Source: Nitrospiraceae bacterium
GTDB taxonomy: Bacteria; Nitrospirota; Nitrospiria; Nitrospirales; Nitrospiraceae
Direction of reading: 5' to 3'
NCBI GenBank assembly: GCA_919902505.1
Contig: CAKKRE010000002.1
Location: forward strand, 124,001-188,000
Length of the DNA: 64,000 nt
The translations under genes and the position numbers were made by a program. Positions within the stretch are counted from its first letter, which is position 1. Every line of letters starts with the position of its first letter. Positions 1 through 64,000 of this stretch are shown here, one piece after another. The notes under the pieces were generated by a model, which was not told the origin of the DNA, ran no database searches, and was given only the letters and a program-made list of their open reading frames with translations.

Positions 1-74
1 CTGATCCAGCGACGTCCAACGCTCTCACCTTGATGGTGACCTATTACCCTTCCAAGCTGGCATTTTCGGATTGA
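1..74 (+). CDS. C-terminal end of an unidentified protein (partial)
   Basis: An open frame enters from the left edge in frame 3 and stops with TGA at 72-74. It encodes only the last 23 residues, ending in PSKLAFSD. The gene lies 33 bp upstream of the polysaccharide chain-length gene on the same strand, so it probably belongs to the same exopolysaccharide operon. The short beta-like tail (LTLMVTYYPSKLAF) would suit an outer-membrane beta-barrel C-terminus, but that is a guess from 23 residues. Confidence 0.5.
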   Translation, partial: DPATSNALTLMVTYYPSKLAFSD

Positions 75-107
75 CTAAGCGTAAGTAAATCGGGAAAAGG
101 ATATCCT

Positions 108-1877
108 ATGGCAGTGCAACAACGAGTTTCCGAGCAAGAGACCTCCATGAACCTTCATGACTATATGGCAGTCTTTCGCCGTCGACGCTTGATTGTCTTT
201 GCTTCAGCCGGCCTCCTGTTAGGGTTGAGTGTGACAGCGGCAGTTCTCTGGCCTCCGACCTTCAAATCCACGGCAACGATTCTGATCGAAGAACAGGAAG
301 TGCCTGCTGAGTTGGTCCATAGCACGATTACCAGTTACGCTGATCAGCGCATTGAGATGATCAAGCAGCAGGTCATGAGCCGTCCCAGTCTCTGGAAGGT
401 TGTCGAACAGTACAATCTGTATCCTGAGATGAGACGTGAAAGCCCCACAGAAGGGGTCATCAAACGTTTCATCAAGGATATCGAAGTTGAGGTGATCAGC
501 GCCGATGTCATCGACAAACGCACGCAGCATGCGACCAAGGCCACCATTGCCTTCACCGTGTCCTATAATAGTGGATCGCCTGACACCGCCCAACGCGTGG
601 CGAATGAACTGACGAGCCTCTTTTTGGGTGAGAATCTCAAGAGCCGCGAACGTCACGCGCAGGAAACCACCACGTTCCTCAGACAGGAAGCGGAAAGCCT
701 CGCGGCACATATTGAGGAAGTGGAGGCCAAACTGGCCACGTTCAAACAACGCGCAGCCGGTGCCTTGCCCGAGTTAATGCCGCTGAATCTCCAAATGATG
801 AACCAGGCGGATCGTGAGCTGATGGACCTCGATCAGCAGATCCGCAGCCTTGAGGAGCGCAAGTCGTATCTCGATGGAGAATTGGCGACCATCAAGCCGA
901 ATACACCCATCCTGTCCGTCACGGGAGAACGTATCCTCGATAGCGTTGAGCGATTACGTGGACTCCGGGCCGAATATGCCGGAGTGGCCGCGAATCTCTC
1001 ACCGGACCATCCGGACGTGATTAAGATGAAACAGGAAATCTCTGCGCTGGAGAGGGAAACCGGGGCGAATCCGGAGACTGAAGAGGTCGCCAAACAATTG
1101 ATCGATGCCAGGGCCAGGCAGGCCACACTCGCCGACCGCCTCGGGGAGAACCACCCCGATGTGTTACAGACCCAACGCATGATCGTGGCGCTGGAACGAG
1201 AACTCCGTCGGATCGGCACGGGTGTCGGCAACAAGCCGATGCAGCGTCCGGAAAATCCCGCCTACATCAACATTCAGGCACAACTCAATTCGGCGAATTC
1301 ATCTCTGCAAGCATTGAAAACCAGCCGTACGACCGTCAAGCAACGACTCCAGGATTATGCCAAACGCATCGAGCGGACTCCGGTGCTGGAACCGGACTAT
1401 CTGACGCTCGCGCGCGACCGCGACACCTCGTCCCAAAAATATCAGGACATTCGCTCGCGACTCCTGGAGGCCAAGGTGTCGGAAGGCCTCGAAGTGCAAC
1501 GGAAAGGTGAGCGGTTCTCGCTCATCGATCCTCCGGGGCTGCCGGAATCGCCGGAGAAGCCCAACCGGAAGGCCATTGTGCTGTTGGGGTTCATTCTCGC
1601 GCTGGCGGGCGGCGCAGGAAGCGCGGCGGTCGCGGAACACCTCGACCGCTCCATTCATACGCCGGAACAATTGGTTCGCTTGACGCAGACGTTCCCGCTG
1701 GCAGTCATTCCCTACATGCCGAACAGGGAAGACCTCACGCGCGCGTTGAAGCGCAGAAGAATGATTCGAACCGCAAGCCTGGGAGCGTTGGTTCTGCTCC
1801 TGCTCGTGAGTCATCTCTTCTGGACTCCATTAGATGTGCTCTGGTACGCCACGCTGAAACGGTTCGGCGTTGAATGA
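108..1877 (+). CDS. Wzz/GumC-family polysaccharide chain-length/export protein
   Basis: Inner-membrane polysaccharide co-polymerase expected to control chain length and export of an exopolysaccharide together with the kinase encoded next. It has the Wzz topology: a short cytoplasmic N-terminus, a membrane segment near residues 28-50, a long periplasmic coiled-coil region (about 60-480), then a second membrane segment (about 495-515) preceded by a proline-rich stretch (PPGLPESPEKPNRK). A further hydrophobic segment near the C-terminus (GALVLLLLVSHLF) is an addition to the basic pattern. ATG 108 is supported by AAAGGA about 7 nt upstream. At 589 aa it has the size of PEP-CTERM/XrtA-associated chain-length proteins. 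No kinase domain is fused; the kinase is the next gene. Confidence 0.85.
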   Translation: MAVQQRVSEQETSMNLHDYMAVFRRRRLIVFASAGLLLGLSVTAAVLWPPTFKSTATILIEEQEVPAELVHSTITSYADQRIEMIKQQVMSRPSLWKVVEQYNLYPEMRRESPTEGVIKRFIKDIEVEVISADVIDKRTQHATKATIAFTVSYNSGSPDTAQRVANELTSLFLGENLKSRERHAQETTTFLRQEAESLAAHIEEVEAKLATFKQRAAGALPELMPLNLQMMNQADRELMDLDQQIRSLEERKSYLDGELATIKPNTPILSVTGERILDSVERLRGLRAEYAGVAANLSPDHPDVIKMKQEISALERETGANPETEEVAKQLIDARARQATLADRLGENHPDVLQTQRMIVALERELRRIGTGVGNKPMQRPENPAYINIQAQLNSANSSLQALKTSRTTVKQRLQDYAKRIERTPVLEPDYLTLARDRDTSSQKYQDIRSRLLEAKVSEGLEVQRKGERFSLIDPPGLPESPEKPNRKAIVLLGFILALAGGAGSAAVAEHLDRSIHTPEQLVRLTQTFPLAVIPYMPNREDLTRALKRRRMIRTASLGALVLLLLVSHLFWTPLDVLWYATLKRFGVE

Positions 1878-1949
1878 TCGTTGTCAGCGGTCATATGGAT
1901 AGCGTGATGGGTGCGACGCATCTCGAACGCTGAACGAAAGGGGATTGCC

Positions 1950-2774
1950 ATGGAATGGTTTCAAGCCGCGCTGGATCGATACAAACAGCAACAGCCCCAG
2001 AATCGTCCTGTCTCGAAGCTGCACCGGAACGGCTCAGCCCGGACCACGCCGGCTCAAATCGTCTACACCCGGACACGGTCCCTCCACATTCCGGAGGCGG
2101 TGTTACGGGAGCGGCGCATCATCGCAGGCTTTGAGGGCGGCCGGTTCGTCGATGCCTTTAAGATCCTTCGCACCCAGGTCACTCATCGAATGCGGGAGAA
2201 GGGCTGGAACGTCATCGGTGTGACGAGCCCAGGCCTGGGTGAGGGGAAAACCCTCACGGCCGTCAACCTGGCCATCAGTCTGGCGATGGACGTGACCCAA
2301 TCGGTCCTGCTGGTGGATGCCAATCTTCAGGATCCCAGGATCCACGAGGTGTTCGATCTCGGTCCCAGCGAGGGCTTGGCCAACTACCTCCTCGACGATA
2401 CGCCGCTTGAAGATCTGCTGATCCATCCCGGCATCGGCCGGTTTGTCCTGCTTCCGGGAGGACGTGCTGTTCCCCACTCGGCCGAGGCCTTGACCTCTCC
2501 CAAGATGATTGCTCTGGTGGAAGAACTGAAACATCGTTACCAGTCGCGGATCATCATGTTCGATCTCCCGCCGCTCCTGAATACTTCCGACGTGCTGGCG
2601 TTTTCACCCTATATCGATGCCTTGCTGCTGGTGATCGAGGAAGGGCGTACAAAAGGCGAGGATGTGGAACGGGCGTTGTCCCTGGTGAAACAATCAACCC
2701 CGGTGCTGGGGACTGTCTTGAACAAGGCGGGGCGGGCGGGGATCGGTCCGGCTGAGATGAAGAAACTCGTCTGA
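1950..2774 (+). CDS. CpsD/CapB-type tyrosine autokinase (exopolysaccharide)
   Basis: BY-kinase-like P-loop ATPase that partners with the preceding chain-length protein. Seen: Walker A variant SPGLGEGKT with downstream NLAISLA, Walker A' LLVDANLQDP, and Walker B-like IIMFDLPPLL. It resembles exosortase-associated tyrosine autokinases. The C-terminus (MKKLV) lacks the Tyr cluster of classic BY-kinases, so autophosphorylation cannot be assumed. I place the start at ATG 1950 because AAAGGGG sits just upstream; an in-frame start at 1911 would add 13 residues without a clear ribosome site. The spacing to its neighbours (72 bp upstream, 15 bp downstream) suggests co-transcription. Confidence 0.8.
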   Translation: MEWFQAALDRYKQQQPQNRPVSKLHRNGSARTTPAQIVYTRTRSLHIPEAVLRERRIIAGFEGGRFVDAFKILRTQVTHRMREKGWNVIGVTSPGLGEGKTLTAVNLAISLAMDVTQSVLLVDANLQDPRIHEVFDLGPSEGLANYLLDDTPLEDLLIHPGIGRFVLLPGGRAVPHSAEALTSPKMIALVEELKHRYQSRIIMFDLPPLLNTSDVLAFSPYIDALLLVIEEGRTKGEDVERALSLVKQSTPVLGTVLNKAGRAGIGPAEMKKLV

Positions 2775-2789
2775 TCGCTCGAACTGTCG

Positions 2790-4190
2790 ATGTACAAAGA
2801 ATTCTATCGTCTCCACAGCAAACCCTTCTCGCTCTTGCCGGATAGCGAGTGCCTCTATCTCGGCTCAACCCACCGGACGGCCTATAGTTTGCTGGAGTAT
2901 GGCCTGTTGACCGAAGCGCCGTTCATGGTCCTGACCGGCGATCCCGGAACGGGCAAGACCTCGCTGCTGCAGAAATTGATCGCGGATACCCGTGATGCCT
3001 ATTCCATCGGCTTCCTCACGAATGCCCGCTACGATGTGGACTACCTGCTGCCCTGGATCCTCCTGGCCTTGGGCCTGAACCATACACAGCTCGACCCGGT
3101 CGAGGCCCAACACCTGTTCGCCACGTTTCTCGCCCAGGAGGCGACAAGGCGGCGGCGGGTGGTGCTGATCATGGATGAGGCGCAAAATCTCGGTGTGAAA
3201 TTGCTGGAGGAGTTACGGCTCCTCTCCAATTTAAATCAGGACAAGACACTGCAACTTCAAATCATCCTGTCCGGGCAACCGGATTTGCAAACGCTCCTGC
3301 GTCGGGTGGATATGACGCAGTTCGCGCAGCGCGTGGTGGTGGATTACCATCTGCAACCCTTCACGGAGGAGGACGTCGCCCACTACATTCGCTACCGGGT
3401 TCAACTTGCAGGAGGGACGCGGCCGCTCTTCAGCGCCCCGGCCTGTACCCTGACCTACCGGTTGAGCCAAGGCAATCCTCGCTTGATCAATCAGGTGTGT
3501 GAAATGGCGTTGACCTACGGGTACGCGAAGCAGGCCCCGCGCATTACCGCGAAGCTGCTGGCCCAGGCGGCGCTCGATCGACGAAAGAATCGAATCCTCC
3601 CGCTGGCGGAACTGGACGATCTGGAAGAACTCGCGGCAGGGAAGGATGCGGAGGAGCCCGATGCGCATGAATCCATCTCGCAATCTCTGCCATCACGCGA
3701 GTCTCCGCCGCGAATCGAGAGCCAACAACCTGTCGGCGCGGCAGAACCCTACTATCAGCAGGGACTAGCGCTCCGGAAATCGCAGAACTTTATCGCCGCC
3801 ATCGTCCAATTCGAGCAGGCCGCGCAAGACCCGGCCTACCACCTGCGGTCGTTTGGCCAGATCGGCCTCTGTTACCGCGCGCTCGGTCATATCCCTCAGG
3901 CCGTCGCGGCGTTTCGAAGGGCCTGCGCGGATTACAGCGCGCCGCGCCGGCAGAGTCTCAGCGTGCGTTACCTGTTGGGGCGCACCCTTGAACAATCGGG
4001 AGAGAAGCCGGAGGCCCTCGAACAATACCGGATGATCTTCCGTACCGACCAGACATTCAAAGATACGGCTGCTCGACTCTCCACCCTGGAGGGCAATCAG
4101 CACCGCCAAGCAGGGTCGCCGCACGTCCGGCCCTGGAAAATCGGACAGGCCTGGAAGCAGGTCAGGCAGCTGTTGAAGGGAAGTAGTTAA
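2790..4190 (+). CDS. ExeA-like AAA ATPase with C-terminal TPR region (copy 1)
   Basis: The N-terminal 270 residues are an ExeA/GspA-type AAA ATPase: MYKEFYRLHSKPF opening, Walker A GDPGTGKTSLLQ, Walker B VVLIMDEAQNL, sensor region LQIILSGQPDL. This is the type found in PEP-CTERM/XrtA exopolysaccharide loci. Residues about 320-440 hold TPR-like helices (YYQQGLALRKSQNFIAAIVQFEQAA), not part of the basic ExeA core. It starts 15 bp after the kinase gene. A close paralogue with the same architecture lies at 6518-7942. The role is presumably energising or organising the polysaccharide machinery at the inner membrane; the substrate is unknown. Confidence 0.8.
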   Translation: MYKEFYRLHSKPFSLLPDSECLYLGSTHRTAYSLLEYGLLTEAPFMVLTGDPGTGKTSLLQKLIADTRDAYSIGFLTNARYDVDYLLPWILLALGLNHTQLDPVEAQHLFATFLAQEATRRRRVVLIMDEAQNLGVKLLEELRLLSNLNQDKTLQLQIILSGQPDLQTLLRRVDMTQFAQRVVVDYHLQPFTEEDVAHYIRYRVQLAGGTRPLFSAPACTLTYRLSQGNPRLINQVCEMALTYGYAKQAPRITAKLLAQAALDRRKNRILPLAELDDLEELAAGKDAEEPDAHESISQSLPSRESPPRIESQQPVGAAEPYYQQGLALRKSQNFIAAIVQFEQAAQDPAYHLRSFGQIGLCYRALGHIPQAVAAFRRACADYSAPRRQSLSVRYLLGRTLEQSGEKPEALEQYRMIFRTDQTFKDTAARLSTLEGNQHRQAGSPHVRPWKIGQAWKQVRQLLKGSS

Positions 4191-4225
4191 TTGCAGGACA
4201 ATACCGCCGCGCGTTGCCTCACACC

Positions 4226-6376
4226 ATGAAACAAATTCTTCAGCATAAACGGTCCGGGTTGGTGAAAGTGGAAGAGGTGCCTCCTCCCTGCCTCCGCGGG
4301 AGCGGCCTCCTTGTGCTCAACGAGGCATCCCTCATCAGCCCGGGAACCGAGAAGTCGACGATTCAGAGCACGAAGCAATCTCTCGTCGCCAAGGCCATGG
4401 AACGGCCCGAGAAGGTCAAGAAGGTCCTCACTGCCATTCAGACCGACGGGCTGGCGCTCACGCTGTCCCGGGTGTTCGACAAGTTGGATTCACCCGCAGC
4501 CCTGGGTTACAGCTGCGCCGGCACGGTGGTAGAGGTCTCCCGCGATGCAGATTTCTTTTCGGTCGGTGACCGGGTCGCCTGTGCCGGACAGAATTATGCC
4601 TCCCATGCCGAAATGGTCTATGTCCCGAAACATCTCTGCGTCAAAATTCCGGACGGCGTGGATTCCGAAGATGCGTCCTTCGTGACGCTCGGAGCCATCG
4701 CCTTACAGGGTGTCCGTCAGGCGGAACCCAGGCTGGGAGACCGGATCGCCGTCATCGGCCTTGGGCTGCTTGGCCAATTGACCGTGCAATTGTTGAAGGC
4801 ATCCGGTTGCCGCGTGCTCGGATCCGATCTGGATCAGTCCAAACTGCAACTGGCGCAGCAGTCGGGTGCAGATATGGTGGCCCCATCCTCCGATCTCGCC
4901 CATGCCGCCGCGACCTTTTCCGACGGCCATGGCGTGGATGCGGTGATCGTCACGGCCAGCACCAAGGACAATGGTCCCATCGAAGTGGCCGGAGAGATTG
5001 CCAGGAAAAAGGGCAGGGTGGTGGTGGTCGGCGCTGTAGGAATGAACATTCCGCGCGAGCCCTATTATAAGAAGGAATTGGAACTTCGGCTCTCCATGTC
5101 TTACGGGCCAGGTCGTTACGACAACCAGTATGAAGAACAGGGTCGTGACTATCCGTTCGGCTATGTGCGATGGACGGAACAACGTAACATGCAGGCCTTT
5201 CTTGAGCTCGTAGCCGAACGCAAAGTCCAACTCAAGCCGTTGATCACCCATCGCTTCCCCATCGAGCAGGCGGAGTCTGCCTATGCCCTGATGATGGAGG
5301 GCTCGACACCCTATATCGCGATGGTCATCACCTATCCTTCCGATCGTGCTCATCCTTTGCCGCGAACCATTGTTGTCGGCACGGCCCAGACCGCTCGCCC
5401 TGTGACGCTGGGGATCATCGGCGCAGGGAACCACGTGAAGGACATGCTGCTCCCGCCGCTGCAAACCATGAACAATGTCGGTATTCGCGGCATCTGTACC
5501 GCTTCGGGTCTCACCGCGAAAACCCTGGCTGCAAAACTCACTGCCGCCTATTGTACGAGCGATAGTCAGTCGATCTTAGACGACGCGGCGATCAACACGG
5601 TATTGATCGGCACTCGCCACGATAGCCATGCCGCATTGACGGTGCAGGCATTGCGCGCGGGCAAACATGTGTTCGTGGAAAAGCCTCTCTGCCTGACGGA
5701 AGAAGAGCTGCAGGACATCCGCTCAACCTATGAGAAACAGGCGGCCGAGGGGTTGCATCTGATGGTGGGGTTCAACCGCCGATTTTCGCCGCACGCGAAG
5801 GAAGCGCGAACATTCTTTTCATCGCGTTCGAATCCGCTCGTCATGCTGTATCGCATCAACGCGGGGCGGATTCCGACGGATCATTGGGTGCAGGATCCGG
5901 ACGTGGGGGGCGGACGCGTGATCGGGGAGGTTTGTCATTTCGTCGATTATATGCAAGCCCTCTGTGCGGCGCCCCCCACCTCGGTCTTTGCCGGCAGGAT
6001 CGGGCAACACAGCTCCGGCATCACCGATGACCAGTGCAGCATCTCGTTGACGTTTCGAGACGGGTCCATCGGCACGATCGTCTATACAGCGGAGGGGAAC
6101 AGCGGTCTCGCGAAAGAGCGTTTCGAAGCGCATGCCGACGGGAAGTCCTTGACTATGGACGACTTCATGGAGACGCAGATGTATGCCGGTTCCCGGAAAC
6201 AGGTCTTTAAGACGGGCAAGCGGGAGAAGGGGTTCCCCGAGGAGATGGCGCAATTCGTGCGCGCCATCGAGCAAGGCCTTCCCCCAGTGATCCCCTTCGA
6301 GGAAATCGAAGTTGTGACTCGCACTTGCCTCCTGGCAGTCAGAAGCCTACAGTCTGGTACTGCATACGATCTTTAG
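4226..6376 (+). CDS. Two-domain oxidoreductase: zinc-type alcohol dehydrogenase plus Gfo/Idh/MocA
   Basis: Residues 1-370 look like a medium-chain zinc-type dehydrogenase (PALGYSCAGTVVEV, Rossmann stretch AVIGLGLLGQLTVQL). Residues about 385-716 are a Gfo/Idh/MocA dehydrogenase (LGIIGAGNHVKDMLLPP, HVFVEKPLCLTEEEL, GFNRRFSP). Such fusions occur in polysaccharide loci and are thought to oxidise or reduce a nucleotide-sugar or sugar intermediate; the true substrate is not known. ATG 4226 is preferred over TTG 4214, since MKQILQHKRSGLVKVEEVP matches the family's usual start. It lies between the two TPR-ATPase genes, suggesting a polysaccharide-modification role. Confidence 0.8.
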   Translation: MKQILQHKRSGLVKVEEVPPPCLRGSGLLVLNEASLISPGTEKSTIQSTKQSLVAKAMERPEKVKKVLTAIQTDGLALTLSRVFDKLDSPAALGYSCAGTVVEVSRDADFFSVGDRVACAGQNYASHAEMVYVPKHLCVKIPDGVDSEDASFVTLGAIALQGVRQAEPRLGDRIAVIGLGLLGQLTVQLLKASGCRVLGSDLDQSKLQLAQQSGADMVAPSSDLAHAAATFSDGHGVDAVIVTASTKDNGPIEVAGEIARKKGRVVVVGAVGMNIPREPYYKKELELRLSMSYGPGRYDNQYEEQGRDYPFGYVRWTEQRNMQAFLELVAERKVQLKPLITHRFPIEQAESAYALMMEGSTPYIAMVITYPSDRAHPLPRTIVVGTAQTARPVTLGIIGAGNHVKDMLLPPLQTMNNVGIRGICTASGLTAKTLAAKLTAAYCTSDSQSILDDAAINTVLIGTRHDSHAALTVQALRAGKHVFVEKPLCLTEEELQDIRSTYEKQAAEGLHLMVGFNRRFSPHAKEARTFFSSRSNPLVMLYRINAGRIPTDHWVQDPDVGGGRVIGEVCHFVDYMQALCAAPPTSVFAGRIGQHSSGITDDQCSISLTFRDGSIGTIVYTAEGNSGLAKERFEAHADGKSLTMDDFMETQMYAGSRKQVFKTGKREKGFPEEMAQFVRAIEQGLPPVIPFEEIEVVTRTCLLAVRSLQSGTAYDL

Positions 6377-6517
6377 CACCACTTTTCCCAAGTCTCAATC
6401 GATCGCCATCAGGCGTCTCTTGCTTGGACATGACCATCTGGTCAAGTCTAATAAAGTATTCTAAAACTGCCATAGAATCTTGTTGACCTCTTCCTAATTG
6501 TCCCGTAAGTAGGACTT

Positions 6518-7942
6518 ATGTACGAAACCTTTTATGGCCTAGATGTCAAACCCTTCACGCTAACCCCAAACCCGGACTTTCTGTACCGTGGAGAGACGCA
6601 CCGAGTGGCAATGGCCTCGTTGGAATACGGTATCCTGCATGAGGCGGGTTTCGTCGTCCTCACGGGTCTCCCTGGGATGGGAAAAACCACGCTCCTGCAG
6701 CAACTTCTGGCCGATCATCGGGACCACTTCAACATTGGATTGATCACCAATACACATAGTGGGATGGATACCCTGCTTCCCTGGATTCTGCTTGCCTTCG
6801 GCCTGGGCGGTGCACAGCAGGACAAACTGCAGGCGTTCCATGCGTTCGAGCAATTCCTCGCAAAAGAATCCCTCGCCAGACGGCGGGTACTCTTGATCGT
6901 CGATGAAGCACAGAATCTCGGCGCGAATCTCTTGGAGGAACTGCGCCTGCTCTCCAACCTCAATCAAGACAAGGCACCCGTCCTCCAGATCATTCTGTCC
7001 GGACAGCCGGGCCTACGGCAACTTCTGCAACGCAAAGACCTGACACAGTTCGCCCAGCGCGTGATGGTGGATTACAGTCTCGAACCCTTCAAGGAAGAGG
7101 ACACCCTGGGTTACATTGCCCATCGTCTGCGGGTTGCGGGTCGCGAGGAACCGATCTTCACGCAGCAGGCCACTCGTCTGATTCATCGGTTGACCGGCGG
7201 CATTCCACGCCTGATCAATCAACTGTGCGATACGGCGTTGACCTATGGTTTTGCGGATCAGGCAAGCTTTGTCTCGACGAAAATCGTGGCGCAGGCGGCC
7301 AAAGACCGCAGTAAAGGCGGCATTCTCCCGCTCACGGATACAGAGGCCCTGACTGCGATGACGGCCGAACAGGAAACGGCCGAACAGACTCAACTGACCG
7401 CGTTCGCCACCAGAACTGCCTCCGCGCCCACCGCCACACACAGTCAGGGTGCTACCCCTGCCTCCTCCCCCTCAGCCGGCTCGCCTGCGCAAGAATCCGC
7501 CGAGTGGTACGAACGCGGGCTGGCGCTCAAGAAGATCGGGATGTACAAAGAAGCCCTCCAGCAATTCTCGTTGGCTGCTCAAGATACGTCTCTCACCTTC
7601 AAGGCCATGGCTCAGGTGGGCATCTGCCTGAAATCCTCCGGCCAGTCGGAGCAGGCCGTCACGGCGTTTCGCAAGGCGCTGCAAGCCAAAGCCAGCTCAT
7701 CGGTGGACGTAATTCAAGTGCGGTACTTGCTGGGGCGCACGCTAGAAAATTTGGGCCGCGCTGAAGAAACGCTTGAACAGTACCGTTGGATCAGGCGGGA
7801 AGAGCCCGACTTCAAAGACGTCGCGGAACGTATCGAGCGCCTCGATGGTCGCCGGTCCCCATCGCCTCGCAACGCAGAAGGCACCGGAGACGGATCCTCC
7901 TGGGTTGCACAGCTACAACGCATTCTCGGCGCCTCCAAGTAA
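6518..7942 (+). CDS. ExeA-like AAA ATPase with C-terminal TPR region (copy 2)
   Basis: Paralogue of the 2790-4190 product: same opening (MYETFYGLDVKPFTL), Walker A GLPGMGKTTLLQ, Walker B VLLIVDEAQNLG, and LQIILSGQPGL. A Thr/Ala/Pro-rich linker (about residues 285-330) leads into TPR-like helices (WYERGLALKKIGMYKEALQQF). The 141-bp gap upstream is distinctly AT-rich compared with the genes and could hold a separate promoter. The two copies differ mainly in the linker, suggesting an old duplication with the oxidoreductase gene between them. It is probably part of the exopolysaccharide machinery. Confidence 0.8.
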   Translation: MYETFYGLDVKPFTLTPNPDFLYRGETHRVAMASLEYGILHEAGFVVLTGLPGMGKTTLLQQLLADHRDHFNIGLITNTHSGMDTLLPWILLAFGLGGAQQDKLQAFHAFEQFLAKESLARRRVLLIVDEAQNLGANLLEELRLLSNLNQDKAPVLQIILSGQPGLRQLLQRKDLTQFAQRVMVDYSLEPFKEEDTLGYIAHRLRVAGREEPIFTQQATRLIHRLTGGIPRLINQLCDTALTYGFADQASFVSTKIVAQAAKDRSKGGILPLTDTEALTAMTAEQETAEQTQLTAFATRTASAPTATHSQGATPASSPSAGSPAQESAEWYERGLALKKIGMYKEALQQFSLAAQDTSLTFKAMAQVGICLKSSGQSEQAVTAFRKALQAKASSSVDVIQVRYLLGRTLENLGRAEETLEQYRWIRREEPDFKDVAERIERLDGRRSPSPRNAEGTGDGSSWVAQLQRILGASK

Positions 7943-8031
7943 GCCGCCACTTCGCTCAACCTGACTTCTCGATCAATCGGCCCTCAAGTTTCATCCCGCA
8001 CCGTCCGATGATGGTTCAGGGGAGTGCCTGC

Positions 8032-8754
8032 ATGGGTTTGGAAATCGTTGAAATTGTCGAAGACGACCAGGGGCAGGCCAAGTTGTTGGATCGGATCCTT
8101 CGGCAAGCGTCTTTCCGGACTAATGTCGCATTCGACGGTCCGTCCGCCATGCAGGACGTGTGGCGGATCAAGCCCTCCTTGATCATGGCCGACGATAACT
8201 TGCCCGGCCTGACAGGACGGGAAATGTGCAAACGTTTGCGCCAGGACCCTTCCACGAAATACATTCCCATCATTCTCATGTCCGGCTATTCGTCTGAAGA
8301 ACGTCGTGTCGAGGCGCTCGATGGGGGAGCCGATGACTTCATCGCCAAACCGTATGCATCGGCCGAACTCGTGGCGCGCGTCAGGGCGCTGCTGCGCCGA
8401 TCTCGCCAAGGACAAGAACAGGACGAAGAACACGGTGAGGATCTTGCCTTGACGGATAGTCTGTATGTCGTAGTGTACCGCGGACAGAAGCTGACGCTCT
8501 CGGCTCATGAATGGAAGTCACTGCGGCGACTGAGCAGCACGGTCGGCAGCGTGGTCCCTCGCGAAGAACTCAGCACGCTGCTCTGGGGCGACGATGCCCT
8601 GATGCATGACGGGGAAATCGACCGGTGCATGGAACAATTGAATACGAAACTGGGCGGGGAGGGGCCGGCGGTGGGACAGATCAACATGGTTCCCGGCGGT
8701 TTTCGCTTGAGCGTCCCTCCTTCAGACAAGCCGGACGTCGTCCAGGCTCGATAA
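8032..8754 (+). CDS. Response regulator, intact receiver with divergent winged-helix output
   Basis: Receiver residues are complete: acidic pair in EIVEDDQG, phospho-acceptor Asp in LIMADDNLPG, switch Ser in IILMSGYS, and Lys in FIAKPYA. The C-terminal 100 residues keep an OmpR-like outline (KLTLSAHEWKSLRRL, REELSTLLWG, VPGGFRLSV) but the recognition helix (EIDRCMEQLNTKL) departs from the usual consensus. ATG 8032 is chosen because AGGGGAG lies 7 nt upstream; longer in-frame starts lack this. No histidine kinase is adjacent. It resembles the 19991-20695 regulator in length and N-terminus. Its 3' end overlaps the convergent CHAD gene by 33 bp. Confidence 0.8.
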   Translation: MGLEIVEIVEDDQGQAKLLDRILRQASFRTNVAFDGPSAMQDVWRIKPSLIMADDNLPGLTGREMCKRLRQDPSTKYIPIILMSGYSSEERRVEALDGGADDFIAKPYASAELVARVRALLRRSRQGQEQDEEHGEDLALTDSLYVVVYRGQKLTLSAHEWKSLRRLSSTVGSVVPREELSTLLWGDDALMHDGEIDRCMEQLNTKLGGEGPAVGQINMVPGGFRLSVPPSDKPDVVQAR

Positions 8755-9585
8755 CGTGCCTTGCTGATCGCCTCCGATCCACACACTACCCGCTGCCAGT
8801 GCGTCCAGTAGCCAGCCCAACCCTCCCGATACTCGTCTCGCCCGGCGGCGAGCCCGCTTCCAATCCCGTTCGAGCCGCGTTTGCACGGTGAGGTTCAGCC
8901 TCTTTCCCCAGCGCCTGAAATCCGCCATTTCTTCATACCGCCCCAATAAGGCCTGAACCTGTTTGATCCGTTTCAGCACATCCTGTTCGGTCGCCGCTCG
9001 CCCCGGCAGCCATTCCGTCTGATAGCGGATCGTCTTCAGCGCGAGGCGGAGAGCATGGAGACGTGTTCGACGCGGCTTCTCCATCGCCTTCTCAATCAAG
9101 CGCGAGAGGAGGCGCTCATGCTCGTGCCTCAACACTTCCAGGCGGGGTGTCAGAGAAAAGCCCTGGGGAGCAAGCATCGGCAGCGCCTGTTTCCAGACAG
9201 CCTGCTCAATCTTGCGATAGGTCTGTGTGCGATTCAGCTTGTGTTCCCGCTCGGCGATCCAGGCCTCGACGGCCGTGATGTCCGACTCGGGCGCTTCAAT
9301 CTTCATTAGATATTGCCGGAAGACTTGCAACGCCCGCAGCTTGCTCAAGCGGCTCACGGTCCGGGCCATCACAGCGGCACGGTCACGGTTATCACAGAGC
9401 TCCAGCAATGCTTGAAGTCTTCGGCAATGGGTGCGAATCGAGTGGATGGTCTCCGCAGATCCCTCGCCTGCCATCGCGTGGCGTATCAAACGAAGCACCG
9501 TGGATTGATAGGCGGCAGCCGCCTGAACGACATCTTGCTCGAGACCGGGTGGTGCTGTATGAATAGGGGAACGAGGCCTTCTCAT
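8722..9585 (-). CDS. CHAD-domain protein, likely polyphosphate-binding
   Basis: CHAD (conserved histidine alpha-helical) domain protein, 287 aa. CHAD domains bind inorganic polyphosphate through basic faces of helical bundles. Seen: the conserved IHSIRTHCRRLQALLEL motif, later VLRHEHERLLSRL and LHALRLALKTIRYQTEWLPG with regularly spaced His/Arg/Lys, and a very basic tail (RLERDWKRARRRARR). ATG 9585 precedes MRRPRSP; upstream in-frame sequence reads as non-coding. It is divergent from sixA (120 bp apart) and near ppx and phoU, which supports a polyphosphate role. The 3' end overlaps the response-regulator gene tail to tail. Confidence 0.8.
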   Translation of the reverse strand: MRRPRSPIHTAPPGLEQDVVQAAAAYQSTVLRLIRHAMAGEGSAETIHSIRTHCRRLQALLELCDNRDRAAVMARTVSRLSKLRALQVFRQYLMKIEAPESDITAVEAWIAEREHKLNRTQTYRKIEQAVWKQALPMLAPQGFSLTPRLEVLRHEHERLLSRLIEKAMEKPRRTRLHALRLALKTIRYQTEWLPGRAATEQDVLKRIKQVQALLGRYEEMADFRRWGKRLNLTVQTRLERDWKRARRRARRVSGGLGWLLDALAAGSVWIGGDQQGTLSSLDDVRLV

Positions 9586-9704
9586 GGCAGCCTCAAAGTG
9601 GACATGAGAGAGGCCGGCTGCGGAGCCGCGGCAAGACTTCGAGTCATGATTGAACTCGCGATCGACATCTGACCACCGACTTTTTTCCTGCCGGAGGGCA
9701 CCCG

Positions 9705-10202
9705 ATGGACTGCCTCTTTTTTCGACATGGTATCGCGATCGAGCGTCAGGAGTGGAGCGGGCAGGAACAGGACCGTCCACTGACCGACAAAGGCGTAGCG
9801 CGAACACGGGAATCCGGCAAGGGACTGCTCAATCTGCGCATCAGGCCGACCCATATCCTTTCAAGCCCCCTGGCTCGTGCGCACGAAACCGCCGCCATTC
9901 TTCAATCCTTGATTCGTTCCAAGCCGAAGATCCGTATCTGTGCCGAACTCAATCCAACAGCGCATCCGCGCACCCTGTTTTTGCTGCTGGATGCCTTGCC
10001 ATCGGACGCCGTCGCGCTGTGTATCGGCCATGAACCTCACTTGAGCTTGGCAGCGGGAATCCTGCTCACGGGAAAACCCTGCAGCGGCCTGTCGCTCAAA
10101 AAAGCAGGAGCCTGCCTCATCCACCTCGAAGAGTCCGTGAAGCCGGCGGCAGGACGACTCGAATGGTGGCTGACGGCGGCACAACTGCGTGCTCTCGCAT
10201 GA
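9705..10202 (+). CDS. sixA: SixA-type phosphohistidine phosphatase
   Basis: Histidine-phosphatase-superfamily protein of 165 aa. It begins MDCLFFRHGIAIER, with the catalytic RHG at residues 7-9, followed by ILSSPLARAHETAAIL and the second catalytic His in LCIGHEPHLS. This is the SixA layout, which removes phosphate from phosphohistidine in HPt or PTS-like proteins. A ribosome site (CGGAGGG) lies upstream of ATG 9705. Its divergent pairing with a CHAD gene and closeness to ppx/phoU could instead point to a phosphorylated-metabolite or polyphosphate-linked substrate; that is inference. Confidence 0.8.
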   Translation: MDCLFFRHGIAIERQEWSGQEQDRPLTDKGVARTRESGKGLLNLRIRPTHILSSPLARAHETAAILQSLIRSKPKIRICAELNPTAHPRTLFLLLDALPSDAVALCIGHEPHLSLAAGILLTGKPCSGLSLKKAGACLIHLEESVKPAAGRLEWWLTAAQLRALA

Positions 10203-10322
10203 TCGCCGGCCGTATCACGAGCCAATCGAACATCTCACGAATGCCGTCCGCGCAAGGCGACACGTCATCAGCCGGGTCACGCTCATCGATCCTGCACATG
10301 GAAACAAGCAGGGCGTCGCGCA

Positions 10323-11879
10323 TCAGTCCCGCACTTCGTCTTCCTGGCTTGCCGCGACGAACTGCACCGGCCGCTTGAACACCTTCTCGAACAAATCGCT
10401 GCGACCGCGCGCCGCCCAGATTTCCAGTTCGGCATCACCCGATACGTCCACCGTGATGGTGACGGTCTTGCCGAGTTTGACCTCGACGTTCCGCACGACC
10501 GAAAACTGGCTTCGATCCAATCCGTCGGCAATACGGAGCAGGGCCGACAGCACGTTGATGATGCGTTGGTTCCCTTGCGGTAAGGCGGTGAACTCGCTGT
10601 GCTTGCGCGTCGGCACCGAGCGGCGGTGATACCGCGCGACATTCGCCACCAGATCGATTTCCTCGGCGGTGAATCCGGAGAGATCGCTGTTCTTGATCAG
10701 GTAGTAGGCATGTTTGTGATGCTGGCGTGAATTGATCAAATATCCGATGTCGTGGAGGATGGCCGCAAACTCCAACCATTCACGCTCCCGCTGCCCGAAT
10801 CCGTGCAACGACGTGGTTTGATCGAACAGCCGCAAGGCGAGTCCGGCGACATGGAGGGCATGCGTCTCGGAGACATGACAGCGGCGAGCCAGGGCCAGGA
10901 TGTTCCGCTTCCGGACATCGGGAATATCCCGTTCCGCCTGAATGCCTTCGTGGTGCCGCTGAATAAAGTCGTAGATGATTCCTTCCCGGATCGCCTTGTC
11001 ACAAATCGTAAGTTCATGCTTCTGCAACAGGTCGAGCAGAATTCTAAACACCATCGTCGCAGGAAGCAGCGTATCCACCCGCTTGGGATCGAGACCCGGC
11101 ATGGCCAGCCGGGTCTTCAGCGTGGCGTCGGCCAGACGTTTTTCCACGGCGCCGATTTCCTTCGCCGTGATCTTCGTGAGATTCAACTGCTGGAGCGGGC
11201 GGCCCGTGCGCTGCAGGTAAATGACTTCGGCCAGATTGCCCGCCATCCCGGAGGTGGCGATGATCTGCTCCACGCGCTTCGTCTTATACGCACCGAGCGC
11301 CTGCTTGAGTTGGCCGGTCACGGCCTCTTCCAATGCATGCAGCATCGCCTTGGAGGGTGGCGTCTTGGTTAGGTACAGATCTTTCAGCCGAATGGCTCCC
11401 AACTTGAGGCTGCGAGCCTGATAAATCGTCTCCCGGTTCCCGACGATGACCTCCACCGAACCGCCTCCGATATCGATCACGAGGGTCGGCGGCTCAGGGA
11501 GAGCGACGCTGTTTTGCACGCCGAGAAAGATCAACCGCGCTTCTTCTGCGCCCGTGATGACCCGGACCGTCAAGCCGGTTTGTTGCGCGACATGATCCAG
11601 AAATTCCCCGCCGTTTCGCGCCTCCCGGACCGCGCTGGTCGCCACGCCTTCGATCCGCTCGTAGCCCTTGTTCCTCGCCAGCGTGACCAGGTTCCGGATG
11701 ACTTCGAGGCCGCGCATCATCGCCTGGTCGGAGAGGCGGCGTGACGTGAACACCCCGTCACCGAGACGGGTCATGTCTTTGAAGCGGTCGAGGATCTTAT
11801 AGGTGTAGTCCGGCTGCACTTCCGCCAGGACCATATGAATGGAATTGGTGCCGATATCGAGGACGGCCAGTTTGGGCAT
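10323..11879 (-). CDS. ppx: Ppx/GppA-family exopolyphosphatase with HD-type C-terminal domain
   Basis: Hydrolyses terminal phosphates of polyphosphate and/or (p)ppGpp pentaphosphate. The two actin-like motifs are present: LDIGTNSIHMVLAEV at the N-terminus and LVIDIGGGSVEVIVG near residue 135. The C-terminal part (about 320-500) has an HD-like signature (FAAILHDIGYLINS followed by HHKHAYYLI). At 518 aa it matches long-form exopolyphosphatases. ATG 11879 is directly adjacent to the phoU stop codon (11880-11882), so the two genes are surely co-transcribed with phoU first. Confidence 0.88.
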   Translation of the reverse strand: MPKLAVLDIGTNSIHMVLAEVQPDYTYKILDRFKDMTRLGDGVFTSRRLSDQAMMRGLEVIRNLVTLARNKGYERIEGVATSAVREARNGGEFLDHVAQQTGLTVRVITGAEEARLIFLGVQNSVALPEPPTLVIDIGGGSVEVIVGNRETIYQARSLKLGAIRLKDLYLTKTPPSKAMLHALEEAVTGQLKQALGAYKTKRVEQIIATSGMAGNLAEVIYLQRTGRPLQQLNLTKITAKEIGAVEKRLADATLKTRLAMPGLDPKRVDTLLPATMVFRILLDLLQKHELTICDKAIREGIIYDFIQRHHEGIQAERDIPDVRKRNILALARRCHVSETHALHVAGLALRLFDQTTSLHGFGQREREWLEFAAILHDIGYLINSRQHHKHAYYLIKNSDLSGFTAEEIDLVANVARYHRRSVPTRKHSEFTALPQGNQRIINVLSALLRIADGLDRSQFSVVRNVEVKLGKTVTITVDVSGDAELEIWAARGRSDLFEKVFKRPVQFVAASQEDEVRD

Positions 11880-12548
11880 CTACACGCTCGCAGAGGGGGC
11901 TACGTGCCGGATGTTCTTGCCTTCAACCATGTAGACGACCAGTTCCGCAATATTGGTGGCATGGTCGGCGATCCGTTCGAGCGACTTCGCCACAAAGGTG
12001 AGCCGGATCGCGCGGGTAATGGTCCGCGTATCTTCCAGCATAAAGGAGAGCAGTTCTCGAAACAACTGCTCGTTCACCTCATCGACAAAGTCGTCGTCGG
12101 CGCACACTTTCCGCGCCAGCACCGGATCTGAATTCACGAAGGCATCCAGACAGTCCTTGACCATGCGCATCGTCCAATTGGCCATGCGCGGGATGTCGAT
12201 ATAGGGCTTCAGCTGCGGCTCGCCGTTCAGCTCCAGGGCTCGCTGCGCGATGTTGTCGGCCAGATCGCCCATCCGTTCCAGTTCAGACGAAATCTTCATC
12301 CCCGTCGTCACGAATCGCAGATCGCGAGCCGTCGGCTGTTGCAGGGCCAGCAACTGGATGCAGAGCTCGTCGATCTCGACATCCAACGCGTTGACATCGT
12401 GGTCCTGCTTGATGACGTCGACCGCCAGATCGGAATCCCGATCCACCAGCGCCTGGAGGGCCAGCTGAATCTGCGATTCGACGAGCCCCCCCATGCGGAG
12501 CAATGTCTGCTTGAGATGCGCGAGGTCTTGATCGAAATGTCGTTGCAT
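11880..12548 (-). CDS. phoU: PhoU phosphate-transport regulator
   Basis: All-helical regulator that links the Pst transporter to the phosphate two-component system, 222 aa. It shows the two PhoU repeats: first MQRHFDQDLAHLKQTLLRMG through ALNVEIDE-like positions, then ELERMGDLADNIAQRAL and SLERIADHATNIAELVVYM, each carrying the E-R-x-x-D-x-A/H metal-site pattern. AAGGAG lies 7 nt before ATG 12548. It follows pstB after a 249-bp gap containing repeats, so it may be on the pst transcript or have its own promoter. ppx begins without a gap. Confidence 0.92.
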   Translation of the reverse strand: MQRHFDQDLAHLKQTLLRMGGLVESQIQLALQALVDRDSDLAVDVIKQDHDVNALDVEIDELCIQLLALQQPTARDLRFVTTGMKISSELERMGDLADNIAQRALELNGEPQLKPYIDIPRMANWTMRMVKDCLDAFVNSDPVLARKVCADDDFVDEVNEQLFRELLSFMLEDTRTITRAIRLTFVAKSLERIADHATNIAELVVYMVEGKNIRHVAPSASV

Positions 12549-12797
12549 GGTCGGGCTCCTTCTCTAGCAGGCGTTCGTCGTTCGTGAAGCGTCGTTCGTC
12601 TCTCGTCCGCAGAGAAGAGCTTATGGCATAGAGCTTATAGCGTATGGCCAGAAATCGAGAGTTGGCGTCTCTACTCTCAGCCGTACGCCACGAGCCATAC
12701 GCTCTGACCCCGACGAGATACGTTTCACGATTCACGCTTCACGGATCCGGAAGTGACGAGAGAGCACAGCCGCGTTCGTTTTCAACATCCTGACAGG
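12549..12797. repeat. Gap between pstB and phoU with short direct and inverted repeats
   Basis: I see no gene here. The stretch holds a direct repeat GAGCTTAT at 12617-12624 and 12631-12638, a 10-bp inverted pair AGCGTATGGC (12639-12648) and GCCATACGCT (12694-12703), and runs built on CGTTCGT and TTCACG (for example near 12565-12600 and 12722-12741). Its base composition is unlike the flanking genes. It may form an RNA hairpin on the pst-phoU transcript. Confidence 0.55.
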
Positions 12798-13661
12798 TTA
12801 CCCAAACCGGCCGGTGATGTAGTCTTCCGTTCGTTTATCGTGCGGGGTCGTAAAAATCGTCTTGGTATCGCCGAACTCTACCAATTCGCCCATCAGAAAA
12901 AAACCGCATTGATCCGACACGCGCGCGGCCTGCTGCATGTTGTGCGTCACGATTACCACGGTGTAGGTATCCTTCAAGGTATAGATGAGTTCTTCGATCT
13001 TGCCGGTCGCGATGGGATCCAGGGCCGAACAGGGCTCATCCATCAGGATGACGTCGGGCTGGACCGCCAGCGCGCGCGCAATGCACAACCGCTGTTGTTG
13101 TCCGCCGGACAATCCCAGGGCACTTTGCATCAACCGGTCCTTCACCTCATCCCAGAGTCCGGCGCCCTGCAGACTATGCTGCACGAGTTCATCCAGGGAC
13201 CGTTTATCCTTGGTGCCGTGCAGACGCGGCCCGTATGCAACATTGTCGTAGATCGATTTGGGAAACGGGTTCGATTTCTGAAAGACCATCCCCACACGCT
13301 TCCTGAGATCGGTGACGTCGATGGCGGGGTCGTAGATGTCGACACCGTCCAGTTCCACACGCCCCACCGCACGCGCACCTTCCACCAGGTCGTTCATGCG
13401 ATTCAGACATCGCAGCAACGTGGATTTTCCGCACCCCGACGGGCCGATAAAGGAGGTGACCGAATGGGTCCGCACCGTCAGTGAAACCCGAAACAAGGCC
13501 TGTCGTTGGCCATAATAGAAGTCGAGATTACGGACCAGCACTTTTGCATCGACGGAAGTTCCATGCGCCTCATGGGGACGAGCGAGACGCGGTTGGGGAA
13601 CGGTCGGACGCAGTGACAGTGCCGGCGCCGTCGGCGACAGACTACGAGTCTGGATATCCAT
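12798..13661 (-). CDS. pstB: Phosphate ABC transporter ATP-binding protein PstB
   Basis: ATPase of the high-affinity phosphate importer. Walker [16 protein letters not shown], signature [15 protein letters not shown], Walker [14 protein letters not shown] and the switch His in [12 protein letters not shown] are all intact, as is the PstB-typical [10 protein letters not shown]. The first 40 residues are an additional Pro/Ser-rich extension. ATG 13661 has AAAGGA 6 nt upstream; a TTG two codons earlier is possible. It starts 18 bp after the pstA stop codon, completing a pstS-C-A-B order. Confidence 0.95.
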
Positions 13662-13679
13662 GCGCAATCCTTTCTGCGA

Positions 13680-15329
13680 TCACACGGCCGATGCGGTAAA
13701 TCGTCGCCGTAAACGGTTGCGTAGCCGCACGGCCGCCCAATTCAGCAACACGACCACCAGGATCAGAATCAGCGTGGTCATATACACCATCGGCTTCGCC
13801 GCCTCGACGTTCGGGGACTGAAACCCGACGTCGTAAATATGGAATCCCAAGTGCATGAACTTTCGATCGAGATGCAGAAAGGGTAGGTATTCGTCCAGCG
13901 GGAGGGCAGGGGCCAATTTCACCACCCCGGTCAGCATCAACGGCGCCACTTCCCCGGCGGCCCTCGCCATGGCCAGGATCAGCCCCGTCAAAATTCCCGG
14001 TAACGCGCAGGGGAGGATCACATGCCGGAGCGTTTCGAATTTGGTCGCACCCAGTCCGAGCGACCCTTCGCGAAAATCGCGCGGGACCGCAGACAGGCCT
14101 TCCTCCGTGGCGACGATCACGACCGGGACGGTGAGCAGCGCCAGGGTCAACGAAGCCCACAGGATGCCGCCCGTGCCGAAGGTGGGATTCGGGAGCGCCT
14201 CGGGAAACAACCATTGATCGATCGTGCCACCCAGCGCATAGACAAAAAAGGCGAGGCCGAACACCCCGAAGACAATGGACGGCACACCGGCCAGATTATT
14301 GACCGCGATCCGCACCAACCGGACCAAGGGGCCCTGAGTGGCATATTCCCGCAAATAGACGGCGGCCATCACACCGAACGGCATCACCGCCAGGGTCATC
14401 AAAAAGACCATCAGGACCGTGCCGAAGATGGCCGGGAAGATGCCGCCTTCCGTGTTCGCTTCACGGGGTTCGCTCGAAACAAACAGCCACAGATTCTGGA
14501 CATAGGCCAGGAGCTTCTCAACCCAGTGCATTCCGTTCGGACGACTGACGGCCAACACCTGATCGAGAGAGAGCCGCACCGACCGGCCGGTGGAGAGTGT
14601 CAAGAACAAGACCTCCTGCCCGGCCTCCTTGTGTAGCCGCTCCAGCGCCTCCGTCTTGGCGAGATAGTCTCGTTCCAACGCGGTCATCTGATCGAGGAGG
14701 CGTTGGTCTTTTTCGGCATCGGCGGGGGCGAGTCGACCGCTCAGCGTCAACGCATGTCTGGCAAGCCTGGCCTTCTCAATCCGATAGTTGATGGATCCGA
14801 TTTCTTCTCGCTCCAGATGCTCGATCCGCCGACGTAACTGATTGGCCCGCTCCACCAGCGTTTTCACCGTCGTCCATGAACTCCCGCTTGCACTTCCTGT
14901 CGCTGCCCCCTCCACGCCGACCATGATCCGACCGAAGGCAGGCCCCCACTCACGCCGCTCGACCACCGTGAGATCCTCGGGACGCGCGCTCGACACCATA
15001 TCCGAGGCATCGATCCAACGATATTCGGACCCGAACACATCCCGATTGCCGACGCGATACCGAAACCGGCGCTGTCCGGCCGGCGAGTCCGGCGTGACCG
15101 AATTGGGAATGACTTCTTCTCCCACCACCTGACCGATCACCGTCTCCTGCGTCCTCAGCGTCGTCTCCTGCAAGGCACCGGGCCAGAATTGTCCCAGGCC
15201 GTTGATCATAATCAGTCCCAGCATGCCGGCCACCATCAACAGGCTGAGCGCCACACCGGAGGCCGTCATCCAGACGAACAGTTCCCCGCCGCGCCAGAAG
15301 TCCTTCATGAGCGTCGACCGTTCACCCAT
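13680..15329 (-). CDS. pstA: Phosphate ABC transporter permease PstA, long form
   Basis: Membrane subunit of the phosphate importer, 549 aa, far longer than the roughly 300-aa E. coli protein. After an N-terminal membrane helix (ASGVALSLLMVAGMLGLIMI) comes a large extracytoplasmic insertion (about residues 45-290) with a coiled-coil stretch (LRRRIEHLEREEIGSINYRIEK). The C-terminal 260 residues hold the permease core with the EAA loop EEGLSAVPRDFREGSLGLGA. Long PstA and PstC of this sort are known from Pseudomonas. ATG 15329 overlaps the end of pstC by 8 bp, indicating translational coupling. Confidence 0.92.
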   Translation of the reverse strand: MGERSTLMKDFWRGGELFVWMTASGVALSLLMVAGMLGLIMINGLGQFWPGALQETTLRTQETVIGQVVGEEVIPNSVTPDSPAGQRRFRYRVGNRDVFGSEYRWIDASDMVSSARPEDLTVVERREWGPAFGRIMVGVEGAATGSASGSSWTTVKTLVERANQLRRRIEHLEREEIGSINYRIEKARLARHALTLSGRLAPADAEKDQRLLDQMTALERDYLAKTEALERLHKEAGQEVLFLTLSTGRSVRLSLDQVLAVSRPNGMHWVEKLLAYVQNLWLFVSSEPREANTEGGIFPAIFGTVLMVFLMTLAVMPFGVMAAVYLREYATQGPLVRLVRIAVNNLAGVPSIVFGVFGLAFFVYALGGTIDQWLFPEALPNPTFGTGGILWASLTLALLTVPVVIVATEEGLSAVPRDFREGSLGLGATKFETLRHVILPCALPGILTGLILAMARAAGEVAPLMLTGVVKLAPALPLDEYLPFLHLDRKFMHLGFHIYDVGFQSPNVEAAKPMVYMTTLILILVVVLLNWAAVRLRNRLRRRFTASAV

Positions 15330-17550
15330 GGCTGTACTTATCCCGGAGCCGCTGACGAATGAGTTCCGCTAACGAGTTGATGACAAATGTGACGAGGAAC
15401 AACAGCAAGGCGGCCAGGAACAACACCCGATAGAGACTGCCGCCATGCGGGGCTTCCGGAATTTCCACGGCGATATTGGCCGACAGCGTCCGAAAGCCGT
15501 TCGCCCAATTCCAATCCAGAATGGGAGTATTTCCCGTGGCCATCAGGACGATCATGGTTTCCCCGATCGCGCGCCCGAACCCGATCATCACGGCGGAAAA
15601 GATTCCTGGGCTGGCGGACAGCAACACCAGATGCAGAACGGTTTGCCAACGAGTCGCTCCCAACGCGAGCGAGCCGGCGATTTGGATCTTCGGCACATTG
15701 GAGAGCGCCTCTTCGGCAATGCTGTAGATCACCGGGACGATGGCAAATCCCATCACCATACCGACGATCAGGGCGTTGCGCTGATCGTATTGAATGCCGA
15801 GCCGGCTTGAGAGCCAGGCTTTCACGTTCCCGTCGAACCACCAGCTTTCGATGAACGAATTGGCCCAGAGGCACCCGGCGATTCCCAGTCCCAGAATAGG
15901 GATCAACAGCAAGGCTTCCTGACCGTGCGGGAGGTGTCGTTTCACGGATAACGGACAGAGGTACCAGGCGAACGAGGCCACGACAACCAGCAGAGGCAAC
16001 ACCAGCGCCATACCGGCCACCGCCGGGAGCATTCGTTCAAGGAGGGGGGCCAGCCAGAGTCCGGCAAGGAAACCGAGCACCACGGTCGGCAAGGCCGCCA
16101 TGACTTCAATAACAGGTTTAATTTTTGCGCGCAGGTCCTGATGCATGAACTGCGAGGTGCACATCGCCGCCAGAATGGCAATCGGCACCGCGAGAAACAG
16201 GGCGTACATCGTCCCTTTGAGAGTTCCGAATGCCAGCGGAAGCAGACCGAGCTTCGGCTCAACATCATCCGACCCTGAGGAGGATTGCCACACATGTGCC
16301 GGCTGATCGTACCCCTCGTACCAGACCTTGCCGAACAATGTTTCGAGCGTCACTTCAGGATAGGCATTCTGCACCTGGTACAGAGACAGTTGCCCGGCCC
16401 CGTCCAACGCGATCAACCCGTCGCCTTTCGGCGCGAACGCCACGGCGCGGATCGGAAACGCGCTGTTGGCCAGCCGCAACAACGTTTGAGAAGAGGTCGC
16501 ATGGTGCAGGAACAGATTGCCCTTCGCATCTCCGGTCACAAACCCCTTGACCCGTTGAGACGGAGCAAATGCGGTGACCGGCGCATTGTGAGCGCGGAGG
16601 GTATGGATTCGGGTCAGAGTCCAACCGGACGGGGCATTGGCGCGTCGCACAAGTCCCCAGGTCGAAACCGCACCGTCCTCAGACATGACCACCAGGCTAC
16701 GATCGCCACTCAGGAACCCCAACGTCGTGACGGCTGTCGAAGGTGCAGCGACAGTATAGGCAGCCCTCATCTCCGGCGACTCCGTCTCGGACAAGGCGAC
16801 ATGCACCACCTGTCCGTCCGCGGTTCCCACATACAGATTTTCAAGCAACGCATCCAGGGCGAGGGCCGTCACCGCACCTCTCGGTTGCGGCAGTTCCGTG
16901 ATGATGGGATGTTGACCCGCCACGTCATCCGCCGCTATGCGCACGACGAGCAGCCGGCCGCCTTTCGACACGAGGGCCAGCAGACTTTCGTGATCATTGG
17001 CCCGGTAGGCCAGCCGGACGATGGGGCTCTTCGTCAGTGGAATAGGTTGACCGGCGCGAATATGCGGGCGCTTGCGTCGCTCGCCTCGATCGGTAAATTC
17101 CGTCGTGGTGCCGACTTTCAAGAACAGGACTTCGCCGTCGGCTGTGCCCACGGCCATCCGTGGAGCATTGCCGCCACCGGACGCCATCGCCGTGATCCGG
17201 CGGGCCTTCACCTGCGCCGGCATGTCCAACGGGATGGGTTGGCCCGATGCCAGGTCGAAGAACTGGATGGCTCCGGATGTAAACACCTGCGCGATCTCAC
17301 GATGTTCATCGACCGCCACCTGAGCCGGGCCTTCATCCACAAGCAGGGCAGGCACGCTCAGGCGTTGAGTCAACTTCGCGCTCGGCGCGGTGAACAACGG
17401 GGTGACTTCGCGAAACAGAAAGAAGAAGATCCCGAGAATGCTGACGATGGTCGCGAGCCCACCGACGGTAATAATGGCTCGGGCGAGCCGATCGAGCAAT
17501 GTTCGGAGATGCACAGGCCTCGGCATCAGTCGGAATCGCTCCGTGATCAT
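15322..17550 (-). CDS. pstC: Phosphate ABC transporter permease PstC with beta-propeller insertion
   Basis: The second permease subunit, 742 aa. A first membrane helix (near residues 22-45) is followed by about 350 residues with repeated beta-strand blades (VAVDEHREIAQVF, ALALDALLENLYVGTADGQ, TAFAPSQRVKGFVTGD, AVAFAPKGDGLIALD) resembling a WD40-like propeller. The C-terminal 330 residues contain the permease helices and EAA loop EEALSNVPKIQIAGSLALGA. It overlaps pstS by one base (TAATG) and pstA by 8 bp. What the propeller binds is unknown; long PstC proteins occur in other phyla. Confidence 0.92.
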   Translation of the reverse strand: MITERFRLMPRPVHLRTLLDRLARAIITVGGLATIVSILGIFFFLFREVTPLFTAPSAKLTQRLSVPALLVDEGPAQVAVDEHREIAQVFTSGAIQFFDLASGQPIPLDMPAQVKARRITAMASGGGNAPRMAVGTADGEVLFLKVGTTTEFTDRGERRKRPHIRAGQPIPLTKSPIVRLAYRANDHESLLALVSKGGRLLVVRIAADDVAGQHPIITELPQPRGAVTALALDALLENLYVGTADGQVVHVALSETESPEMRAAYTVAAPSTAVTTLGFLSGDRSLVVMSEDGAVSTWGLVRRANAPSGWTLTRIHTLRAHNAPVTAFAPSQRVKGFVTGDAKGNLFLHHATSSQTLLRLANSAFPIRAVAFAPKGDGLIALDGAGQLSLYQVQNAYPEVTLETLFGKVWYEGYDQPAHVWQSSSGSDDVEPKLGLLPLAFGTLKGTMYALFLAVPIAILAAMCTSQFMHQDLRAKIKPVIEVMAALPTVVLGFLAGLWLAPLLERMLPAVAGMALVLPLLVVVASFAWYLCPLSVKRHLPHGQEALLLIPILGLGIAGCLWANSFIESWWFDGNVKAWLSSRLGIQYDQRNALIVGMVMGFAIVPVIYSIAEEALSNVPKIQIAGSLALGATRWQTVLHLVLLSASPGIFSAVMIGFGRAIGETMIVLMATGNTPILDWNWANGFRTLSANIAVEIPEAPHGGSLYRVLFLAALLLFLVTFVINSLAELIRQRLRDKYSHG

Positions 17551-18569
17551 TACCGGATCTGGCTCAGCTGCTTCTCAGCCAAGGTGGCATCGACCGGGAA
17601 GTAGCCATCCCTCAGCACGTCGGATTGCCCCTCCCTGCTGTATACGTAGGCAAGAAACTCTTTCACGATGGGGGAGAGTGGTTTTCCCGGAGCCTGATTC
17701 ACATAGATGTACAAGTATCGCCAGAGCGGATACGTGCCGTTCCTCGTGTTCGCCTGGGTGGGTTCGATGAACGGTTGGCCGGCCTTCGCCGCCAACGGAA
17801 GCATTTTCACTCCGGACGTGCTATAGCCGATCCCGCTGTACCCGATGCCGTATCGATCTTCGCTGATCCCTTGCACCACCGAGGCAGAGCCCGGCTGTTC
17901 CTTCACTTGATCCTTGAAGTCGCCATTCTTGAGGGCGTGCTCCTTGAAGAATCCGTATGTGCCGGAAGCTGAATTGCGGCCGTAGAGACTGACAGGCGCA
18001 GCGGCCCAGTCGCCGGTCAAGCCGAGTTGTCCCCACTTGTTCAGGTCGACGGCATGGCCCTGCCTCCGGGACTTGGAAAACAGCGCATCCGCCTCCGCGA
18101 CCGTGAGCCCCTTGATCGGATTGTCCTTATTGACGAAAAGCGCCAAGGCATCCACCGCGACAGGGTAGGCAGTCGGCGGGTACCCGAACTTCGTTTCGAA
18201 TGCATCGATCTCGCTCGACTTCATCGTCCGCGACATGGGACCGAGTTGAGCCGTATTTTCAATGAGCGCAGGCGGTGCCGTGCTGGACCCCTTGCCCTCG
18301 ACTTGAATTTTCACATTGGGATATTGCTTCCGGAATCCTTCGGCCCACAGCGTGATCAGGTTGTTCAGGGTATCGGAACCGATGCTGTTGATCGTTCCGG
18401 AGACGCCACTGACCTTCTGATACGGTCGTAAGGACGTGTCCGCTCCCGCTGCCTGCCTTACGCAGGTCGACGGCATTACAATCAGAGCGTACAGCAGCGA
18501 GAACACCAGGATGGTCGTCCTCGGATGCCCGTTTTCCAATTCGTGCCCGGCATTCGACTCATGACGCAT
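17550..18569 (-). CDS. pstS: Periplasmic phosphate-binding protein PstS (first copy)
   Basis: Captures phosphate and delivers it to PstCAB. It shows [59 protein letters not shown] and [18 protein letters not shown], the phosphate-binding loops of PstS. A hydrophobic N-terminal signal segment ([16 protein letters not shown]) is present. ATG 18569 is selected over TTG 18593 because AAGGAG lies just upstream. A Pho-box-like repeat (18634-18650) precedes it. A second, divergent PstS is at 22259-23425. Confidence 0.93.
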
Positions 18570-18633
18570 GTCAGACTCCTTCTTTTCCTGCAATGCAATG
18601 TAGGGAAGAGAGATTTCAGGATGATCGACACCG

Positions 18634-18650
18634 CATTAAGATCCGGTTAA
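18634..18650 (-). promoter_or_regulatory. Pho-box-like repeat upstream of the pstSCAB operon
   Basis: On the minus strand, TTAACC (18650-18645) and TTAATG (18639-18634) are spaced exactly 11 bp start to start, about 65 bp before the pstS start codon. Spacing and sequence match the 11-bp-phased direct repeats bound by PhoB/PhoP/SphR-type regulators. Confidence 0.6.
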
Positions 18651-18820
18651 CTCTGATGACGGAAGACACAGCATGCTGCTTCAGATTGTTGCGCTGGATC
18701 CGTGCCGGTCCCGACAAGTCGCACGCGCTTCGGACTCATTCGCGGGCACGCAGGGGATGCGAAACTAGGCCGTGATCGGCACCTGAATCGGCGGTTGCCG
18801 CATCCCTCGCATGAGAGCGC

Positions 18821-19033
18821 TCAGATGGGCGGACTGCATCCCACGAGGCCCTTCTGATGAACCCATCGGAGCAGCTTCAATCGGGTGTTGATGCCCAGCT
18901 TCTGGAACAGATTGGTCAAATGATGGCGGACGGTGATGGTAGAGATGTGGAGGCGGTCGGCAATGTCTTTGTTGGACAGGCCTTGTCCGACCAACAGGGC
19001 GATCTCCTGTTCGCGTTCGCTCACTGGACACAT
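18821..19033 (-). CDS. Stand-alone LuxR/GerE-type HTH protein
   Basis: A 70-residue protein consisting almost only of a LuxR-type DNA-binding domain: VSEREQEIALLVGQGLSNKD, then IADRLHISTITVRHHLTNLF and QKLGINTRLKLL. No receiver or ligand domain is fused, and none is visible in the preceding 30 bp. ATG 19033 is given; GTG 19024 is an alternative that would place AGGAAGG at a better distance (9 nt). It lies between the pst operon and a DUF2934 gene on the same strand. It may be a small regulator or the surviving end of a larger one. Confidence 0.65.
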   Translation of the reverse strand: MCPVSEREQEIALLVGQGLSNKDIADRLHISTITVRHHLTNLFQKLGINTRLKLLRWVHQKGLVGCSPPI

Positions 19034-19066
19034 CCTTCCTGCCTGTGTCTACCGACTACTGCCTCG

Positions 19067-19384
19067 TTACGCATAGGATGAAGCCGAACGGCGATTGAGG
19101 CCATCTTGCCTCGTGGCTGCGGATTGTGAGAGCGTCAACCGTTCGGCCTCCAGCCAATCCTGGCGATCGTGTCCATCCTGCCGTCCCCGGCGCTGATACA
19201 GCTCATAGGCCAGTTTCTCAATACGTATCCTGATCTCCTCGGCCTCCGCCGCTGCCCTGCCGGCGGCTGATTTGGGTCGCCGGACACGGACCGGCCGTGG
19301 TCGATCAGACGTCTTCTCGACCGCCTTGGATGGGCTACCTTTCTGCTTATTGTCTGCGCTTGACTTGATCCGTCGTTGTGCCAT
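19067..19384 (-). CDS. DUF2934-domain protein
   Basis: A 105-aa basic protein. The C-terminal half contains IRIEKLAYELYQRRGRQDGH followed by DRQDWLEAERL, the DUF2934 signature. The N-terminal half is Lys/Arg/Ser-rich and probably disordered. AGGAGA lies 8 nt before ATG 19384. Function is unknown; DUF2934 proteins are common in Nitrospira and related environmental bacteria. The LuxR-type gene follows 33 bp downstream on the same strand, so the two may be co-transcribed. Confidence 0.75.
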   Translation of the reverse strand: MAQRRIKSSADNKQKGSPSKAVEKTSDRPRPVRVRRPKSAAGRAAAEAEEIRIRIEKLAYELYQRRGRQDGHDRQDWLEAERLTLSQSAATRQDGLNRRSASSYA

Positions 19385-19602
19385 CGCTGAATCTCCTGGT
19401 TGCATCGAACTGAACCTTCCCCCTTCCGACAGAGACGCATCACGTGGACAATATGCACGACAAGGGGTTGTCGAGATTCTCCCGGAACCGTTCCGCGATA
19501 CGGATGGTGAGGACGCGGAGTCGCTGGCCGTTCGGGGGCGCCTATGGGCAAGAGCCTCACCCAGGACTCTGTGTTGCAGTCAGGCCGGTCCTCTGGCTGT
19601 CC

Positions 19603-19773
19603 TTACAGGGGATCGGCTCGCGCGGACTCGTTGTCTTGCGCAAGGTCAGAAGACGCGCCTGATCCGGCGCTCACGAGGTGAATCGTCATGAACGGACCCA
19701 AGACCGTAAGGGTGAGGTTGGCGCTGCCTTGCTCCGAGGGCAGGGGCGTACGACTATTGCTCCATGAAAACAT
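19603..19773 (-). CDS. Possible small protein of unknown function
   Basis: A 56-aa frame beginning MFSWSNSRTPLPSEQG with GGAGGAG about 6 nt before ATG 19773. It contains one hydrophobic stretch (LTLTVLGPFMTIHLV) and an acidic tail. I do not recognise it. A competing plus-strand frame (19688-19879) also has a plausible ribosome site, so at most one is likely real. Confidence 0.25.
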   Translation of the reverse strand: MFSWSNSRTPLPSEQGSANLTLTVLGPFMTIHLVSAGSGASSDLAQDNESARADPL

Positions 19774-19838
19774 CTCGCTCTCCTCCATGTTGGGAGGCCA
19801 GCATAGGGGCGTGACATTTCATGAGAGTCACCGTTTCT

Positions 19839-19855
19839 TTAACATTCGGTTAAGC
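19839..19855 (+). promoter_or_regulatory. Pho-box-like repeat upstream of the 19991 response regulator
   Basis: TTAACA (19839-19844) and TTAAGC (19850-19855) are spaced 11 bp. They are followed about 18 bp later by an AT-rich GATTATTTT (19869-19877) that could act as a -10 region. The start codon is 136 bp further downstream, implying a long leader. Confidence 0.55.
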
Positions 19856-19990
19856 CGGACCATTCCTGGATTATTTTGAGTCAGCCGTATGCGCTGCGGC
19901 GAACGTCGCCCGGGCTGTGGCTGTCGAAGTAACCTCTTCACAATGCGGCCTTGAGGAAGACGAAACAGGTCAACTGTAGGGTCCGTTGCG

Positions 19991-20695
19991 ATGGGTTCTA
20001 CGATCGTCCAAATCATCGAAGACGAGCCGCTCCACGCCGATCTGTTGAACCGCGCCTTGCGCCAGGCTCAATTCGCGACGACGCTTGCCGCGGATGGTGA
20101 GAGTGGATGGCGTGACGCGCAGCGACTACTGCCTTCGTTGATTCTGCTCGATCTCATGCTGCCGGGTCTGAGCGGCCATGAGGTCTGTCGCTTGGTGCGA
20201 CGCACACCGTCCACACGCCATATTCCGATCATCATGCTGACGGCCGTTGGAGCAGAAGCAGACCGTATTGCCGGCCTTGAAATGGGAGCAGACGACTACG
20301 TGGTGAAGCCGTTCAGCCCGCGGGAAGTCGTGTCCCGCGTTCAGGCCGTGCTGCGCAGAGTCCATGAGACACGTCGTGAGGATCCTGTTCTGTTTTCCGA
20401 TACCTCCATCACCATGGAGGGGCCGTACTTCGTCCTGTCCTTGCAGGAACGGCACATCACCGTCTCGAACACAGAACTGAGGCTGCTTCAGTATCTGCTG
20501 ACCCGGGATGGGGAATTAGTGCGCGGCGATGAATTGTTGAATCTTCCAGGCGAGGAGCTCGGGAGCACGAACAGAGAAGAACTTGAGCACCGCGTGCGCT
20601 TTCTTCGACGAAAGCTGGAGAACAGCGGGACGGGATCGATTGAGATATTGCCGGGGTCTCGCTATCGCTTCCTGGCACATCCGAAGCCGACCTGA
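19991..20695 (+). CDS. Response regulator, OmpR-like, orphan
   Basis: A 234-aa two-domain regulator. The receiver is complete: acidic residues in IIEDEP, Asp in LILLDLMLPGLSG, Thr in IIMLTAVG, Lys in YVVKPFS. The C-terminus is a divergent winged helix (ITVSNTELRLLQYLLTRDGE, REELEHRVRFLRRKLE, SRYRFL). It resembles the 8032-8754 regulator. No sensor kinase is encoded nearby. A Pho-box-like repeat upstream suggests that it belongs to, and may control, the phosphate-starvation response; if so it is a candidate PhoB. Confidence 0.8.
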   Translation: MGSTIVQIIEDEPLHADLLNRALRQAQFATTLAADGESGWRDAQRLLPSLILLDLMLPGLSGHEVCRLVRRTPSTRHIPIIMLTAVGAEADRIAGLEMGADDYVVKPFSPREVVSRVQAVLRRVHETRREDPVLFSDTSITMEGPYFVLSLQERHITVSNTELRLLQYLLTRDGELVRGDELLNLPGEELGSTNREELEHRVRFLRRKLENSGTGSIEILPGSRYRFLAHPKPT

Positions 20696-20793
20696 CACAT
20701 CCAGCCGGAATACCGCCGCATCCGGGAAGCTCGGGCGCTCAACCGCTACAACCCGCGAAAACACCCTTCCTGCCTGCCTATCCTGCCGCGATC

Positions 20794-20814
20794 ACGGGTA
20801 CCTCCGATACCCGT
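20794..20814. other. Small hairpin between convergent genes
   Basis: ACGGGTA (20794-20800) and TACCCGT (20808-20814) form a 7-bp stem with a 7-nt loop between the convergent response-regulator and winged-helix genes. There is no T-run, so it is at best a weak bidirectional terminator. Confidence 0.3.
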
Positions 20815-20824
20815 CAGGCAAGGA

Positions 20825-21064
20825 TCAGCCGACGCAGGCTAAGACCCGCGCCTTCGACGATATCCGTTCGATCTCGTACTCGAAACCTCGTCGAAGCAGG
20901 ATGATCTCTCCGCGCCGGCTCAGCTCGTCGACGGTCTTAAAAACCTGGTTCCAACTGAGCTCCGGCAGCAGGGTCACGACCTGTTCAAGCGTCAGTGACT
21001 TTCGCAGGTATAAAAGATCGAGAATCAGACCTTCGCTGGTGGGGGAAATGGCTGGATGCACCAT
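20825..21064 (-). CDS. Small winged-helix-like protein
   Basis: A 79-aa protein, nearly all predicted helix-turn-helix with a wing: SEGLILDLLYLRKSLTLEQV, then PELSWNQVFKTVDELSRRGE and IILLRRGFEYEIERI. The shape resembles MarR- or ArsR-like folds, but I cannot assign a family. AGGAGG lies 6 nt before ATG 21064, a near-ideal ribosome site. Three 11-bp-phased Pho-box-like hexamers lie upstream (21174-21201), so this may be a phosphate-responsive DNA-binding accessory protein. Confidence 0.7.
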   Translation of the reverse strand: MVHPAISPTSEGLILDLLYLRKSLTLEQVVTLLPELSWNQVFKTVDELSRRGEIILLRRGFEYEIERISSKARVLACVG

Positions 21065-21173
21065 GGCGCGCCTCCTGGTTGGATTGATTCACTCACCCGA
21101 ATCGCAGACTCGGGCAACCGTGGATCGAACGAGCAGAGACAGGAATCAGTATGAGGACATCGTGTATCTCTGA

Positions 21174-21201
21174 AATCAACCTCACTTCAATTCTCCGTTA
21201 A
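21174..21201 (-). promoter_or_regulatory. Pho-box-like triple repeat upstream of the winged-helix gene
   Basis: On the minus strand TTAACG (21201-21196), TTGAAG (21190-21185) and TTGATT (21179-21174) recur every 11 bp. The first is a good match, the others weaker. The gene starts 110 bp downstream at 21064. Confidence 0.45.
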
Positions 21202-21225
21202 CTCGCTTGTGGGATCACCTCACCG

Positions 21226-21735
21226 CTAAATCTCTTCGCGGCCGCAGAAAGATCCTCTCGCGGTTCCGTCGCCCTGCGCCGGGGAACAACGCACCGCCAC
21301 CACTCGAATCGCCCCGAGCGCCAGGAGAATGGCTCCGAGCGAGAGCAGCTTCCTGTAGTCCGCATCCTTGAACCAGAGAGAAATGATTTCCGTCAGCATG
21401 ACCACGAGAATCGTATCGACGATGAAGGTGACTTTAACGCGGCCTTCTGAAAAATAGGTCAGCGTGGTCTTGAACACTTCCACCACCGCGAGAAGGATCA
21501 GCGTATCGACGATGATCTGGCGCAGCCCGATTTCAACCGGCACATCGAACAACAGCCGGATATCCAGGAAGGTCTTGATCACCCCGCCGGTCAGGGCGAT
21601 GAGGATCGTCAGAATGAGCAGGCTGAGGACTGCCTTGATTCCTTTCATCCAGAGTTCGGTGAGATCGGTGTCGATGGCACGCCCAATGAAATCCGAAAGG
21701 CGATGGACTCGAGGATCTGAATTCATGAACGTCAT
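21226..21735 (-). CDS. psiE: PsiE-family phosphate-starvation-inducible membrane protein
   Basis: A 169-aa membrane protein with four hydrophobic segments (GIKAVLSLLILTILIALTGG, LRQIIVDTLILLAVVEVFKT, FIVDTILVVMLTEIISLWF, LSLGAILLALGAIRVVAV). The IVDTLILLAVVEVFKT and VDTILVVMLTEI regions fit the PsiE family, whose biochemical role is unknown. AAGGAG precedes ATG 21735. A 38-codon membrane-protein gene lies 53 bp upstream on the same strand, and a Pho-box-like repeat precedes both. The polar C-terminal tail (RCSPAQGDGTARGSF) is unusual. Confidence 0.72.
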   Translation of the reverse strand: MTFMNSDPRVHRLSDFIGRAIDTDLTELWMKGIKAVLSLLILTILIALTGGVIKTFLDIRLLFDVPVEIGLRQIIVDTLILLAVVEVFKTTLTYFSEGRVKVTFIVDTILVVMLTEIISLWFKDADYRKLLSLGAILLALGAIRVVAVRCSPAQGDGTARGSFCGREEI

Positions 21736-21788
21736 TCGCAGAAACTCCTTGTTGTGAGGATACGCTTCATACCGGACACGATGCGCTA

Positions 21789-21905
21789 TTAGTCATATTT
21801 GATCATGATGGACCACAGGCCAATAAAAAGCCCGACGAGTACGAGCATGGCGAGGTGAAACGCGTCGTTTGAGGACGATGACATCAAGAAGTCGGCAGCG
21901 AGCAT
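21789..21905 (-). CDS. 38-aa single-span membrane protein
   Basis: Begins MLAADFLMSSSSNDAFH and continues into one hydrophobic segment (AMLVLVGLFIGLWSIMI) ending KYD. AGGAGGG sits 7 nt before ATG 21905, an excellent ribosome site, the main reason to believe so short a gene. It lies immediately upstream of psiE on the same strand and downstream of a Pho-box-like repeat (22002-22018), so it is probably the first gene of that transcript. I recognise no family. It could be a small accessory subunit of the PsiE-like protein. Confidence 0.65.
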   Translation of the reverse strand: MLAADFLMSSSSNDAFHLAMLVLVGLFIGLWSIMIKYD

Positions 21906-22001
21906 TAGCAACCCTCCTGGTTAGGAATAAGCATGGTACCCATCGAAGCCCCCACTCTCGATCGACTATATCGAGGCGCTGTTCCGGGAAGATCACTGCT
22001 T

Positions 22002-22018
22002 GGTTACGGCATTGTTAC
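22002..22018 (-). promoter_or_regulatory. Pho-box-like repeat upstream of the small-protein/psiE pair
   Basis: On the minus strand GTAACA (22018-22013) and GTAACC (22007-22002) are spaced 11 bp, about 100 bp before the 38-codon gene. The hexamer GTAACA also occurs at the sites at 26987-26992 and 28487-28492. Confidence 0.5.
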
Positions 22019-22117
22019 TTCCGGCAAAGCCTGAGGTTCTGAGCTATCGGAACAACATCGAACGCCCAACCTCATGACGGTGTTCGGTTCGCACCCTGTC
22101 CGCAGGAGGATCAAGAG

Positions 22118-22145
22118 TTAACAAGGAGTTAACATCTCGCTAATA
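22118..22145 (+). promoter_or_regulatory. Pho-box-like triple repeat upstream of the second pstS
   Basis: TTAACA (22118-22123), TTAACA (22129-22134) and CTAATA (22140-22145) recur every 11 bp. The first two are identical. This is the clearest example in the window. The pstS-like gene begins 113 bp downstream. Confidence 0.7.
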
Positions 22146-22258
22146 GGCCAGCAACTCCCTTCCCGTATCCTGGCGACAATGAAAGACCACATCTGTTTCC
22201 TACTCGTGATTAGAACAACTCAGTCTGGGCATTCATCACTTTTCTACGGAGGCGCTAT

Positions 22259-23425
22259 ATGACACGACAGCAGCAGACAGGTTCCAGCCATCACCGTGGC
22301 GCTCGTTCAGTTTTTACCGCGCTGGCCACCGCCGCCGCGCTGTCCTTATTCGCTGGTTATGCCGGAGCGGAGCATGCGGGTCTTAGCGGTGCTGGAGGGC
22401 CGACGGTCGATCCCGCAATTGAACCCTACACCAATCATAATGGGTTACATGGCAAGCTGAGTATTGCCGGATCGGACACCATGAGACCGTTGATCTCGAA
22501 GTTGGCGGCGCAATTCTTGAGCCTCCACCCAGGGGCGCAGATCGCGGTGGAAGGCACGGGATCGACTGCGGCTATCCGGGAATTCTTGTTGGGCCTGTCG
22601 TACCAACGCCGCGGGGACAAAGTGCAAAGTCGAGGAACGGCGGGATCCAACACGGTGGAGTTGCTCGCGTCGTCTCGGCAACTGACCGAAGATGAACAGA
22701 AGGGATTTGAATCCAACTATGGCTATCAGGCGCTCGAAGTGCCGATCGCGATGGATGCCGTCGCCATCTATGTGCACAAAGACAACCCTATTCAACGGTT
22801 GACGTTGACGCAAATCGACGGAATCTTCGGAAAAGATCACAAGCGGGGACAGGCCGCGATTAACAATTGGAGCCAGGTCGGATTGTTGGATGCACCACTG
22901 GCGCAACAACCTATTCATCCATACGGCCGTGACAAGCGATCCGGTACCAGAGAATTCTTCAAGCATGTCGCCCTTAAGGATGGAGACCTGATCGACACGG
23001 TTATGGAACAACCGGGGTCCGCTTCCGAAATCATTGCGATTGCCCAAGATTCTTTGGCGGTAGGATATGCAGGGGCCGGATTCAGCATTTCCGATGTCCG
23101 TCAAGTGCCGATCGCCACGCAGCCGGATCAGACGGCATATTTGCCTTCAGTGGATACGGTCACTTCCGGCACCTATCCATTGGGTCGTTCCCTCTATCTC
23201 TACGTGAAGAAGAATCCCAAGGAAAAATTGGACCCGTTTGTGGCGGAGTTTCTCTCATTTGTGAACAGCCGGCAGGGACAAGAGACGGTGGCACGGGCAA
23301 GTTTCTATCCGTTGACTCGCGCTCAAGTCGCAAAAAACCTGCAGGATTTGGGTCTTCTGAAAGGGGCGATGGTCGGCACACCTGCTAAGAACGAGCTGCA
23401 AGTCGCCGAGCAGATGACCCGCTAA
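22259..23425 (+). CDS. Periplasmic phosphate-binding protein, PstS-like (second copy)
   Basis: A 388-aa PstS/SphX-type binding protein. Signal peptide: basic start, then VFTALATAAALSLFAGYAGA with likely cleavage after AGA. Phosphate-binding loops: KLSIAGSDTMRPLISKLAAQ, IAVEGTGSTAAIREFLLG, MDAVAIYVHKDNPIQRLT, YGRDKRSGTREFFKHVAL. GGAGG lies about 7 nt before ATG 22259. It is monocistronic, with its own Pho-box-like repeat upstream and a strong terminator downstream. No permease genes adjoin it, so it either feeds the pstCAB system at 12.8-17.6 kb or acts as a phosphate scavenger or sensor. Confidence 0.88.
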   Translation: MTRQQQTGSSHHRGARSVFTALATAAALSLFAGYAGAEHAGLSGAGGPTVDPAIEPYTNHNGLHGKLSIAGSDTMRPLISKLAAQFLSLHPGAQIAVEGTGSTAAIREFLLGLSYQRRGDKVQSRGTAGSNTVELLASSRQLTEDEQKGFESNYGYQALEVPIAMDAVAIYVHKDNPIQRLTLTQIDGIFGKDHKRGQAAINNWSQVGLLDAPLAQQPIHPYGRDKRSGTREFFKHVALKDGDLIDTVMEQPGSASEIIAIAQDSLAVGYAGAGFSISDVRQVPIATQPDQTAYLPSVDTVTSGTYPLGRSLYLYVKKNPKEKLDPFVAEFLSFVNSRQGQETVARASFYPLTRAQVAKNLQDLGLLKGAMVGTPAKNELQVAEQMTR

Positions 23426-23461
23426 AGGCGTTTGCCAAGCCCCTTGCTGGCCACCCATACC

Positions 23462-23500
23462 GAGGAGCGTCCTTCGAAAGAAAGGACGCTCCTCTTTTTT
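23462..23500 (+). terminator. Rho-independent terminator after the second pstS
   Basis: A perfect 13-bp stem (23462-23474 with 23482-23494), a 7-nt loop and six Ts. It ends the pstS-like transcript 37 bp after the stop codon. Confidence 0.92.
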
Positions 23501-23602
23501 GCTCAGGTCTGCTAGCATGGACTGCCTCTGTTCGCGAGGAAGACTTTCGTATGAACCTATTATCGCCCCTCGTTGCATGAGGCATTCGGCGGAGGTGAAT
23601 CG

Positions 23603-24298
23603 ATGAAAAGCGCACTTGTCCGGACTCTGCTCTGTTCCACGGCGATCGTAGTGACCCTTCAGATCGGCTGCAGCAGCCCACCGCCGCCGCGAACGTCCTA
23701 TCAAGACCCTATTACATCGATCCGCCTCTACGTCGATGAGCGTGCCGACGCCGGACACAGCCATCCTGGCCAGGTCACGGCTGACCAAATGGCTAGAGTT
23801 CTGCACGGGATCCGGGTCGTACCTCGGACGGGATTCATCGGCTCGCTGATCACCGGGCAAACGCAGACGAACCCGGCTTTTTCATCCAGTGAAATCCAAA
23901 TCCTCGCACCCAGATTGAGTCGTGCCCTGTCGGAAGCCACCCCCCAAGAGCTGGTCACATTTTACCGTCGTTTCTCCGACGCGAGCGTCGGCCTGGCGAT
24001 CACCTCCGGCGGCATGTTTGTCCAAGACAGTCATCTGTTTGTGGTGCTGGCCAACAACCGGACACTACCGACCGACGGCATGAATCAAAACATGGTCACC
24101 GATTTCGATCCGATCGATAGTCCCCTCGTTCCCATTTCCCGGACAAGCTTTCGTGTGGAATTCGTCCCTTCGACAGCTCTAGTCCCTGAAGATCAACGTC
24201 CGTCCTGGCCCTACATCGACGAAGGACGAATCTTGGCGATCGATCTGCAGCAACTCGACCGCGACAAGAAGTCTGCGCCACCGGCTGCTAAACCCTAG
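23603..24298 (+). CDS. Putative lipoprotein of unknown function
   Basis: A 231-aa exported protein with signal sequence MKSALVRTLLCSTAIVVTLQ and a Cys after IG that could be lipidated, although the lipobox (LQIGC) is off consensus. The rest is a mixed alpha/beta domain with ISIRLYVDE-like strands and no catalytic motif that I recognise. ATG 23603 is chosen for GGAGGTGA 4 nt upstream; an in-frame start at 23573 lacks one. The gene follows the pstS terminator. Its TAG stop codon (24296-24298) is the outer end of the palindromic repeat 24293-24478. Confidence 0.65.
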   Translation: MKSALVRTLLCSTAIVVTLQIGCSSPPPPRTSYQDPITSIRLYVDERADAGHSHPGQVTADQMARVLHGIRVVPRTGFIGSLITGQTQTNPAFSSSEIQILAPRLSRALSEATPQELVTFYRRFSDASVGLAITSGGMFVQDSHLFVVLANNRTLPTDGMNQNMVTDFDPIDSPLVPISRTSFRVEFVPSTALVPEDQRPSWPYIDEGRILAIDLQQLDRDKKSAPPAAKP

Positions 24299-24478
24299 CC
24301 CGGACTATTCATGAATGCCTGCTCCGTCGTCCGATCCTCTCGCCCGGCGTGGCTGTTCTCGTTCGGTCTCCTCGACGGACTTGCAAGTAGGCCTACGTCG
24401 ACCTCGCTTGCGAGAAGCCCCGGCGGACTTCGGTCTCAAACACCTCGTGACGGCATTCATGAATAATCCGGACTAGGG
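24293..24478. repeat. Palindromic repeat, family 1, divergent copy
   Basis: Ends are near-perfect inverted copies: CCCTAG-CCCGGACTATTCATGAA on the left, and its reverse complement with two changes on the right (TTCATGAATAATCCGGA-CTAGGG). The interior has a GTAGGCCTAC palindrome but otherwise differs from the two closer copies at 24857-25052 and 38569-38763. The TAG of the left end is the stop codon of the lipoprotein gene. Confidence 0.75.
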
Positions 24479-24607
24479 ATAGGCTTTTTTAGTCAGCAGT
24501 TCGGAAGGACGGGATTCGTCACTCACTGGCCTTTGAACGAGCAACGGGCAGTCGACTGACGAGCTCTCTTGTTGAGCACCCCGCTGTGACGTCTGGTTTA
24601 CCCGTTA

Positions 24608-24732
24608 GCAGGATGCGGAAAAAGTCCGCCAGCGGCGTTCTCGCGGCGTTCAGAGGCTCACCGTACGGCGCGAGTACGATTCACCTCTTCGCGTGCTGCG
24701 GCCTTGCTGGACGGCCTTTTTGCGCATCCTGC
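24608..24732. repeat. Palindromic repeat, family 2, copy A
   Basis: A 125-bp element with perfect 9-bp inverted ends, GCAGGATGC and GCATCCTGC. Inside are longer inverted arms (GGAAAAAGTCCGCCAGC left, matching GCTGG-CGGCCTTTTTGC on the right) and a central GTAC-loop-GTAC hairpin. TAG precedes the left end (24606-24608). A further inverted end (TTTTTCCGCAGCCCGTTAG, 24793-24811) suggests a nested or composite insertion. Related copies: 60635-60761 and 62221-62344. Confidence 0.75.
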
Positions 24733-24856
24733 AGGTTAGTGCCATACCGACACGGCGCATGAGTGGCTCGTAGGGTATTGCGCAACAATCGAGTTTTTCC
24801 GCAGCCCGTTAGACGTTCACGCCTCAATCACCGGAACAGAGCCGCCATGGCACCCC

Positions 24857-25052
24857 CTAACCCGCATTATTCATGAGCACTTCTGCTGCAATCGCCGATT
24901 CACTGCTGCGACGGGCCTTCGGCCGGCGGGCTCGCCCCTCGGCCCCTCAACGTACTGCACGAGTACGCTTCGGGGCCTCCCGGCTCCGCGCGCCGGTCTC
25001 GCAACGTGACTCGGCGATTTCACGACGAACCGTCATGAATAATGCGGGCTAA
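24857..25052. repeat. Palindromic repeat, family 1, copy 2
   Basis: About 195 bp with inverted ends CTAACCCGCATTATTCATGA and TCATGAATAATGCGGGCTAA. Inner arms ATCGCCGA-TCAC and GTGAC-TCGGCGAT pair, with a GTACT-N5-AGTAC hairpin at the centre. It closely matches the copy at 38569-38763 along its whole length. No gene adjoins it. Confidence 0.85.
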
Positions 25053-25237
25053 GCGCGCCGAGGCGTGGCTTACACTGGAAGAATCAGCGCCTCTTCCGTG
25101 CGACGTGTTCGCGACGGATGGCGAAGGGCCACAGCAAGTACTACCGTTGGATCACAGAGAGCGGGAAAGAAGGCAACGATAGGGGGGATATCTGTTCCGA
25201 AGCGTGCGACGAGCCTCGGGATTAGAAGGCATCAGGA

Positions 25238-25261
25238 AGTCCGGAGTGTATTCTCCGGACT
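25238..25261. terminator. Hairpin downstream of the porin gene
   Basis: AGTCCGGAG (25238-25246) and CTCCGGACT (25253-25261) form a 9-bp stem with a 6-nt loop, 26 bp past the porin stop codon. No T-run follows on the minus strand, so terminator function is uncertain. Confidence 0.5.
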
Positions 25262-25286
25262 CCCTTTATCTAACAGCACGACTCGG

Positions 25287-26798
25287 TTAGTTCCAGAACC
25301 ATTGCGCCTGGAATCGTAATTGGGAGTCGTCGAAGTCAGACTGTGCCCGATTGGCAACCAAGGTGCTGTTCAGACCATCCTTAAACACCCAGTCTGCCGT
25401 AAGACGGAAGTGGGTGTCGGGTTCCCACACCAAACCGAGGTTCCAAGTCCTGGATTGTCCATCCGGTGCTCCGTTCAATGACTTGAACCCGCCATAGTAC
25501 TCACCGTAGCGAACATAGGGGGTTAACATGCCGACATCGGAATAGCGCCAAGTGTAATACCCTTGGACATATCCCCCGACAAGGCTGCTTTCTTCTATAA
25601 AATTCGTCTGGGAGTTTCGTTTGGGACCGCGACCGACGGTAAATTCCGCCAAGAGTCCCCAAGGTTGCGGTGGGGTCCACACGTAGGCGGTGACACGTTG
25701 ATCTTTGATATCGCAGCCACCTTCCGAGGTCAGCGGACTGATACATCTGGCCGCACTCGAGACATTCGGCTGGCTCGCTCCCTGCACGGCAAACACTCCG
25801 TGGAAGCCGAGAACGCCGGCTTCGAGCAGTCGTCCGTTTCGGAACTGGAACGGATAGGCGAGCTTGGCTCCGATATGTTTATCGTGGTTTAACTCCAATC
25901 GATTTCTGGTTTGACCATTGTAGACCATGACGCCGAAGACACCGTAGTCGCCCGGTCCATTATGGTAGGCCGCGAGCTGTGCAAACCGCTCCTGCGCGAT
26001 TTTCGGGCTCCAGTAATAGGCCACACCCAGATCTCGTTCTCCCGGTGCACCGCTTTGCACCGATTCGTGCCGATCCATTTCCTGACGGTTGGTGCTCGAT
26101 CGGTAGGTATCGAAGGAGTTGGGGACACGATGGAGCCCCCATCGAATCCGGTGCTCCTTGTCCTTAGTGATATAGAAGTCTGAGTAGGCGTCGATGATTT
26201 CTCTGTTCGATAGTTCCTGTTGTCCGCCCTCCAAAGCGAACTGGGTGAAAAACGCCACGCGTTCAGACACCTGACCTTGGAAGACCAGGCGAAGCCGTCG
26301 GGCATAGAATTCGTTCCCCTGTTGATCGCCGAAGCTATCGTTCAAGGGCAAATCAAACCGTCTATTCGTCGCGCCCATGTTGTATCTGAACTGCATATAA
26401 CCGGTGACGCGAATGCGCTCGTACCAACGGGGATTACCCGCCATCTGCAATTCTGCCGACTGCTCAAAAATACGGCGTTCTTCTTCGGCCTTGAGGCGTA
26501 TCCAGTCTTCCTGAGTAATCACACCCTTCTCGAGTAAGAGACTTTCGAGTGAGGTACTCTGGATCGAAAGGCGTTGCCCTGAGGTTTCCCGATCGACGTT
26601 GTTCGCAGTGGGTATGACTTGGGGCGCAACCTCCATGGAGGAGATCGCGTCACTCGATTGAACAGACCCCTGAGCGAACAACCGCGGCACAGGCTCCTTC
26701 GAACCGGCCGACACCTGCAGCGGCAGCAGCGCCAGAGCCCCGCCGATGCAGAGCGTCACCGCAGACCATTTCAGAACATAGAATCCACCGTACGTCAT
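25287..26798 (-). CDS. Phosphate-selective porin, OprP/OprO type
   Basis: Outer-membrane porin of 503 aa. After a signal peptide (VTLCIGGALALLPLQVSA) comes a short coiled-coil-like region (SLESLLLEKGVITQEDWIRL) and then a barrel with OprP-like strands: RIRVTGYMQFRYNMG, EFYARRLRLVFQGQV, HRIRWGLHRVPNSFDTYRSS, RLTADWVFKDGLNS. It probably admits phosphate across the outer membrane. The AGGAGGG ribosome site lies just before ATG 26798. A multi-copy Pho-box-like repeat precedes it, and it is divergent from a PhoB-like regulator gene. Family assignment rests on pattern, so other anions are possible. Confidence 0.78.
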   Translation of the reverse strand: MTYGGFYVLKWSAVTLCIGGALALLPLQVSAGSKEPVPRLFAQGSVQSSDAISSMEVAPQVIPTANNVDRETSGQRLSIQSTSLESLLLEKGVITQEDWIRLKAEEERRIFEQSAELQMAGNPRWYERIRVTGYMQFRYNMGATNRRFDLPLNDSFGDQQGNEFYARRLRLVFQGQVSERVAFFTQFALEGGQQELSNREIIDAYSDFYITKDKEHRIRWGLHRVPNSFDTYRSSTNRQEMDRHESVQSGAPGERDLGVAYYWSPKIAQERFAQLAAYHNGPGDYGVFGVMVYNGQTRNRLELNHDKHIGAKLAYPFQFRNGRLLEAGVLGFHGVFAVQGASQPNVSSAARCISPLTSEGGCDIKDQRVTAYVWTPPQPWGLLAEFTVGRGPKRNSQTNFIEESSLVGGYVQGYYTWRYSDVGMLTPYVRYGEYYGGFKSLNGAPDGQSRTWNLGLVWEPDTHFRLTADWVFKDGLNSTLVANRAQSDFDDSQLRFQAQWFWN

Positions 26799-26916
26799 TC
26801 ATCCCTCCTCATAGTGTGATGCTGTTACCCGTTCGGGCCATGACCTGTGCCCACAGTACAAATGATGAAGCCAAACGATTTCACGCCAGGAGTATCCCTC
26901 GGCTTCGTGACGTACC

Positions 26917-26944
26917 TGTCACCGACGTATTAAGACTCTGTAAA
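26917..26944 (-). promoter_or_regulatory. Pho-box-like repeat upstream of the porin gene
   Basis: On the minus strand TTTACA (26944-26939), TTAATA (26933-26928) and GTGACA (26922-26917) recur every 11 bp; a weaker CGCACA lies one step further upstream. The porin starts about 120 bp downstream. Confidence 0.6.
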
Positions 26945-26975
26945 CACAATGTGCGAATGTTCAGCGGCGAGAAAA

Positions 26976-27003
26976 TTTACACACATGTAACAGGCTGATT
27001 ACT
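26976..27003 (+). promoter_or_regulatory. Pho-box-like repeat upstream of the PhoB-like gene
   Basis: TTTACA (26976-26981), GTAACA (26987-26992) and ATTACT (26998-27003) recur every 11 bp. The site lies 32 bp from the porin's site and points the other way, making a compact divergent control region. The gene starts 51 bp downstream. Confidence 0.6.
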
Positions 27004-27053
27004 CCGCAACAATCGCTTGCCCGTATGGTGCGACATCAGTGCATGGAGGGTTC

Positions 27054-27749
27054 ATGAACACAGCCGGCATAAAGAAGCCTCTCCTTCTCGTAAGCGGCGA
27101 CCATGTTTCGTCAGGCTCTCTAGCCAAACTGCTCGAGACCAACGGCTACGATATTCGCGTGGCGGCAACACTGACGTCCGCACTGAGCGAAATCCGGCGG
27201 CACTCCCCGGTGCTGATTCTTGTGGATCGACGAACCCTCGCCGAAGAAGCCGGACGCCGGGACCAGTTCCCTCTTGCCATCCCGATCATCGTCCTGCAGC
27301 CATTCGACAAGTCCTGCGGCGAGGATGAATGCCTCACCGAGCTGGACGCCGGATACGACCTTGTGTTCTGTTCCCCCCACTACCGTGAACTCCTCGCGCA
27401 TATCCGGGCGATACTTCGTCGACACAACCTGCCATCGGCAGCTCCATCTGTTCTCCGCGTCGAAGGCCTCGCGATGGATACGGCCCGCCATGAAGTGACG
27501 GTCGGGGGGGTGCACGTCGAACTCACACCGAAAGAATTTCGCATCCTCCATCAATTTCTCCTCTCACCGGGAGTCGTGCTGTCGAGGCAAGATCTGCTCA
27601 ATCGCGTCTGGGGGGAGGACTATGCCCTTGAAGAACATGCGTTGGATGTCCACATCCATTCGTTGCGCCAGAAAATCGAAGCAGACCCTTCCAGACCGAT
27701 TTTCATCGTGACAATTCGCGGAGTCGGATACAAACTTCAGAGTCCCTGA
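27054..27749 (+). CDS. PhoB/OmpR-like regulator with degenerate receiver
   Basis: A 231-aa protein. The C-terminal winged helix is intact and typical (VHVELTPKEFRILHQFLL, VLSRQDLLNRVWGEDYALEE, HALDVHIHSLRQKIE, IVTIRGVGYKL). The N-terminal receiver has lost key residues: the acidic pair is reduced (LLLVSGDHV), the Thr position reads VLQPFDK, and the invariant Lys is replaced (LVFCSPHY). The central Asp may remain (LILVDRR). It is therefore probably not controlled by ordinary phosphorylation. GGAGG precedes ATG 27054. It is divergent from the porin gene and has its own Pho-box-like repeat. Confidence 0.82.
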   Translation: MNTAGIKKPLLLVSGDHVSSGSLAKLLETNGYDIRVAATLTSALSEIRRHSPVLILVDRRTLAEEAGRRDQFPLAIPIIVLQPFDKSCGEDECLTELDAGYDLVFCSPHYRELLAHIRAILRRHNLPSAAPSVLRVEGLAMDTARHEVTVGGVHVELTPKEFRILHQFLLSPGVVLSRQDLLNRVWGEDYALEEHALDVHIHSLRQKIEADPSRPIFIVTIRGVGYKLQSP

Positions 27750-27787
27750 CCGTTTTCTTCCGGCTCTCTCTTTCCCGTACACCACTT

Positions 27788-27849
27788 ATGTTGCCGCGGG
27801 CCGCTGCCAAGTTCACTCCGATGAGAGAGTGAACGGGTACAGGCAACAT
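27788..27849. other. Nested inverted repeat downstream of the PhoB-like gene
   Basis: Outer arms ATGTTGCC (27788-27795) and GGCAACAT (27842-27849) enclose inner arms GTTCACTC (27811-27818) and GAGTGAAC (27827-27834), all perfect. It sits between convergent genes and could be a bidirectional stop, a structured RNA or a protein-binding site. There is no T-run. Confidence 0.5.
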
Positions 27850-27986
27850 GTCCCCGAATGGGCAGAGGGGTGGCGAGTGCGTCGCCGGGGCAGGGGAGAA
27901 ATCAGGCTATGTATGAGGAAATGGGAAGGGTCGGCCTGCTCAGACCTGACAGACCGTCGATGGACAGGCAGCGATGCGGTGGCGAG

Positions 27987-28370
27987 TTAAAACTCGTCCA
28001 CCGACACCGGCTGCAACAGATCCCGTACCGAAAGAACCCCGACGATCGCGCCGCTCTTCAAGACACCCAGATGGCGGGTGTGGTGATGTTGCATGAGATC
28101 GGCCGCTTCCGTGATCGAACGCCGCTCATCCAAGCTGATGACGGGGCTGCTCATGATGGATTCCACGGGAACAAAATGCACCGGCCTGTTTTCACCCACG
28201 ACTTTTCGCACGATATCGGACTCGGTCACGATGCCGACCACACGGTCGTTCTGCTCGATAAACACGCTGCCGACATGGCGCTCGTTCATCACTCTGGCTG
28301 CGTCCGCCGCCGAAGTGCCGGCCGGCACCGTCACCAGCTTCTTCGTCATGAGCTCACTGACTGTCACCAT
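27987..28370 (-). CDS. CBS-domain-pair protein
   Basis: A 127-aa protein made of two CBS domains: VSELMTKKLVTVPAGTSAAD to DRVVGIVTESDIVRKVV, then VESIMSSPVISLDERRSITE to GVLSVRDLL. Such pairs bind adenine nucleotides and act as energy or ligand sensors. Starting at ATG 28370 gives MVTVSELMTKK, with AAGGAGG 7 nt upstream. No effector domain is fused. A three-copy Pho-box-like repeat upstream (28465-28492) suggests control by phosphate, unexpected for this family. Confidence 0.85.
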   Translation of the reverse strand: MVTVSELMTKKLVTVPAGTSAADAARVMNERHVGSVFIEQNDRVVGIVTESDIVRKVVGENRPVHFVPVESIMSSPVISLDERRSITEAADLMQHHHTRHLGVLKSGAIVGVLSVRDLLQPVSVDEF

Positions 28371-28464
28371 ACTGTATCCTCCTTGTTGAATGTGTCTCAT
28401 CGGCGGCTGTCTCTCACCTTGCCGATGCTCTAACAGGGAGCATAATCCTGCTACGTTCCAGGAC

Positions 28465-28492
28465 GGTTAGGCGACCGTAAATTCTCTGTTAC
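28465..28492 (-). promoter_or_regulatory. Pho-box-like triple repeat upstream of the CBS gene
   Basis: On the minus strand GTAACA (28492-28487), TTTACG (28481-28476) and CTAACC (28470-28465) recur every 11 bp, about 95 bp before the start codon. Confidence 0.55.
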
Positions 28493-28582
28493 GAATGGGC
28501 TCGAAGTGGACTGCGAGGAGGACAGGCGCGGCACAGGCGAGGATCGCCCGTGCCGTACCCTGAGAGAAATGCCGGGGAACGA

Positions 28583-29158
28583 CTACTCTTTCACTACGAA
28601 GTGGACACTGCGGTTCTTCTGCCAGCAGACCGGATTGTGCTGAAGACACAACGGCCGGTCTTTTCCGTAACTGGTCGTATCGACCTGGAGCTGACTCATG
28701 CCCAACGATTCGAGGTACCGTTTCACGGAGAGGGCTCGCCGTTCACCCAACACCAGATTGTATTCGGAAGTCCCGACTTCGTCGCAACGGCCTTCCAGCA
28801 ACACTTTGGTCACCCGGTTGTCTTTCAACCGCTTGGCATTGGCTTCGACCGCCGTGAGCGCATCGTCCCGCAGGACGTATTGGTCAAAATCAAACAGCAC
28901 ATCGGGGAACGGAATGTTCTGCTCCCCGGTCGCATTTCGCGCGGCCATCTCCACCGATCGTAACGGCACCGGAGCCGGTTCCGGCGGGGCGGGGATTTCC
29001 TGTACCGGAGCCGCAGCCACACGCTCCTCCGCGCGGGGCTTCGGTGGAGTCGCCGTCACTCCGCCACTGGTTCCCGATTTGCTCGCGCAGCCGTCAAGAA
29101 ACAGGGGGCCGGCGACGGCAAGCAATCCGAGCAGGACAAACGGGCGCAAACGTATCAT
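28583..29158 (-). CDS. OmpA/Pal-family peptidoglycan-associated lipoprotein
   Basis: A 191-aa outer-membrane lipoprotein: signal peptide with lipobox LDGC, a Pro/Ala-rich linker, then an OmpA-like domain (DVLFDFDQYVLRDDALTAVE, KVLLEGRCDEVGTSEYNLVL, GERRALSVKRYLESLG) that binds peptidoglycan. GGAGG lies 6 nt before ATG 29158. No tol genes are adjacent, so assignment as the true Pal is uncertain. Three Cys occur near the C-terminus and in the domain (GRCDE, PLCLQ, PVCWQ), two of which are unusual for the family. Confidence 0.8.
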   Translation of the reverse strand: MIRLRPFVLLGLLAVAGPLFLDGCASKSGTSGGVTATPPKPRAEERVAAAPVQEIPAPPEPAPVPLRSVEMAARNATGEQNIPFPDVLFDFDQYVLRDDALTAVEANAKRLKDNRVTKVLLEGRCDEVGTSEYNLVLGERRALSVKRYLESLGMSQLQVDTTSYGKDRPLCLQHNPVCWQKNRSVHFVVKE

Positions 29159-29232
29159 GAAAACCTCCGGCGCTAGGTGAGTTCGTGGAGTGGACGAGGC
29201 ACAGAATAATCAAATCGAACGAACAGGGCAAG

Positions 29233-32200
29233 TTACTTCTTCTCGGCACAGCGATCGTAGACGCGTCGCGAATCCGACAACGGCTCCCACCGTAGGATCT
29301 GCAGCGCGTCGTCCACGTAAGCCGGCGTGCGCATTCCGTTGAGCACGGAAGTCACCCCCGTTGTGCTGGCGAGAATCCACAGCGCCTTCTGCGACAAGGT
29401 GGCCTTCCGTCTCGGTTCGGGCAACAGTGGATCGATGGTTCGATGCAGCTCTTCCGCGCGCAGGCGGCTCCGCTCGCTGGCTTCCCGATGCAACGTGCGC
29501 AGGAGCGCGAGGAGTTCCGGGACGTACCGGTCACGCCAGGTTTCCCACTGCTCAGCAATGGTACCCGTAAACGCTTCGGAGAGCACGCGAAGCACCTGAT
29601 TGACGTGGGGTGCAATCATCTGCGTTTCGATTTGCTCCCAATGTTCCAAGCCCTGCACCTGCGTGCGGATGCGGTTCAGTTCGTCGGCCCATCGAAAAAA
29701 GTCTGCGGGAAGCATGCCTTGGCCGCTGTGAGCCACTGCCGGCGCAAGATCCTTTCGATACGCTTCTTCCAGGAGGGCCACCTTCTGTCGTTGCGGCTCG
29801 AAGTCCGCCTCCGGCGCCGGCGCCGGCACATCGGCCAACCGCACCACGCCGCCGCGCTGGGCCGGCATCGCATTCAGCGGGCGATTCACGAGCACCGCGA
29901 CACCTTCCCTCATGGCTTCAGCCAGCAAGGTGCTGCCGTTGTCCGGACCCGTATTCTTTATCAACGTCGCGCCGGACTCGTGCACATTCATCGGGCACTG
30001 CAAGACCGTGAAATGATGAGCGGCCGCTCCGACATTCTTCGCCGCCGCCTTCGCGGCTGCAATCATGCGAGACAGAGAAGTGGCGCCGGACTCGTCCGGA
30101 GATGCCGTGGACGTATTGGACGAGACGCCGTACCCGCGCAGCCGGCCTGCTTCGACCTGCCTTTCGCAATACTCGAATGCCAGTTGCAACCGCGCATAAA
30201 ATTCATCGCGCAGCGTGGACAGTTCCCGTTGCTCACCGGCGCCGAGCCGGGTCGCGTGGGACAGGAAATACTCCGGGTTGTGGAGCAAACAGACATCCAA
30301 CGTCGCCAATCCCAGTCGATCCAGCGACAGCGTCAATTGATCCGCTAGAAACTCTGGATGGATACAGTGCCAGATGTCGTCGCCGTACTTCACCATGTCC
30401 GGATAGGGCTTCCCGGCTTTTTCCCGCGTTTTGGCCTGGGCCAGATTCTGGCCTTGCACATAGCCGATCTTCGACACCACGATGATGTCCTCGCGGGCCA
30501 CTTCACCGGCACGGATCAATTGCTGCAGGACCGCGCCCACCACTTGCTCGCTCTCACCGTCCATATAATTCGTCGAGGTGTCGATCAGATTACAGCCCGA
30601 GCGAATCGCCTTGAGCAAGGCTTCCCGATGCTCCGCTTCCCGTTGCCCGACCCGGTAGGTGCCGAATCCCAGGCGGCTCACCGTGAGTCCCATCGCCCCG
30701 AACGGCCCGAACCCATGGGCCAGGGAGCCTGGCCCGGTGGCATCGTGGATCTTCCGGGCGGCGTAACCGGCCGTGCCCTGAACGGTCGCGCTCCCTGGAT
30801 ACAAATTTCCGCTCAAGACCTTCTGCTCGGGCGCAGCCAATGACGGTGCAGCTTTGTGCGACGGATCGAGTAGGCCAGGGAGATCTGCGGGATCAATGAT
30901 CGGTTGTCGGCAAGCAAAATTCCGACAGACATAGAGCGCCGCCTTACCGCCGACCAGGGTCTTCCCTTGCAACAGCGGATGGGTCGGTTCGGACTGCTGC
31001 GATGTCCGATAGGCGATAACACGATTCGGAATATAGGTCCGGCTGACTGCCGCGCGTAACGCGACGGTGTTGGGATCGCCGGATACCCCGATGACGGCCA
31101 TTTCAACCGGGCCGCTGGTCAACAAATCGACGACGATCAAACTCTTCGCGAACGCGCGCGGGTAGCGGGCGACCTGGCGACCGTAGGCACGGATTGCCGC
31201 AGCAGCCGCCTGCCGGAAATCATCCCGCCCGAAGTGGTAGGACAATCTGGCCAGCGCCGAGGCCGCCACAGCATTCCCGCTCGGCGTGGCTCCGTCCGGA
31301 CCTTCACGGCTGCGCATGATCAGGGCTTCATGGCCGGTGGCCGTGGTGAAGAACCCGCCGTGCTGATTGTCGGAGAAATCCGCCAGGATGCGCTCCGCGA
31401 GCCGCACCGCCGCAGACAGGTACCGCTCGTTGCCGCCTGCTTCATAGGTGTCGATCAAGCCTTCGGCAAAGTAGGCATAGTCTTCCAGGTAGGCATCCAG
31501 GTGAGCCGTGCCGGCGCGATAGGTCCGCAACAGTCGTCCGTCAGTCTTGGAGAGCGTCGTCAGGAGAAACTCACAGGCGCGCTCGGCAGCCGCCCGGTAC
31601 CGCGGCATGTCGAACACCCGCCCGGCTTCTGCCATGGCACTGATCATCATCCCGTTCCAGGCGGTGATGACCTTGTCATCGAGCCCGGGCGGAACCCGTT
31701 TCGCGCGCGCCTCATAGAGCAACGGCTTGACTCGATCGATGGTCGCCTGCAAGTCCTCAACGGTCAGCCCTAGCTCGTTCGCCACCGACGCGACGGGCTT
31801 GGCCGTATGCAGCACGTTCTTGTGCTCCCAGTTGCCGGCCGTTGTGACATCGTAATAGGCACAGATCCGACGCACGTCCTCTTCGTTCGAGAGCACCGCG
31901 CGAATCTCATCCGGCGTCCAGACGAAGAATTTGCCTTCCACCCCTTCAGAGTCGGCATCGGTCGCGGAATAAAACCCGCCCTCGGGGGACGTCATTTCCT
32001 TCAGAATATAGTCGAGGGTCTCACAGGCCACGCGGCGGTAGTTTTGATCGCCGGTCACCTGAAACGCTTCAACATAGACGCGCGCCAGCAAGGCGTTGTC
32101 GTAGAGCATCTTCTCGAAATGGGGCACCAGCCACCGTTCGTCCGTCGAATAGCGCGCGAAACCGCCGCCGATCTGGTCGTAGATCCCGCCGGCCGCCATG

Positions 32201-32931
32201 GCATCCAGCGTGGTGCGGACCATCGTGAGCGTGTGGGGATCCTTTGTGCGGTGATAACAATGGAGCAACAGCGAGAGGCCGGTGGCAGGTGGAAACTTCG
32301 GGGCGCCGCCGAATCCTCCCAGCTTGGCATCGAAGTCCTCCGCAAACTGGGTCACGGCCATGTCGAGTTCGGCTTCGCCGACCGTGGTCGGGGAAGGGGC
32401 GTGACTGCCGTCCTGCAGGCGCGCGGTGAGCGTGGCCGCTTGCGCGACGACGCCGGCGTGGTCCTTCTCCCAGTACTCGGCAATTTTCTTCAGCAGGGTG
32501 GGGAAGCCCGGACGGCCCCATCGATCCTCCGGCGGAAAATAGGTTCCGGCAAAAAACGGTTTCTGATCGGGGGTGAGAAACACGGTCATCGGCCAGCCGC
32601 CCTGATTCCGGTTCAGCGCCAGCGTGGCCTGCATGTAGATCTCATCAAGATCGGGCCGCTCTTCGCGATCGACTTTGATGCAGACGAAATGTTGATTCAT
32701 CAGCCGGGCGATCGCCTCGTTCTCAAACGATTCCCGCTCCATGACGTGACACCAATGGCAGGAGGAATACCCGATGGAGAGCAGAATCGGTCGATTCAGC
32801 TTCGCCGCCTGGCCCAAGGCCTCCGGCCCCCAGGGATACCAATCCACCGGGTTATAGGCATGTTGCAGGAGATAGGGACTGGTCTGCTGTATGAGGCGAT
32901 TCGGCTTGCGGCCGGCGGTGGTGCTGGTCAT
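29233..32931 (-). CDS. Fusion of a DUF255/YyaL thioredoxin-like protein and an aldo/keto reductase
   Basis: A single 1232-codon frame. Residues 1-700 are the DUF255 (YyaL/spermatogenesis-associated protein 20-like) architecture: a thioredoxin-like domain with C58 and C61 in [14 protein letters not shown], an alpha/alpha barrel, and the C-terminal [16 protein letters not shown] linker of about 40 residues follows. Residues about 745-1230 are an aldo/keto reductase ([10 protein letters not shown]) whose D/Y/K/H tetrad appears as [19 protein letters not shown] and CLLHNPE. The two families are normally separate proteins. No frameshift or internal stop marks the joint. The substrates are unknown. 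Confidence 0.85.
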
Positions 32932-33004
32932 GCGCGAACCGTATCACGCACCGATTGAATGGGTCAATGAAGCGGAGGGGAGAATGAGTGGCAGCCGCGC
33001 GAGG

Positions 33005-33049
33005 CAAAAAAATTGGCCCGCGCCGGCATCCGGAGTCGCGAGCCAATTT
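33005..33049 (-). terminator. Terminator of the Lys/His-rich repeat-protein gene
   Basis: On the minus strand AAATTGGC pairs with GCCAATTT around a GC-rich middle, followed by a U-run (A-run at 33006-33012 on the plus strand). It lies 30 bp after the stop codon at 33079. Confidence 0.8.
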
Positions 33050-33078
33050 AGACTACGAAAGAACGTCGGAAGCGGGGA

Positions 33079-33303
33079 TCAGTGTCCGCCCTTCTTTTCG
33101 TCCTTCTTCTTCTCTTCGCCGAACACGGTCTGGGACAGGTGTCCACCCTTCTTCTCGTCCTTCTTCTTCTCTTCACCGAAGAGGGTCTGGGAGAAGTGGC
33201 CGCCCTTCTTCTCGTCCTTCTTCTTGTCGTCGCCGGCGAAAGACGGGGCGGTGAATGCAACGAGAATGGCTGCCGCTACGAATGCAAATAGAGCACGCTT
33301 CAT
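33079..33303 (-). CDS. Small secreted Lys/Glu-rich tandem-repeat protein
   Basis: A 74-aa exported protein. Signal peptide: MKRALFAFVAAAILVAFTAPSFA. The mature part is three copies of a unit of the form (E/D)-(E/D)KKKDEKKGGH, separated twice by (F/L)SQT(L/V)FG, giving a period of about 18 residues. It is highly charged, with a single His ending each repeat, and probably disordered. AAGGAGG lies before ATG 33303, and a clear terminator follows. I do not recognise a family. Metal or surface binding is conceivable but unsupported. Confidence 0.75.
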   Translation of the reverse strand: MKRALFAFVAAAILVAFTAPSFAGDDKKKDEKKGGHFSQTLFGEEKKKDEKKGGHLSQTVFGEEKKKDEKKGGH

Positions 33304-33387
33304 GGAAACCCCTCCTTGAAAGGTTGAGAATATAAGTGCCCACCACAAGGGCGGGCCGAGGGTAGCCAACCTGTCAAAAAAAGTCAA

Positions 33388-33753
33388 CGAAACTCTTCAC
33401 CATCTTGTTTTTCCTACGCAGAAAGCCCAGCAGGCCCCGGGACGCTCCCTGGCGAACAGCTCCACAATCTTTTCCGGTTGGATTCGAATCAAAGCTGAAT
33501 TCTCAACATGATATGAGCTGAACATCAACTCATCATTGCGTCTTCATCCTCTCCAGCGGCAGCCATCGTCCTCGTGTCACCGTTCCTGCGACTCTCACAT
33601 CTCCACTACGTGCATCGGAAGATCCCTGGAGACAGCTCCTGCTCGGTGAGACGCGGCAGCCCTGCACAGCCAACGGGCCATCGGGTCCGCACCCGCGTGT
33701 CATCCACTGTGATACACTCTTGAACAAGGCCACTCACCTCCGGGTCGCAGCCT
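33388..33753. other. 366-bp gap, no gene seen
   Basis: The gap separates the divergent repeat-protein and malic-enzyme genes. Only shadow frames occur. GTGTCA (33696-33701) and TGATACACT (33709-33717) near the malic-enzyme start could be promoter elements, but spacing is short. I see no repeat family, riboswitch or RNA gene. Confidence 0.4.
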
Positions 33754-35196
33754 ATGACTACCGATGATATCGGGCCCTATTCCAACTACCGCCTGACCGT
33801 CCGCCTCGCACTCCTCAACAAACCGGGTATCTTCGCAAAAGTCGCCGGACTGCTGGCCGAAGAGGGGGCCAACCTCGGGGCCGTGGACATCGTGTCGGCG
33901 AATGCCGAACGCATGATCAGGGACATTACCTTCGACGTCCAGAATGAGGCGCACGGAGAACATGTCCTCGAACGCCTCGAAGCCCTGCCGGAAGTGAATG
34001 TGCTCTCGGCGTCCGACCGCATTTTCCTCCTCCATCTAGGCGGAAAAATCAGAGTCCAGAGCAAAGTCTCGGTCAATACGCGCAACGTCCTCTCGATGAT
34101 TTACACCCCCGGCGTGGGACGTGTCTGCCAGGCCATCGCAAAAGACCCATCGAAAGCCTATGCCTTCACGATCAAGAGCAATAGCGTGGCCGTTGTCACC
34201 GACGGATCTGCGGTCCTGGGATTGGGCAATCTCGGCCCGGCCGCAGCGCTGCCGGTCATGGAAGGCAAGGTCATGCTCTTCAAGGAGTTGGCCGGGATCG
34301 ATGCCTGGCCGATTTGTGTTTCCACACAGGATCCCGATGAAATCATCCGCATCGTTCGCGGCATCGCCCCCGGTTTCGGCGGCATCAACCTCGAAGACAT
34401 CAGCGCCCCGCGTTGCTTTGAAATTGAACGGGCGCTCAAGACGTCCCTCGACATTCCCGTCATGCACGACGATCAGCACGGTACGGCCGTCGTCCTCCTG
34501 GCCGCTCTGACCAATGCGTTGAAGGTGGTCGGAAAACGAATGGAGGATGTCCGGATCGTGGTGAACGGCCTGGGCGCAGCCGGAACCGCCTGTTGCCGTA
34601 TTCTGCTCGCCGCCGGGGCGTCCCATCTCATTGGATGCGACAAAGAAGGCATTGTGTTGATGGGTGATGCGGAAGAACTGCGAGCCTGCCGCACCGATCT
34701 TCACGCCTGCATCCGTCGGGATCGGCCGCGCGGGACGCTCCACGATGCCTTGAAGGGCGCCGACGTGTTCATCGGGCTCTCCGTGGGCAATGTGCTGAAC
34801 CGGGAGGATCTCGAACGGATGAATCAGGACCGGATCGTCTTCGCGATGGCCAACCCCGATCCGGAGATCGAGCCGAAGGTGGGCGATGAGGCCTCACGGA
34901 TCTTCGCCACCGGCCGGTCGGACTTTCCCAACCAGATCAACAACGCCCTGTCGTTTCCCGGAATTTTCCGCGGGGCGCTCGACGTGCAAGCCAGCGAGAT
35001 CAACGAAGCCATGAAGCTGGCGGCGGCCGAGGCCATTGCCGGTTGTGTGCCGGCCGAAGCCCTGTCGGAGGACTACATCGTCCCCAGCGTGTTCGATCGC
35101 GACGTGGTGCCGCGCGTCGCGAAGGCGGTGGCCGCCGCTGCGCGCGCAACCGACGTGGCCCGCCGCCGTATCCGGATCGACGACGACCTCCGCTGA
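33754..35196 (+). CDS. NAD(P)-dependent malic enzyme with N-terminal ACT domain
   Basis: Oxidative decarboxylation of malate to pyruvate. Residues 12-85 form an ACT domain (VRLALLNKPGIFAKVAGLLA), suggesting allosteric control by a small metabolite. The catalytic domain follows: MIYTPGVGRVCQAI, SNSVAVVTDGSAVLGLGNLG, VMHDDQHGTAVV, and a Rossmann fold VVNGLGAAGTACCRILLA. At 480 aa it fits short bacterial malic enzymes with an ACT domain. Coenzyme preference cannot be told from sequence alone. Citrate synthase and fumarase genes lie a few kilobases downstream. Confidence 0.88.
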   Translation: MTTDDIGPYSNYRLTVRLALLNKPGIFAKVAGLLAEEGANLGAVDIVSANAERMIRDITFDVQNEAHGEHVLERLEALPEVNVLSASDRIFLLHLGGKIRVQSKVSVNTRNVLSMIYTPGVGRVCQAIAKDPSKAYAFTIKSNSVAVVTDGSAVLGLGNLGPAAALPVMEGKVMLFKELAGIDAWPICVSTQDPDEIIRIVRGIAPGFGGINLEDISAPRCFEIERALKTSLDIPVMHDDQHGTAVVLLAALTNALKVVGKRMEDVRIVVNGLGAAGTACCRILLAAGASHLIGCDKEGIVLMGDAEELRACRTDLHACIRRDRPRGTLHDALKGADVFIGLSVGNVLNREDLERMNQDRIVFAMANPDPEIEPKVGDEASRIFATGRSDFPNQINNALSFPGIFRGALDVQASEINEAMKLAAAEAIAGCVPAEALSEDYIVPSVFDRDVVPRVAKAVAAAARATDVARRRIRIDDDLR

Positions 35197-35344
35197 CCGC
35201 ACACCCGTCATCTCCCTGCCGTTTCTTTTCTTGCTTGGCGTAGTCCTCTCACCCCATGTACAGTACGCACATATTCCGATGAGACCAGTTCGTCCGCGCG
35301 TCATCCCCAGTCGGGATTCGCCGCGACCGCCCTGAGAAATCAAC

Positions 35345-36604
35345 GTGACACCAACCACTATCGAAATGATCGGGACCGCTCTGTTTGCCGTCGCGATCCT
35401 GCATACCTTCTCCACCGCATTGTTTGAGCACCTGGCCCACACAAGGCCGGCGCATGCCGGGCTATGGCATTTGCTGGGGGAAGTCGAAGTCGTCTTCGGC
35501 TTCTGGGCGCTCGTCCTCATCGCCGTCATGTTCGTCACCGACGGGCCGGCTGCCGCGACCCACTACCTCGACTCACGCAACTTCACGGAACCGCTGTTCG
35601 TCTTCGCCATCATGGTCATCGCGGGCACGCGCCCGATCCTGCATGCCGCCACGAGCGGAGTGCGGCTGCTCAGCATGGCCCTCCCGCTGCCGCACAATCT
35701 GAGTGCCTATTTCACCATGCTGACGCTGGTCCCGTTGCTGGGGTCATTCATCACCGAACCTGCAGCCATGACCCTGGCCGCCCTGATGCTGCGCGACCGG
35801 TTTTTTCGGAACGGCCTTTCGAAACCCTTGAGGTATGCCACCCTGGGAGTGTTGTTCGTGAATGTGTCGATCGGCGGGACGCTCACACCCTTTGCCGCGC
35901 CTCCGGTCTTAATGGTGGCCGGCACCTGGAACTGGGACTTCCCGTTCATGATGGGACACTTCGGATGGAAAGCCGCTATCGTGGTTGTCGTCAACGCGCT
36001 GGCTTCGGCGCTGCTGTTCCGTAGGGAGCTCTGTCGAATCTCTGCAGAGGGCCGCGAAACAGCGCATGGCAGGGTGCCCTTCACGATGGTCGTGCTGCAC
36101 CTGGTGTTTCTTGGCATCGTGGTGCTCTTCGCCCATCACCCGGTGATGTTCCTGGGAGTCTTTCTGTTCTTTCTGGGTGTCGCCCAGGCGTACGAACGAC
36201 ATCAGGACCGCTTGATCCTGCGTGAGGGCTTACTGGTGGGATTCTTTCTGGCAGGCCTGGTCGTGATGGGCGGGCAGCAGCAGTGGTGGTTGCAACCGGT
36301 CCTGTTGAGCATGAGCAACGATGCGGTCTTCTTCGGGGCAACCATCCTGACGGCCTTCACCGACAATGCGGCGTTGACCTATCTCGGGTCGCTCGTGGAA
36401 GGCTTGTCGGATGGATTTAAATACGCGCTGGTGGCCGGCGCAGTCACGGGCGGCGGCCTGACCATCATCGCCAATGCGCCGAACCCGGCCGGCGTGGCCA
36501 TGCTTCGCGGCCACTTCGAGGATGAGTCCATCAATCCGTTGGGACTCTTCCTGGGTGCGTTGCCACCCACGATCCTCGCTGCGCTCGGCTTCTGGTGCCT
36601 GTAG
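35345..36604 (+). CDS. Putative Na+/H+ antiporter (Na_H_antiport_2-like)
   Basis: A 419-aa polytopic membrane protein with about ten hydrophobic segments, for example IGTALFAVAILHTFSTALF, PLLGSFITEPAAMTLAALML, FTMVVLHLVFLGIVVLFAHH. The segments LLGSFITEPAAMTLAALM and SNDAVFFGATILTAFTDNAA carry the kind of T-E/D-P/N-A pattern seen in NhaD and ArsB-like ion transporters. The start GTG 35345 has only a weak ribosome site; ATG 35369 is possible. It would exchange sodium for protons, but this is family-level inference. Confidence 0.7.
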   Translation: MTPTTIEMIGTALFAVAILHTFSTALFEHLAHTRPAHAGLWHLLGEVEVVFGFWALVLIAVMFVTDGPAAATHYLDSRNFTEPLFVFAIMVIAGTRPILHAATSGVRLLSMALPLPHNLSAYFTMLTLVPLLGSFITEPAAMTLAALMLRDRFFRNGLSKPLRYATLGVLFVNVSIGGTLTPFAAPPVLMVAGTWNWDFPFMMGHFGWKAAIVVVVNALASALLFRRELCRISAEGRETAHGRVPFTMVVLHLVFLGIVVLFAHHPVMFLGVFLFFLGVAQAYERHQDRLILREGLLVGFFLAGLVVMGGQQQWWLQPVLLSMSNDAVFFGATILTAFTDNAALTYLGSLVEGLSDGFKYALVAGAVTGGGLTIIANAPNPAGVAMLRGHFEDESINPLGLFLGALPPTILAALGFWCL

Positions 36605-36719
36605 ACCGCTCATCCCTTCACCAGACCCCGATGCTCCGCTCTTATCGAAGCGCAAACGGTTGTGCTAAGATGCCCGCGACCAGGCCGGAACCCTGGAGGT
36701 TCGCGCCCGACGAGGACTT

Positions 36720-37349
36720 GTGGCCTTTTCAACTAATCGCCTGTTTAAATATCAACGGGGCATGCGACGGCGCATCGGCATGTTGCGCGCCAAGAACATC
36801 GATAGCATGGAGTTTGCCGTCGATTTCATGATGCAGGAACGGGTCGACAGTTACTTCCGCATCGAACCGGGCCTCGAGGAAGTTGAATGCTCGCTGCAGC
36901 AGATCGAAGACGAATTGGACCTGGTGAAGGATGTCTCGGGCGCCGTTCGACTGGAGTCCAGATTGGAGTTCGTCGAAGACCGCTGGGATGAACTCGACAG
37001 CGAAGTGCGGGAACGCCCGCGGCGTCGCCGCCGCAAAATCAACCTGGCCGACTTTCTCAAGGCGGCGGGAGGGGAGGGAAGTCCCACCGGCGCGACCAAT
37101 GAAGTCACCAATGCGTACGATGCCTATCAGATTCTGGGTCTCGAGTTCGGCACTCCGCTCGCCGATGTGACCACCTCCTTCCGTCAACGCGCCAAAGAAC
37201 TCCACCCCGATGCACGCAACGGCGACCGCAGTTCAGAACCAGAGCTCCGGCGCATCCTCGAAGCCTATCAATTCCTCAAAGAGTACTTGAGCCTGAGCAA
37301 CACCGAACCGCCGATTTCGCGCGGAGCGGAATATCGTCCCACAGAGTAA
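36720..37349 (+). CDS. J-domain protein
   Basis: A 209-aa protein. The C-terminal 75 residues are a J-domain (DAYQILGLEFGTPLADVTTS, then FRQRAKELHPDARNGD) with an intact HPD motif, so it can probably stimulate an Hsp70 ATPase. The N-terminal 110 residues are helical and acidic (GLEEVECSLQQIEDELDLVK), then a basic patch PRRRRRK; I do not recognise that part. It begins with GTG 36720 after GAGGA. RNase D starts 3 bp after its stop codon, so the two form an operon. Confidence 0.75.
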   Translation: MAFSTNRLFKYQRGMRRRIGMLRAKNIDSMEFAVDFMMQERVDSYFRIEPGLEEVECSLQQIEDELDLVKDVSGAVRLESRLEFVEDRWDELDSEVRERPRRRRRKINLADFLKAAGGEGSPTGATNEVTNAYDAYQILGLEFGTPLADVTTSFRQRAKELHPDARNGDRSSEPELRRILEAYQFLKEYLSLSNTEPPISRGAEYRPTE

Positions 37350-37352
37350 CCC

Positions 37353-38558
37353 ATGGCCACACTGGAACCGGAACAAACGTTCATTACTTCCGACGAGTCG
37401 CTCGATGCCCTCTGTGATCGCCTCATCGATAGCTCCGTCATCGCCATCGACACCGAGTTTATGGGGGAGGAGCATTTCATTCCCCGCCTGGAGTTGATCC
37501 AGGTCGCGGCGGAAGGGGTGGCGGCGGTCATCGACTTTCCCGCCGTGCAAGAGACCGCGCCCATGGCCCGATTCTGGGAGATCGTCTGCGATGCCCGCAT
37601 TGAAAAGGTGCTCCATGCGGGACGGCAGGACCTGGAACTGTTTGCGCACCATGCCGGACGTTTGCCGAAACCGTTTTTCGATACGCAAATCGCCGCCGCC
37701 ATGGTCGGGTACGGCGCGCAGACCGCCTATGCCAACCTGGTCCAGCGTGTGCAGGGCGTGAAACTCGACAAGGCCCATACGTTTACGAATTGGAGCCAGC
37801 GGCCGCTGAGCCGGGAGCAGCTGGTCTATGCCCTGGACGACGTGACCTTTCTGCTGCCGGTGCACCGGCATCTCCGGCAGAAATTGTCCGTGATGGGTCG
37901 CTCGGAGTGGGTGGATGAGGAATTCGCCCGCTTGGAGGTCTCTCTCGGCGCACAGGCGCGGGACCCGCAGGAGCGGTATCAACGCATCCGTGGATGGGAT
38001 AGCCTCAAACCACGCGCGGCCGGCGTCCTTCGTGACCTTGCAGCCTGGCGTGAAGGGGAGGCCCGGCGTCGCAATGTCCCGCGAGGACGAGTGATGCGTG
38101 ATGAGGTGCTGGTGCAGCTGGCCCGTCAAACCCCGCGCACACTGGATCAATTGCGCGGCATGCGGGGGATGTATTCGTCGGAAGTCGAACGCAACGGACA
38201 GGCGCTTCTCACCACCATGCAGCAGGCGTTGGCACGACCGGAATCCGAATGGCCCGAGGTCCCGCGCGATCGCAAACCCGACCCGGAATCCACCGGGGTG
38301 CTGGAGCTGCTCCAGGCCGTGCTGAAGTCCCGTGCCTCCGTGGAGAACATTGCCCCGACGTTGATCGCCACCACCGGTGACTTGCAGGCCCTGGTCGAAC
38401 GCGCCTCGCCGGTGGAGGAGATGGACATTCCCGTCTTGCGGGGGTGGCGACGGCAGCTGGTCGGAGAAACACTCCTCAGCGTCTTATCCGGCGATCTGAA
38501 GGTGTGGATCGACCCGCAGCTCGGCAAACTCCGCTTCGGCCATCTCGATCACGCGTAA
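37353..38558 (+). CDS. rnd: Ribonuclease D
   Basis: 3'-to-5' exoribonuclease of the DEDD family, 401 aa, acting in tRNA and stable-RNA 3' processing. The catalytic acids are visible: VIAIDTEFMGE, VLHAGRQDLELF, and VYALDDVTFLLPV (DEDDy type). HRDC-like regions follow (YQRIRGWDSLKPRAAGVLRD and later RASPVEEMDIPVLRGWRRQLV). It is tightly coupled to the upstream J-domain gene. The palindromic repeat 38569-38763 starts 10 bp after its stop codon. Confidence 0.88.
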   Translation: MATLEPEQTFITSDESLDALCDRLIDSSVIAIDTEFMGEEHFIPRLELIQVAAEGVAAVIDFPAVQETAPMARFWEIVCDARIEKVLHAGRQDLELFAHHAGRLPKPFFDTQIAAAMVGYGAQTAYANLVQRVQGVKLDKAHTFTNWSQRPLSREQLVYALDDVTFLLPVHRHLRQKLSVMGRSEWVDEEFARLEVSLGAQARDPQERYQRIRGWDSLKPRAAGVLRDLAAWREGEARRRNVPRGRVMRDEVLVQLARQTPRTLDQLRGMRGMYSSEVERNGQALLTTMQQALARPESEWPEVPRDRKPDPESTGVLELLQAVLKSRASVENIAPTLIATTGDLQALVERASPVEEMDIPVLRGWRRQLVGETLLSVLSGDLKVWIDPQLGKLRFGHLDHA

Positions 38559-38568
38559 CCTCCGCCGT

Positions 38569-38763
38569 CTAGCGCGCATTCTTCATGAGCACTTCTGCTG
38601 CAATCGCGGATTCGCTGCTGCGACACGCCTTCGGCTGGCAGGCTCGCCGCTCGGTCCCTCGACGTACTGTTCAAGTACGCCTCGGTCCCTCGCAGCTCCG
38701 CATGCCCGTCTCGCAACGCGACTGCGCGATTTCCCGACGAACTGTCATGAATAATGCGCGCTA
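38569..38763. repeat. Palindromic repeat, family 1, copy 3
   Basis: 195 bp with inverted ends CTAGCGCGCATT-CTTCATGA and TCATGAATAATGCGCGCTAG, nearly perfect over 20 bp. Inner arms ATCGCG-GATTCGC pair with GCGACT-GCGCGAT, and a GTACT-GTTCA-AGTAC hairpin sits at the centre. Relative to the copy at 24857-25052, several changes occur on both sides of a stem. The right-end TAG (38761-38763, read on the minus strand) is the stop codon of the neighbouring gene. Confidence 0.88.
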
Positions 38764-39003
38764 GCGCGTCGCGCCTCGCGTGGCTTGAGCCCGGCTCTGA
38801 GTCCGACGCTCTTTCCACAACCCCAGCAACAACGTCAGCAGGGCCAGGCCGATTTCGTCGGCCAGCGGAATCACGTCCGGCACAATGATGTCCGCCAGGG
38901 TGAGGAGGGCGAACAACACAAAGAGAGACGGAAAGCGAAGGTTGAGCCGCTGCAGAATGCGCCCGAGCAACGACACGCGATCGACGGAACTGAATGCGAA
39001 CAT
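38761..39003 (-). CDS. Small two-span membrane protein (DUF1232/YkvA-like pattern)
   Basis: An 80-aa protein with a hydrophobic hairpin: FPSLFVLFALLTLADIIVPD then VIPLADEIGLALLTLLLGLW. The D-x-x-x-P-D-x-I-P-x-x-D-E pattern resembles small membrane proteins of the DUF1232/YkvA type. A basic tail follows (KERRTQSRAQATRG). Its stop codon TAG is formed by the end of the family 1 repeat, so the natural C-terminus may have been altered when the repeat arrived. Function is unknown. Confidence 0.65.
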   Translation of the reverse strand: MFAFSSVDRVSLLGRILQRLNLRFPSLFVLFALLTLADIIVPDVIPLADEIGLALLTLLLGLWKERRTQSRAQATRGATR

Positions 39004-39083
39004 AGGTCCGGTCCTCCGTCATGCCAGCCCGGCCCCTCCGCAACAGCGTCTGCAGAAGGGCCAGGCTCCCACTTTCCTAACGC

Positions 39084-39434
39084 TCACAGCATCTGAGTGA
39101 TCGTGTCCGCGGGGCGCGCCAGCATGGCCTTGTCGCCCTTCTCGACGAGCGGACGCTGGATCAAATCCGGATGCAGGACCATCAGGTCGAGCACTTGGTC
39201 CTCGCTCAGCGCCGGATCGGACAGCTTCAGCGACTTGTAGAGATCTTCCTTCGTCCGTAAGACTTCACGCGCCGTCAGTCCGGCTTTCTTCAGCAGGGCC
39301 TTGAGCCGGCTCTTCGTGAAGGGTTGCTCATAATAATTGATCGCCTTGAACGGTTGCCCGCTTTCGCGCACAATCCGGACGGCCTCGCGACACGTTGAAC
39401 AGGTAGGTTTCTGATAAATTGTGATCTCCGCCAT
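39084..39434 (-). CDS. ArsC/Spx-family thioredoxin-fold protein
   Basis: A 116-aa protein starting MAEITIYQKPTCSTCREAVR, the ArsC/Spx/YffB start with a CxxC pair (CSTC). The later part (LLKKAGLTAREVLRTKEDLY, DLIQRPLVEKGDKAMLARP) fits glutaredoxin-coupled arsenate-reductase-like proteins, including the Arg in QRPLV. Without ars neighbours, a true arsenate-reductase role is unproven. ATG 39434 is chosen because upstream in-frame residues are not family-like and AAGGAGA lies upstream. Confidence 0.78.
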   Translation of the reverse strand: MAEITIYQKPTCSTCREAVRIVRESGQPFKAINYYEQPFTKSRLKALLKKAGLTAREVLRTKEDLYKSLKLSDPALSEDQVLDLMVLHPDLIQRPLVEKGDKAMLARPADTITQML

Positions 39435-39536
39435 GCCTTCAGCCTCTCTCCTTCTTATGAGGTTCCCTTGACGCAAATTTTTGACCTGTGTTACATGGAC
39501 ACACGAGACTTCACCCTAGAGCGATACTGTTGACCT

Positions 39537-39914
39537 ATGCCAATTTTCGGAACCGACACCAGCGACCAGGCCGGCAAATTTTCCTGTACGTCAGCGGCGC
39601 AACGCACCTTGAAAGATCTGCGCACCAAACGCAAGGGGCAACCCGTGTTTGTCGTCGGACACCGTTTGGAACGGAAAGGCAAGGAAGCCACCTTTGAAGT
39701 CTTTAATGACCGCCTGGCCATCATTCGCTTCGATGACGACGCGAAATTAGGTTACGACCCGCTTGAACTGCTGCTGCCGACCGAGATCGACGAGCAGGGG
39801 GTGGCGTATTTCGAAATCCGCACCTGCCGGCAATGCGAGCAATTCTTTCCGCTCACGGCCGACGAATGCGACGCCGACGAAGAACCGACCGTCTGTCCCG
39901 ACTGCACGGCGTGA
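39537..39914 (+). CDS. Conserved-looking protein with C-terminal zinc-ribbon-like cysteines
   Basis: A 125-aa soluble protein. The C-terminus has two CxxC pairs (TCRQCEQFFPL and TVCPDC) separated by an acidic loop, a likely zinc ribbon. The N-terminal 90 residues are beta-rich (GQPVFVVGHRLERKGKEATF, DRLAIIRFDDDAKLG). I do not recognise the family. It is divergent from the ArsC-like gene and convergent with the gene at 40002-40391. A DNA- or RNA-binding role is possible but only suggested by the cysteines. Confidence 0.6.
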   Translation: MPIFGTDTSDQAGKFSCTSAAQRTLKDLRTKRKGQPVFVVGHRLERKGKEATFEVFNDRLAIIRFDDDAKLGYDPLELLLPTEIDEQGVAYFEIRTCRQCEQFFPLTADECDADEEPTVCPDCTA

Positions 39915-39930
39915 GCAATGTTCAGTTTTC

Positions 39931-39979
39931 AATGTTCAATGGACCGGTTCGAGTTCACTTGGATTGCTCATTGAACATT
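39931..39979. repeat. AT-rich inverted repeat between convergent genes
   Basis: AATGTTCAATG (39931-39941) and CATTGAACATT (39969-39979) are perfect 11-bp inverted copies, with further TTCA/TGAA-like repeats on both sides. The segment is much more AT-rich than its surroundings. It may serve as a two-way terminator. Confidence 0.6.
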
Positions 39980-40001
39980 GTTCCTTGAAAATTTGCCTCC
40001 G

Positions 40002-40391
40002 CTAATCTGCCAACGGCGCAATTTCCACCGCCTTCTTAATCAAACAGTCCCCGGCATATCCCTGCAGCGCCATCGGTAGCATACTGGCATCGAGAACCCG
40101 TGCCGTGCTGACCTTGAATCCGTCTCCTATCTTCATCCCTTCGAGCTTGAGCGCATGACAGATTTCCAGGGTGCGCCAGACCGGATTCCCGAGGATCGAT
40201 TCTCCCGGCAGGAGTTTCACGTCGGAGACGGCACCGTCGAGCAGCACCTTGGCCGACACGCGCGACCTGTCTTTCGGCACATCGCTGACGACGGCAAACA
40301 CGACCGTGTCGTCATCGGCCCAGGTCGGAACGGACAGACTCAGTGTCACCAATGTCACGATTCCCCACATCCGCAAGCGGAACCAACTCAT
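40002..40391 (-). CDS. Small secreted protein of unknown function
   Basis: A 129-aa protein with signal peptide WGIVTLVTLSLSVPTWA, cleaved probably after TWA. The mature part (DDDTVVFAVVSDVPKDRSRV, GESILGNPVWRTLEICHALK, LQGYAGDCLIKKAVEIAP) contains two Cys that may pair. I do not recognise the family. It follows the gene at 40395-40631 by 3 bp on the same strand, so the two are almost certainly co-transcribed. Confidence 0.6.
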   Translation of the reverse strand: MSWFRLRMWGIVTLVTLSLSVPTWADDDTVVFAVVSDVPKDRSRVSAKVLLDGAVSDVKLLPGESILGNPVWRTLEICHALKLEGMKIGDGFKVSTARVLDASMLPMALQGYAGDCLIKKAVEIAPLAD

Positions 40392-40394
40392 ACC

Positions 40395-40631
40395 TCACCT
40401 CGTCGTTGCGTACGGAGACTGATTGGAAGGGAGCCGGCGATCAGCGGACGGGGCTTCTGCGGGCGCGACCGGGATAGAGCCGGCGCCGGGCCCGCCATGA
40501 CTCAAGGTACTGCGCCCGATGCGTGGTTCAACGGACAAGGCCGCCGGTCGCTCATCGCGCCCGAGCATGAACAAGGCCACACCCAACACCAGAAGCCCGA
40601 GCAGCACAAGGATCCGTGTCACACCGGTCAC
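40395..40631 (-). CDS. Small membrane-anchored protein of unknown function
   Basis: A 78-aa protein with one N-terminal hydrophobic segment (ILVLLGLLVLGVALFML) and a Pro/Ala/Ser-rich tail that is probably disordered. The start is GTG 40631 with GAGG 6 nt upstream. It forms an operon with the secreted protein 3 bp downstream. No family recognised. Confidence 0.5.
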   Translation of the reverse strand: MTGVTRILVLLGLLVLGVALFMLGRDERPAALSVEPRIGRSTLSHGGPGAGSIPVAPAEAPSADRRLPSNQSPYATTR

Positions 40632-40856
40632 TCAATGCCTCATAAAGAGTCACACGTCGTTCGAATCAGTATGCCAAGCGAGCCGCACCAATTCAAGGTG
40701 AGAGCTGAGTCGGCACCGTGGATCATGGTAAGCTCAGCCAGGCACATGTATGGACAGTGGCCGTCGAAGCAGCGGCACGCGGGAGCGAAGCTCCAGGCAC
40801 CCGATGCATACGTGGTGGGTCATCATTCGTGTTGTTGAAGAGAGGAGAGAGAGCCT

Positions 40857-41990
40857 ATGCCGCACGATTTCATGCCGGGGCTTGCCGGTGTTCCTGCCGC
40901 AAAATCGGCGATCAGCGATGTCGATGGAACGCGAGGCGTGCTTGAATATCGCGGCATCCGCGTTGAGGAACTCTGCCAGCACTCGTCGTTTCTCGAAACG
41001 AGTTATCTGCTGTTGTTCGGTCGATTGCCGACTGCGCCTGAGCTCACACAATGGGTGGATGACGTCACGCACCACCGACGCATCAAATTTCGCATCGTCG
41101 ATCTGTTGAAGGTGATGCCCGAGCATGGGCATCCCATGGATGCGTTGCAGGCCGCGGTCGCGGCACTCGGCATGTTCTACCCGGGCCGCAATGTGAAGGA
41201 CGTGGCCAACAACTATTGGTCGGCAGTGCGACTGATCGCCAAACTTCCCACCATCGTGGCGGCCTGGGCGCGGCTGAGACGCGGGGACGAGTACATCCCG
41301 CCGCGAGACGATTTGCCGTTTTCCGATAACTTTCTCTATATGCTGACCGAAACCGTTCCGCATCCGCTGTGGAGCGAAGTCTTCGACGACTGCCTGATTC
41401 TGCACGCCGAACACACCATGAACGCCTCGACCTTTGCCGGCATGGTGACGGCTTCCACCCTGGCCGACCCGTATACCGTCGTGGCCTCCTCGATCGGCGC
41501 GCTGAAGGGCCCGTTGCACGGCGGCGCGAACGAAGAGGTCGTGATGATGCTGAGGGAAATCGGCACCCCGGCTCAAGCCCGCGCGGCGGTGGAAGCCAGG
41601 CTGGAGGGGAAACACAAACTCATGGGGTTCGGGCACCGGGTCTACAAGGTGAAGGATCCGCGCGCGACCGTGCTGCAGGACCTCTGCATGCGTCTCTTCA
41701 ATGTCTGCGGAACGTCTCCGCTGTATGAAGTGGCGGTGGCGGTGGAGCAACTCGCGGGTGAACGATTGACGGAGAAGGGGATATACCCGAACGTCGACTT
41801 TTACTCAGGCATCATCTACGACAAGATGGGCATCGAGGGGGATCTGTTTACACCGTTGTTCGCCATGGCACGAGTGAGCGGATGGCTGGCGCATTGGCTG
41901 GAGCAACTGCGGGAGAACAAACTCTATCGGCCCGACCAGATCTATTCCGGCGAACATGACCGGCACTATGTGCCGATCGACAAGCGGTAG
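40857..41990 (+). CDS. gltA: Citrate synthase
   Basis: Condenses acetyl-CoA and oxaloacetate to citrate. Catalytic residues appear in LHAEHTMNASTFAGMV (His), LMGFGHRVYKVKDPRA (His) and YPNVDFYSGIIYDKMG (Asp). At 377 aa it is of the short, type I-like archaeal/Gram-positive size rather than the roughly 430-aa E. coli form; a 2-methylcitrate synthase role cannot be excluded from sequence alone. ATG 40857 is preceded by GAGAGGAGAGAG. Confidence 0.9.
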   Translation: MPHDFMPGLAGVPAAKSAISDVDGTRGVLEYRGIRVEELCQHSSFLETSYLLLFGRLPTAPELTQWVDDVTHHRRIKFRIVDLLKVMPEHGHPMDALQAAVAALGMFYPGRNVKDVANNYWSAVRLIAKLPTIVAAWARLRRGDEYIPPRDDLPFSDNFLYMLTETVPHPLWSEVFDDCLILHAEHTMNASTFAGMVTASTLADPYTVVASSIGALKGPLHGGANEEVVMMLREIGTPAQARAAVEARLEGKHKLMGFGHRVYKVKDPRATVLQDLCMRLFNVCGTSPLYEVAVAVEQLAGERLTEKGIYPNVDFYSGIIYDKMGIEGDLFTPLFAMARVSGWLAHWLEQLRENKLYRPDQIYSGEHDRHYVPIDKR

Positions 41991-42001
41991 TCGAGGAACG
42001 G

Positions 42002-42091
42002 CTACTCAGTGCGACCGATGAACCACCACAAGACAATCGATGTCACAAACATGATGCCGCCAAGCAGCGCATACGACATGTATTCCAGCAT
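42002..42091 (-). CDS. 29-aa single-span membrane protein
   Basis: Encodes MLEYMSYALLGGIMFVTSIV, then LWWFIGRTE: one membrane segment and a charged tail. GGGAGG lies 8 nt before ATG 42091, an ideal ribosome site. A start two codons earlier (42097) is too close to the ribosome site. It lies convergent with the citrate-synthase gene, 11 bp from its end. No family recognised. Size and shape resemble the 38-aa product at 21789-21905 and other tiny subunits of membrane complexes. Confidence 0.5.
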   Translation of the reverse strand: MLEYMSYALLGGIMFVTSIVLWWFIGRTE

Positions 42092-42279
42092 GGTCATCGC
42101 CTCCCTGTGTGAAGAAGGCTACTAAATAATGCCGGGGGTCTCAATGTCAAGACCCCGTCACCGACTTTAACTCTTCCGGCCCAGGGCTTGACTTCGGCTT
42201 CGTGGAGCTTACCTCTTTTCTAGTACGTAGGATGTCCCGAGTGAACAGCGTCAACACATCCATACAAGGAGGTTCCACC

Positions 42280-42735
42280 ATGGCGATTGTACGATGGGAT
42301 CCGTTCAGGGAATTGGAGGAGATGTCCGACCGGTTGAACCGGATGATTGCGCGACCGTCTACCGGCACGCCTGCCGGACAAGGAAAGGAAGTCATGACCG
42401 TTGCCGACTGGACTCCGACGGTCGACATCAGCGAAACCGAGAGCGAGTACGCCATTAAGGCCGAGCTTCCGGAGGTGAAGAAGGAAGATGTAAAGGTCAC
42501 GGTCGAGGATGCGGTCCTCACCATTCAAGGTGAACGAAAACAGGAAAAGGAAGACAAGGGCAAGAAGTACCATCGTATCGAACGGTCGTACGGTCGATTT
42601 GTCCGGAGCTTCACACTTCCCGATTCGGTCGATGAGAGCAAGGTGCGTGCAGAATATGCGGATGGTGTCCTCCACCTGCATCTCCCGAAATCGGAAAAGG
42701 CGAAACCGAAACAGGTCGACGTCAAGATCTCCTAA
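42280..42735 (+). CDS. Hsp20/alpha-crystallin small heat-shock protein
   Basis: A 151-aa ATP-independent chaperone that holds unfolding proteins. The alpha-crystallin domain spans about residues 45-140 (WTPTVDISETESEYAIKAEL, RSYGRFVRSFTLPDSVDESK, AEYADGVLHLHLPK). The N-terminus MAIVRWDPFRELEEMSDRLN is typical of bacterial Hsp20. ATG 42280 is supported by AAGGAGG 7 nt upstream; longer frames lack this. A strong terminator follows. Confidence 0.93.
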   Translation: MAIVRWDPFRELEEMSDRLNRMIARPSTGTPAGQGKEVMTVADWTPTVDISETESEYAIKAELPEVKKEDVKVTVEDAVLTIQGERKQEKEDKGKKYHRIERSYGRFVRSFTLPDSVDESKVRAEYADGVLHLHLPKSEKAKPKQVDVKIS

Positions 42736-42758
42736 CGAGATCGGGTGCCATAAGAAGG

Positions 42759-42787
42759 AAGGCCCGCCCCCACGGGCCTTTTCTTTT
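42759..42787 (+). terminator. Rho-independent terminator after hsp20
   Basis: AAGGCCCG (42759-42766) and CGGGCCTT (42773-42780) form an 8-bp stem with a 6-nt loop, followed by TTCTTTT. Confidence 0.9.
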
Positions 42788-42966
42788 CCGCAATCTCACC
42801 TGCCATCGCATCACCATTTCACCATTCGCCCCGACCGTTTCGTTCCAGGAACGCGTGAGCGCCATGTCCACCCCTGGACGCAACCATGCTTGTGCTTCCG
42901 CACGGGGACCGTTTAAGATGCGCGGCTCCAGCACGTCAACCGCCAGCTATTCGAGGAGACCCGACG

Positions 42967-44421
42967 ATGAAGAAAGCTTTGCGCACAACCGGCACCGCCG
43001 CATCCATGACCACCTCCACGCGCATGGAGCGCGACACGATGGGAGAACTGCCGGTTCCCTCCAATGCCTATTACGGGGTCCAGACGGCCCGCGCGATCGA
43101 GAACTTCCCGATCAGTTCGCTTCGTATTCCCCGTGCGATGATCCGGGCCATGGGACTCGTCAAACGTGCCGCCGCCTCCGTGAACCATTCGTTGAAACTG
43201 CTCGACAAGAAGCCGGCCGACGCCATCGTTCGTGCCGCCACCGAAGTGGTGGAGGGGCGCCTGGATGCGGAATTCCCGGTCGACATCTTCCAAACCGGCT
43301 CCGGCACCTCGACCAACATGAATACCAACGAAGTCATTTCGAACCGGGCCACGGAACTGCTCGGCGGCGCCAGGGGCAGCAAACTGGTGCACCCGAACGA
43401 CCATGTGAACCTGGGCCAATCCAGCAACGACGTCGTTCCGACCGCCATCCACATTGCGGCCTCGGAAACGATTCAACGCCAACTGATTCCCGCACTCACG
43501 CAACTCCACAAGGCGCTCAACGGCAAAGCTCGCGAGTTCGACAAGATCGTCAAGATCGGCCGCACCCACCTGCAGGATGCGACGCCGGTCCGGTTGGGCC
43601 AGGAATTCAGCGGCTACGCCCGACAAATTGAACTGGGCATCGCACGGATGAAGCGAGCGCAGGCGGCGCTCAGCGAAGTGGCTCTGGGAGGGACCGCCGT
43701 CGGCACCGGACTCAATTGCCATCCAAAATTCGCCGGCAAGGTCATGGCCATCATTTCGAAGGAAACCGGATGCGCTTTTAAGGAAGCCGTCAATCACTTC
43801 GAAGGACAGTCCGCCCAGGACTCGTTGGTCGAGGCAAGCGGTGAATTGCGCACCCTGGCCGTCAGCCTCATGAAGATCGCCAACGACATTCGCTGGCTCG
43901 GGTCAGGTCCTCGCTGCGGACTCGGCGAGATCAATCTTCCGGAAACCCAGCCGGGCTCATCCATCATGCCGGGCAAAGTCAATCCGGTCATTGCGGAATC
44001 CGTCACCATGGTCTGCGCCCAGGTGATCGGCAATGACGTCACGATCACCGTCGGCGGCCAGGCGGCCAATTTCGAATTAATCGTCATGCTGCCGGTGATG
44101 GCCTACAACCTGCTGCAATCCATCGAGCTGCTGGCGACGGCCTCGACGAACTTTGCAGTGAAATGCATTGATGGTATCAAGGCCAACGAGGAACGCTGCA
44201 AGAGTCTCATCGAAGAAAGTCTCGCCATGTGCACGGCGCTCGCGCCGGTGATCGGCTACGAGGCGGCCGCAAAACTCGCCAAGGATGCCTATAAGTCAGG
44301 CAAGACCGTCCGGGAAGTGGCTCGCGAACAGAACGTGTTGCCGGAAAAACGCCTCACGCAGCTCCTCGATCCATGGCGTATGACGCAAGCCGGCGGACCG
44401 GTCGGCAGTGCAGGGGGGTAA
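42967..44421 (+). CDS. fumC: Class II fumarate hydratase
   Basis: Interconverts fumarate and malate, 484 aa. The superfamily signature GSSIMPGKVNPVIAE is intact, as are GSGTSTNMNTNEVISNRA, HVNLGQSSNDVVPTAIH and GRTHLQDATPV (fumarase-type rather than aspartase). ATG 42967 gives MKKALRTTGTAASM, with GGAG 8 nt upstream; starts after residue 14 or 20 would begin closer to the family norm (MRMERDTMGEL-like). It lies near malic-enzyme and citrate-synthase genes. Confidence 0.9.
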   Translation: MKKALRTTGTAASMTTSTRMERDTMGELPVPSNAYYGVQTARAIENFPISSLRIPRAMIRAMGLVKRAAASVNHSLKLLDKKPADAIVRAATEVVEGRLDAEFPVDIFQTGSGTSTNMNTNEVISNRATELLGGARGSKLVHPNDHVNLGQSSNDVVPTAIHIAASETIQRQLIPALTQLHKALNGKAREFDKIVKIGRTHLQDATPVRLGQEFSGYARQIELGIARMKRAQAALSEVALGGTAVGTGLNCHPKFAGKVMAIISKETGCAFKEAVNHFEGQSAQDSLVEASGELRTLAVSLMKIANDIRWLGSGPRCGLGEINLPETQPGSSIMPGKVNPVIAESVTMVCAQVIGNDVTITVGGQAANFELIVMLPVMAYNLLQSIELLATASTNFAVKCIDGIKANEERCKSLIEESLAMCTALAPVIGYEAAAKLAKDAYKSGKTVREVAREQNVLPEKRLTQLLDPWRMTQAGGPVGSAGG

Positions 44422-44602
44422 TCGGCATCAGACCGGCTCACGGGGCGCGACAAGTGACCGCGCCGGAGTTCAACGGGACGGGGCGGCGATTTTGACAGCC
44501 CGAGGAACCCTGTGTTAACGTGCGCAAAATTTTTAAACCTTCGACCGTTCGACGGTCTACGTCATTCACGATTCACGTTCGATATAGATTGAAGGGTAGA
44601 TA

Positions 44603-45973
44603 ATGAGTGCAACCGGTTCGGAGACAAGCGGGCATGTCGTCATCGTCGTGGGCGCAGGCCCGGCAGGAATGGCCCTGGCGAAGAAGATGGCGGATGCAGG
44701 CCACGAGGTCATCATTCTCAATCGCGACATCAAGTTCGGCGGGTTGGCGGAATATGGGATTTTCCCCAACAAGCTCAAACTGCGCGGCGGTTTGAAGAAA
44801 CAATATTGGGACATGCTCGAGCAGCCCAACGTCCACTACTTCGGCAACGTCTCAGTCGGGCAGGGCAAAGACCTCACGGTTGAAGATTTGCGCGGATTGG
44901 GTGCCAGCGCCATCGCCTTCTCCATCGGGGCTCAGGGAACGAAATCCATCGGTGTGGAAGGGGATTCCGCCAAGGGCGTGTTCCATGCCAAGGACGTGGT
45001 GTACCATTTCAATCGCCTGCCGGGCTTCGGCGACCGTCCGTTCGACATGGGAAAACATGTCGCCATCATCGGTGTCGGCGACGTCATGGTCGACATCGCC
45101 CACTGGTTGATTAAGTATAAGAAGGTGGAGCGTATCACCGCCATCGCCCGCCGGGGGCCGGTTGAGCGCAAATATAATCCGAAAGAAATCCGGGCCGTCT
45201 GCGCCAACATAGATCAGGAAGGCATTGCCAAAGAGTTTGCCCGCATCAAGGACCGGCTGGCTGCGGTAGGGCAGAATGCCGACGACGTGCTGGCGAGTAT
45301 GACCGCTGAATTCACGAAGTGTGAACCGACGGGTAGCCCCTCCAAGATGGACTTTCGCTTTCTGGCCTCCCCGAAGCGCGTGCTGGTCGACGCCAATAAT
45401 CGCGTCCGCGCGCTTGAGATGGAAGAAAATAAGCTGGAGCCGAAAGGGGAGGACACTGCCGCCGTCGGACTCAAACAATTGTACGAGTTCCCGGCGGATA
45501 GCGTGGTGTTCGCCGTGGGCGACCGGGTTGATGAAACGGTGGGGCTCCCTTATAAGAACGGCGTCTATGTGACCAACCCGAACAAGACCGGAAACGATCC
45601 GGACGATGCCCTCTTCCAAGCCTATGACGAGAAATCAGGACAGATCGTCGAGGGTGTCTTTTTCGCCGGCTGGGCTCGCAAAGCCAGCGAAGGTCTGGTG
45701 GGGATCGCCAAACGGGACGGGGACTGGTGCGCGGAAGTGATCACCCGCTACCTGACGACTCAAGCGACGCGCTCACGAGGAACGATGGATGGAGTGATCG
45801 CGAAACTTCACGCCACCCTCAAGGAACGAAAAAGCCGGCCGGTGGACCTCGAAGGACTCAAGGTCCTGGATGCGGTGGAAAAAGCTCATGCCGCCTCTCC
45901 CGACGCGATCGGAGAGTTTAAGTTTGCATCGAACGCCGACATGCTGGCCCACATCGGTCGCGGGCGCGGCTAG
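44603..45973 (+). CDS. FprA-like ferredoxin/NADP reductase (adrenodoxin-reductase type)
   Basis: A 456-aa two-dinucleotide flavoprotein. FAD site: VVIVVGAGPAGMALAKKM with acidic end VIILNRD; NADP site: HVAIIGVGDVMVDIAHWL followed by RRGPVERKYNPKE. The C-terminal SVVFAVGDRVDETVGLPYKN and GVFFAGWARKASEGLVG fit FprA/adrenodoxin-reductase-type enzymes that pass electrons between NADPH and ferredoxin. It could be related to the glutamate-synthase small subunit, but no partner gene is adjacent. The final 75 residues are an extra helical tail. Confidence 0.75.
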   Translation: MSATGSETSGHVVIVVGAGPAGMALAKKMADAGHEVIILNRDIKFGGLAEYGIFPNKLKLRGGLKKQYWDMLEQPNVHYFGNVSVGQGKDLTVEDLRGLGASAIAFSIGAQGTKSIGVEGDSAKGVFHAKDVVYHFNRLPGFGDRPFDMGKHVAIIGVGDVMVDIAHWLIKYKKVERITAIARRGPVERKYNPKEIRAVCANIDQEGIAKEFARIKDRLAAVGQNADDVLASMTAEFTKCEPTGSPSKMDFRFLASPKRVLVDANNRVRALEMEENKLEPKGEDTAAVGLKQLYEFPADSVVFAVGDRVDETVGLPYKNGVYVTNPNKTGNDPDDALFQAYDEKSGQIVEGVFFAGWARKASEGLVGIAKRDGDWCAEVITRYLTTQATRSRGTMDGVIAKLHATLKERKSRPVDLEGLKVLDAVEKAHAASPDAIGEFKFASNADMLAHIGRGRG

Positions 45974-45994
45974 CCGCCCCCACCTCGACGTTCC

Positions 45995-46855
45995 TTACCC
46001 GTCGCCCCATTTCAGTTTCTCCCGCAGCACCTCATAATAACTGCTCTCCGGGAAACGGATCAGTCTGGTCATGTGCTCGGAGGCCTGGCTCTCAACCGTG
46101 TCGCCCTGGGTCAATGCCACCCCGACCTGACCGTCGAGCGTCGCCATCGCCCCATCATCCTTACTGGTCAGGACGACTTCGATTTCTGCGCTGGCAGGTA
46201 CAATCAACGGCCGATGCGTCAGCGTGTGCGGACAGATGGGCGTCAGAATCAATGACGGCACCGCGGGATTGATAATCGGTCCGCCGGCTGAAAGCGAGTA
46301 CGCAGTCGATCCGGTCGGGGTGCTGATGATCAGACCGTCCCCGCGCAGGTTCGTCACAAACTGCCCCTGAATCGCGATCTTGAGTTCAATCATCCGGGCG
46401 AGTGTGCCCTTACTGATAACGACATCGTTTAAGACCACGCCGCGGGCGACCGTTTCGCCGTGCCGATGGACATGCGTCTTCAGCATCAGTCGCTCGTCGA
46501 GCACGAAATCGTTTACGAACATCCGCTCAAGCGACGGATATAAATTGTCCAAGACGACTTCGGTCAAGAATCCCAGACCGCCCATATTCACACCGAGAAT
46601 CGGAATGCCGCGCTCGCCGGCCAATCGCGCCGCATTGAGCATCGTGCCGTCGCCTCCCAACACGAGCAGAACATCGGCCTTGCTGGCGAGATGCGTTTTT
46701 TGAAACCCGCCTTGCTCGCCAAGCAGCGTCGTCGCGGTCGTATCCAGGAGGACGTCGATGTTCCGGGAACGAAGCCACGAGACCACGGCTTGCACCGTGT
46801 TTTTCACTTCCGGAAATTTTGGTTTCGTCAGGATGCCGATGCTCTTACTTTTCAT
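45995..46855 (-). CDS. nadK: NAD kinase
   Basis: Phosphorylates NAD to NADP, 286 aa. The signature GGDGT appears in VLLVLGGDGTMLNAARL, and the second motif in VLNDVVISKGTLARM; the glycine-rich GDGLIISTPTGSTAYSLSAG also matches. It is convergent with the reductase gene (22 bp between stop codons). ATG 46855 gives MKSKSIGILTKPKFP, a usual start. Confidence 0.92.
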   Translation of the reverse strand: MKSKSIGILTKPKFPEVKNTVQAVVSWLRSRNIDVLLDTTATTLLGEQGGFQKTHLASKADVLLVLGGDGTMLNAARLAGERGIPILGVNMGGLGFLTEVVLDNLYPSLERMFVNDFVLDERLMLKTHVHRHGETVARGVVLNDVVISKGTLARMIELKIAIQGQFVTNLRGDGLIISTPTGSTAYSLSAGGPIINPAVPSLILTPICPHTLTHRPLIVPASAEIEVVLTSKDDGAMATLDGQVGVALTQGDTVESQASEHMTRLIRFPESSYYEVLREKLKWGDG

Positions 46856-47023
46856 ACATGAGACCGCGTCGCGAGGAGATGAGAAGCCGGTTGAACGGTG
46901 CGGGATTGTATCGGGATGATTCTTTTACTGTCAAACGAGCACGCGGCGAGAAGGAGATTTCCTCCGCCGCGCGCGCCGCTGTTTCAGCAGTCGCAGCGCG
47001 GCGCCCGCGTTTCTCTCAATACC

Positions 47024-47052
47024 TTGACACCCCATATTGCGCTAGTTAGAAT
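47024..47052 (+). promoter_or_regulatory. Strong sigma-70-type promoter of clpC
   Basis: A consensus -35 TTGACA (47024-47029), a 17-bp spacer and TAGAAT (47047-47052). Transcription would start near 47059, giving a leader of about 80 nt. No CtsR or CIRCE-like repeat is evident. Confidence 0.8.
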
Positions 47053-47141
47053 CACATCATCAGTATTTTCGAGCCTTTGACCTGCATTGACTCACTCAGC
47101 TAAGGCTTCTCTTACAGACCCCATCACCATAAGGAGGCGGG

Positions 47142-49571
47142 ATGTTCGAACGGTTCACGGACAAGGGTCGCAAGATCATCATCCTGGCACGTGAAGAAGC
47201 CGAGCGCCATCAGAACGATTACCTGGGCACCGAGCACCTGGTGTTGGCCATCCTTCGCGAGACGGATGGGATTGCGCTGATGATCCTCAAGAAAATGGGG
47301 CTCTCCACCGAGCAGATTCGACTCGAAATCGAGCGGAATCTCCCGGGCGGGGGCACAACGATGACCTTCGGGGAAATTCCTTTCAGCCCGCGGGTCAAGA
47401 AAGTCATCGAGTACGGGGTTGAAGAAGCCCGGCTGCTCGGGCATAACCACATCGGCAGCGAACATCTGTTGCTCGGTCTCCTTCGGGAGGAAGAAGGCAT
47501 CGGCGGGAAGATTCTCCGGAGTCTCGGCGCTAACCTCCTGACCGCCCGGCAACTCACCGTCACCTTCCTGCGTAAGTCTGCGCCGCGCGAGCGGGACCGC
47601 AAGAGCAATACGCCGGCACTCGACGAATTCGGACGCGACCTGACCCAGCTGGCCCAGGAGGGGCAGTTGGATCCCGTCATCGGTCGCGCGGACGAAATCG
47701 AGCGTGTCCTGCAGATTCTCAGCCGACGGTCGAAAAACAATCCTGTACTTATCGGCGAATCGGGGGTAGGGAAAACAGCCATTGTCGAGGGACTCGCACA
47801 GCGCATCATCGCGTCGGAAGTCCCGGACAATCTGCTGTCCCGTCGCGTCATCGCGCTCGACCTGGGCTCACTGGTGGCCGGCACGAAATATCGCGGTCAA
47901 TTTGAAGAGCGCCTCAAGGTCGTGATGAAGGAGATTGTGCAGGCTGGGAATATCATTATCTTCATCGACGAGTTGCACACGTTGGTTGGGGCGGGGGCGG
48001 CGGAAGGATCCATCGATGCCTCCAACATGCTCAAGCCGGCGTTGTCCCGCGGCGAGATTCAATGCATCGGCGCCACGACACTCGACGAATATCGCAAACA
48101 CATCGAGAAGGACGGCGCGCTCAAACGTCGCTTCCAACCCATCCACGTACAACCGCCCAGCACGGATGAAACGGTGCGGATCATCCAGGGTTTGCGGGAC
48201 CGGTACGAGGAACACCATGGGGTGGAAATTACGGAAGACGCCATCGTAGAAGCGGTCAAGTTGGCGGATCGCTATATTACCGACCGGTTCCTGCCGGACA
48301 AGGCGATCGATCTGATCGACGAAACCGGCTCGCGGGCGAAGTTGCAAACCTATGCCCTGCCGTCGGAACTGAAAGCGCTGGAGCAGGAACTCAAGAAGAT
48401 TTCTCGCGATAAAGAGCTGGCGATCTCGATGCAAAATTTCGAGGAAGCCGTTCGCCATCGCGAAGAAGAGGAGCGCCTGCGAAAGCTCCTCGATGAATCC
48501 AAGCGGGAGTGGAAGAAGAATCAGGAGAAACACAAGCCGACCATCGGCAAGGAAGAAGTCGCCTATGTCGTGTCGAAGATGACCGGCATTCCGCTCTTCA
48601 AGTTGGAAGAAGAAGAATCCAATAAACTGCTCCGCATGGAAGAATTCCTCCACAAGCGGGTCATCGGACAGAACGAGGCTATTTCGGCGGTGGCGCGTGC
48701 CATTCGTCGATCCAGAGCGGGTCTCAAGGAAGCGAAGAAACCCATCGGGTCCTTCATTTTCCTCGGCCCGACCGGTGTCGGAAAGACGGAATTGGCCAGG
48801 ACGCTGGCGGAGTTCCTCTTCAACAGCGAAGATGCGCTCATCCGGATCGATATGTCCGAGTATCAGGAAAAGTTCACGAGCTCACGCCTCTTCGGAGCCC
48901 CTCCGGGATACGTCGGCTACGAGGAAGGCGGACAGCTCACTGAAAAGGTTCGACGTCGTCCCTATTCGGTCGTGCTGTTCGACGAAATCGAGAAAGCGCA
49001 TCCGGACGTGTTTAACGTCCTGCTGCAGGTGCTCGACGACGGTGTCCTCACGGACAGCCTGGGCCGAAAAGTCGATTTCAAGAACACGGTCGTGATCATG
49101 ACCTCGAACATCGGCACGAAGATGATCCAAAAAGGCGTGTCGCTCGGATTCCAGAATGATGAAAAGGGCGGACAGGCCTTGCGCCGAAAAGAAGACGTGA
49201 TGGGAGAACTCAAGCGTTCGTTCAGCCCGGAGTTTTTAAACCGGGTCGACGAAATCGTGATCTTCCATTCCCTGGAGAAGGAGCACTTGATCTACATCCT
49301 GGATATCCTGCTGCACGAGCTGAATCTCCGCCTGATCGACAAGAGCGTCAGCATCGAGGTGGACGACGAGGTGAAGCAGTGGCTCATCAAGGAAGGATAC
49401 GAGCCGCTCTACGGTGCGCGGCCGATGCGCCGGATCATCCAGCGGGCGATCGGCGATCCCCTATCTGAAGAACTCATCAAGGGTCGCTTCAAGGAAAACA
49501 GGAAGATCAAAGTCGTGCTGCGCGACGGCGCGCCGGCCTTCATCGAACAAGAAGCGATGGCAGGCGTCTAG
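47142..49571 (+). CDS. clpC: ClpC-type AAA+ unfoldase
   Basis: Hsp100 unfoldase that feeds proteins to ClpP, 809 aa. Two N-terminal Clp repeats (about 1-140: [20 protein letters not shown]), the first AAA module with Walker [16 protein letters not shown], a UVR-like middle segment ([20 protein letters not shown]), and the second module with Walker [16 protein letters not shown] and [14 protein letters not shown]. The middle segment marks ClpC rather than ClpA or ClpB. AGGAGG precedes ATG 47142. No mcsA, mcsB or ctsR gene is adjacent, as usual outside Firmicutes. Confidence 0.93.
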
Positions 49572-49631
49572 CGCGAGCGAAGACCGTTACGAGAGGATCG
49601 ACTCGTCGTTGAGATCCTAGAGACCACCCGG

Positions 49632-49674
49632 CAACCCCCGCGGTCCGCAACCGGATCCGGGGGTTGTCGCATTT
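49632..49674 (+). terminator. Rho-independent terminator after clpC
   Basis: CAACCCCCG (49632-49640) pairs with CGGGGGTTG (49658-49666); an inner six-pair stem (49642-49647 with 49652-49657) extends it. A short T-run (49672-49675) follows. Confidence 0.8.
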
Positions 49675-49819
49675 TACGGCAGGATCAGTTGTTGCCCAGA
49701 TCTCCTTACAAGCAGCACCAGTCCCAGTGCGCGCCCACTGCGCCTAACCTCGCCCCTTGGGATCGAGCACACATGCATGACCAGGTTCACATGTCGTCAC
49801 CCTGTCGGCAGTTTTCCCT

Positions 49820-50878
49820 ATGAAGCCTCCGGCATCCACGACGATTCTCGGCATCGAAACATCCTGCGACGAGACTGCCGCAGCGGTGCTCGACGGTGAA
49901 GGGCATGTCCTGGCCAACGTGATTTCTTCGCAGCAAACCGTCCATGAACGGTTCGGCGGGGTGGTGCCGGAATTGGCCTCGCGTGCTCATATTCAAAATG
50001 TGGATCACGTCACGCGTCAGGCTCTGGACGCAGCAGGTCTCACCTGGCAGGATCTCGGCGCCATCGCCGTCACCCAGGGACCCGGCCTGGCCGGCGCCCT
50101 GCTGGTGGGTATCAGTTATGCCAAGTCCTTAGCCTACGCGCTTGGCATTCCACTGGTCGGCGTGAGTCACCTCGAAGGCCACATCGCCTCAGCCTGGATC
50201 GACCGCCCGTCCTTTCCGAGAACCTGCGTGGTGTTGATCGCCTCAGGCGGGCACACGCATCTCTTCCACGCAAAGGAACATGGCGGCTTCCAGCTGATGG
50301 GACGAACGATCGACGATGCTGCAGGCGAAGCATTCGACAAGGGCGCACAAATGCTCGGGCTCGGATACCCGGGTGGACCGCTCATCGACGCCGCGGCCAG
50401 AAAAGGCAGTCCGGTGGCCGTGCGATTCCCTCGATCGCGCGTGAGAACCGGACAACTGGATTTCAGTTTCAGCGGTCTCAAGACGGCCTTGCTCTATCAG
50501 CTCCAGCGCATGGACCAGCAAGCCATCGCCCAACAACAGGCCGACCTGGCCGCCGGGTACCAGGAAGCGATCGTGGACGTGTTGGTCCGTCAGACATTCG
50601 CGGCCGTGCGACAGGCAGGCGTCTCAGCCCTCGCCGTCGTCGGAGGCGTCTCGGCCAACTCCCGGCTGCGAGCACGATTGACGGAGCGCGCAGCCGGGGA
50701 GGGGATTGAATTGGGACTCCCGGCCCTCTCATACTGCACAGACAATGCGGCCATGATTGCGGCGGCAGGGCAGCGGGCTCTGGAGCAGGGCAGGCTGGCA
50801 TCCTTCGAATGCGAAGCGATGCCGAATTATGCGTTGCCGGCATCGTCGGACGGCGGAACGGTGCGTCGCAGATCCTAA
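49820..50878 (+). CDS. tsaD: TsaD tRNA threonylcarbamoyladenosine transferase subunit
   Basis: Transfers threonylcarbamoyl to A37 of ANN-decoding tRNAs, 352 aa. Starts TTILGIETSCDETAAAVLDG; metal-binding HxxxH in GVSHLEGHIASA; ASKHA motifs VLIASGGHTHLFHA and LSYCTDNAAMIAAAG. The other t6A subunits are not seen here. The hflX gene follows in the same frame, 27 bp after the stop codon. Confidence 0.94.
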   Translation: MKPPASTTILGIETSCDETAAAVLDGEGHVLANVISSQQTVHERFGGVVPELASRAHIQNVDHVTRQALDAAGLTWQDLGAIAVTQGPGLAGALLVGISYAKSLAYALGIPLVGVSHLEGHIASAWIDRPSFPRTCVVLIASGGHTHLFHAKEHGGFQLMGRTIDDAAGEAFDKGAQMLGLGYPGGPLIDAAARKGSPVAVRFPRSRVRTGQLDFSFSGLKTALLYQLQRMDQQAIAQQQADLAAGYQEAIVDVLVRQTFAAVRQAGVSALAVVGGVSANSRLRARLTERAAGEGIELGLPALSYCTDNAAMIAAAGQRALEQGRLASFECEAMPNYALPASSDGGTVRRRS

Positions 50879-50905
50879 CGTTCGAGTACCACAAGGAGCA
50901 TCACC

Positions 50906-52600
50906 ATCCCCACGATTCACGGACACGTCACCGGTCTGAAAGCCAGTCACCTCGCGGCATTGGAGCGATTGTATCGACGCCGTGTGCCGTCCTCAGCCGT
51001 CCTTACGACCGAACTGGCGCGCACGACCACCCAGTTGACACGTGAGATTCGCCGTCCCATCGGTCTCCTGATCACTCGCCGCGGTGTCATCGAACAGGTG
51101 CTCGTGGGAGCCGGCTGCGCACCCACCTTCGAGTCTCTGGCGAAGTTCAGAGTCGGATCACATTCCCTCCGCGGTCTCCGGCTGATTCGCACCCATCTCC
51201 ACGATGACCCGTTGAGCCAGGACGATGTGACCCATCTGGCGCTCCTGCGATTGGACCTGATCGGGGTCCTGGGCGTAGACGAAAAAGGCGAGCCCAGCCT
51301 GCTGCATCTGGCGCATCTGCTCCCACCTAATCAACAGGGAGAAGTCTGCCGCATCCTGAAACCGGTCCTGTTCCACGATCTGGACCTTCAACTGGACACG
51401 TTCCTCCATGCGCTCGAAAACGATTTGCAGCGATCGGATACCAAGCACGACGTCGCCGCCGGCACCGAATCCGCCATCCTGGTCAGCGCGGCTCCCAGAA
51501 GTCACGCCGAGCAGGAAGAGCATTTGGAAGAGCTGAAGGAACTGGCCGAATCCGCTGAGGTCCGCGTGCTGGATCGCATCGCCCAGCGCACCCACGAAGG
51601 GTTCGAGCGATACTTGCTCGGAAAAGGCAAACTGAAGGAGGTTGTGATGCGCGCGCTCCAGAAGGGAGCCGACCTCGTGATCTTCGACCAGGATCTCGCC
51701 CCGGCGCAAGCCCGCGCTATTTCCGAGGTGACGGATCTCAAAGTGATCGATCGCACGCAGCTCATTCTGGATATTTTCGCCCGGCGCGCCCATACCCGTG
51801 AAGGCAAAGTTCAAGTGGAGCTGGCTCAGCTTCGGTATCTTCTGCCGCGACTGTCCGGGCATGGCACCTCGTTGTCGCGCCTTGGAGGCGGAATCGGTTC
51901 ACGCGGCCCCGGTGAAACCAAGCTGGAAACCGATCGCCGCCGCATCCGCGATCGCATCGCGCACCTGGAGCGGGAAATCGACGACGTGGCCCGCCATCAA
52001 GATCAGCGCCGATCCCGACGTGTGCGCCAGGGGCTTCCGATCCTCTCCATCGTCGGCTACACCAATGCAGGCAAATCGACGCTGCTCAACACCCTGACCC
52101 ACAGTCAGATCCCGGCCCAGGATCGTCTCTTTGAAACCCTCGACACGACGAGCCGCCGCCTTCGTTTTCCTCATGACCGCGAAGTCATCGTGACCGATAC
52201 GGTGGGGTTCATTCGGGACCTCCCCAAAGATCTGGTGGGAGCCTTCCGCACCACGCTGGACGAATTGCGGGATGCCGACCTACTCCTGCACGTGGTCGAT
52301 GCCTCAGCCCCCAACGTCGATCAACAGATCACCGCTGTCGAGACCGTCTTGCAATCGCTCAACCTCGATACCATTCCACGCGTCATGGTCCTGAACAAGT
52401 GTGACCGCCTCTCGGCACATGAGGCCGGCGTCCTCTGCCAGCGGTATCGCGCGATCGGAATCTCGGCGCCGAACCGTGAGACGCTGCGCCCGTTGATCGC
52501 CCACCTTGAATCCCTCTTGCCCACCAGTCCGACACCCCCGGGACTCGAGGAAGATCCTGACCAGCCGCCTCAGGACCTGGCGCTTGCATCTCACTCCTGA
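50906..52600 (+). CDS. hflX: HflX ribosome-associated GTPase, probable AUC start codon
   Basis: GTPase that binds and splits stalled ribosomes. N-terminal HflX domain (GHVTGLKASHLAALERLYRR, RRPIGLLITRRG, DRIAQRTHEGFERYLLGKGK), coiled region, then G domain: Walker A GYTNAGKSTLLNTL, DTVGFIRDLP, NKCD. The family's conserved beginning (GHVTGLK) lies upstream of the first usual start codon (TTG 50960). Between the tsaD stop codon and that point no ATG, GTG or TTG occurs in frame; ATC 50906 has AAGGAG 7 nt upstream, so I propose it as the start. The predicted length is 564 aa. Confidence 0.82.
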   Translation: MPTIHGHVTGLKASHLAALERLYRRRVPSSAVLTTELARTTTQLTREIRRPIGLLITRRGVIEQVLVGAGCAPTFESLAKFRVGSHSLRGLRLIRTHLHDDPLSQDDVTHLALLRLDLIGVLGVDEKGEPSLLHLAHLLPPNQQGEVCRILKPVLFHDLDLQLDTFLHALENDLQRSDTKHDVAAGTESAILVSAAPRSHAEQEEHLEELKELAESAEVRVLDRIAQRTHEGFERYLLGKGKLKEVVMRALQKGADLVIFDQDLAPAQARAISEVTDLKVIDRTQLILDIFARRAHTREGKVQVELAQLRYLLPRLSGHGTSLSRLGGGIGSRGPGETKLETDRRRIRDRIAHLEREIDDVARHQDQRRSRRVRQGLPILSIVGYTNAGKSTLLNTLTHSQIPAQDRLFETLDTTSRRLRFPHDREVIVTDTVGFIRDLPKDLVGAFRTTLDELRDADLLLHVVDASAPNVDQQITAVETVLQSLNLDTIPRVMVLNKCDRLSAHEAGVLCQRYRAIGISAPNRETLRPLIAHLESLLPTSPTPPGLEEDPDQPPQDLALASHS

Positions 52601-52633
52601 CCTCTGCACAATTGGCCGCCACCACACCGCATC

Positions 52634-53305
52634 ATGAAAGTTGCCACAACAGATCAACCGGCCGGCGTGACGGCCAAACGCCGCCTCGCACGGATGTTGA
52701 CCGCATTACGCGCGACCTCACCGGCGATGAAAGTCGAGCTGGACCATCGCACGCCCTGGGAGTTACTGGTCGCCACGATCCTGTCGGCACAATGCACCGA
52801 TCAGCGGGTGAATCAGGTCACCCCGAATCTGTTCCGCCGCTATCAGCAGCCTCGCGATTACGCTTCGGCCGATCCCGCGGAATTGGAAGCTCTCATCCGG
52901 CCGACTGGGTTCTTCAAAACGAAAGCCAAGAACCTCATCCACTGTGCGAAGGCCGTGAACGAGCGGTTCCACGGGGAGGTTCCCGAAACAATGGAGACAC
53001 TCACCACTCTACCGGGAGTCGGGCGAAAGACCGCGAATGTCCTTCTGGGCAACGCATTCGAGAAGCCGGCCATCGTGGTCGACACACATGTGAAACGAGT
53101 GGCCGGGCGGCTCGACCTGACCCGCCATACGGATCCCGAAAAGATTGAAATGGACCTGCAACGCTTACTGCCGGCAGACCAGTGGACGGAAGGATCCCAA
53201 CGGCTCCTTCTGCATGGCCGATACATCTGCCTCGCGCGCACACCGAAATGTCGGCACTGTCCGATCTATACCGATTGCCGTTGGGAAGGGAAAACCGCAC
53301 GATGA
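52634..53305 (+). CDS. nth: Endonuclease III
   Basis: DNA glycosylase/AP lyase that removes oxidised pyrimidines, 223 aa. Helix-hairpin-helix TLPGVGRKTANVLLGNAF, catalytic Lys in SAQCTDQRVNQV region and Asp in VVDTHVKRVAGRL, and the [4Fe-4S] loop CLARTPKCRHCPIYTDC (C-x6-C-x2-C-x5-C). It overlaps yicC by 4 bp (ATGA), so the pair is translationally coupled. Confidence 0.94.
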   Translation: MKVATTDQPAGVTAKRRLARMLTALRATSPAMKVELDHRTPWELLVATILSAQCTDQRVNQVTPNLFRRYQQPRDYASADPAELEALIRPTGFFKTKAKNLIHCAKAVNERFHGEVPETMETLTTLPGVGRKTANVLLGNAFEKPAIVVDTHVKRVAGRLDLTRHTDPEKIEMDLQRLLPADQWTEGSQRLLLHGRYICLARTPKCRHCPIYTDCRWEGKTAR

Positions 53306-54180
53306 TTCGAAGCATGACGGGATATGGGAAAAAGGACGGCACGTCACAGAAGGCCGGCGTCACCGTGGAGATCCGGTCGGTCAATCACCGCTTTCTCGAA
53401 GTGGCGGTCAGACTGCCCCGATCGTTGGCGCAACTGGAGGACCAGGTTCGAAAAACCGTCCAGCAACGCTGCCTCCGCGGACGAGTCGACGTGTCGGTCT
53501 CGGTTCATTCCGCCGGCGGCAGCCTGAAGACGGTCCAGATCGATCAGGCATTGGCCAAGCAGTATCATACGGCCCTCAAGAAGCTGCAGAAAACACTGGG
53601 GCTGCGCGGGGCGGTGGATGTGTCCACGCTCGCAGGATTCCGTGACATCTTGTCTATTTCCGATGAGCCGGTCGATGCCGGGCAACTGACGAAAACCGTG
53701 CTGCGGGTGCTGGGTGGCGCGCTGACAGACCTGGAGAAGATGCGCCGACGAGAAGGGGAGGCACTCGCCAAAGACCTGGCTCTCCACCTGGATGCGATCC
53801 GTGAGGCCAAGTCCACCGTGGCGGAAAAGACCCCGGTACTGGCCAAGCATGCATTTGAGCGCATGAAAGGCCGGATTGAGTCCCTGTTGCAGGCCGAATT
53901 GCCGGATCCGGCCCGGCTCCAACAGGAATTGGCGGTGTTTGCCGACCGTTCGGACATCTCAGAAGAATTGGTCAGACTTGAGTCACATATGCTACAGTTC
54001 GATCAGCAGCTCCACAGTAAGGAGTCGGTGGGGAAGACCTTAGAGTTCCTGCTCCAGGAAATGGGGCGGGAAGTGAACACCATCGGCTCAAAGGCCAACG
54101 ACGCCGACATCGCCGCGTTGGTGGTCCGAATGAAAGCCGAACTGGAAAAATTGCGCGAACAAGTTCAGAATGTCGAATAG
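53302..54180 (+). CDS. yicC: YicC-family endoribonuclease
   Basis: A 292-aa protein with the typical start MIRSMTGYGKKDG and EIRSVNHRFLEVAVRLPR, and the C-terminal half MLQFDQQLHSKESVGKTLEF followed by LLQEMGREVNTIGSKANDAD. YicC proteins are endoribonucleases acting in RNA turnover. The usual order yicC-gmk-rpoZ-coaBC is kept here. ATG 53302 overlaps the nth stop codon. Confidence 0.92.
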   Translation: MIRSMTGYGKKDGTSQKAGVTVEIRSVNHRFLEVAVRLPRSLAQLEDQVRKTVQQRCLRGRVDVSVSVHSAGGSLKTVQIDQALAKQYHTALKKLQKTLGLRGAVDVSTLAGFRDILSISDEPVDAGQLTKTVLRVLGGALTDLEKMRRREGEALAKDLALHLDAIREAKSTVAEKTPVLAKHAFERMKGRIESLLQAELPDPARLQQELAVFADRSDISEELVRLESHMLQFDQQLHSKESVGKTLEFLLQEMGREVNTIGSKANDADIAALVVRMKAELEKLREQVQNVE

Positions 54181-54210
54181 TGTCGGCCTGGTGCCGATGT
54201 CGAACCACCT

Positions 54211-54927
54211 ATGAATACCGCGCCCGTTTCATCCAACGATAAACCTCCCCAAGTACGGCGGGGCATTTTGTTTATCATTTCGGCTCCGTCGGGGAGCGGG
54301 AAGACGACATTGTGCAAACAGATCACGGCCAATGTCCCTGGATTGTGGCATTCGATCTCGTACACCACGCGCAAACCGCGCCCGGGCGAGGTGGATGGGC
54401 AGGATTACCATTTTCTCGATGAGCCGGCCTTCCGCCAGATGATCGATCGGAATGAATTCATCGAATGGGCGCATGTCTACGGCAATTTGTACGGCACACC
54501 GCGCAAGATGCTGACCGAGAAAATGGAACAGGGCATCGACGTGCTGCTCGAAATCGATGTGCAGGGCGCGCGTTCAGTGAAAAAAAAGTTTGAAGACGGC
54601 GTGTATATCTTCATTCTGCCGCCGTCGTTCGACACGCTGCGGACAAGGCTTCAAAACCGGGCTGGGGACTCGCCGGACGAAATTCAACGCCGCCTGCAGA
54701 AAGCCAAAGAAGAGGTCTGGAGCTACCGGGAGTACTACTACATCGTCCGGAACGACGACCTGAAGCAATCCTTGAAAGAGCTCGAAAGCATTTTCCTGGC
54801 GGAACGGATCAAAACCAAACGCCTGAACATGACGTGGTTGGAAGAAAAATTCATTCTCGACAAAGAGGGCAAGCAGGGGAATTCCTCCTCCGCCCCCGCA
54901 TCAAAGGAGCACTTGCATCATGGGTGA
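54211..54927 (+). CDS. gmk: Guanylate kinase
   Basis: Phosphorylates GMP to GDP, 238 aa. P-loop [19 protein letters not shown]-binding SYTTRKPRPGEVDGQDYHFL, and VLLEIDVQGARSVKKK. The C-terminal 30 residues (ERIKTKRLNMTWLEEKFILD onward) extend past the usual end of about 205 aa. It overlaps rpoZ by 8 bp. Confidence 0.94.
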   Translation: MNTAPVSSNDKPPQVRRGILFIISAPSGSGKTTLCKQITANVPGLWHSISYTTRKPRPGEVDGQDYHFLDEPAFRQMIDRNEFIEWAHVYGNLYGTPRKMLTEKMEQGIDVLLEIDVQGARSVKKKFEDGVYIFILPPSFDTLRTRLQNRAGDSPDEIQRRLQKAKEEVWSYREYYYIVRNDDLKQSLKELESIFLAERIKTKRLNMTWLEEKFILDKEGKQGNSSSAPASKEHLHHG

Positions 54928-55282
54928 AATGTTAAGTTTGTTACCGGAATACGCCACCGGGGAGTTCGATTCACGACACCGGCTGGTGATTATCGCCGCG
55001 CAGCGGGCGAAACAACTCGTGCAGGGCGCGCGCATGTCCGGCCCGTCAAAATTCACCAAAGAAACGAGCATCGCGCTCGACGAAGTCCTTCGGCACAAGG
55101 TCAAATTCCTGATCGGACAGGAAGCCCGCGATGCGATCAAGGAATCCAAACGGGTCAAGGAAGGCGAGACGGAACGCCTGGCCATGATGACCGGAGAGGA
55201 CGCCAAGGAAATCAAGAAAGAGCTGAGCGTCTACGTCGACGATACCGTCAAGCCCGCCCCTGCTCCGGAGGGCGAGGAGTAG
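54920..55282 (+). CDS. rpoZ: RNA polymerase omega-like subunit
   Basis: A 120-aa protein in the usual position between gmk and coaBC. It has the RpoZ pattern: SRHRLVIIAAQRAKQLVQGA, then TSIALDEVLRHKVKFLIG with A-L-x-E-V. It carries about 30 extra acidic residues at the C-terminus. ATG 54920 overlaps gmk. Divergence from E. coli omega is notable, so I rely partly on the gene order. Confidence 0.82.
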   Translation: MGEMLSLLPEYATGEFDSRHRLVIIAAQRAKQLVQGARMSGPSKFTKETSIALDEVLRHKVKFLIGQEARDAIKESKRVKEGETERLAMMTGEDAKEIKKELSVYVDDTVKPAPAPEGEE

Positions 55283-55291
55283 TCCCGCTTC

Positions 55292-56551
55292 GTGCAGACC
55301 ACCGGCCCCTCACTCACCGGTGTCCGCCTTGTGCTCGCCGTCACGGGGAGTATTGCCGCCTATAAGGCAGTCGGGCTCTTGCGTATGCTCCGTCGCGAAG
55401 GCGCGACGGTGAACGTCGTCATGACGGCAGGAGCCTGCCGGTTCGTGACTCCGCTGACCTTCGAGGTGTTGTCCGGTTCCGACGTGGCAACCGACCTCTT
55501 CGAAGCCCACCAGGAAATGCCGCACCTCTCCTTGCCGGAGCAGGCGCAGGCTATCCTGATTGCCCCGGCCACCGCCAATTGTCTGGCCAAAGCCGCGCTC
55601 GGGCTTGCCGACGATCTCCTCTCGACCATGCTTCTCACCACACAATGTCCCGTGATTTTCGCGCCGGCCATGGACGGGGACATGTGGCACCATCAGACCG
55701 TCGTAGAACACGTGGCCACGCTGCGTGCCCGCGGCGCAGTCATCGTCGAACCGGAAGAAGGCCCCCTCGCCTCAGGTCGATCGGGGCAGGGCCGGTTGGC
55801 CGATGAAGCACGAATCCTGTCGGCCCTCCAGGTCGCGCTCCACCCGCGTCGGGATTGGTCCGGTCGCCGTCTGCTCGTTTCCGCCGGGCCTACGCAGGAA
55901 GCCATCGACCCTGTGCGGTTCATTTCCAACCGGTCCTCCGGAAAGATGGGATATGCGCTCGCCGAAGCCGCGCAGGCACGCGGCGCGGAGGTCCTGCTGG
56001 TCTCAGGCCCCACCGCCCTGACCCCGCCGGCCGGCGTGGAGTTTTGTCCGGTGACGACGGCAGAGGAGATGCGCAAGGCTGTCATCAGCCGGTTTTCCTG
56101 GAGCGATACCGTCATCATGGCGGCCGCCGTTGCGGACTTTCGCCCTACACAACCCGCTGCACAGAAACTCAAAAAGCGACGGAGTCCCGTCACCAGCCTG
56201 GAGTTGTCGCCGACCGACGATATTCTCATGGAATTGGGCGAGCGCCGGACGACACAGGTGCTCGTGGGGTTTGCGGCGGAAACTGAGGATCTGCTTGCCC
56301 ATGCGCGGGAAAAGCTGCAAGCTAAGGGCGTCGACCTGCTGGTCGCCAATGACGTGACGGCAGCAGGATCGGGCTTCGGGTCGGACCAGAATCGCGTGTT
56401 CATCCTGGATCGTGACGGCCGCACGGAGGAACTCCCCCTGTTACCCAAGCGTGAGGTCGCAGACCGCATTTTGGACCGAGTCCTGACCTTACCGACCGGC
56501 CAAAGGTCGACGAAGCCGGCCGCAGGAACAGGGACACATCGCAAGGAGTAG
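55292..56551 (+). CDS. coaBC: CoaBC (phosphopantothenoylcysteine synthase/decarboxylase)
   Basis: Bifunctional coenzyme A enzyme of 419 aa. CoaC part (1-185): LAVTGSIAAYKAVGLLR, LIAPATANCLAKAALGLADD, and substrate loop PAMDGDMWHH (Asp where many have Asn). CoaB part: VSAGPTQEAIDPVRFISN, RSSGKMGYALAEAA and VANDVTAAGSGFGSDQNRV. The start is GTG 55292, 10 bp after rpoZ. Confidence 0.92.
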   Translation: MQTTGPSLTGVRLVLAVTGSIAAYKAVGLLRMLRREGATVNVVMTAGACRFVTPLTFEVLSGSDVATDLFEAHQEMPHLSLPEQAQAILIAPATANCLAKAALGLADDLLSTMLLTTQCPVIFAPAMDGDMWHHQTVVEHVATLRARGAVIVEPEEGPLASGRSGQGRLADEARILSALQVALHPRRDWSGRRLLVSAGPTQEAIDPVRFISNRSSGKMGYALAEAAQARGAEVLLVSGPTALTPPAGVEFCPVTTAEEMRKAVISRFSWSDTVIMAAAVADFRPTQPAAQKLKKRRSPVTSLELSPTDDILMELGERRTTQVLVGFAAETEDLLAHAREKLQAKGVDLLVANDVTAAGSGFGSDQNRVFILDRDGRTEELPLLPKREVADRILDRVLTLPTGQRSTKPAAGTGTHRKE

Positions 56552-56554
56552 GGC

Positions 56555-57232
56555 GTGGCTTCTTCATCGCGTATCGATCCATCGACCGCCGCCGAAATCG
56601 ACCGCCTGGCCATCGCCGTCGCCAAAGACCCGCGCTCGAAAGAATTCCTCCCCCTCGCGGACGAATACATCAAGGTCGGCATGTGGCAGGAAGCGGCGGG
56701 CGTACTCGAAGACGGCCTCAAGGCCTATCCCGGCTTTGTCACCGCCATGGCGGCATTGGGTCGGGTCTACGATCAATTGGGCCAGCCGGTGAAAGCGAAG
56801 GCTATTCTTGAAGACGTCGTCAGACAGCGCCCGGACAATCTTCGCGCGCATCGTATTCTCGCCAAGCTCTATCACGCCGAAGGGAACGCCGACTTAGCGT
56901 TGCTGTCCTGCACAGCCATCCTGAACGCCAACCCGTTCGATGAAGAGGCGGCCTCAGTCAAACGCAGCATCACCGGAGCACCTGACAATGCTCCGGCCGC
57001 CAAACGCGAGAAGAAACGAATCGTCACGGAGCCTAGACCCGACACAGCAAAAGCTGCGGCTCCCGTCACGCCCGCTCCCGAGCCATCCGTATCCACGTCA
57101 TCGATGGCATCTGAACCGGTCACTGAAACACTGGGCCGGCCGACCCCGGATCTGCCTGTCGTGAAACATACGGCCGCGATCGCGCGACTGGAAGCCTGGC
57201 TGCGAACCATTCAAGCCCAACGCGTTCACTGA
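56555..57232 (+). CDS. TPR-containing protein
   Basis: A 225-aa protein. Residues 15-135 hold about three tetratricopeptide-like repeats (FLPLADEYIKVGMWQEAAGV, FVTAMAALGRVYDQLGQPVK, LRAHRILAKLYHAEGNADLA). The C-terminal third is Pro/Ala/Thr-rich and probably disordered, ending in a short helix (AIARLEAWLRTIQAQRVH). The GTG 56555 start has AAGGAG 8 nt upstream and follows coaBC by 3 bp. It is probably a scaffold; partner unknown. Confidence 0.75.
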   Translation: MASSSRIDPSTAAEIDRLAIAVAKDPRSKEFLPLADEYIKVGMWQEAAGVLEDGLKAYPGFVTAMAALGRVYDQLGQPVKAKAILEDVVRQRPDNLRAHRILAKLYHAEGNADLALLSCTAILNANPFDEEAASVKRSITGAPDNAPAAKREKKRIVTEPRPDTAKAAAPVTPAPEPSVSTSSMASEPVTETLGRPTPDLPVVKHTAAIARLEAWLRTIQAQRVH

Positions 57233-57375
57233 CTGCATCCCCCCCAACTGACCCAGCGCTCGTCCCGTCCCCCGGAACAACGTTTGACCCACTCCTGACA
57301 GCCTGTTAGAATGCCGCCGCTGCTGGCATCTCTATCCATTGCAGCCTACTGATCACGGGGGCGCGCGACAGACAC

Positions 57376-57873
<498 letters not shown>

Positions 57874-57898
57874 ACTTGTTGTACCAAGGAGAGTTGTT

Positions 57899-58459
57899 GT
57901 GATTTCGACAGCAGAGTTTCGGAACGGCAGCCCGTTAATGGTAGAAGGTCAACCCTTTTATATTGTGGAATTTCAACACGTCAAACCCGGCAAGGGCGGG
58001 GCATTCGTCCGGACGAAGCTGAAGAGTTATCTCTCAGGCAACGTCCTCGACAGGACCTTTCGTTCCGGAGAAAAATTCGACACACCCCAGATCGAAGAAT
58101 GCGACATGCAATTCCTGTATGCCACGAACGAGTCCTACACGTTCATGGATACGGAGACGTATGAGCAGTCGACCTATGAGAAGAGCCAGTTGGGAAGCAA
58201 CGCCGATCTGCTCAAAGAAAACATGATCGCCAAGATCCTGATCTACGAGCACCGGCCGATTACGGTCCTGCTGCCGAACTTTGTCGAACTCAAAGTGGTC
58301 GACGGTGAACCGGGCGTGCGCGGGGATACGGCCTCGGGCGGCAATAAGCCGGTGATCGTCGAGACCGGCGCCACGATCAAGGTGCCGCTCTACCTGGAAA
58401 TCGGGGAAACGATTCGCATCGATACGAGAACCCGTGAATTTGTGGAGCGCGTGCGTTGA
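57899..58459 (+). CDS. efp: Elongation factor P
   Basis: Rescues ribosomes stalled at polyproline, 186 aa, three OB-like domains. Begins [20 protein letters not shown] with [20 protein letters not shown], the Lys-bearing loop tip being the PGKGG turn. The end [17 protein letters not shown] is typical. GTG 57899 is chosen for the AAGGAG 8 nt upstream; a much longer frame upstream is out of register with any family sequence. It overlaps accB (TTGA). Confidence 0.94.
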
Positions 58460-59031
58460 GCTCATCAGGTAAAAAGACAGGAAAAGGCCGGGGGGCCGGG
58501 AAGCCGATCGTCCTACCGAGCGCCTTTGCGCCTCGATCGACGGCCGCTGAGACACTGCTCTCTCCGGACCAGGCCGCACAGATTCAACAGTTGGCCGACC
58601 TGCTGAAGCGCAACCATCTGACCGAGGTGGAAATCGAGCGGAGCGGAGTCCGTATCCGCATCCGGCATGAGCCGGTTATCCGGACCACGACGGCCCAGAC
58701 GGTGGAGACCGTCACAAACCAGTCGACCTCTACCGGAACGACGCCGGCGGCGCAGACCCGTCCACCCGAAGAAACGGATGGCCAGGTCACGATTACGTCT
58801 CCTATCGTCGGCACCTTCTACCGCTCGCCCTCACCGGATGCAGACCCGTATGTGGAAGAGGGGGATTACGTAAAGAAGGGCCAGGTGCTTTGTATCGTCG
58901 AAGCCATGAAGCTGATGAACGAAATCGAGTCCGAGGCCGACGGGCAAATCACCAAAATATTGGCGGAGAGCACCAAGCCCGTCGAGTATGGACAACCTCT
59001 CTTCTTGATAGACCCCAACGCCACGCCCTAG
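58456..59031 (+). CDS. accB: Biotin carboxyl carrier protein of acetyl-CoA carboxylase
   Basis: Carries biotin for acetyl-CoA carboxylase, 191 aa. The C-terminal 80 residues are the biotinyl domain with the attachment motif [13 protein letters not shown] (Lys within AMKLM) and the thumb [20 protein letters not shown] typical of AccB. A Thr/Pro-rich linker separates it from a basic N-terminus. The start TTG 58456 overlaps the efp stop codon; later starts cannot be ruled out. Confidence 0.93.
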
Positions 59032-59210
59032 CCGAAACGATCATCAGGGTTCGTGGCGAGACGACCGGGGATCCGTTCCTCGTGAATGGGTTTCCGACGG
59101 CAGACGGCACATGCCGGATCCTGCGACAGAACCGGATCAGGTCTCACCCGTGGCAGAGCAAACCGTTAGAACCAGGCGGACACAGAGAGTGACCCGCGCC
59201 GGAGTATCTT

Positions 59211-60560
59211 GTGTTTAAGAAAGTGTTGGTTGCCAATCGTGGAGAAATCGCCCTGCGGGTGATCCGCGCCTGCAAAGAGCTCGGCGTCAAAACCGTGGCG
59301 ATCCACTCCGAAGCCGATGCCGCGAGCCTGCACGTGCGGGCTGCGGACGAACATGTCTGCGTCGGCCCGCCGGAAGCCGCCCTCAGTTACCGCAATATCC
59401 CCAACGTGCTGAGCGCGGCCGAAGTCACCGGGGCCGATGCCATTCACCCCGGCTATGGATTCCTCTCAGAGAATGCGCACTTCGCGGAAGTCTGCGAATC
59501 GATCGGCGTCAAATTCATCGGCCCGACCTCCGAAAACATCGCCCTGATGGGCGACAAATCGAAGGCACGGGAAGTCGTCGCCAAGAAGGGCCTCCCGGTC
59601 ACGCCCGGCAGCCCCGGCGAACTCCGGAGCGAACAGGATGCCCAAGAGGCCGCGAAGACCATCGGCTTCCCCGTGATCATCAAGGCCTCGGCCGGAGGCG
59701 GCGGACGCGGCATGCGCGTGGTGAACAAACCGGAGGAACTGGCGCGAGCGTTTCAGGCGGCGCAAGCCGAAGCGAAGTCCACCTTCGGCCACGACGGCGT
59801 CTATCTCGAACGCTATTTCCTCGAACCGCGACACATCGAAGTGCAGATCGTGGCCGACAATCGGGGCCATGTGGTCCACCTCGGCGAGCGTGATTGTTCC
59901 ATCCAACGACGTCACCAAAAGCTGGTGGAAGAAACCCCGTCGCCTGCCATCGATGAACGGCTGCGGCGTGAAATCGGCCGGGTAGCCGTGGAGGCCGTGA
60001 AAGCCATTCGTTATTGTAACGTCGGCACAGTGGAGTTTCTCCTCGACAAGGATCGCAACTTCTTTTTCATGGAAGTGAACACCCGCATCCAGGTCGAACA
60101 CCCCATCACGGAAATGGTGACCGGGATCGACCTCGTGAAAGAACAGATCCGGATTGCCTCGGGCATGCCCCTCTCGTTCAAGCAGCCGGACATCAAGTTG
60201 AACGGTCACAGCTTCGAGTGCCGGATCAATGCCGAAGACCCGGAAAAGTTCACGCCCTGTCCAGGCCAGATCACCAAATATTCCGCCCCCGGAGGATTCG
60301 GCGTGCGCGTCGATTCCGCGATGGAACCGAACGCCGTGGTCGTCCCATACTACGACAGCCTGATCGCCAAATTGATTACGCACGGACGTGATCGCCAGGA
60401 GGCGATGGCCCGCATGCGCCGCGCACTCGATGAATTTGTCATCGAAGGCATCAAGACGACGATCCCTCTCCATCGGAAAATATTCAACGATCCCGATTTC
60501 CAGAAGGGGCATGTCTCCACGACATTCCTCGACCGTTTTCTTGCCGGCCAGTCCTCGTAA
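59211..60560 (+). CDS. accC: Biotin carboxylase subunit of acetyl-CoA carboxylase
   Basis: ATP-dependent carboxylation of biotin, 449 aa. ATP-grasp enzyme with [18 protein letters not shown], the glycine-rich loop [32 protein letters not shown] and [21 protein letters not shown] 59211 has GGAG 6 nt upstream. The 179-bp gap from accB holds no gene I can support. The stop TAA (60558-60560) runs straight into CAGGTTGCTGA, which resembles an end of the family 2 repeat. Confidence 0.94.
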
Positions 60561-60634
60561 CAGGTTGCTGACAAACAGATCTCAGCCCAGTGTTTTGCGA
60601 ACCGGCTGAGGTCATGTATCCATAGGAATCACCC

Positions 60635-60761
60635 GCAGGCCGTTCAAAATGGCCATCCAGCAAGGCCGCAGCAAGCGACGTGGCGAAATCCGTACCCCAA
60701 TCGTACGGTGAGCCATGGAGCGACGCGAGAACGCCGCTGGTGGACTTTTTCAACGGCCTGC
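60635..60761. repeat. Palindromic repeat, family 2, copy B
   Basis: 127 bp with perfect 10-bp inverted ends GCAGGCCGTT (60635-60644) and AACGGCCTGC (60752-60761). Inner sequence CCAGCAAGGCCGCAGCAAGC and ACGCCGCTGGTGGACTTTTT matches copies A and C, with a CGTAC-loop-GTACG centre. It overlaps the 5' part of the thiE reading frame. Confidence 0.8.
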
Positions 60762-61441
60762 TAATTGACCAGGAGCCAGCCACGTCTCAGGTCCCTCCAC
60801 AACTGCCCCTGAAAGGGCTGTACCTCGTGCTCGACCCCACGGTCAGGCCCGATCGCCCGCTGCCCGATCTCCTGCGCGAAGCAGCCGCGTACGGTGTCCG
60901 CCTCTTTCAATACCGGGATAAGCAGGCCACGATGAAAGAGGCCTATGCGAAGGCGCTCGCATTGCGTCAGGCCGCAACCGACGTCGGCGCCCTCTTGATC
61001 GTCAACGATCGCTGTGATTTAGCGATGGCCGTGAACGCGGATGGAGTGCACCTGGGCCAGGACGACCTTCCCATCTTTTACGCCCGACAACTCATGGGAC
61101 CGGGAAAAGTCATCGGACTCTCGACGCACAACACAGCTCAGGTGCGTGAGGCCGCCGCTGCGCAGCCCGATTACGTGGGATTCGGACCGATTTTTAGCAC
61201 CTCCACGAAAGCCGATCACGACCCGGTGGTCGGTCTGGAAGGATTACGCGCGGCGCGCGCGTTGACCACGCTGCCGATGTTTGCGATCGGCGGCATTACG
61301 GCTGAGTCGGTGGGTGAGATTATGGCGGCCGGGGCGGATGGTGTGGCAGTGATCTCTGCGATTCTCAAGGCTCCGGACCTCGGCGCGGCTATCCGGACCT
61401 TCCAACAGCATTTGCCCACACCAGATCCGCAAGCTCCCTGA
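60740..61441 (+). CDS. thiE: Thiamine-phosphate synthase ThiE, 5' end overlapping a repeat
   Basis: Joins the pyrimidine and thiazole halves of thiamine. LKGLYLVLDPTVRPDRPL, VRLFQYRDKQATMKEAYAKA, LLIVNDRCDLAMAVNADGVH, LGQDDLPIFYARQLMGPGKV and VGFGPIFSTSTKADHDPVVG fit ThiE, with the DGVHLGQ motif. The core begins near 60812. No ATG, GTG or TTG exists in frame between the repeat's end (60761) and the core, so the start is either GTG 60740 inside the repeat, an earlier one at 60680, or a rare codon (CTG 60803 or 60809). No TPP riboswitch is seen. Confidence 0.82.
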   Translation: MDFFNGLLIDQEPATSQVPPQLPLKGLYLVLDPTVRPDRPLPDLLREAAAYGVRLFQYRDKQATMKEAYAKALALRQAATDVGALLIVNDRCDLAMAVNADGVHLGQDDLPIFYARQLMGPGKVIGLSTHNTAQVREAAAAQPDYVGFGPIFSTSTKADHDPVVGLEGLRAARALTTLPMFAIGGITAESVGEIMAAGADGVAVISAILKAPDLGAAIRTFQQHLPTPDPQAP

Positions 61442-62135
61442 TCGGGCTACTCTGCGCCAGCGTCTCACCGGCGCCAGACCAATCAGAGCCAAGGTGCGGC
61501 CGGTAGGGCAGCGGTCCCAACACCGGAACACCGGCTCGCTCCCGTAACAGCGCGACCGTAGACGCACACTGCTCCTGCTGCGCGGTCGTCGTGGACGGGA
61601 CAGTCTCATTCAACAGGACAGCCACCACGGTCAGCCGACGTTGCCGAAGGCCCTCCAGCGTCAGCAGCGCATGATTGATCCCGCCGAGCCCGGCCCGCCC
61701 CACAAGTGCGACGGGCAGCCCGATCCGGCCGATCAAGTCACGCATATCCCAATCCTTCCCAATCGGCACGAGCAGGCCGCCGGCGCCTTCAACCACAACA
61801 CAAGAGTACCGGGCCGCAAGCCGTTCGTACCGTCTCATGATCTCCTGCATCTCGATCACGCGGCCTTGCGCGGATGCAGCGGCGAGGGGAGCGAGCGGCG
61901 CGGGGAACCGGTAGGGAGACACCTCTTCGATCCCATCGTCTACTCCCGCCGCAGCCATGAGTCGCCCCGCGTCGCTCTCACTCAGTTGCTCGAGAAACAC
62001 CCCGGTTTCGACCGGCTTCATCACCCCGACAGAGCGGCCCGTCTGGACCAGACTCCGGACCAACGCAGAGGACACGACCGTCTTTCCAACGCCCGTATCC
62101 GTGCCGGTCACAAACACCCCTTTGGTTGCTGCCAT
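61389..62135 (-). CDS. bioD: Dethiobiotin synthetase
   Basis: ATP-dependent ring closure giving dethiobiotin, 248 aa. P-loop FVTGTDTGVGKTVVSSAL, substrate loop VMKPVETGVF, and VVEGAGGLLVPIG. The 3' end overlaps thiE tail to tail by 53 bp. The other bio genes are not in view; an SDR gene lies upstream on the same strand, with a repeat between. Confidence 0.92.
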   Translation of the reverse strand: MAATKGVFVTGTDTGVGKTVVSSALVRSLVQTGRSVGVMKPVETGVFLEQLSESDAGRLMAAAGVDDGIEEVSPYRFPAPLAPLAAASAQGRVIEMQEIMRRYERLAARYSCVVVEGAGGLLVPIGKDWDMRDLIGRIGLPVALVGRAGLGGINHALLTLEGLRQRRLTVVAVLLNETVPSTTTAQQEQCASTVALLRERAGVPVLGPLPYRPHLGSDWSGAGETLAQSSPIRELADLVWANAVGRSG

Positions 62136-62220
62136 TCTCTTCCCACCTCACACGCTGTGAAAATAGATTCGCCCTCCGAATTCGACGAACGGCGATCGGT
62201 ACCCACGAGTGAGTCCCCGA

Positions 62221-62344
62221 CAGGATGCTCAAAACGGCTACCAGCAAGGCCGCAGGGAGTGCGTCGACTGAGGCGTACCTTTACGGTACGTCGCAAGGAG
62301 ACGTACGACCGAGAACGAAGCTGGCGGCTGTTTTCAGCATCCTG
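62221..62344. repeat. Palindromic repeat, family 2, copy C
   Basis: 124 bp with inverted ends CAGGATGC and GCATCCTG. It contains AACGGCTACCAGCAAGGCCG and the matching GCTGGCGGCTGTTTTCAGC, with a GTACC-TTTAC-GGTAC centre. The TAG stop codon of the SDR gene (62345-62347, minus strand) touches the repeat end directly, giving TAG-CAGGATGC. Confidence 0.82.
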
Positions 62345-63100
62345 CTACAGAATGCGGCTATCCAGGTTCCACACTTGCCCCGACATATCGGAGAGCTGCG
62401 CGAGTTGGCAAATCGTCCTGCTCACATCAGCCAGGTTCGAGACACGTCCCAGCACATGGTCGTCGAGCCGTTCACCGGTTGGAAATGAGTCACCGGCCAT
62501 GCCCGTTTGCTGCCAGCCGGGACAGACCAGATTCACGCGAATATTGTGCGGTCCCCATTCCCGCGCCGCGGTCTTCACCAGCCCGATCAGCCCCGCCTTC
62601 GACGCTGCATAGGCAGCTTGGCCGTTCGTTCCCTGCAATCCGGCAAAGGACCCGATCACGACGACGGATCCACCGCCCTGCGTCATCATATCGTTCACCG
62701 CAGCGGTCATGCAGCGATAGGTGCCCGTCAGATTTGTGTCGATGATCTGTTGCCATGCTTCTTCCGGACAAGTCACCACCAGATGCTTCGACGCCATGCC
62801 GGCATTGCAGAGCAGGGTATCGACTCGGCCGCGCTGCGACCGTATCGCGTCCAGCATCGTCTGGACCTCATGGCTCGACCGTACATCCGCCTGGTAGAGG
62901 GCACCCTGACCACCGGCCTGCGAGAGCAGCGCGAGCGTCTCTTCAGCTGCCGGCCGCTGACGAAAGTAATGCACCCCCACCCAATACCCGGCATGGGCGA
63001 AGGCCAGACAGAGCGCACGACCGATTCCACCGGACCCACCGGTTACCAGAACCGTCCGGCGTTCACGAACGTCTTGAGCTGCGGGAGGTAATGCGGGCAT
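62345..63100 (-). CDS. Short-chain dehydrogenase/reductase, FabG-like
   Basis: A 251-aa NAD(P)-dependent reductase. Cofactor motif VLVTGGSGGIGRALCLAF, LLCNAGM, catalytic Ser in VVVIGSFAGLQG and YAASK with Lys. It could reduce a 3-oxoacyl-ACP, but the substrate is not determined. It lies upstream of bioD on the same strand, so a role in making the biotin precursor is conceivable. ATG 63100 or GTG 63103 may be the start. Its stop codon adjoins a family 2 repeat. Confidence 0.8.
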   Translation of the reverse strand: MPALPPAAQDVRERRTVLVTGGSGGIGRALCLAFAHAGYWVGVHYFRQRPAAEETLALLSQAGGQGALYQADVRSSHEVQTMLDAIRSQRGRVDTLLCNAGMASKHLVVTCPEEAWQQIIDTNLTGTYRCMTAAVNDMMTQGGGSVVVIGSFAGLQGTNGQAAYAASKAGLIGLVKTAAREWGPHNIRVNLVCPGWQQTGMAGDSFPTGERLDDHVLGRVSNLADVSRTICQLAQLSDMSGQVWNLDSRIL

Positions 63101-63209
63101 CACGGCGAGCGATTATGCGAGGAGGCACAGGAGAAGGCAAGGCGGGACCTGCCGGCTTGCTGCGGCGAATCGGGTATGGTACCGTGATTTTTTTGACTGG
63201 AGGGCAGCC

Positions 63210-64000
63210 GTGATCGTTCAGAATTTGGTGCGCTCGACCGTGGTCGCAGTGGGCATGTGCGGGTTCGTGGGCATCCTGTTGGGTCATGGCCAAGCTCAGG
63301 CCACGGAGGTAGGACAGACCATCGCCCAGTCTGCCGACTATTTCCCCGACACCGTCGGCACGCGCTGGCAGTACCGCGGACAGATCTCGGAAGGCCCTCT
63401 CCAGACGATCGAGAACAAATACTTCTTCAACGTGTCGTCGGTGACCGGAACCCGCACCCTGAAGGGCGGCGTGGTCGTCAACGTGTTTCATGACACCAAC
63501 CCAGGCAACCATGGCGCATCCGACAGCTTTTACCGCCGCGATGCGGCCGGCGTGGTGTACTACGGGTCCGAGCCGGGCACGCCGTTGGAGAAGCAGCTCG
63601 TGCCGTATCAGATCATCCGGTTCCCGATGAAAGTGGCTCAATCCTTTCAACAGTTCAATCGCACGGACATCGATTTCGGAAGCGATATCGATGGGGACGG
63701 CACCAACGAACATGTGGACGTCGAAGGAGTCTCGACGGTGCTCGGTCAGGAATCGATCACGGTGCCCGCCGGCACGTATCCCGACGCCGTGCGCGTGGAA
63801 GCGCGGATGACCCTCAAGATTCATCTCTCCTCCGCCGATCGGACGGCGGTCGGCACCGATGTGATGACGGCCTGGTTCGCGAAGGGCGTGGGGCTGGTCA
63901 AATATATCGAACGGCAGGAATTGGCCGCGCTCAAGGAGGATCGGGGCAACATCACCGATATCACGGAAGAACTGGAAGAGGTCAGCGTAAAATCCGCGCC
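63210..64000 (+). CDS. Secreted protein of unknown function (3' truncated by the window)
   Basis: An open frame of 263 codons runs off the right edge. GTG 63210 has GGAGGG 6 nt upstream. Signal peptide: STVVAVGMCGFVGILLGHGQ, with likely cleavage after QAQA. The mature part is beta-rich (DYFPDTVGTRWQYRGQISEG, VSTVLGQESITVPAGTYPDA, TAWFAKGVGLVKYIERQE) and resembles periplasmic barrel-like proteins of the 'DYFP...G..W.Y' type found near lipoproteins. It contains a DIDGDGTNEHVD stretch, possibly calcium-binding. Function is unknown. Confidence 0.65.
   Translation, partial: MIVQNLVRSTVVAVGMCGFVGILLGHGQAQATEVGQTIAQSADYFPDTVGTRWQYRGQISEGPLQTIENKYFFNVSSVTGTRTLKGGVVVNVFHDTNPGNHGASDSFYRRDAAGVVYYGSEPGTPLEKQLVPYQIIRFPMKVAQSFQQFNRTDIDFGSDIDGDGTNEHVDVEGVSTVLGQESITVPAGTYPDAVRVEARMTLKIHLSSADRTAVGTDVMTAWFAKGVGLVKYIERQELAALKEDRGNITDITEELEEVSVKSA

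Follow-up and report, generated by a model that had tools for sequence, protein, structure and literature searches.

A Conserved 38-Codon Membrane Protein Gene between a Predicted Pho-Type Promoter and psiE in Nitrospira

RESULTS

Gene content of the psiE locus

This work describes a small gene located directly upstream of psiE within a 64-kb stretch of Nitrospiraceae DNA (referred to here as the window). The features around which the analysis is built, all given in window coordinates, are listed below.

20825..21064, minus strand: gene for a 79-aa winged-helix protein, third in the run (model pLDDT, 81.7; best PDB match, E = 1.2e-3)
21226..21735, minus strand: psiE, 169 aa (Pfam PsiE, PF06146; E = 2.6e-11)
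21789..21905, minus strand: small membrane protein gene, 38 codons (ATG start, AGGAGG ribosome site, one predicted span)
21962..22025, minus strand: predicted Pho-type promoter of the small gene and psiE (half-sites GTAAC / GTAAC / GTGA / GGAACA, 11 bp apart, then 9 bp and TATAGT)
22118..22145, plus strand: predicted second Pho box, three 11-bp repeats (TTAACAAGGAG TTAACATCTCG CTAATA), directed toward the divergent pstS-like gene
22259..23425, plus strand: divergent pstS-like gene (TIGR02136, 178 bits, below the model cutoff; PF12849)

The psiE product matches PF06146, the family of Escherichia coli PsiE, at 44.2 bits over residues 36 to 146 (gathering cutoff, 23.9) and is thus a member; the small protein is not itself a PsiE. 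A structural model of PsiE, calculated from an alignment of five close sequences only, reached a mean pLDDT of 47.9 and was too poor for a fold search. For the 79-aa protein, the PDB matches are MarR/ArsR/BlaI-like regulators, and no Pfam family scored above its cutoff. Its gene follows psiE in the same orientation in 40 of the 40 loci mapped, at a distance of 0 to 2.4 kb, and the protein is a candidate third partner of the psiE operon.

More broadly, positions 17550 to 29158 form a phosphate cluster. Pho-type boxes are predicted before the pstS1 operon, the phoB-like regulator, the small gene and psiE, and the pstS-like gene, with weak boxes before RR2, the PF07396 phosphate porin, and the CBS-domain gene. 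The CBS-domain gene itself lies at 27987 to 28400, at a distance of 6 kb from psiE; the porin and pstS-like genes fall in between. Adjacent to the cluster, a minus-strand frame of 1,232 aa (29233 to 32931) encodes what we take by eye to be a thioredoxin-domain YyaL-like protein joined to an aldo/keto reductase.

The small gene encodes MLAADFLMSSSSNDAFHLAMLVLVGLFIGLWSIMIKYD (38 aa), and its stop codon is separated from the psiE start by 53 nt. A prior reading of the window (the sequence-only reading) had credited the frame with a near-perfect ribosome site and one membrane span. Both descriptions are accurate: AGGAGG precedes the ATG with 7 nt between, and the protein contains a single hydrophobic stretch, for which the best 17-residue Kyte-Doolittle mean is 2.53. 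Intact copies from 12 genomes all comprise 38 or 39 codons, and each has a strong ribosome site (AGGAGG, or GAGAGG in G017). Residues M20, L23, L26, W31, and S32 are kept in all of these copies. The first 14 residues carry a charge of −1 to −3 and the C-terminal end one of 0 to +2, and the predicted topology is N terminus out, C terminus in. A pair of small residues at positions 25 and 29 (small-xxx-small) occurs in 12 of 12 proteins but was discarded as evidence because 1,110 of 5,000 joint column shuffles also gave such a pair.

No Pfam or NCBIfam model matched the small protein of the window, and a PDB search with the small-protein profile returned no chain up to an E value of 10. In this respect it differs from known small membrane protein families, having neither a curated family nor a solved chain in these three resources; it represents an orphan family, absent from the family libraries searched.

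Distribution of the small gene

The protein served as the first query, and a profile built from 11 variants as the second, in a search for homologues across 175 genomes of the family, 29 of which belong to the genus of the window. The profile retrieved 12 intact homologues at E ≤ 6e-20 (the weakest at 5.4e-20 and 6.3e-20), followed by one remnant in G039 (E = 1.1e-4); the remaining matches scored 0.012 or worse and lay mostly within longer frames. All 13 genomes belong to the genus of the window, so that 12 of its 29 genomes carry the intact gene. An even draw of 395 genomes from the phylum likewise gave 12 matches at E ≤ 0.005, every one from the same genus, and neither set yielded the gene outside it. 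Conservation in relatives, which had been proposed as a check on the frame, is therefore found, yet only within one genus. On a single-gene tree built from ClpC DNA for 27 of the 29 genus genomes (omitting G044, which gave no full match, and G018, which gave a fragment only), the distribution is patchy; gains and losses were left uncounted because the tree rests on a single gene.

psiE was detected in 112 of the 175 family genomes, against 12 for the intact small gene. Every one of the 12 genomes with the small gene has an intact psiE, and in each of them the small gene lies directly upstream of a psiE copy. In 13 other genus genomes with complete upstream regions (G022, G023, G024, G026, G029, G030, G031, G032, G033, G034, G037, G038, and G041), psiE is present and the small gene absent. 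Elsewhere in the genus, a contig end truncates psiE of G018, a genome that gave no match to the small gene, while G025 and G044 have neither gene. One further genome, G088, is filed under another genus and was left out of the genus count: its contig resembles that of G041, the whole locus (L083 versus L082) being nearly the same, with equal match positions and an identical promoter, and is probably misbinned.

The divergent neighbor is a pstS-like gene in 11 of the 12 loci with the small gene; in G036, a response-regulator gene takes its place. As the pair of small gene and psiE in G036 lacks a divergent pstS-like gene, the small gene accompanies psiE rather than pstS. G031 shows the reverse arrangement, with psiE and a divergent pstS-like gene, yet no small gene. 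Outside the genus, a CBS-domain protein gene is found directly before psiE in 9 of 13 sampled loci (L098, L100, L101, and L110 to L115).

A conserved Pho-type promoter

The sequence-only reading had also noted a Pho-box-like site ahead of the frame. This site belongs to a strongly conserved predicted promoter, after which the small gene comes first and psiE second. Its four-half-site box spans 21980 to 22018, and position 22018, at which that reading had placed its right end, falls in the first half-site. Across 26 loci, the 64-nt consensus reads gTAAC-GTAA-gTgA-GGAACA at 11-bp steps, followed 9 bp on by TA.A.T; this is the layout of a Pho-type promoter, with direct half-sites at 11-bp spacing before a −10 box. 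In 12 genomes the block precedes the small gene by 64 to 151 nt (counted from GGAACA); in 14 loci without the gene (the 13 genus genomes and G088), it precedes psiE by 110 to 123 nt. The promoter stands before psiE whether or not the small gene intervenes, which makes the latter an optional leading gene of this predicted Pho-type psiE operon, known from one genus only. At the 13 loci outside the genus, a block scoring at least 14 was found upstream of the CBS-domain gene in 7 and of psiE itself in 1 (G011), with lower scores in the other 5; the Pho-type psiE operon is probably old in the family.

A promoter profile built without the genome of the window was then applied to the 64-kb window, where it scored 50.1 at 21962 to 22025. 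The next-best sites were upstream of the phoB-like gene (19991 to 20695; score, 24.5) and upstream of pstS1 (21.9), which shows recurrence of the motif before independent phosphate genes. A score of 8.5 was obtained at 19797 to 19860 on the minus strand, with no clear gene directly after. Scores of 3.0 to 3.7 before RR2, the porin, the pstS-like gene, and the CBS-domain gene fall below the best of 20 shuffled windows (6.8) and are suggestive through their position alone.

On the plus strand, a perfect TTAACA-N5-TTAACA at 22118 to 22134 reads toward the divergent pstS-like gene. With up to 2 mismatches, this pattern has 8 matches in the 64 kb versus 0.49 expected, whereas the classical E. coli Pho box pattern has none within the window at up to 3 mismatches; the local Pho box is of the TTAACA/GTAAC type. 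The conserved promoter suggests Pho control of psiE in Nitrospira. The psiE gene of E. coli was for a long time assigned to the Pho regulon; a 2023 ChIP-seq and RNA study, however, reports neither PhoB binding nor PhoB-dependent regulation (PMC10294691). The conserved Pho-type box predicted at psiE of Nitrospira stands in contrast to that argument for E. coli.

The leader between promoter and psiE was also inspected. In the 53-nt gap between the small gene and psiE, the alignment shows no conservation except for the psiE ribosome site, and folding is no better than in shuffled sequences (z = 0.16 for a 55-nt stretch and 0.26 for a 141-nt stretch). In seven genomes without the small gene (L089 to L095), the leader of about 95 nt between promoter and psiE is conserved at 80% mean identity and holds no evident gene. 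A structured RNA was considered for these leaders and rejected: a three-way junction could be drawn for the consensus of the seven, with a double change in only 1 of its 19 pairs, the single-sequence z scores range from −1.65 to 1.21 (5 of 7), and Rfam gave no match worth the name. Folding more stable than in shuffled sequences was seen for the leader of G041 (z = −2.5) and that of psiE2 in G040 (z = −2.1).

Purifying selection on the small gene beside intact and decayed psiE

Three independent close-pair contrasts gave 25 synonymous and 15 nonsynonymous changes in the small gene (P = 2.3e-7, relative to about a quarter of small-gene sites being synonymous), and its pairwise omega in close pairs is 0.05 to 0.37. 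The small gene is under purifying selection, and the 38-codon frame is a genuine gene, not a chance frame.

Two genomes, G035 (L105) and G040 (L104), carry psiE in duplicate, in the order small gene, defective psiE1, regulator gene, and intact psiE2, the last lying 1.4 to 1.6 kb beyond the pseudogene. Both psiE1 copies have a common one-base deletion; in addition, the start codon is ACG in G035, and 21 nt are deleted in G040. Between the two genomes, the dead psiE1 shows 9 synonymous and 27 nonsynonymous changes (omega, 0.99), the intact psiE2 shows 23 and 2 (omega, 0.03), and the small gene shows 7 and 2 (Fisher P = 0.006 versus psiE1). These contrasts are small (36 changes in psiE1 and 9 in the small gene), and the synonymous rate is higher in the small gene (7 of 28 sites) than in psiE1 (9 of 119), with total divergence alike. 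As the small gene is selected while psiE1 is neutral, it does not depend on the reading frame of its neighbor. In both genomes, psiE2 is preceded by a predicted promoter of its own with the layout described above (scoring 55.0 and 57.6), so that the small protein and PsiE would still be produced together.

Two other genomes show related states. In G042 (L064), the small gene precedes an intact psiE of which the 5′ end is 90 to 94% like the dead psiE1 and most of the remainder 92 to 95% like psiE2, as if recombination had rejoined psiE1 and psiE2. In G039 (L109), breaks are present in the small gene and psiE as well as in the pstS-like gene and the lipoprotein gene, while the porin and CBS-domain genes match over their full length.

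DISCUSSION

Accessory partner of PsiE

The sequence-only reading had proposed that the frame may encode a missed small subunit of an uncharacterised phosphate-starvation membrane complex. What stands of this is a real gene that comes first after the promoter, lies beside psiE in 12 of 12 genomes, and has decayed together with psiE in G039. What does not stand is an obligatory subunit, which would be present wherever psiE is functional. Because 13 genus genomes have psiE and lack the small gene, PsiE does not need the small protein; in G035 and G040, moreover, the small gene was kept while psiE1 died. CydX and KdpF, for example, are small single-span subunits of membrane complexes and are encoded alongside the large subunit in one operon; the small gene resembles them in its single span and operon placement. 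They differ in that CydX- and KdpF-type subunits accompany their complexes much more regularly, whereas the small gene occurs in under half of the psiE-containing genomes of the genus.

Our leading reading, which we hold tentatively, is that the small protein is an accessory single-span partner of PsiE, made from the same Pho-induced transcript and stabilizing or tuning PsiE. When phosphate is short, a PhoB-type regulator would bind the four-half-site box at 21980 to 22018. One transcript would then run through the small gene and psiE and probably also include the gene for the 79-aa winged-helix protein. The 38- to 39-aa product would insert as one helix, with its negative N terminus outside and its K/R-bearing C terminus inside, and its conserved core (F16..M20..L23..(G/A)25..L26..(G/A)29..W31-S32) would pack against PsiE. 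As an accessory, nonessential partner, it would then stabilize PsiE or tune its activity. Pho control, the single transcript, and the topology are what we infer from the sequence; contact between the small protein and PsiE is a guess.

Alternative explanations

The main rival is a role in the Pho response independent of PsiE. The small protein may be a Pho-induced membrane protein that has another Pho membrane protein as its target (the Pst permease, a sensor kinase, or a phosphate symporter). It could, for instance, modulate that target in a feedback loop and would merely share the promoter of psiE. This is a serious possibility: the small gene is selected beside a psiE pseudogene, psiE is common without it, and nearly all its loci are divergent from a pstS-like gene. 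There is also precedent in MgtS, a protein of 31 aa that acts on the phosphate transporter PitA, as described in the part of PMC10710835 cited here. However, the small gene is never found away from psiE, even in G036, where the pstS-like gene is missing, and every genome that has it retains an intact psiE. As an intact second psiE with its own predicted Pho-type promoter lies nearby in G035 and G040, action on PsiE in trans remains most likely.

We consider it improbable that the frame is a leader peptide, the translation of which controls psiE expression without yielding a working protein. It is a short frame just upstream of psiE and presumably on the same transcript, but selection acts on the amino acids of a membrane span that has its own strong ribosome site, the gap to psiE shows neither conservation beyond the psiE ribosome site nor folding above that of shuffled sequences, and the gene is conserved beside the broken psiE1. 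Still less probable is a membrane-acting toxin of a type I toxin-antitoxin pair, which the small size and hydrophobicity of the peptide would fit. Its stable place before psiE and the conserved Pho-type promoter argue against a toxin, as does, weakly, a simple scan of 20700 to 22400 that found no sigma-70-like promoter on either strand (0.8 expected). A chance frame in the psiE leader has a negligible probability: the frame has only 38 codons and no family model matches it, but the profile matches in 12 genomes, the low omega, the fixed length of 38 to 39 aa, and the ribosome site all speak for a gene.

Relation to known systems and implications

In size, single span, predicted membership of a stress regulon, and a short, easily missed gene, the small protein resembles MgtS, which acts on MgtA as well as PitA, and AcrZ (49 aa), which acts on AcrB, as far as these are described in the part of PMC10710835 cited here. 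No sequence relation to either was found, and the small gene differs from them in sharing an operon with its candidate partner. Within the portions considered of the psiE literature searched, including PMC10294691 and PMC4415409, no small partner of PsiE was found, and the literature searched held no paper naming both Nitrospira and psiE.

A broader and more speculative reading, which we regard as unlikely at present, concerns the interval between this widespread Pho-type promoter and psiE, which may be an evolutionary slot for PsiE regulators. Across much of the family a CBS-domain protein would fill the slot; part of one genus would instead have a newly born 38- to 39-aa membrane protein there, and the remainder nothing. 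On this view, the small protein would serve as a replacement regulator restricted to one lineage, acting on PsiE in trans and travelling between species together with psiE through recombination.

We know of no biochemical function for PsiE. Its name refers to phosphate starvation, and PMC10294691 calls Pho control of the E. coli gene into question. The present work adds a small-protein gene in Nitrospira, a nitrifier genus that includes “Candidatus Nitrospira defluvii” (FP929003.1). Kept by selection even beside a dead psiE copy, the gene provides a genetic handle, as genomes with it, without it, with psiE duplicated, and with the genes decayed all occur naturally. If true, the slot reading would give a first handle on what PsiE does.

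Follow-up and report, generated by a model that had tools for sequence, protein, structure and literature searches.

An atypical OmpR/PhoB-family regulator with a pseudo-receiver in the phosphate island of Nitrospiraceae

The regulator gene and its neighbours

The stretch of DNA analysed here, called the window throughout, comprises 64,000 nucleotides from a Nitrospiraceae bacterium and carries an island of phosphate genes together with the gene for an unusual regulator. The features of interest, with the basis of each assignment in brackets, are as follows.

10323-18593, minus strand: ppx, phoU, pstB, pstA, pstC and pstS (ORF translations and conserved order; names read from the sequence)
21226-21735, minus strand: PsiE family protein (profile match)
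22259-23425, plus strand: second PstS-like phosphate-binding protein, PstS2, with arrays at 22003 and 22116 upstream (profile match, box scan)
23603-24298, plus strand: small putative lipoprotein, kept beside PstS2 in relatives (ORF translation, conserved order)
25287-26798, minus strand: OprP/OprO-like porin, divergent from the regulator (Pfam Porin_O_P)
26907-26944: phased half-sites GTGAC (26907), GTCAC (26918), ATTAA (26929) and GTAAA (26940), 11-bp spacing
26976-27013: Pho-box-like array TTTAC (26976), GTAAC (26987), ATTAC (26998) and ACAAT (27009), 11-bp spacing
27024-27029, plus strand: -10-like hexamer TATGGT, about 9 bp past the last half-site (consensus match only)
27054-27749, plus strand: atypical OmpR/PhoB-family regulator, pseudo-receiver plus winged helix (domain search, alignment, AlphaFold2 model)

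The island order ppx-phoU-pstBACS, PsiE, PstS2, lipoprotein, porin, regulator is kept in many relatives. The regulator of N. moscoviensis likewise lies alongside PstS, lipoprotein and porin, and in the more distant half of the genus it still adjoins PsiE and pst, with the porin elsewhere or not found in the stretch. A preliminary description of the locus had the regulator diverging from an OprP/O-like porin, and the neighbour at 25287-26798 is indeed a Porin_O_P member on the minus strand. N. moscoviensis (L166, L167) has two orthologues, each adjoining a PstS-like gene, the second of which (L110) is highly diverged. Reading of the window also turned up a PstC-like permease of 742 residues (15322-17550, minus strand), whose long extra region ahead of the permease part is kept in relatives, and a 1232-residue open reading frame (29233-32931) in which a thioredoxin-like part of the DUF255 type is fused to an aldo-keto reductase-like part.

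The regulator gene encodes 231 amino acids from an ATG preceded by GGAGG at 27045-27049, laid out as a pseudo-receiver (about residues 8-124) and a winged-helix DNA-binding domain (about 132-229). Pfam returns Trans_reg_C only (3.7e-27, 94.7 bits against a cut-off of 26.2); Response_reg is absent from the matches, despite the receiver fold in the AlphaFold2 model. Fold modelling had been proposed in the preliminary description, and the resulting single-chain model, built from 49 input sequences, has a receiver fold as well as a winged helix, with a mean pLDDT of 84.7 and a modest pTM of 0.53 that leaves the mutual placement of the two domains unfixed. Structural matching pairs the winged helix with the VicR domain (Z 19.4, rmsd 1.1 over 100 residues) and the receiver with the PhoB receiver 1zes (Z 16.7, rmsd 1.7 over 113 residues), other receivers reaching Z 18. 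The best sequence matches among solved structures, RegX3 (2oqr, 2.1e-32) and KdpE (4kfc, 2.9e-27), cover both domains. With winged helix and receiver fold both present, the protein is an OmpR/PhoB-family transcription factor; its score against the PhoB equivalog model TIGR02154 is 124.4 bits, under the curated cut-off of 296.2.

Only five winged-helix proteins of the Trans_reg_C type are found in the genome. One of them, the canonical PhoB, is encoded on another contig (C3), next to a PhoR-like kinase that scores 312.8 bits against phoR_proteo, whose cut-off is 334.2; no kinase gene adjoining the regulator was recognised within the window. The window encodes two further regulators of this type, at 19991-20695 and 8023-8754, of which one belongs to the phosphate island. 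Their receivers are intact, and their winged helices are both weak and divergent, at 29.2 and 31.0 bits for Trans_reg_C (cut-off 26.2).

Orthologues are widespread: 66 of the 186 genomes of the class, mostly Nitrospiraceae, contain a match that reaches E 1e-46, with longer relatives that resemble another subfamily at the weaker end of the list. Two genomes (G028 and G009) have no orthologue, and the first also has no PstS1 match; both are drafts and may have gaps. One longer relative, a 466-residue open reading frame with an N-terminal extension and a degenerate receiver (L164, 4800-6200), adjoins a TonB-dependent receptor-like gene, and long open frames of this kind occur in many genomes of the family.

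Pho-box-like arrays and the residues that read DNA

The array at 26976-27013 gives the top motif score of the window (minus strand, GTTACATGTGTGTAAATT, 19.8), and the hexamer that follows it is kept roughly as TAnnnT in the alignment of relatives. Thirteen upstream regions, that of the window included, served to train the motif model; with this partial training on the region itself, five sites in the window score at least 15, against none in ten simulated 64-kb sequences. A box lies ahead of the regulator in the window and in all 23 syntenic relatives, 11 of which were outside the training set. Its position is directly ahead of the regulator in 21 of the 23, while in the other two (G021 and G022) it precedes a small lipoprotein gene immediately before the regulator. 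The earlier placement of the gene under a Pho box is thus supported by a Pho-box-like array, beyond what chance would give in the simulations. The second array, at 26907-26944, lies about 107 bp upstream of the porin and is kept in close relatives. A strict pattern, GTTACN6GTTAACT, was found in 11 of 29 genomes and is too strict for linking box with gene. Weak phased half-sites (scores 10.3 and 10.0) are also seen at 28466-28494, upstream of a CBS-domain gene (27987-28400, minus strand). Elsewhere, receiver-less stand-alone winged-helix proteins of 122-138 residues (L047, 3624-3992; L048, 15892-16308, minus strand) have their own Pho-box-like site upstream, and the first of these genes adjoins another porin-like gene.

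Which protein binds the boxes? The idea that the box is a private operator of the regulator was rejected, as boxes also precede pstS in four genomes (G055, G056, G059 and G068) that have no orthologue at E 1e-46. These same boxes make it likely that canonical PhoB binds at least some of the sites. For phoB itself, at the thresholds used, a scan out to 500 bp gave no box, either in the window's genome (G000) or in ten relatives.

In PhoB itself, Arg201 and Arg219 make specific hydrogen bonds, Thr194 and Val197 contact thymines, and a loop with W184, G185, E191 and D192 serves activation (PMC3973317). Two of the four base-contacting residues are kept in the regulator (Val197 as V199, Arg219 as R222), while Arg201 has become S203 and Thr194 has become A196; R193 and R200 are both replaced by His. 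It had been proposed earlier that the protein binds the same boxes as PhoB, which these replacements among the base-reading residues do not bear out; given contact residues unlike those of PhoB, the operator of the regulator may not be the box that we see. The sigma-contact loop, W186-G187-E188...E193-E194, is invariant or nearly so. The genome's canonical PhoB retains R193, T194, R200 and R201, and Nitrospira PhoB shows the reverse pattern, with the DNA-contact Arg and Thr retained and Thr-Thr at the acidic loop positions. This complementarity is striking, and could mean either a different operator or cooperation with PhoB.

One alternative, which we regard as doubtful though worth keeping in view, is that the response is damped or gated by the regulator, acting towards canonical PhoB as a competitor, an anti-activator or a heterodimer partner. 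It would sit on Pho boxes, or it would pair with PhoB or with one of the nearby receiver-intact regulators (19991-20695 or 8023-8754), much as WhiI pairs with BldM. Such a role would fit the location of the regulator gene together with a PhoB-type box, the region's two other regulators, in which the receiver is intact and the winged helix weak (29 and 31 bits), and the retention of usual dimer-face residues such as D102 and R123. However, the base-contacting residues differ from those of PhoB, and a pure competitor would not need the acidic sigma-contact loop that is invariant here. That loop points to an activator, and the role of competitor or heterodimer partner is the less likely of the two.

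A receiver without most of the phosphotransfer residues

In an alignment with E. coli PhoB, the genome's canonical PhoB and 23 syntenic relatives, the acidic pair E9/D10 of E. coli PhoB corresponds to S14/G15 of the regulator, the switch residue T83 to Q82, the invariant Lys K105 to C106 and the beta5 aromatic Y102 to L103. The beta3-alpha3 loop is short by six residues, the D+4 Pro among them. The phospho-acceptor D53 is retained as D58, so that of the canonical set of acidic pair, phospho-Asp, Thr/Ser and Lys, only the Asp is left. The preliminary description had listed the losses of acidic pair, switch Thr/Ser and Lys, and a search of the alignment for intact phosphorylation residues agrees with it on each; the retained Asp had gone unmentioned there. 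The earlier view of the domain as a pseudo-receiver stands: the regulator is of the atypical type, with a receiver fold that is without key phosphotransfer residues.

The same losses extend through the genus. Among 47 Nitrospira orthologues, the invariant Lys is missing in all, the acidic pair in every one whose sequence covers it, and the switch Thr/Ser in 43, the other four having Ser and none Thr. At position 58, D stands in 39, E in seven and G in one, so that 46 of the 47 have D or E there, and 45 have R59; in the window and its 23 syntenic relatives, Arg directly follows D58 in 24 of 24. In a maximum-likelihood tree the Glu58 sequences form one clade (support 100/99), with the Gly58 sequence separate. 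Two sequences from Actinomycetota (L112) and Firmicutes (L125), about 40% matches whose own receivers are canonical, served as outgroup only.

Because Glu is not phosphorylated as Asp is, the Glu58 clade should function without phosphorylation. Position 58 would then have a role that is open to Glu as well and is not accounted for by phosphorylation. The near-constant pairing of D58 with R59, together with the change from Asp to Glu in one clade, argues for a probably structural role of the acid, like that in GlnR. The regulator as a whole, judged by the D58E and D58G lineages, is probably phosphorylation-independent, as the preliminary description had suggested; the losses of Lys, acidic pair and Thr/Ser among the Nitrospira orthologues favour that suggestion as well.

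Perhaps the receiver instead senses a ligand, a metal or thiols, for example through cysteines around the dead site; we consider a switch of this general kind unlikely. All three of C88, C93 and C106 are present in 30 of the 47 receivers, C93 and C106 are jointly missing in ten, and redox cysteines do control the pseudo-receiver regulators RitR and HP1021, at positions other than those in the regulator according to a review of pseudo-receivers. Changes at C93 and at C106 map to three to four branches each and mostly coincide (Fisher p 3e-6 for the pair, with relatedness ignored). Several lineages without all or most of the cysteines nevertheless keep the gene and its synteny, and the trio is missing altogether in five of the 47. 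The specific version, in which C88 and C93 of the beta4-alpha4 insertion would act jointly with C106, where the Lys used to be, and turn the dead site into a thiol or metal switch, is a long shot, and we treat the cysteine trio as a lead, not a finding. If it were true, a PhoB-controlled PhoB-like activator would add a redox or metal signal to the Nitrospira phosphate response.

It is also improbable, in our estimate, that the regulator is still phosphorylated, only slowly, with PhoR or small donors still able to pass phosphate to D58 although the helper residues are gone. Retention of Asp58 in 39 of the 47 would be expected on this account, and substitutions of the DD, T or K residues do not always abolish the reaction (pseudo-receiver review). 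In the regulator, however, the metal-binding pair, Thr and Lys have all been lost together, along with the loop deletion, and two lineages have replaced the Asp by E or G with the DNA-binding domain intact.

The two domains evolve at different rates: mean pairwise identity is 42% in the receiver and 72% in the DNA-binding domain. In the nine pairwise comparisons with the window gene in which synonymous change was unsaturated, dN/dS was 0.13-0.30 for the receiver and 0.04-0.12 for the DNA-binding domain; the receiver is under purifying selection and the DNA-binding domain is nearly invariant. A decaying, functionless duplicate of PhoB, for which the faster divergence of the receiver might speak, is rejected as scarcely credible by dN/dS values well below 1 and by presence across the Nitrospiraceae, with no internal stops in the open reading frame among the matches listed.

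Proposed mechanism and known systems

How might such a protein act in the phosphate response? The reading that we prefer, with a probability of roughly 0.55, is that the regulator is a phosphorylation-independent OmpR/PhoB-family activator placed under a Pho box, and forms a second tier of the Nitrospiraceae phosphate response. Upon phosphate limitation, canonical PhoR-PhoB, encoded elsewhere, would turn the regulator gene on via the Pho box, and the protein would then activate the neighbouring uptake genes: the porin, PstS2 and perhaps its own gene. The receiver would be a built-in dimerisation module, held by the Asp58-Arg59 charge pair in the way that Asp50 acts in GlnR, and the signal would be carried by the dose of the regulator rather than by its phosphorylation. 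The sequence data are consistent with such PhoB-controlled synthesis of a phosphorylation-independent activator.

E. coli-type PhoB (TIGR02154) shares with the regulator the receiver-linker-winged helix layout, the sigma-contact loop (W184, G185, acidic 191/192), the wing Arg219 (here R222) and the link with Pho boxes and phosphate genes. Unlike PhoB, the regulator has lost phosphorylation residues, carries R193H, T194A, R200H and R201S in the recognition helix, and has no adjoining cognate kinase. RegX3 and KdpE match it in full length over both domains, but their receivers are canonical and phosphorylated.

Other members of the OmpR/PhoB family have degenerate receivers and work without phosphorylation, among them ChxR of Chlamydia and HP1043/HsrA of Helicobacter (PMC3960148, PMC8345958). 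These proteins resemble the regulator in family and receiver, and belong to other lineages with other regulons. To our knowledge, neither is linked to a phosphate island, and in the part of the literature that our search covered, no Pho island was described as containing a pseudo-receiver regulator. In the model put forward for CmrT of the C. difficile CmrRST system, the pseudo-receiver regulator is constitutively active, and how much of it is made depends on an ordinary two-component system (PMC12632262). The dose model proposed here is alike, although the CmrRST genes share an operon, while phoB-phoR here lie on another contig.

How pseudo-receiver regulators switch has been described as an open question (PMC12632262). 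The regulator adds to this already known class a large natural family whose physiological setting, phosphate uptake, is clear and whose hosts are nitrifiers of importance to the nitrogen cycle and to water treatment. The Asp-to-Glu clade is a built-in evolutionary test, and together with the predicted operators it makes the switching question directly testable.

A close parallel is GlnR, the atypical OmpR/PhoB-family regulator of actinobacteria, whose dimer is held together by Asp50 in its unphosphorylated form, along with Arg52 and Thr9 (PMC10704036, PMC12632262). Both proteins are orphans that keep the phospho-site Asp with a conserved Arg close by and have lost the pocket, and GlnR controls the uptake of a nutrient, nitrogen, as the regulator would that of phosphate. 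The Asp-focused dimer of the GlnR type is a homodimer formed via alpha4-beta5-alpha5 without phosphate, and the regulator matches it by sequence in the acid and the nearby Arg. They differ in that the Arg stands at D+2 in GlnR and at D+1 in the regulator, and in organism group and targets, and the two need not be specific relatives.
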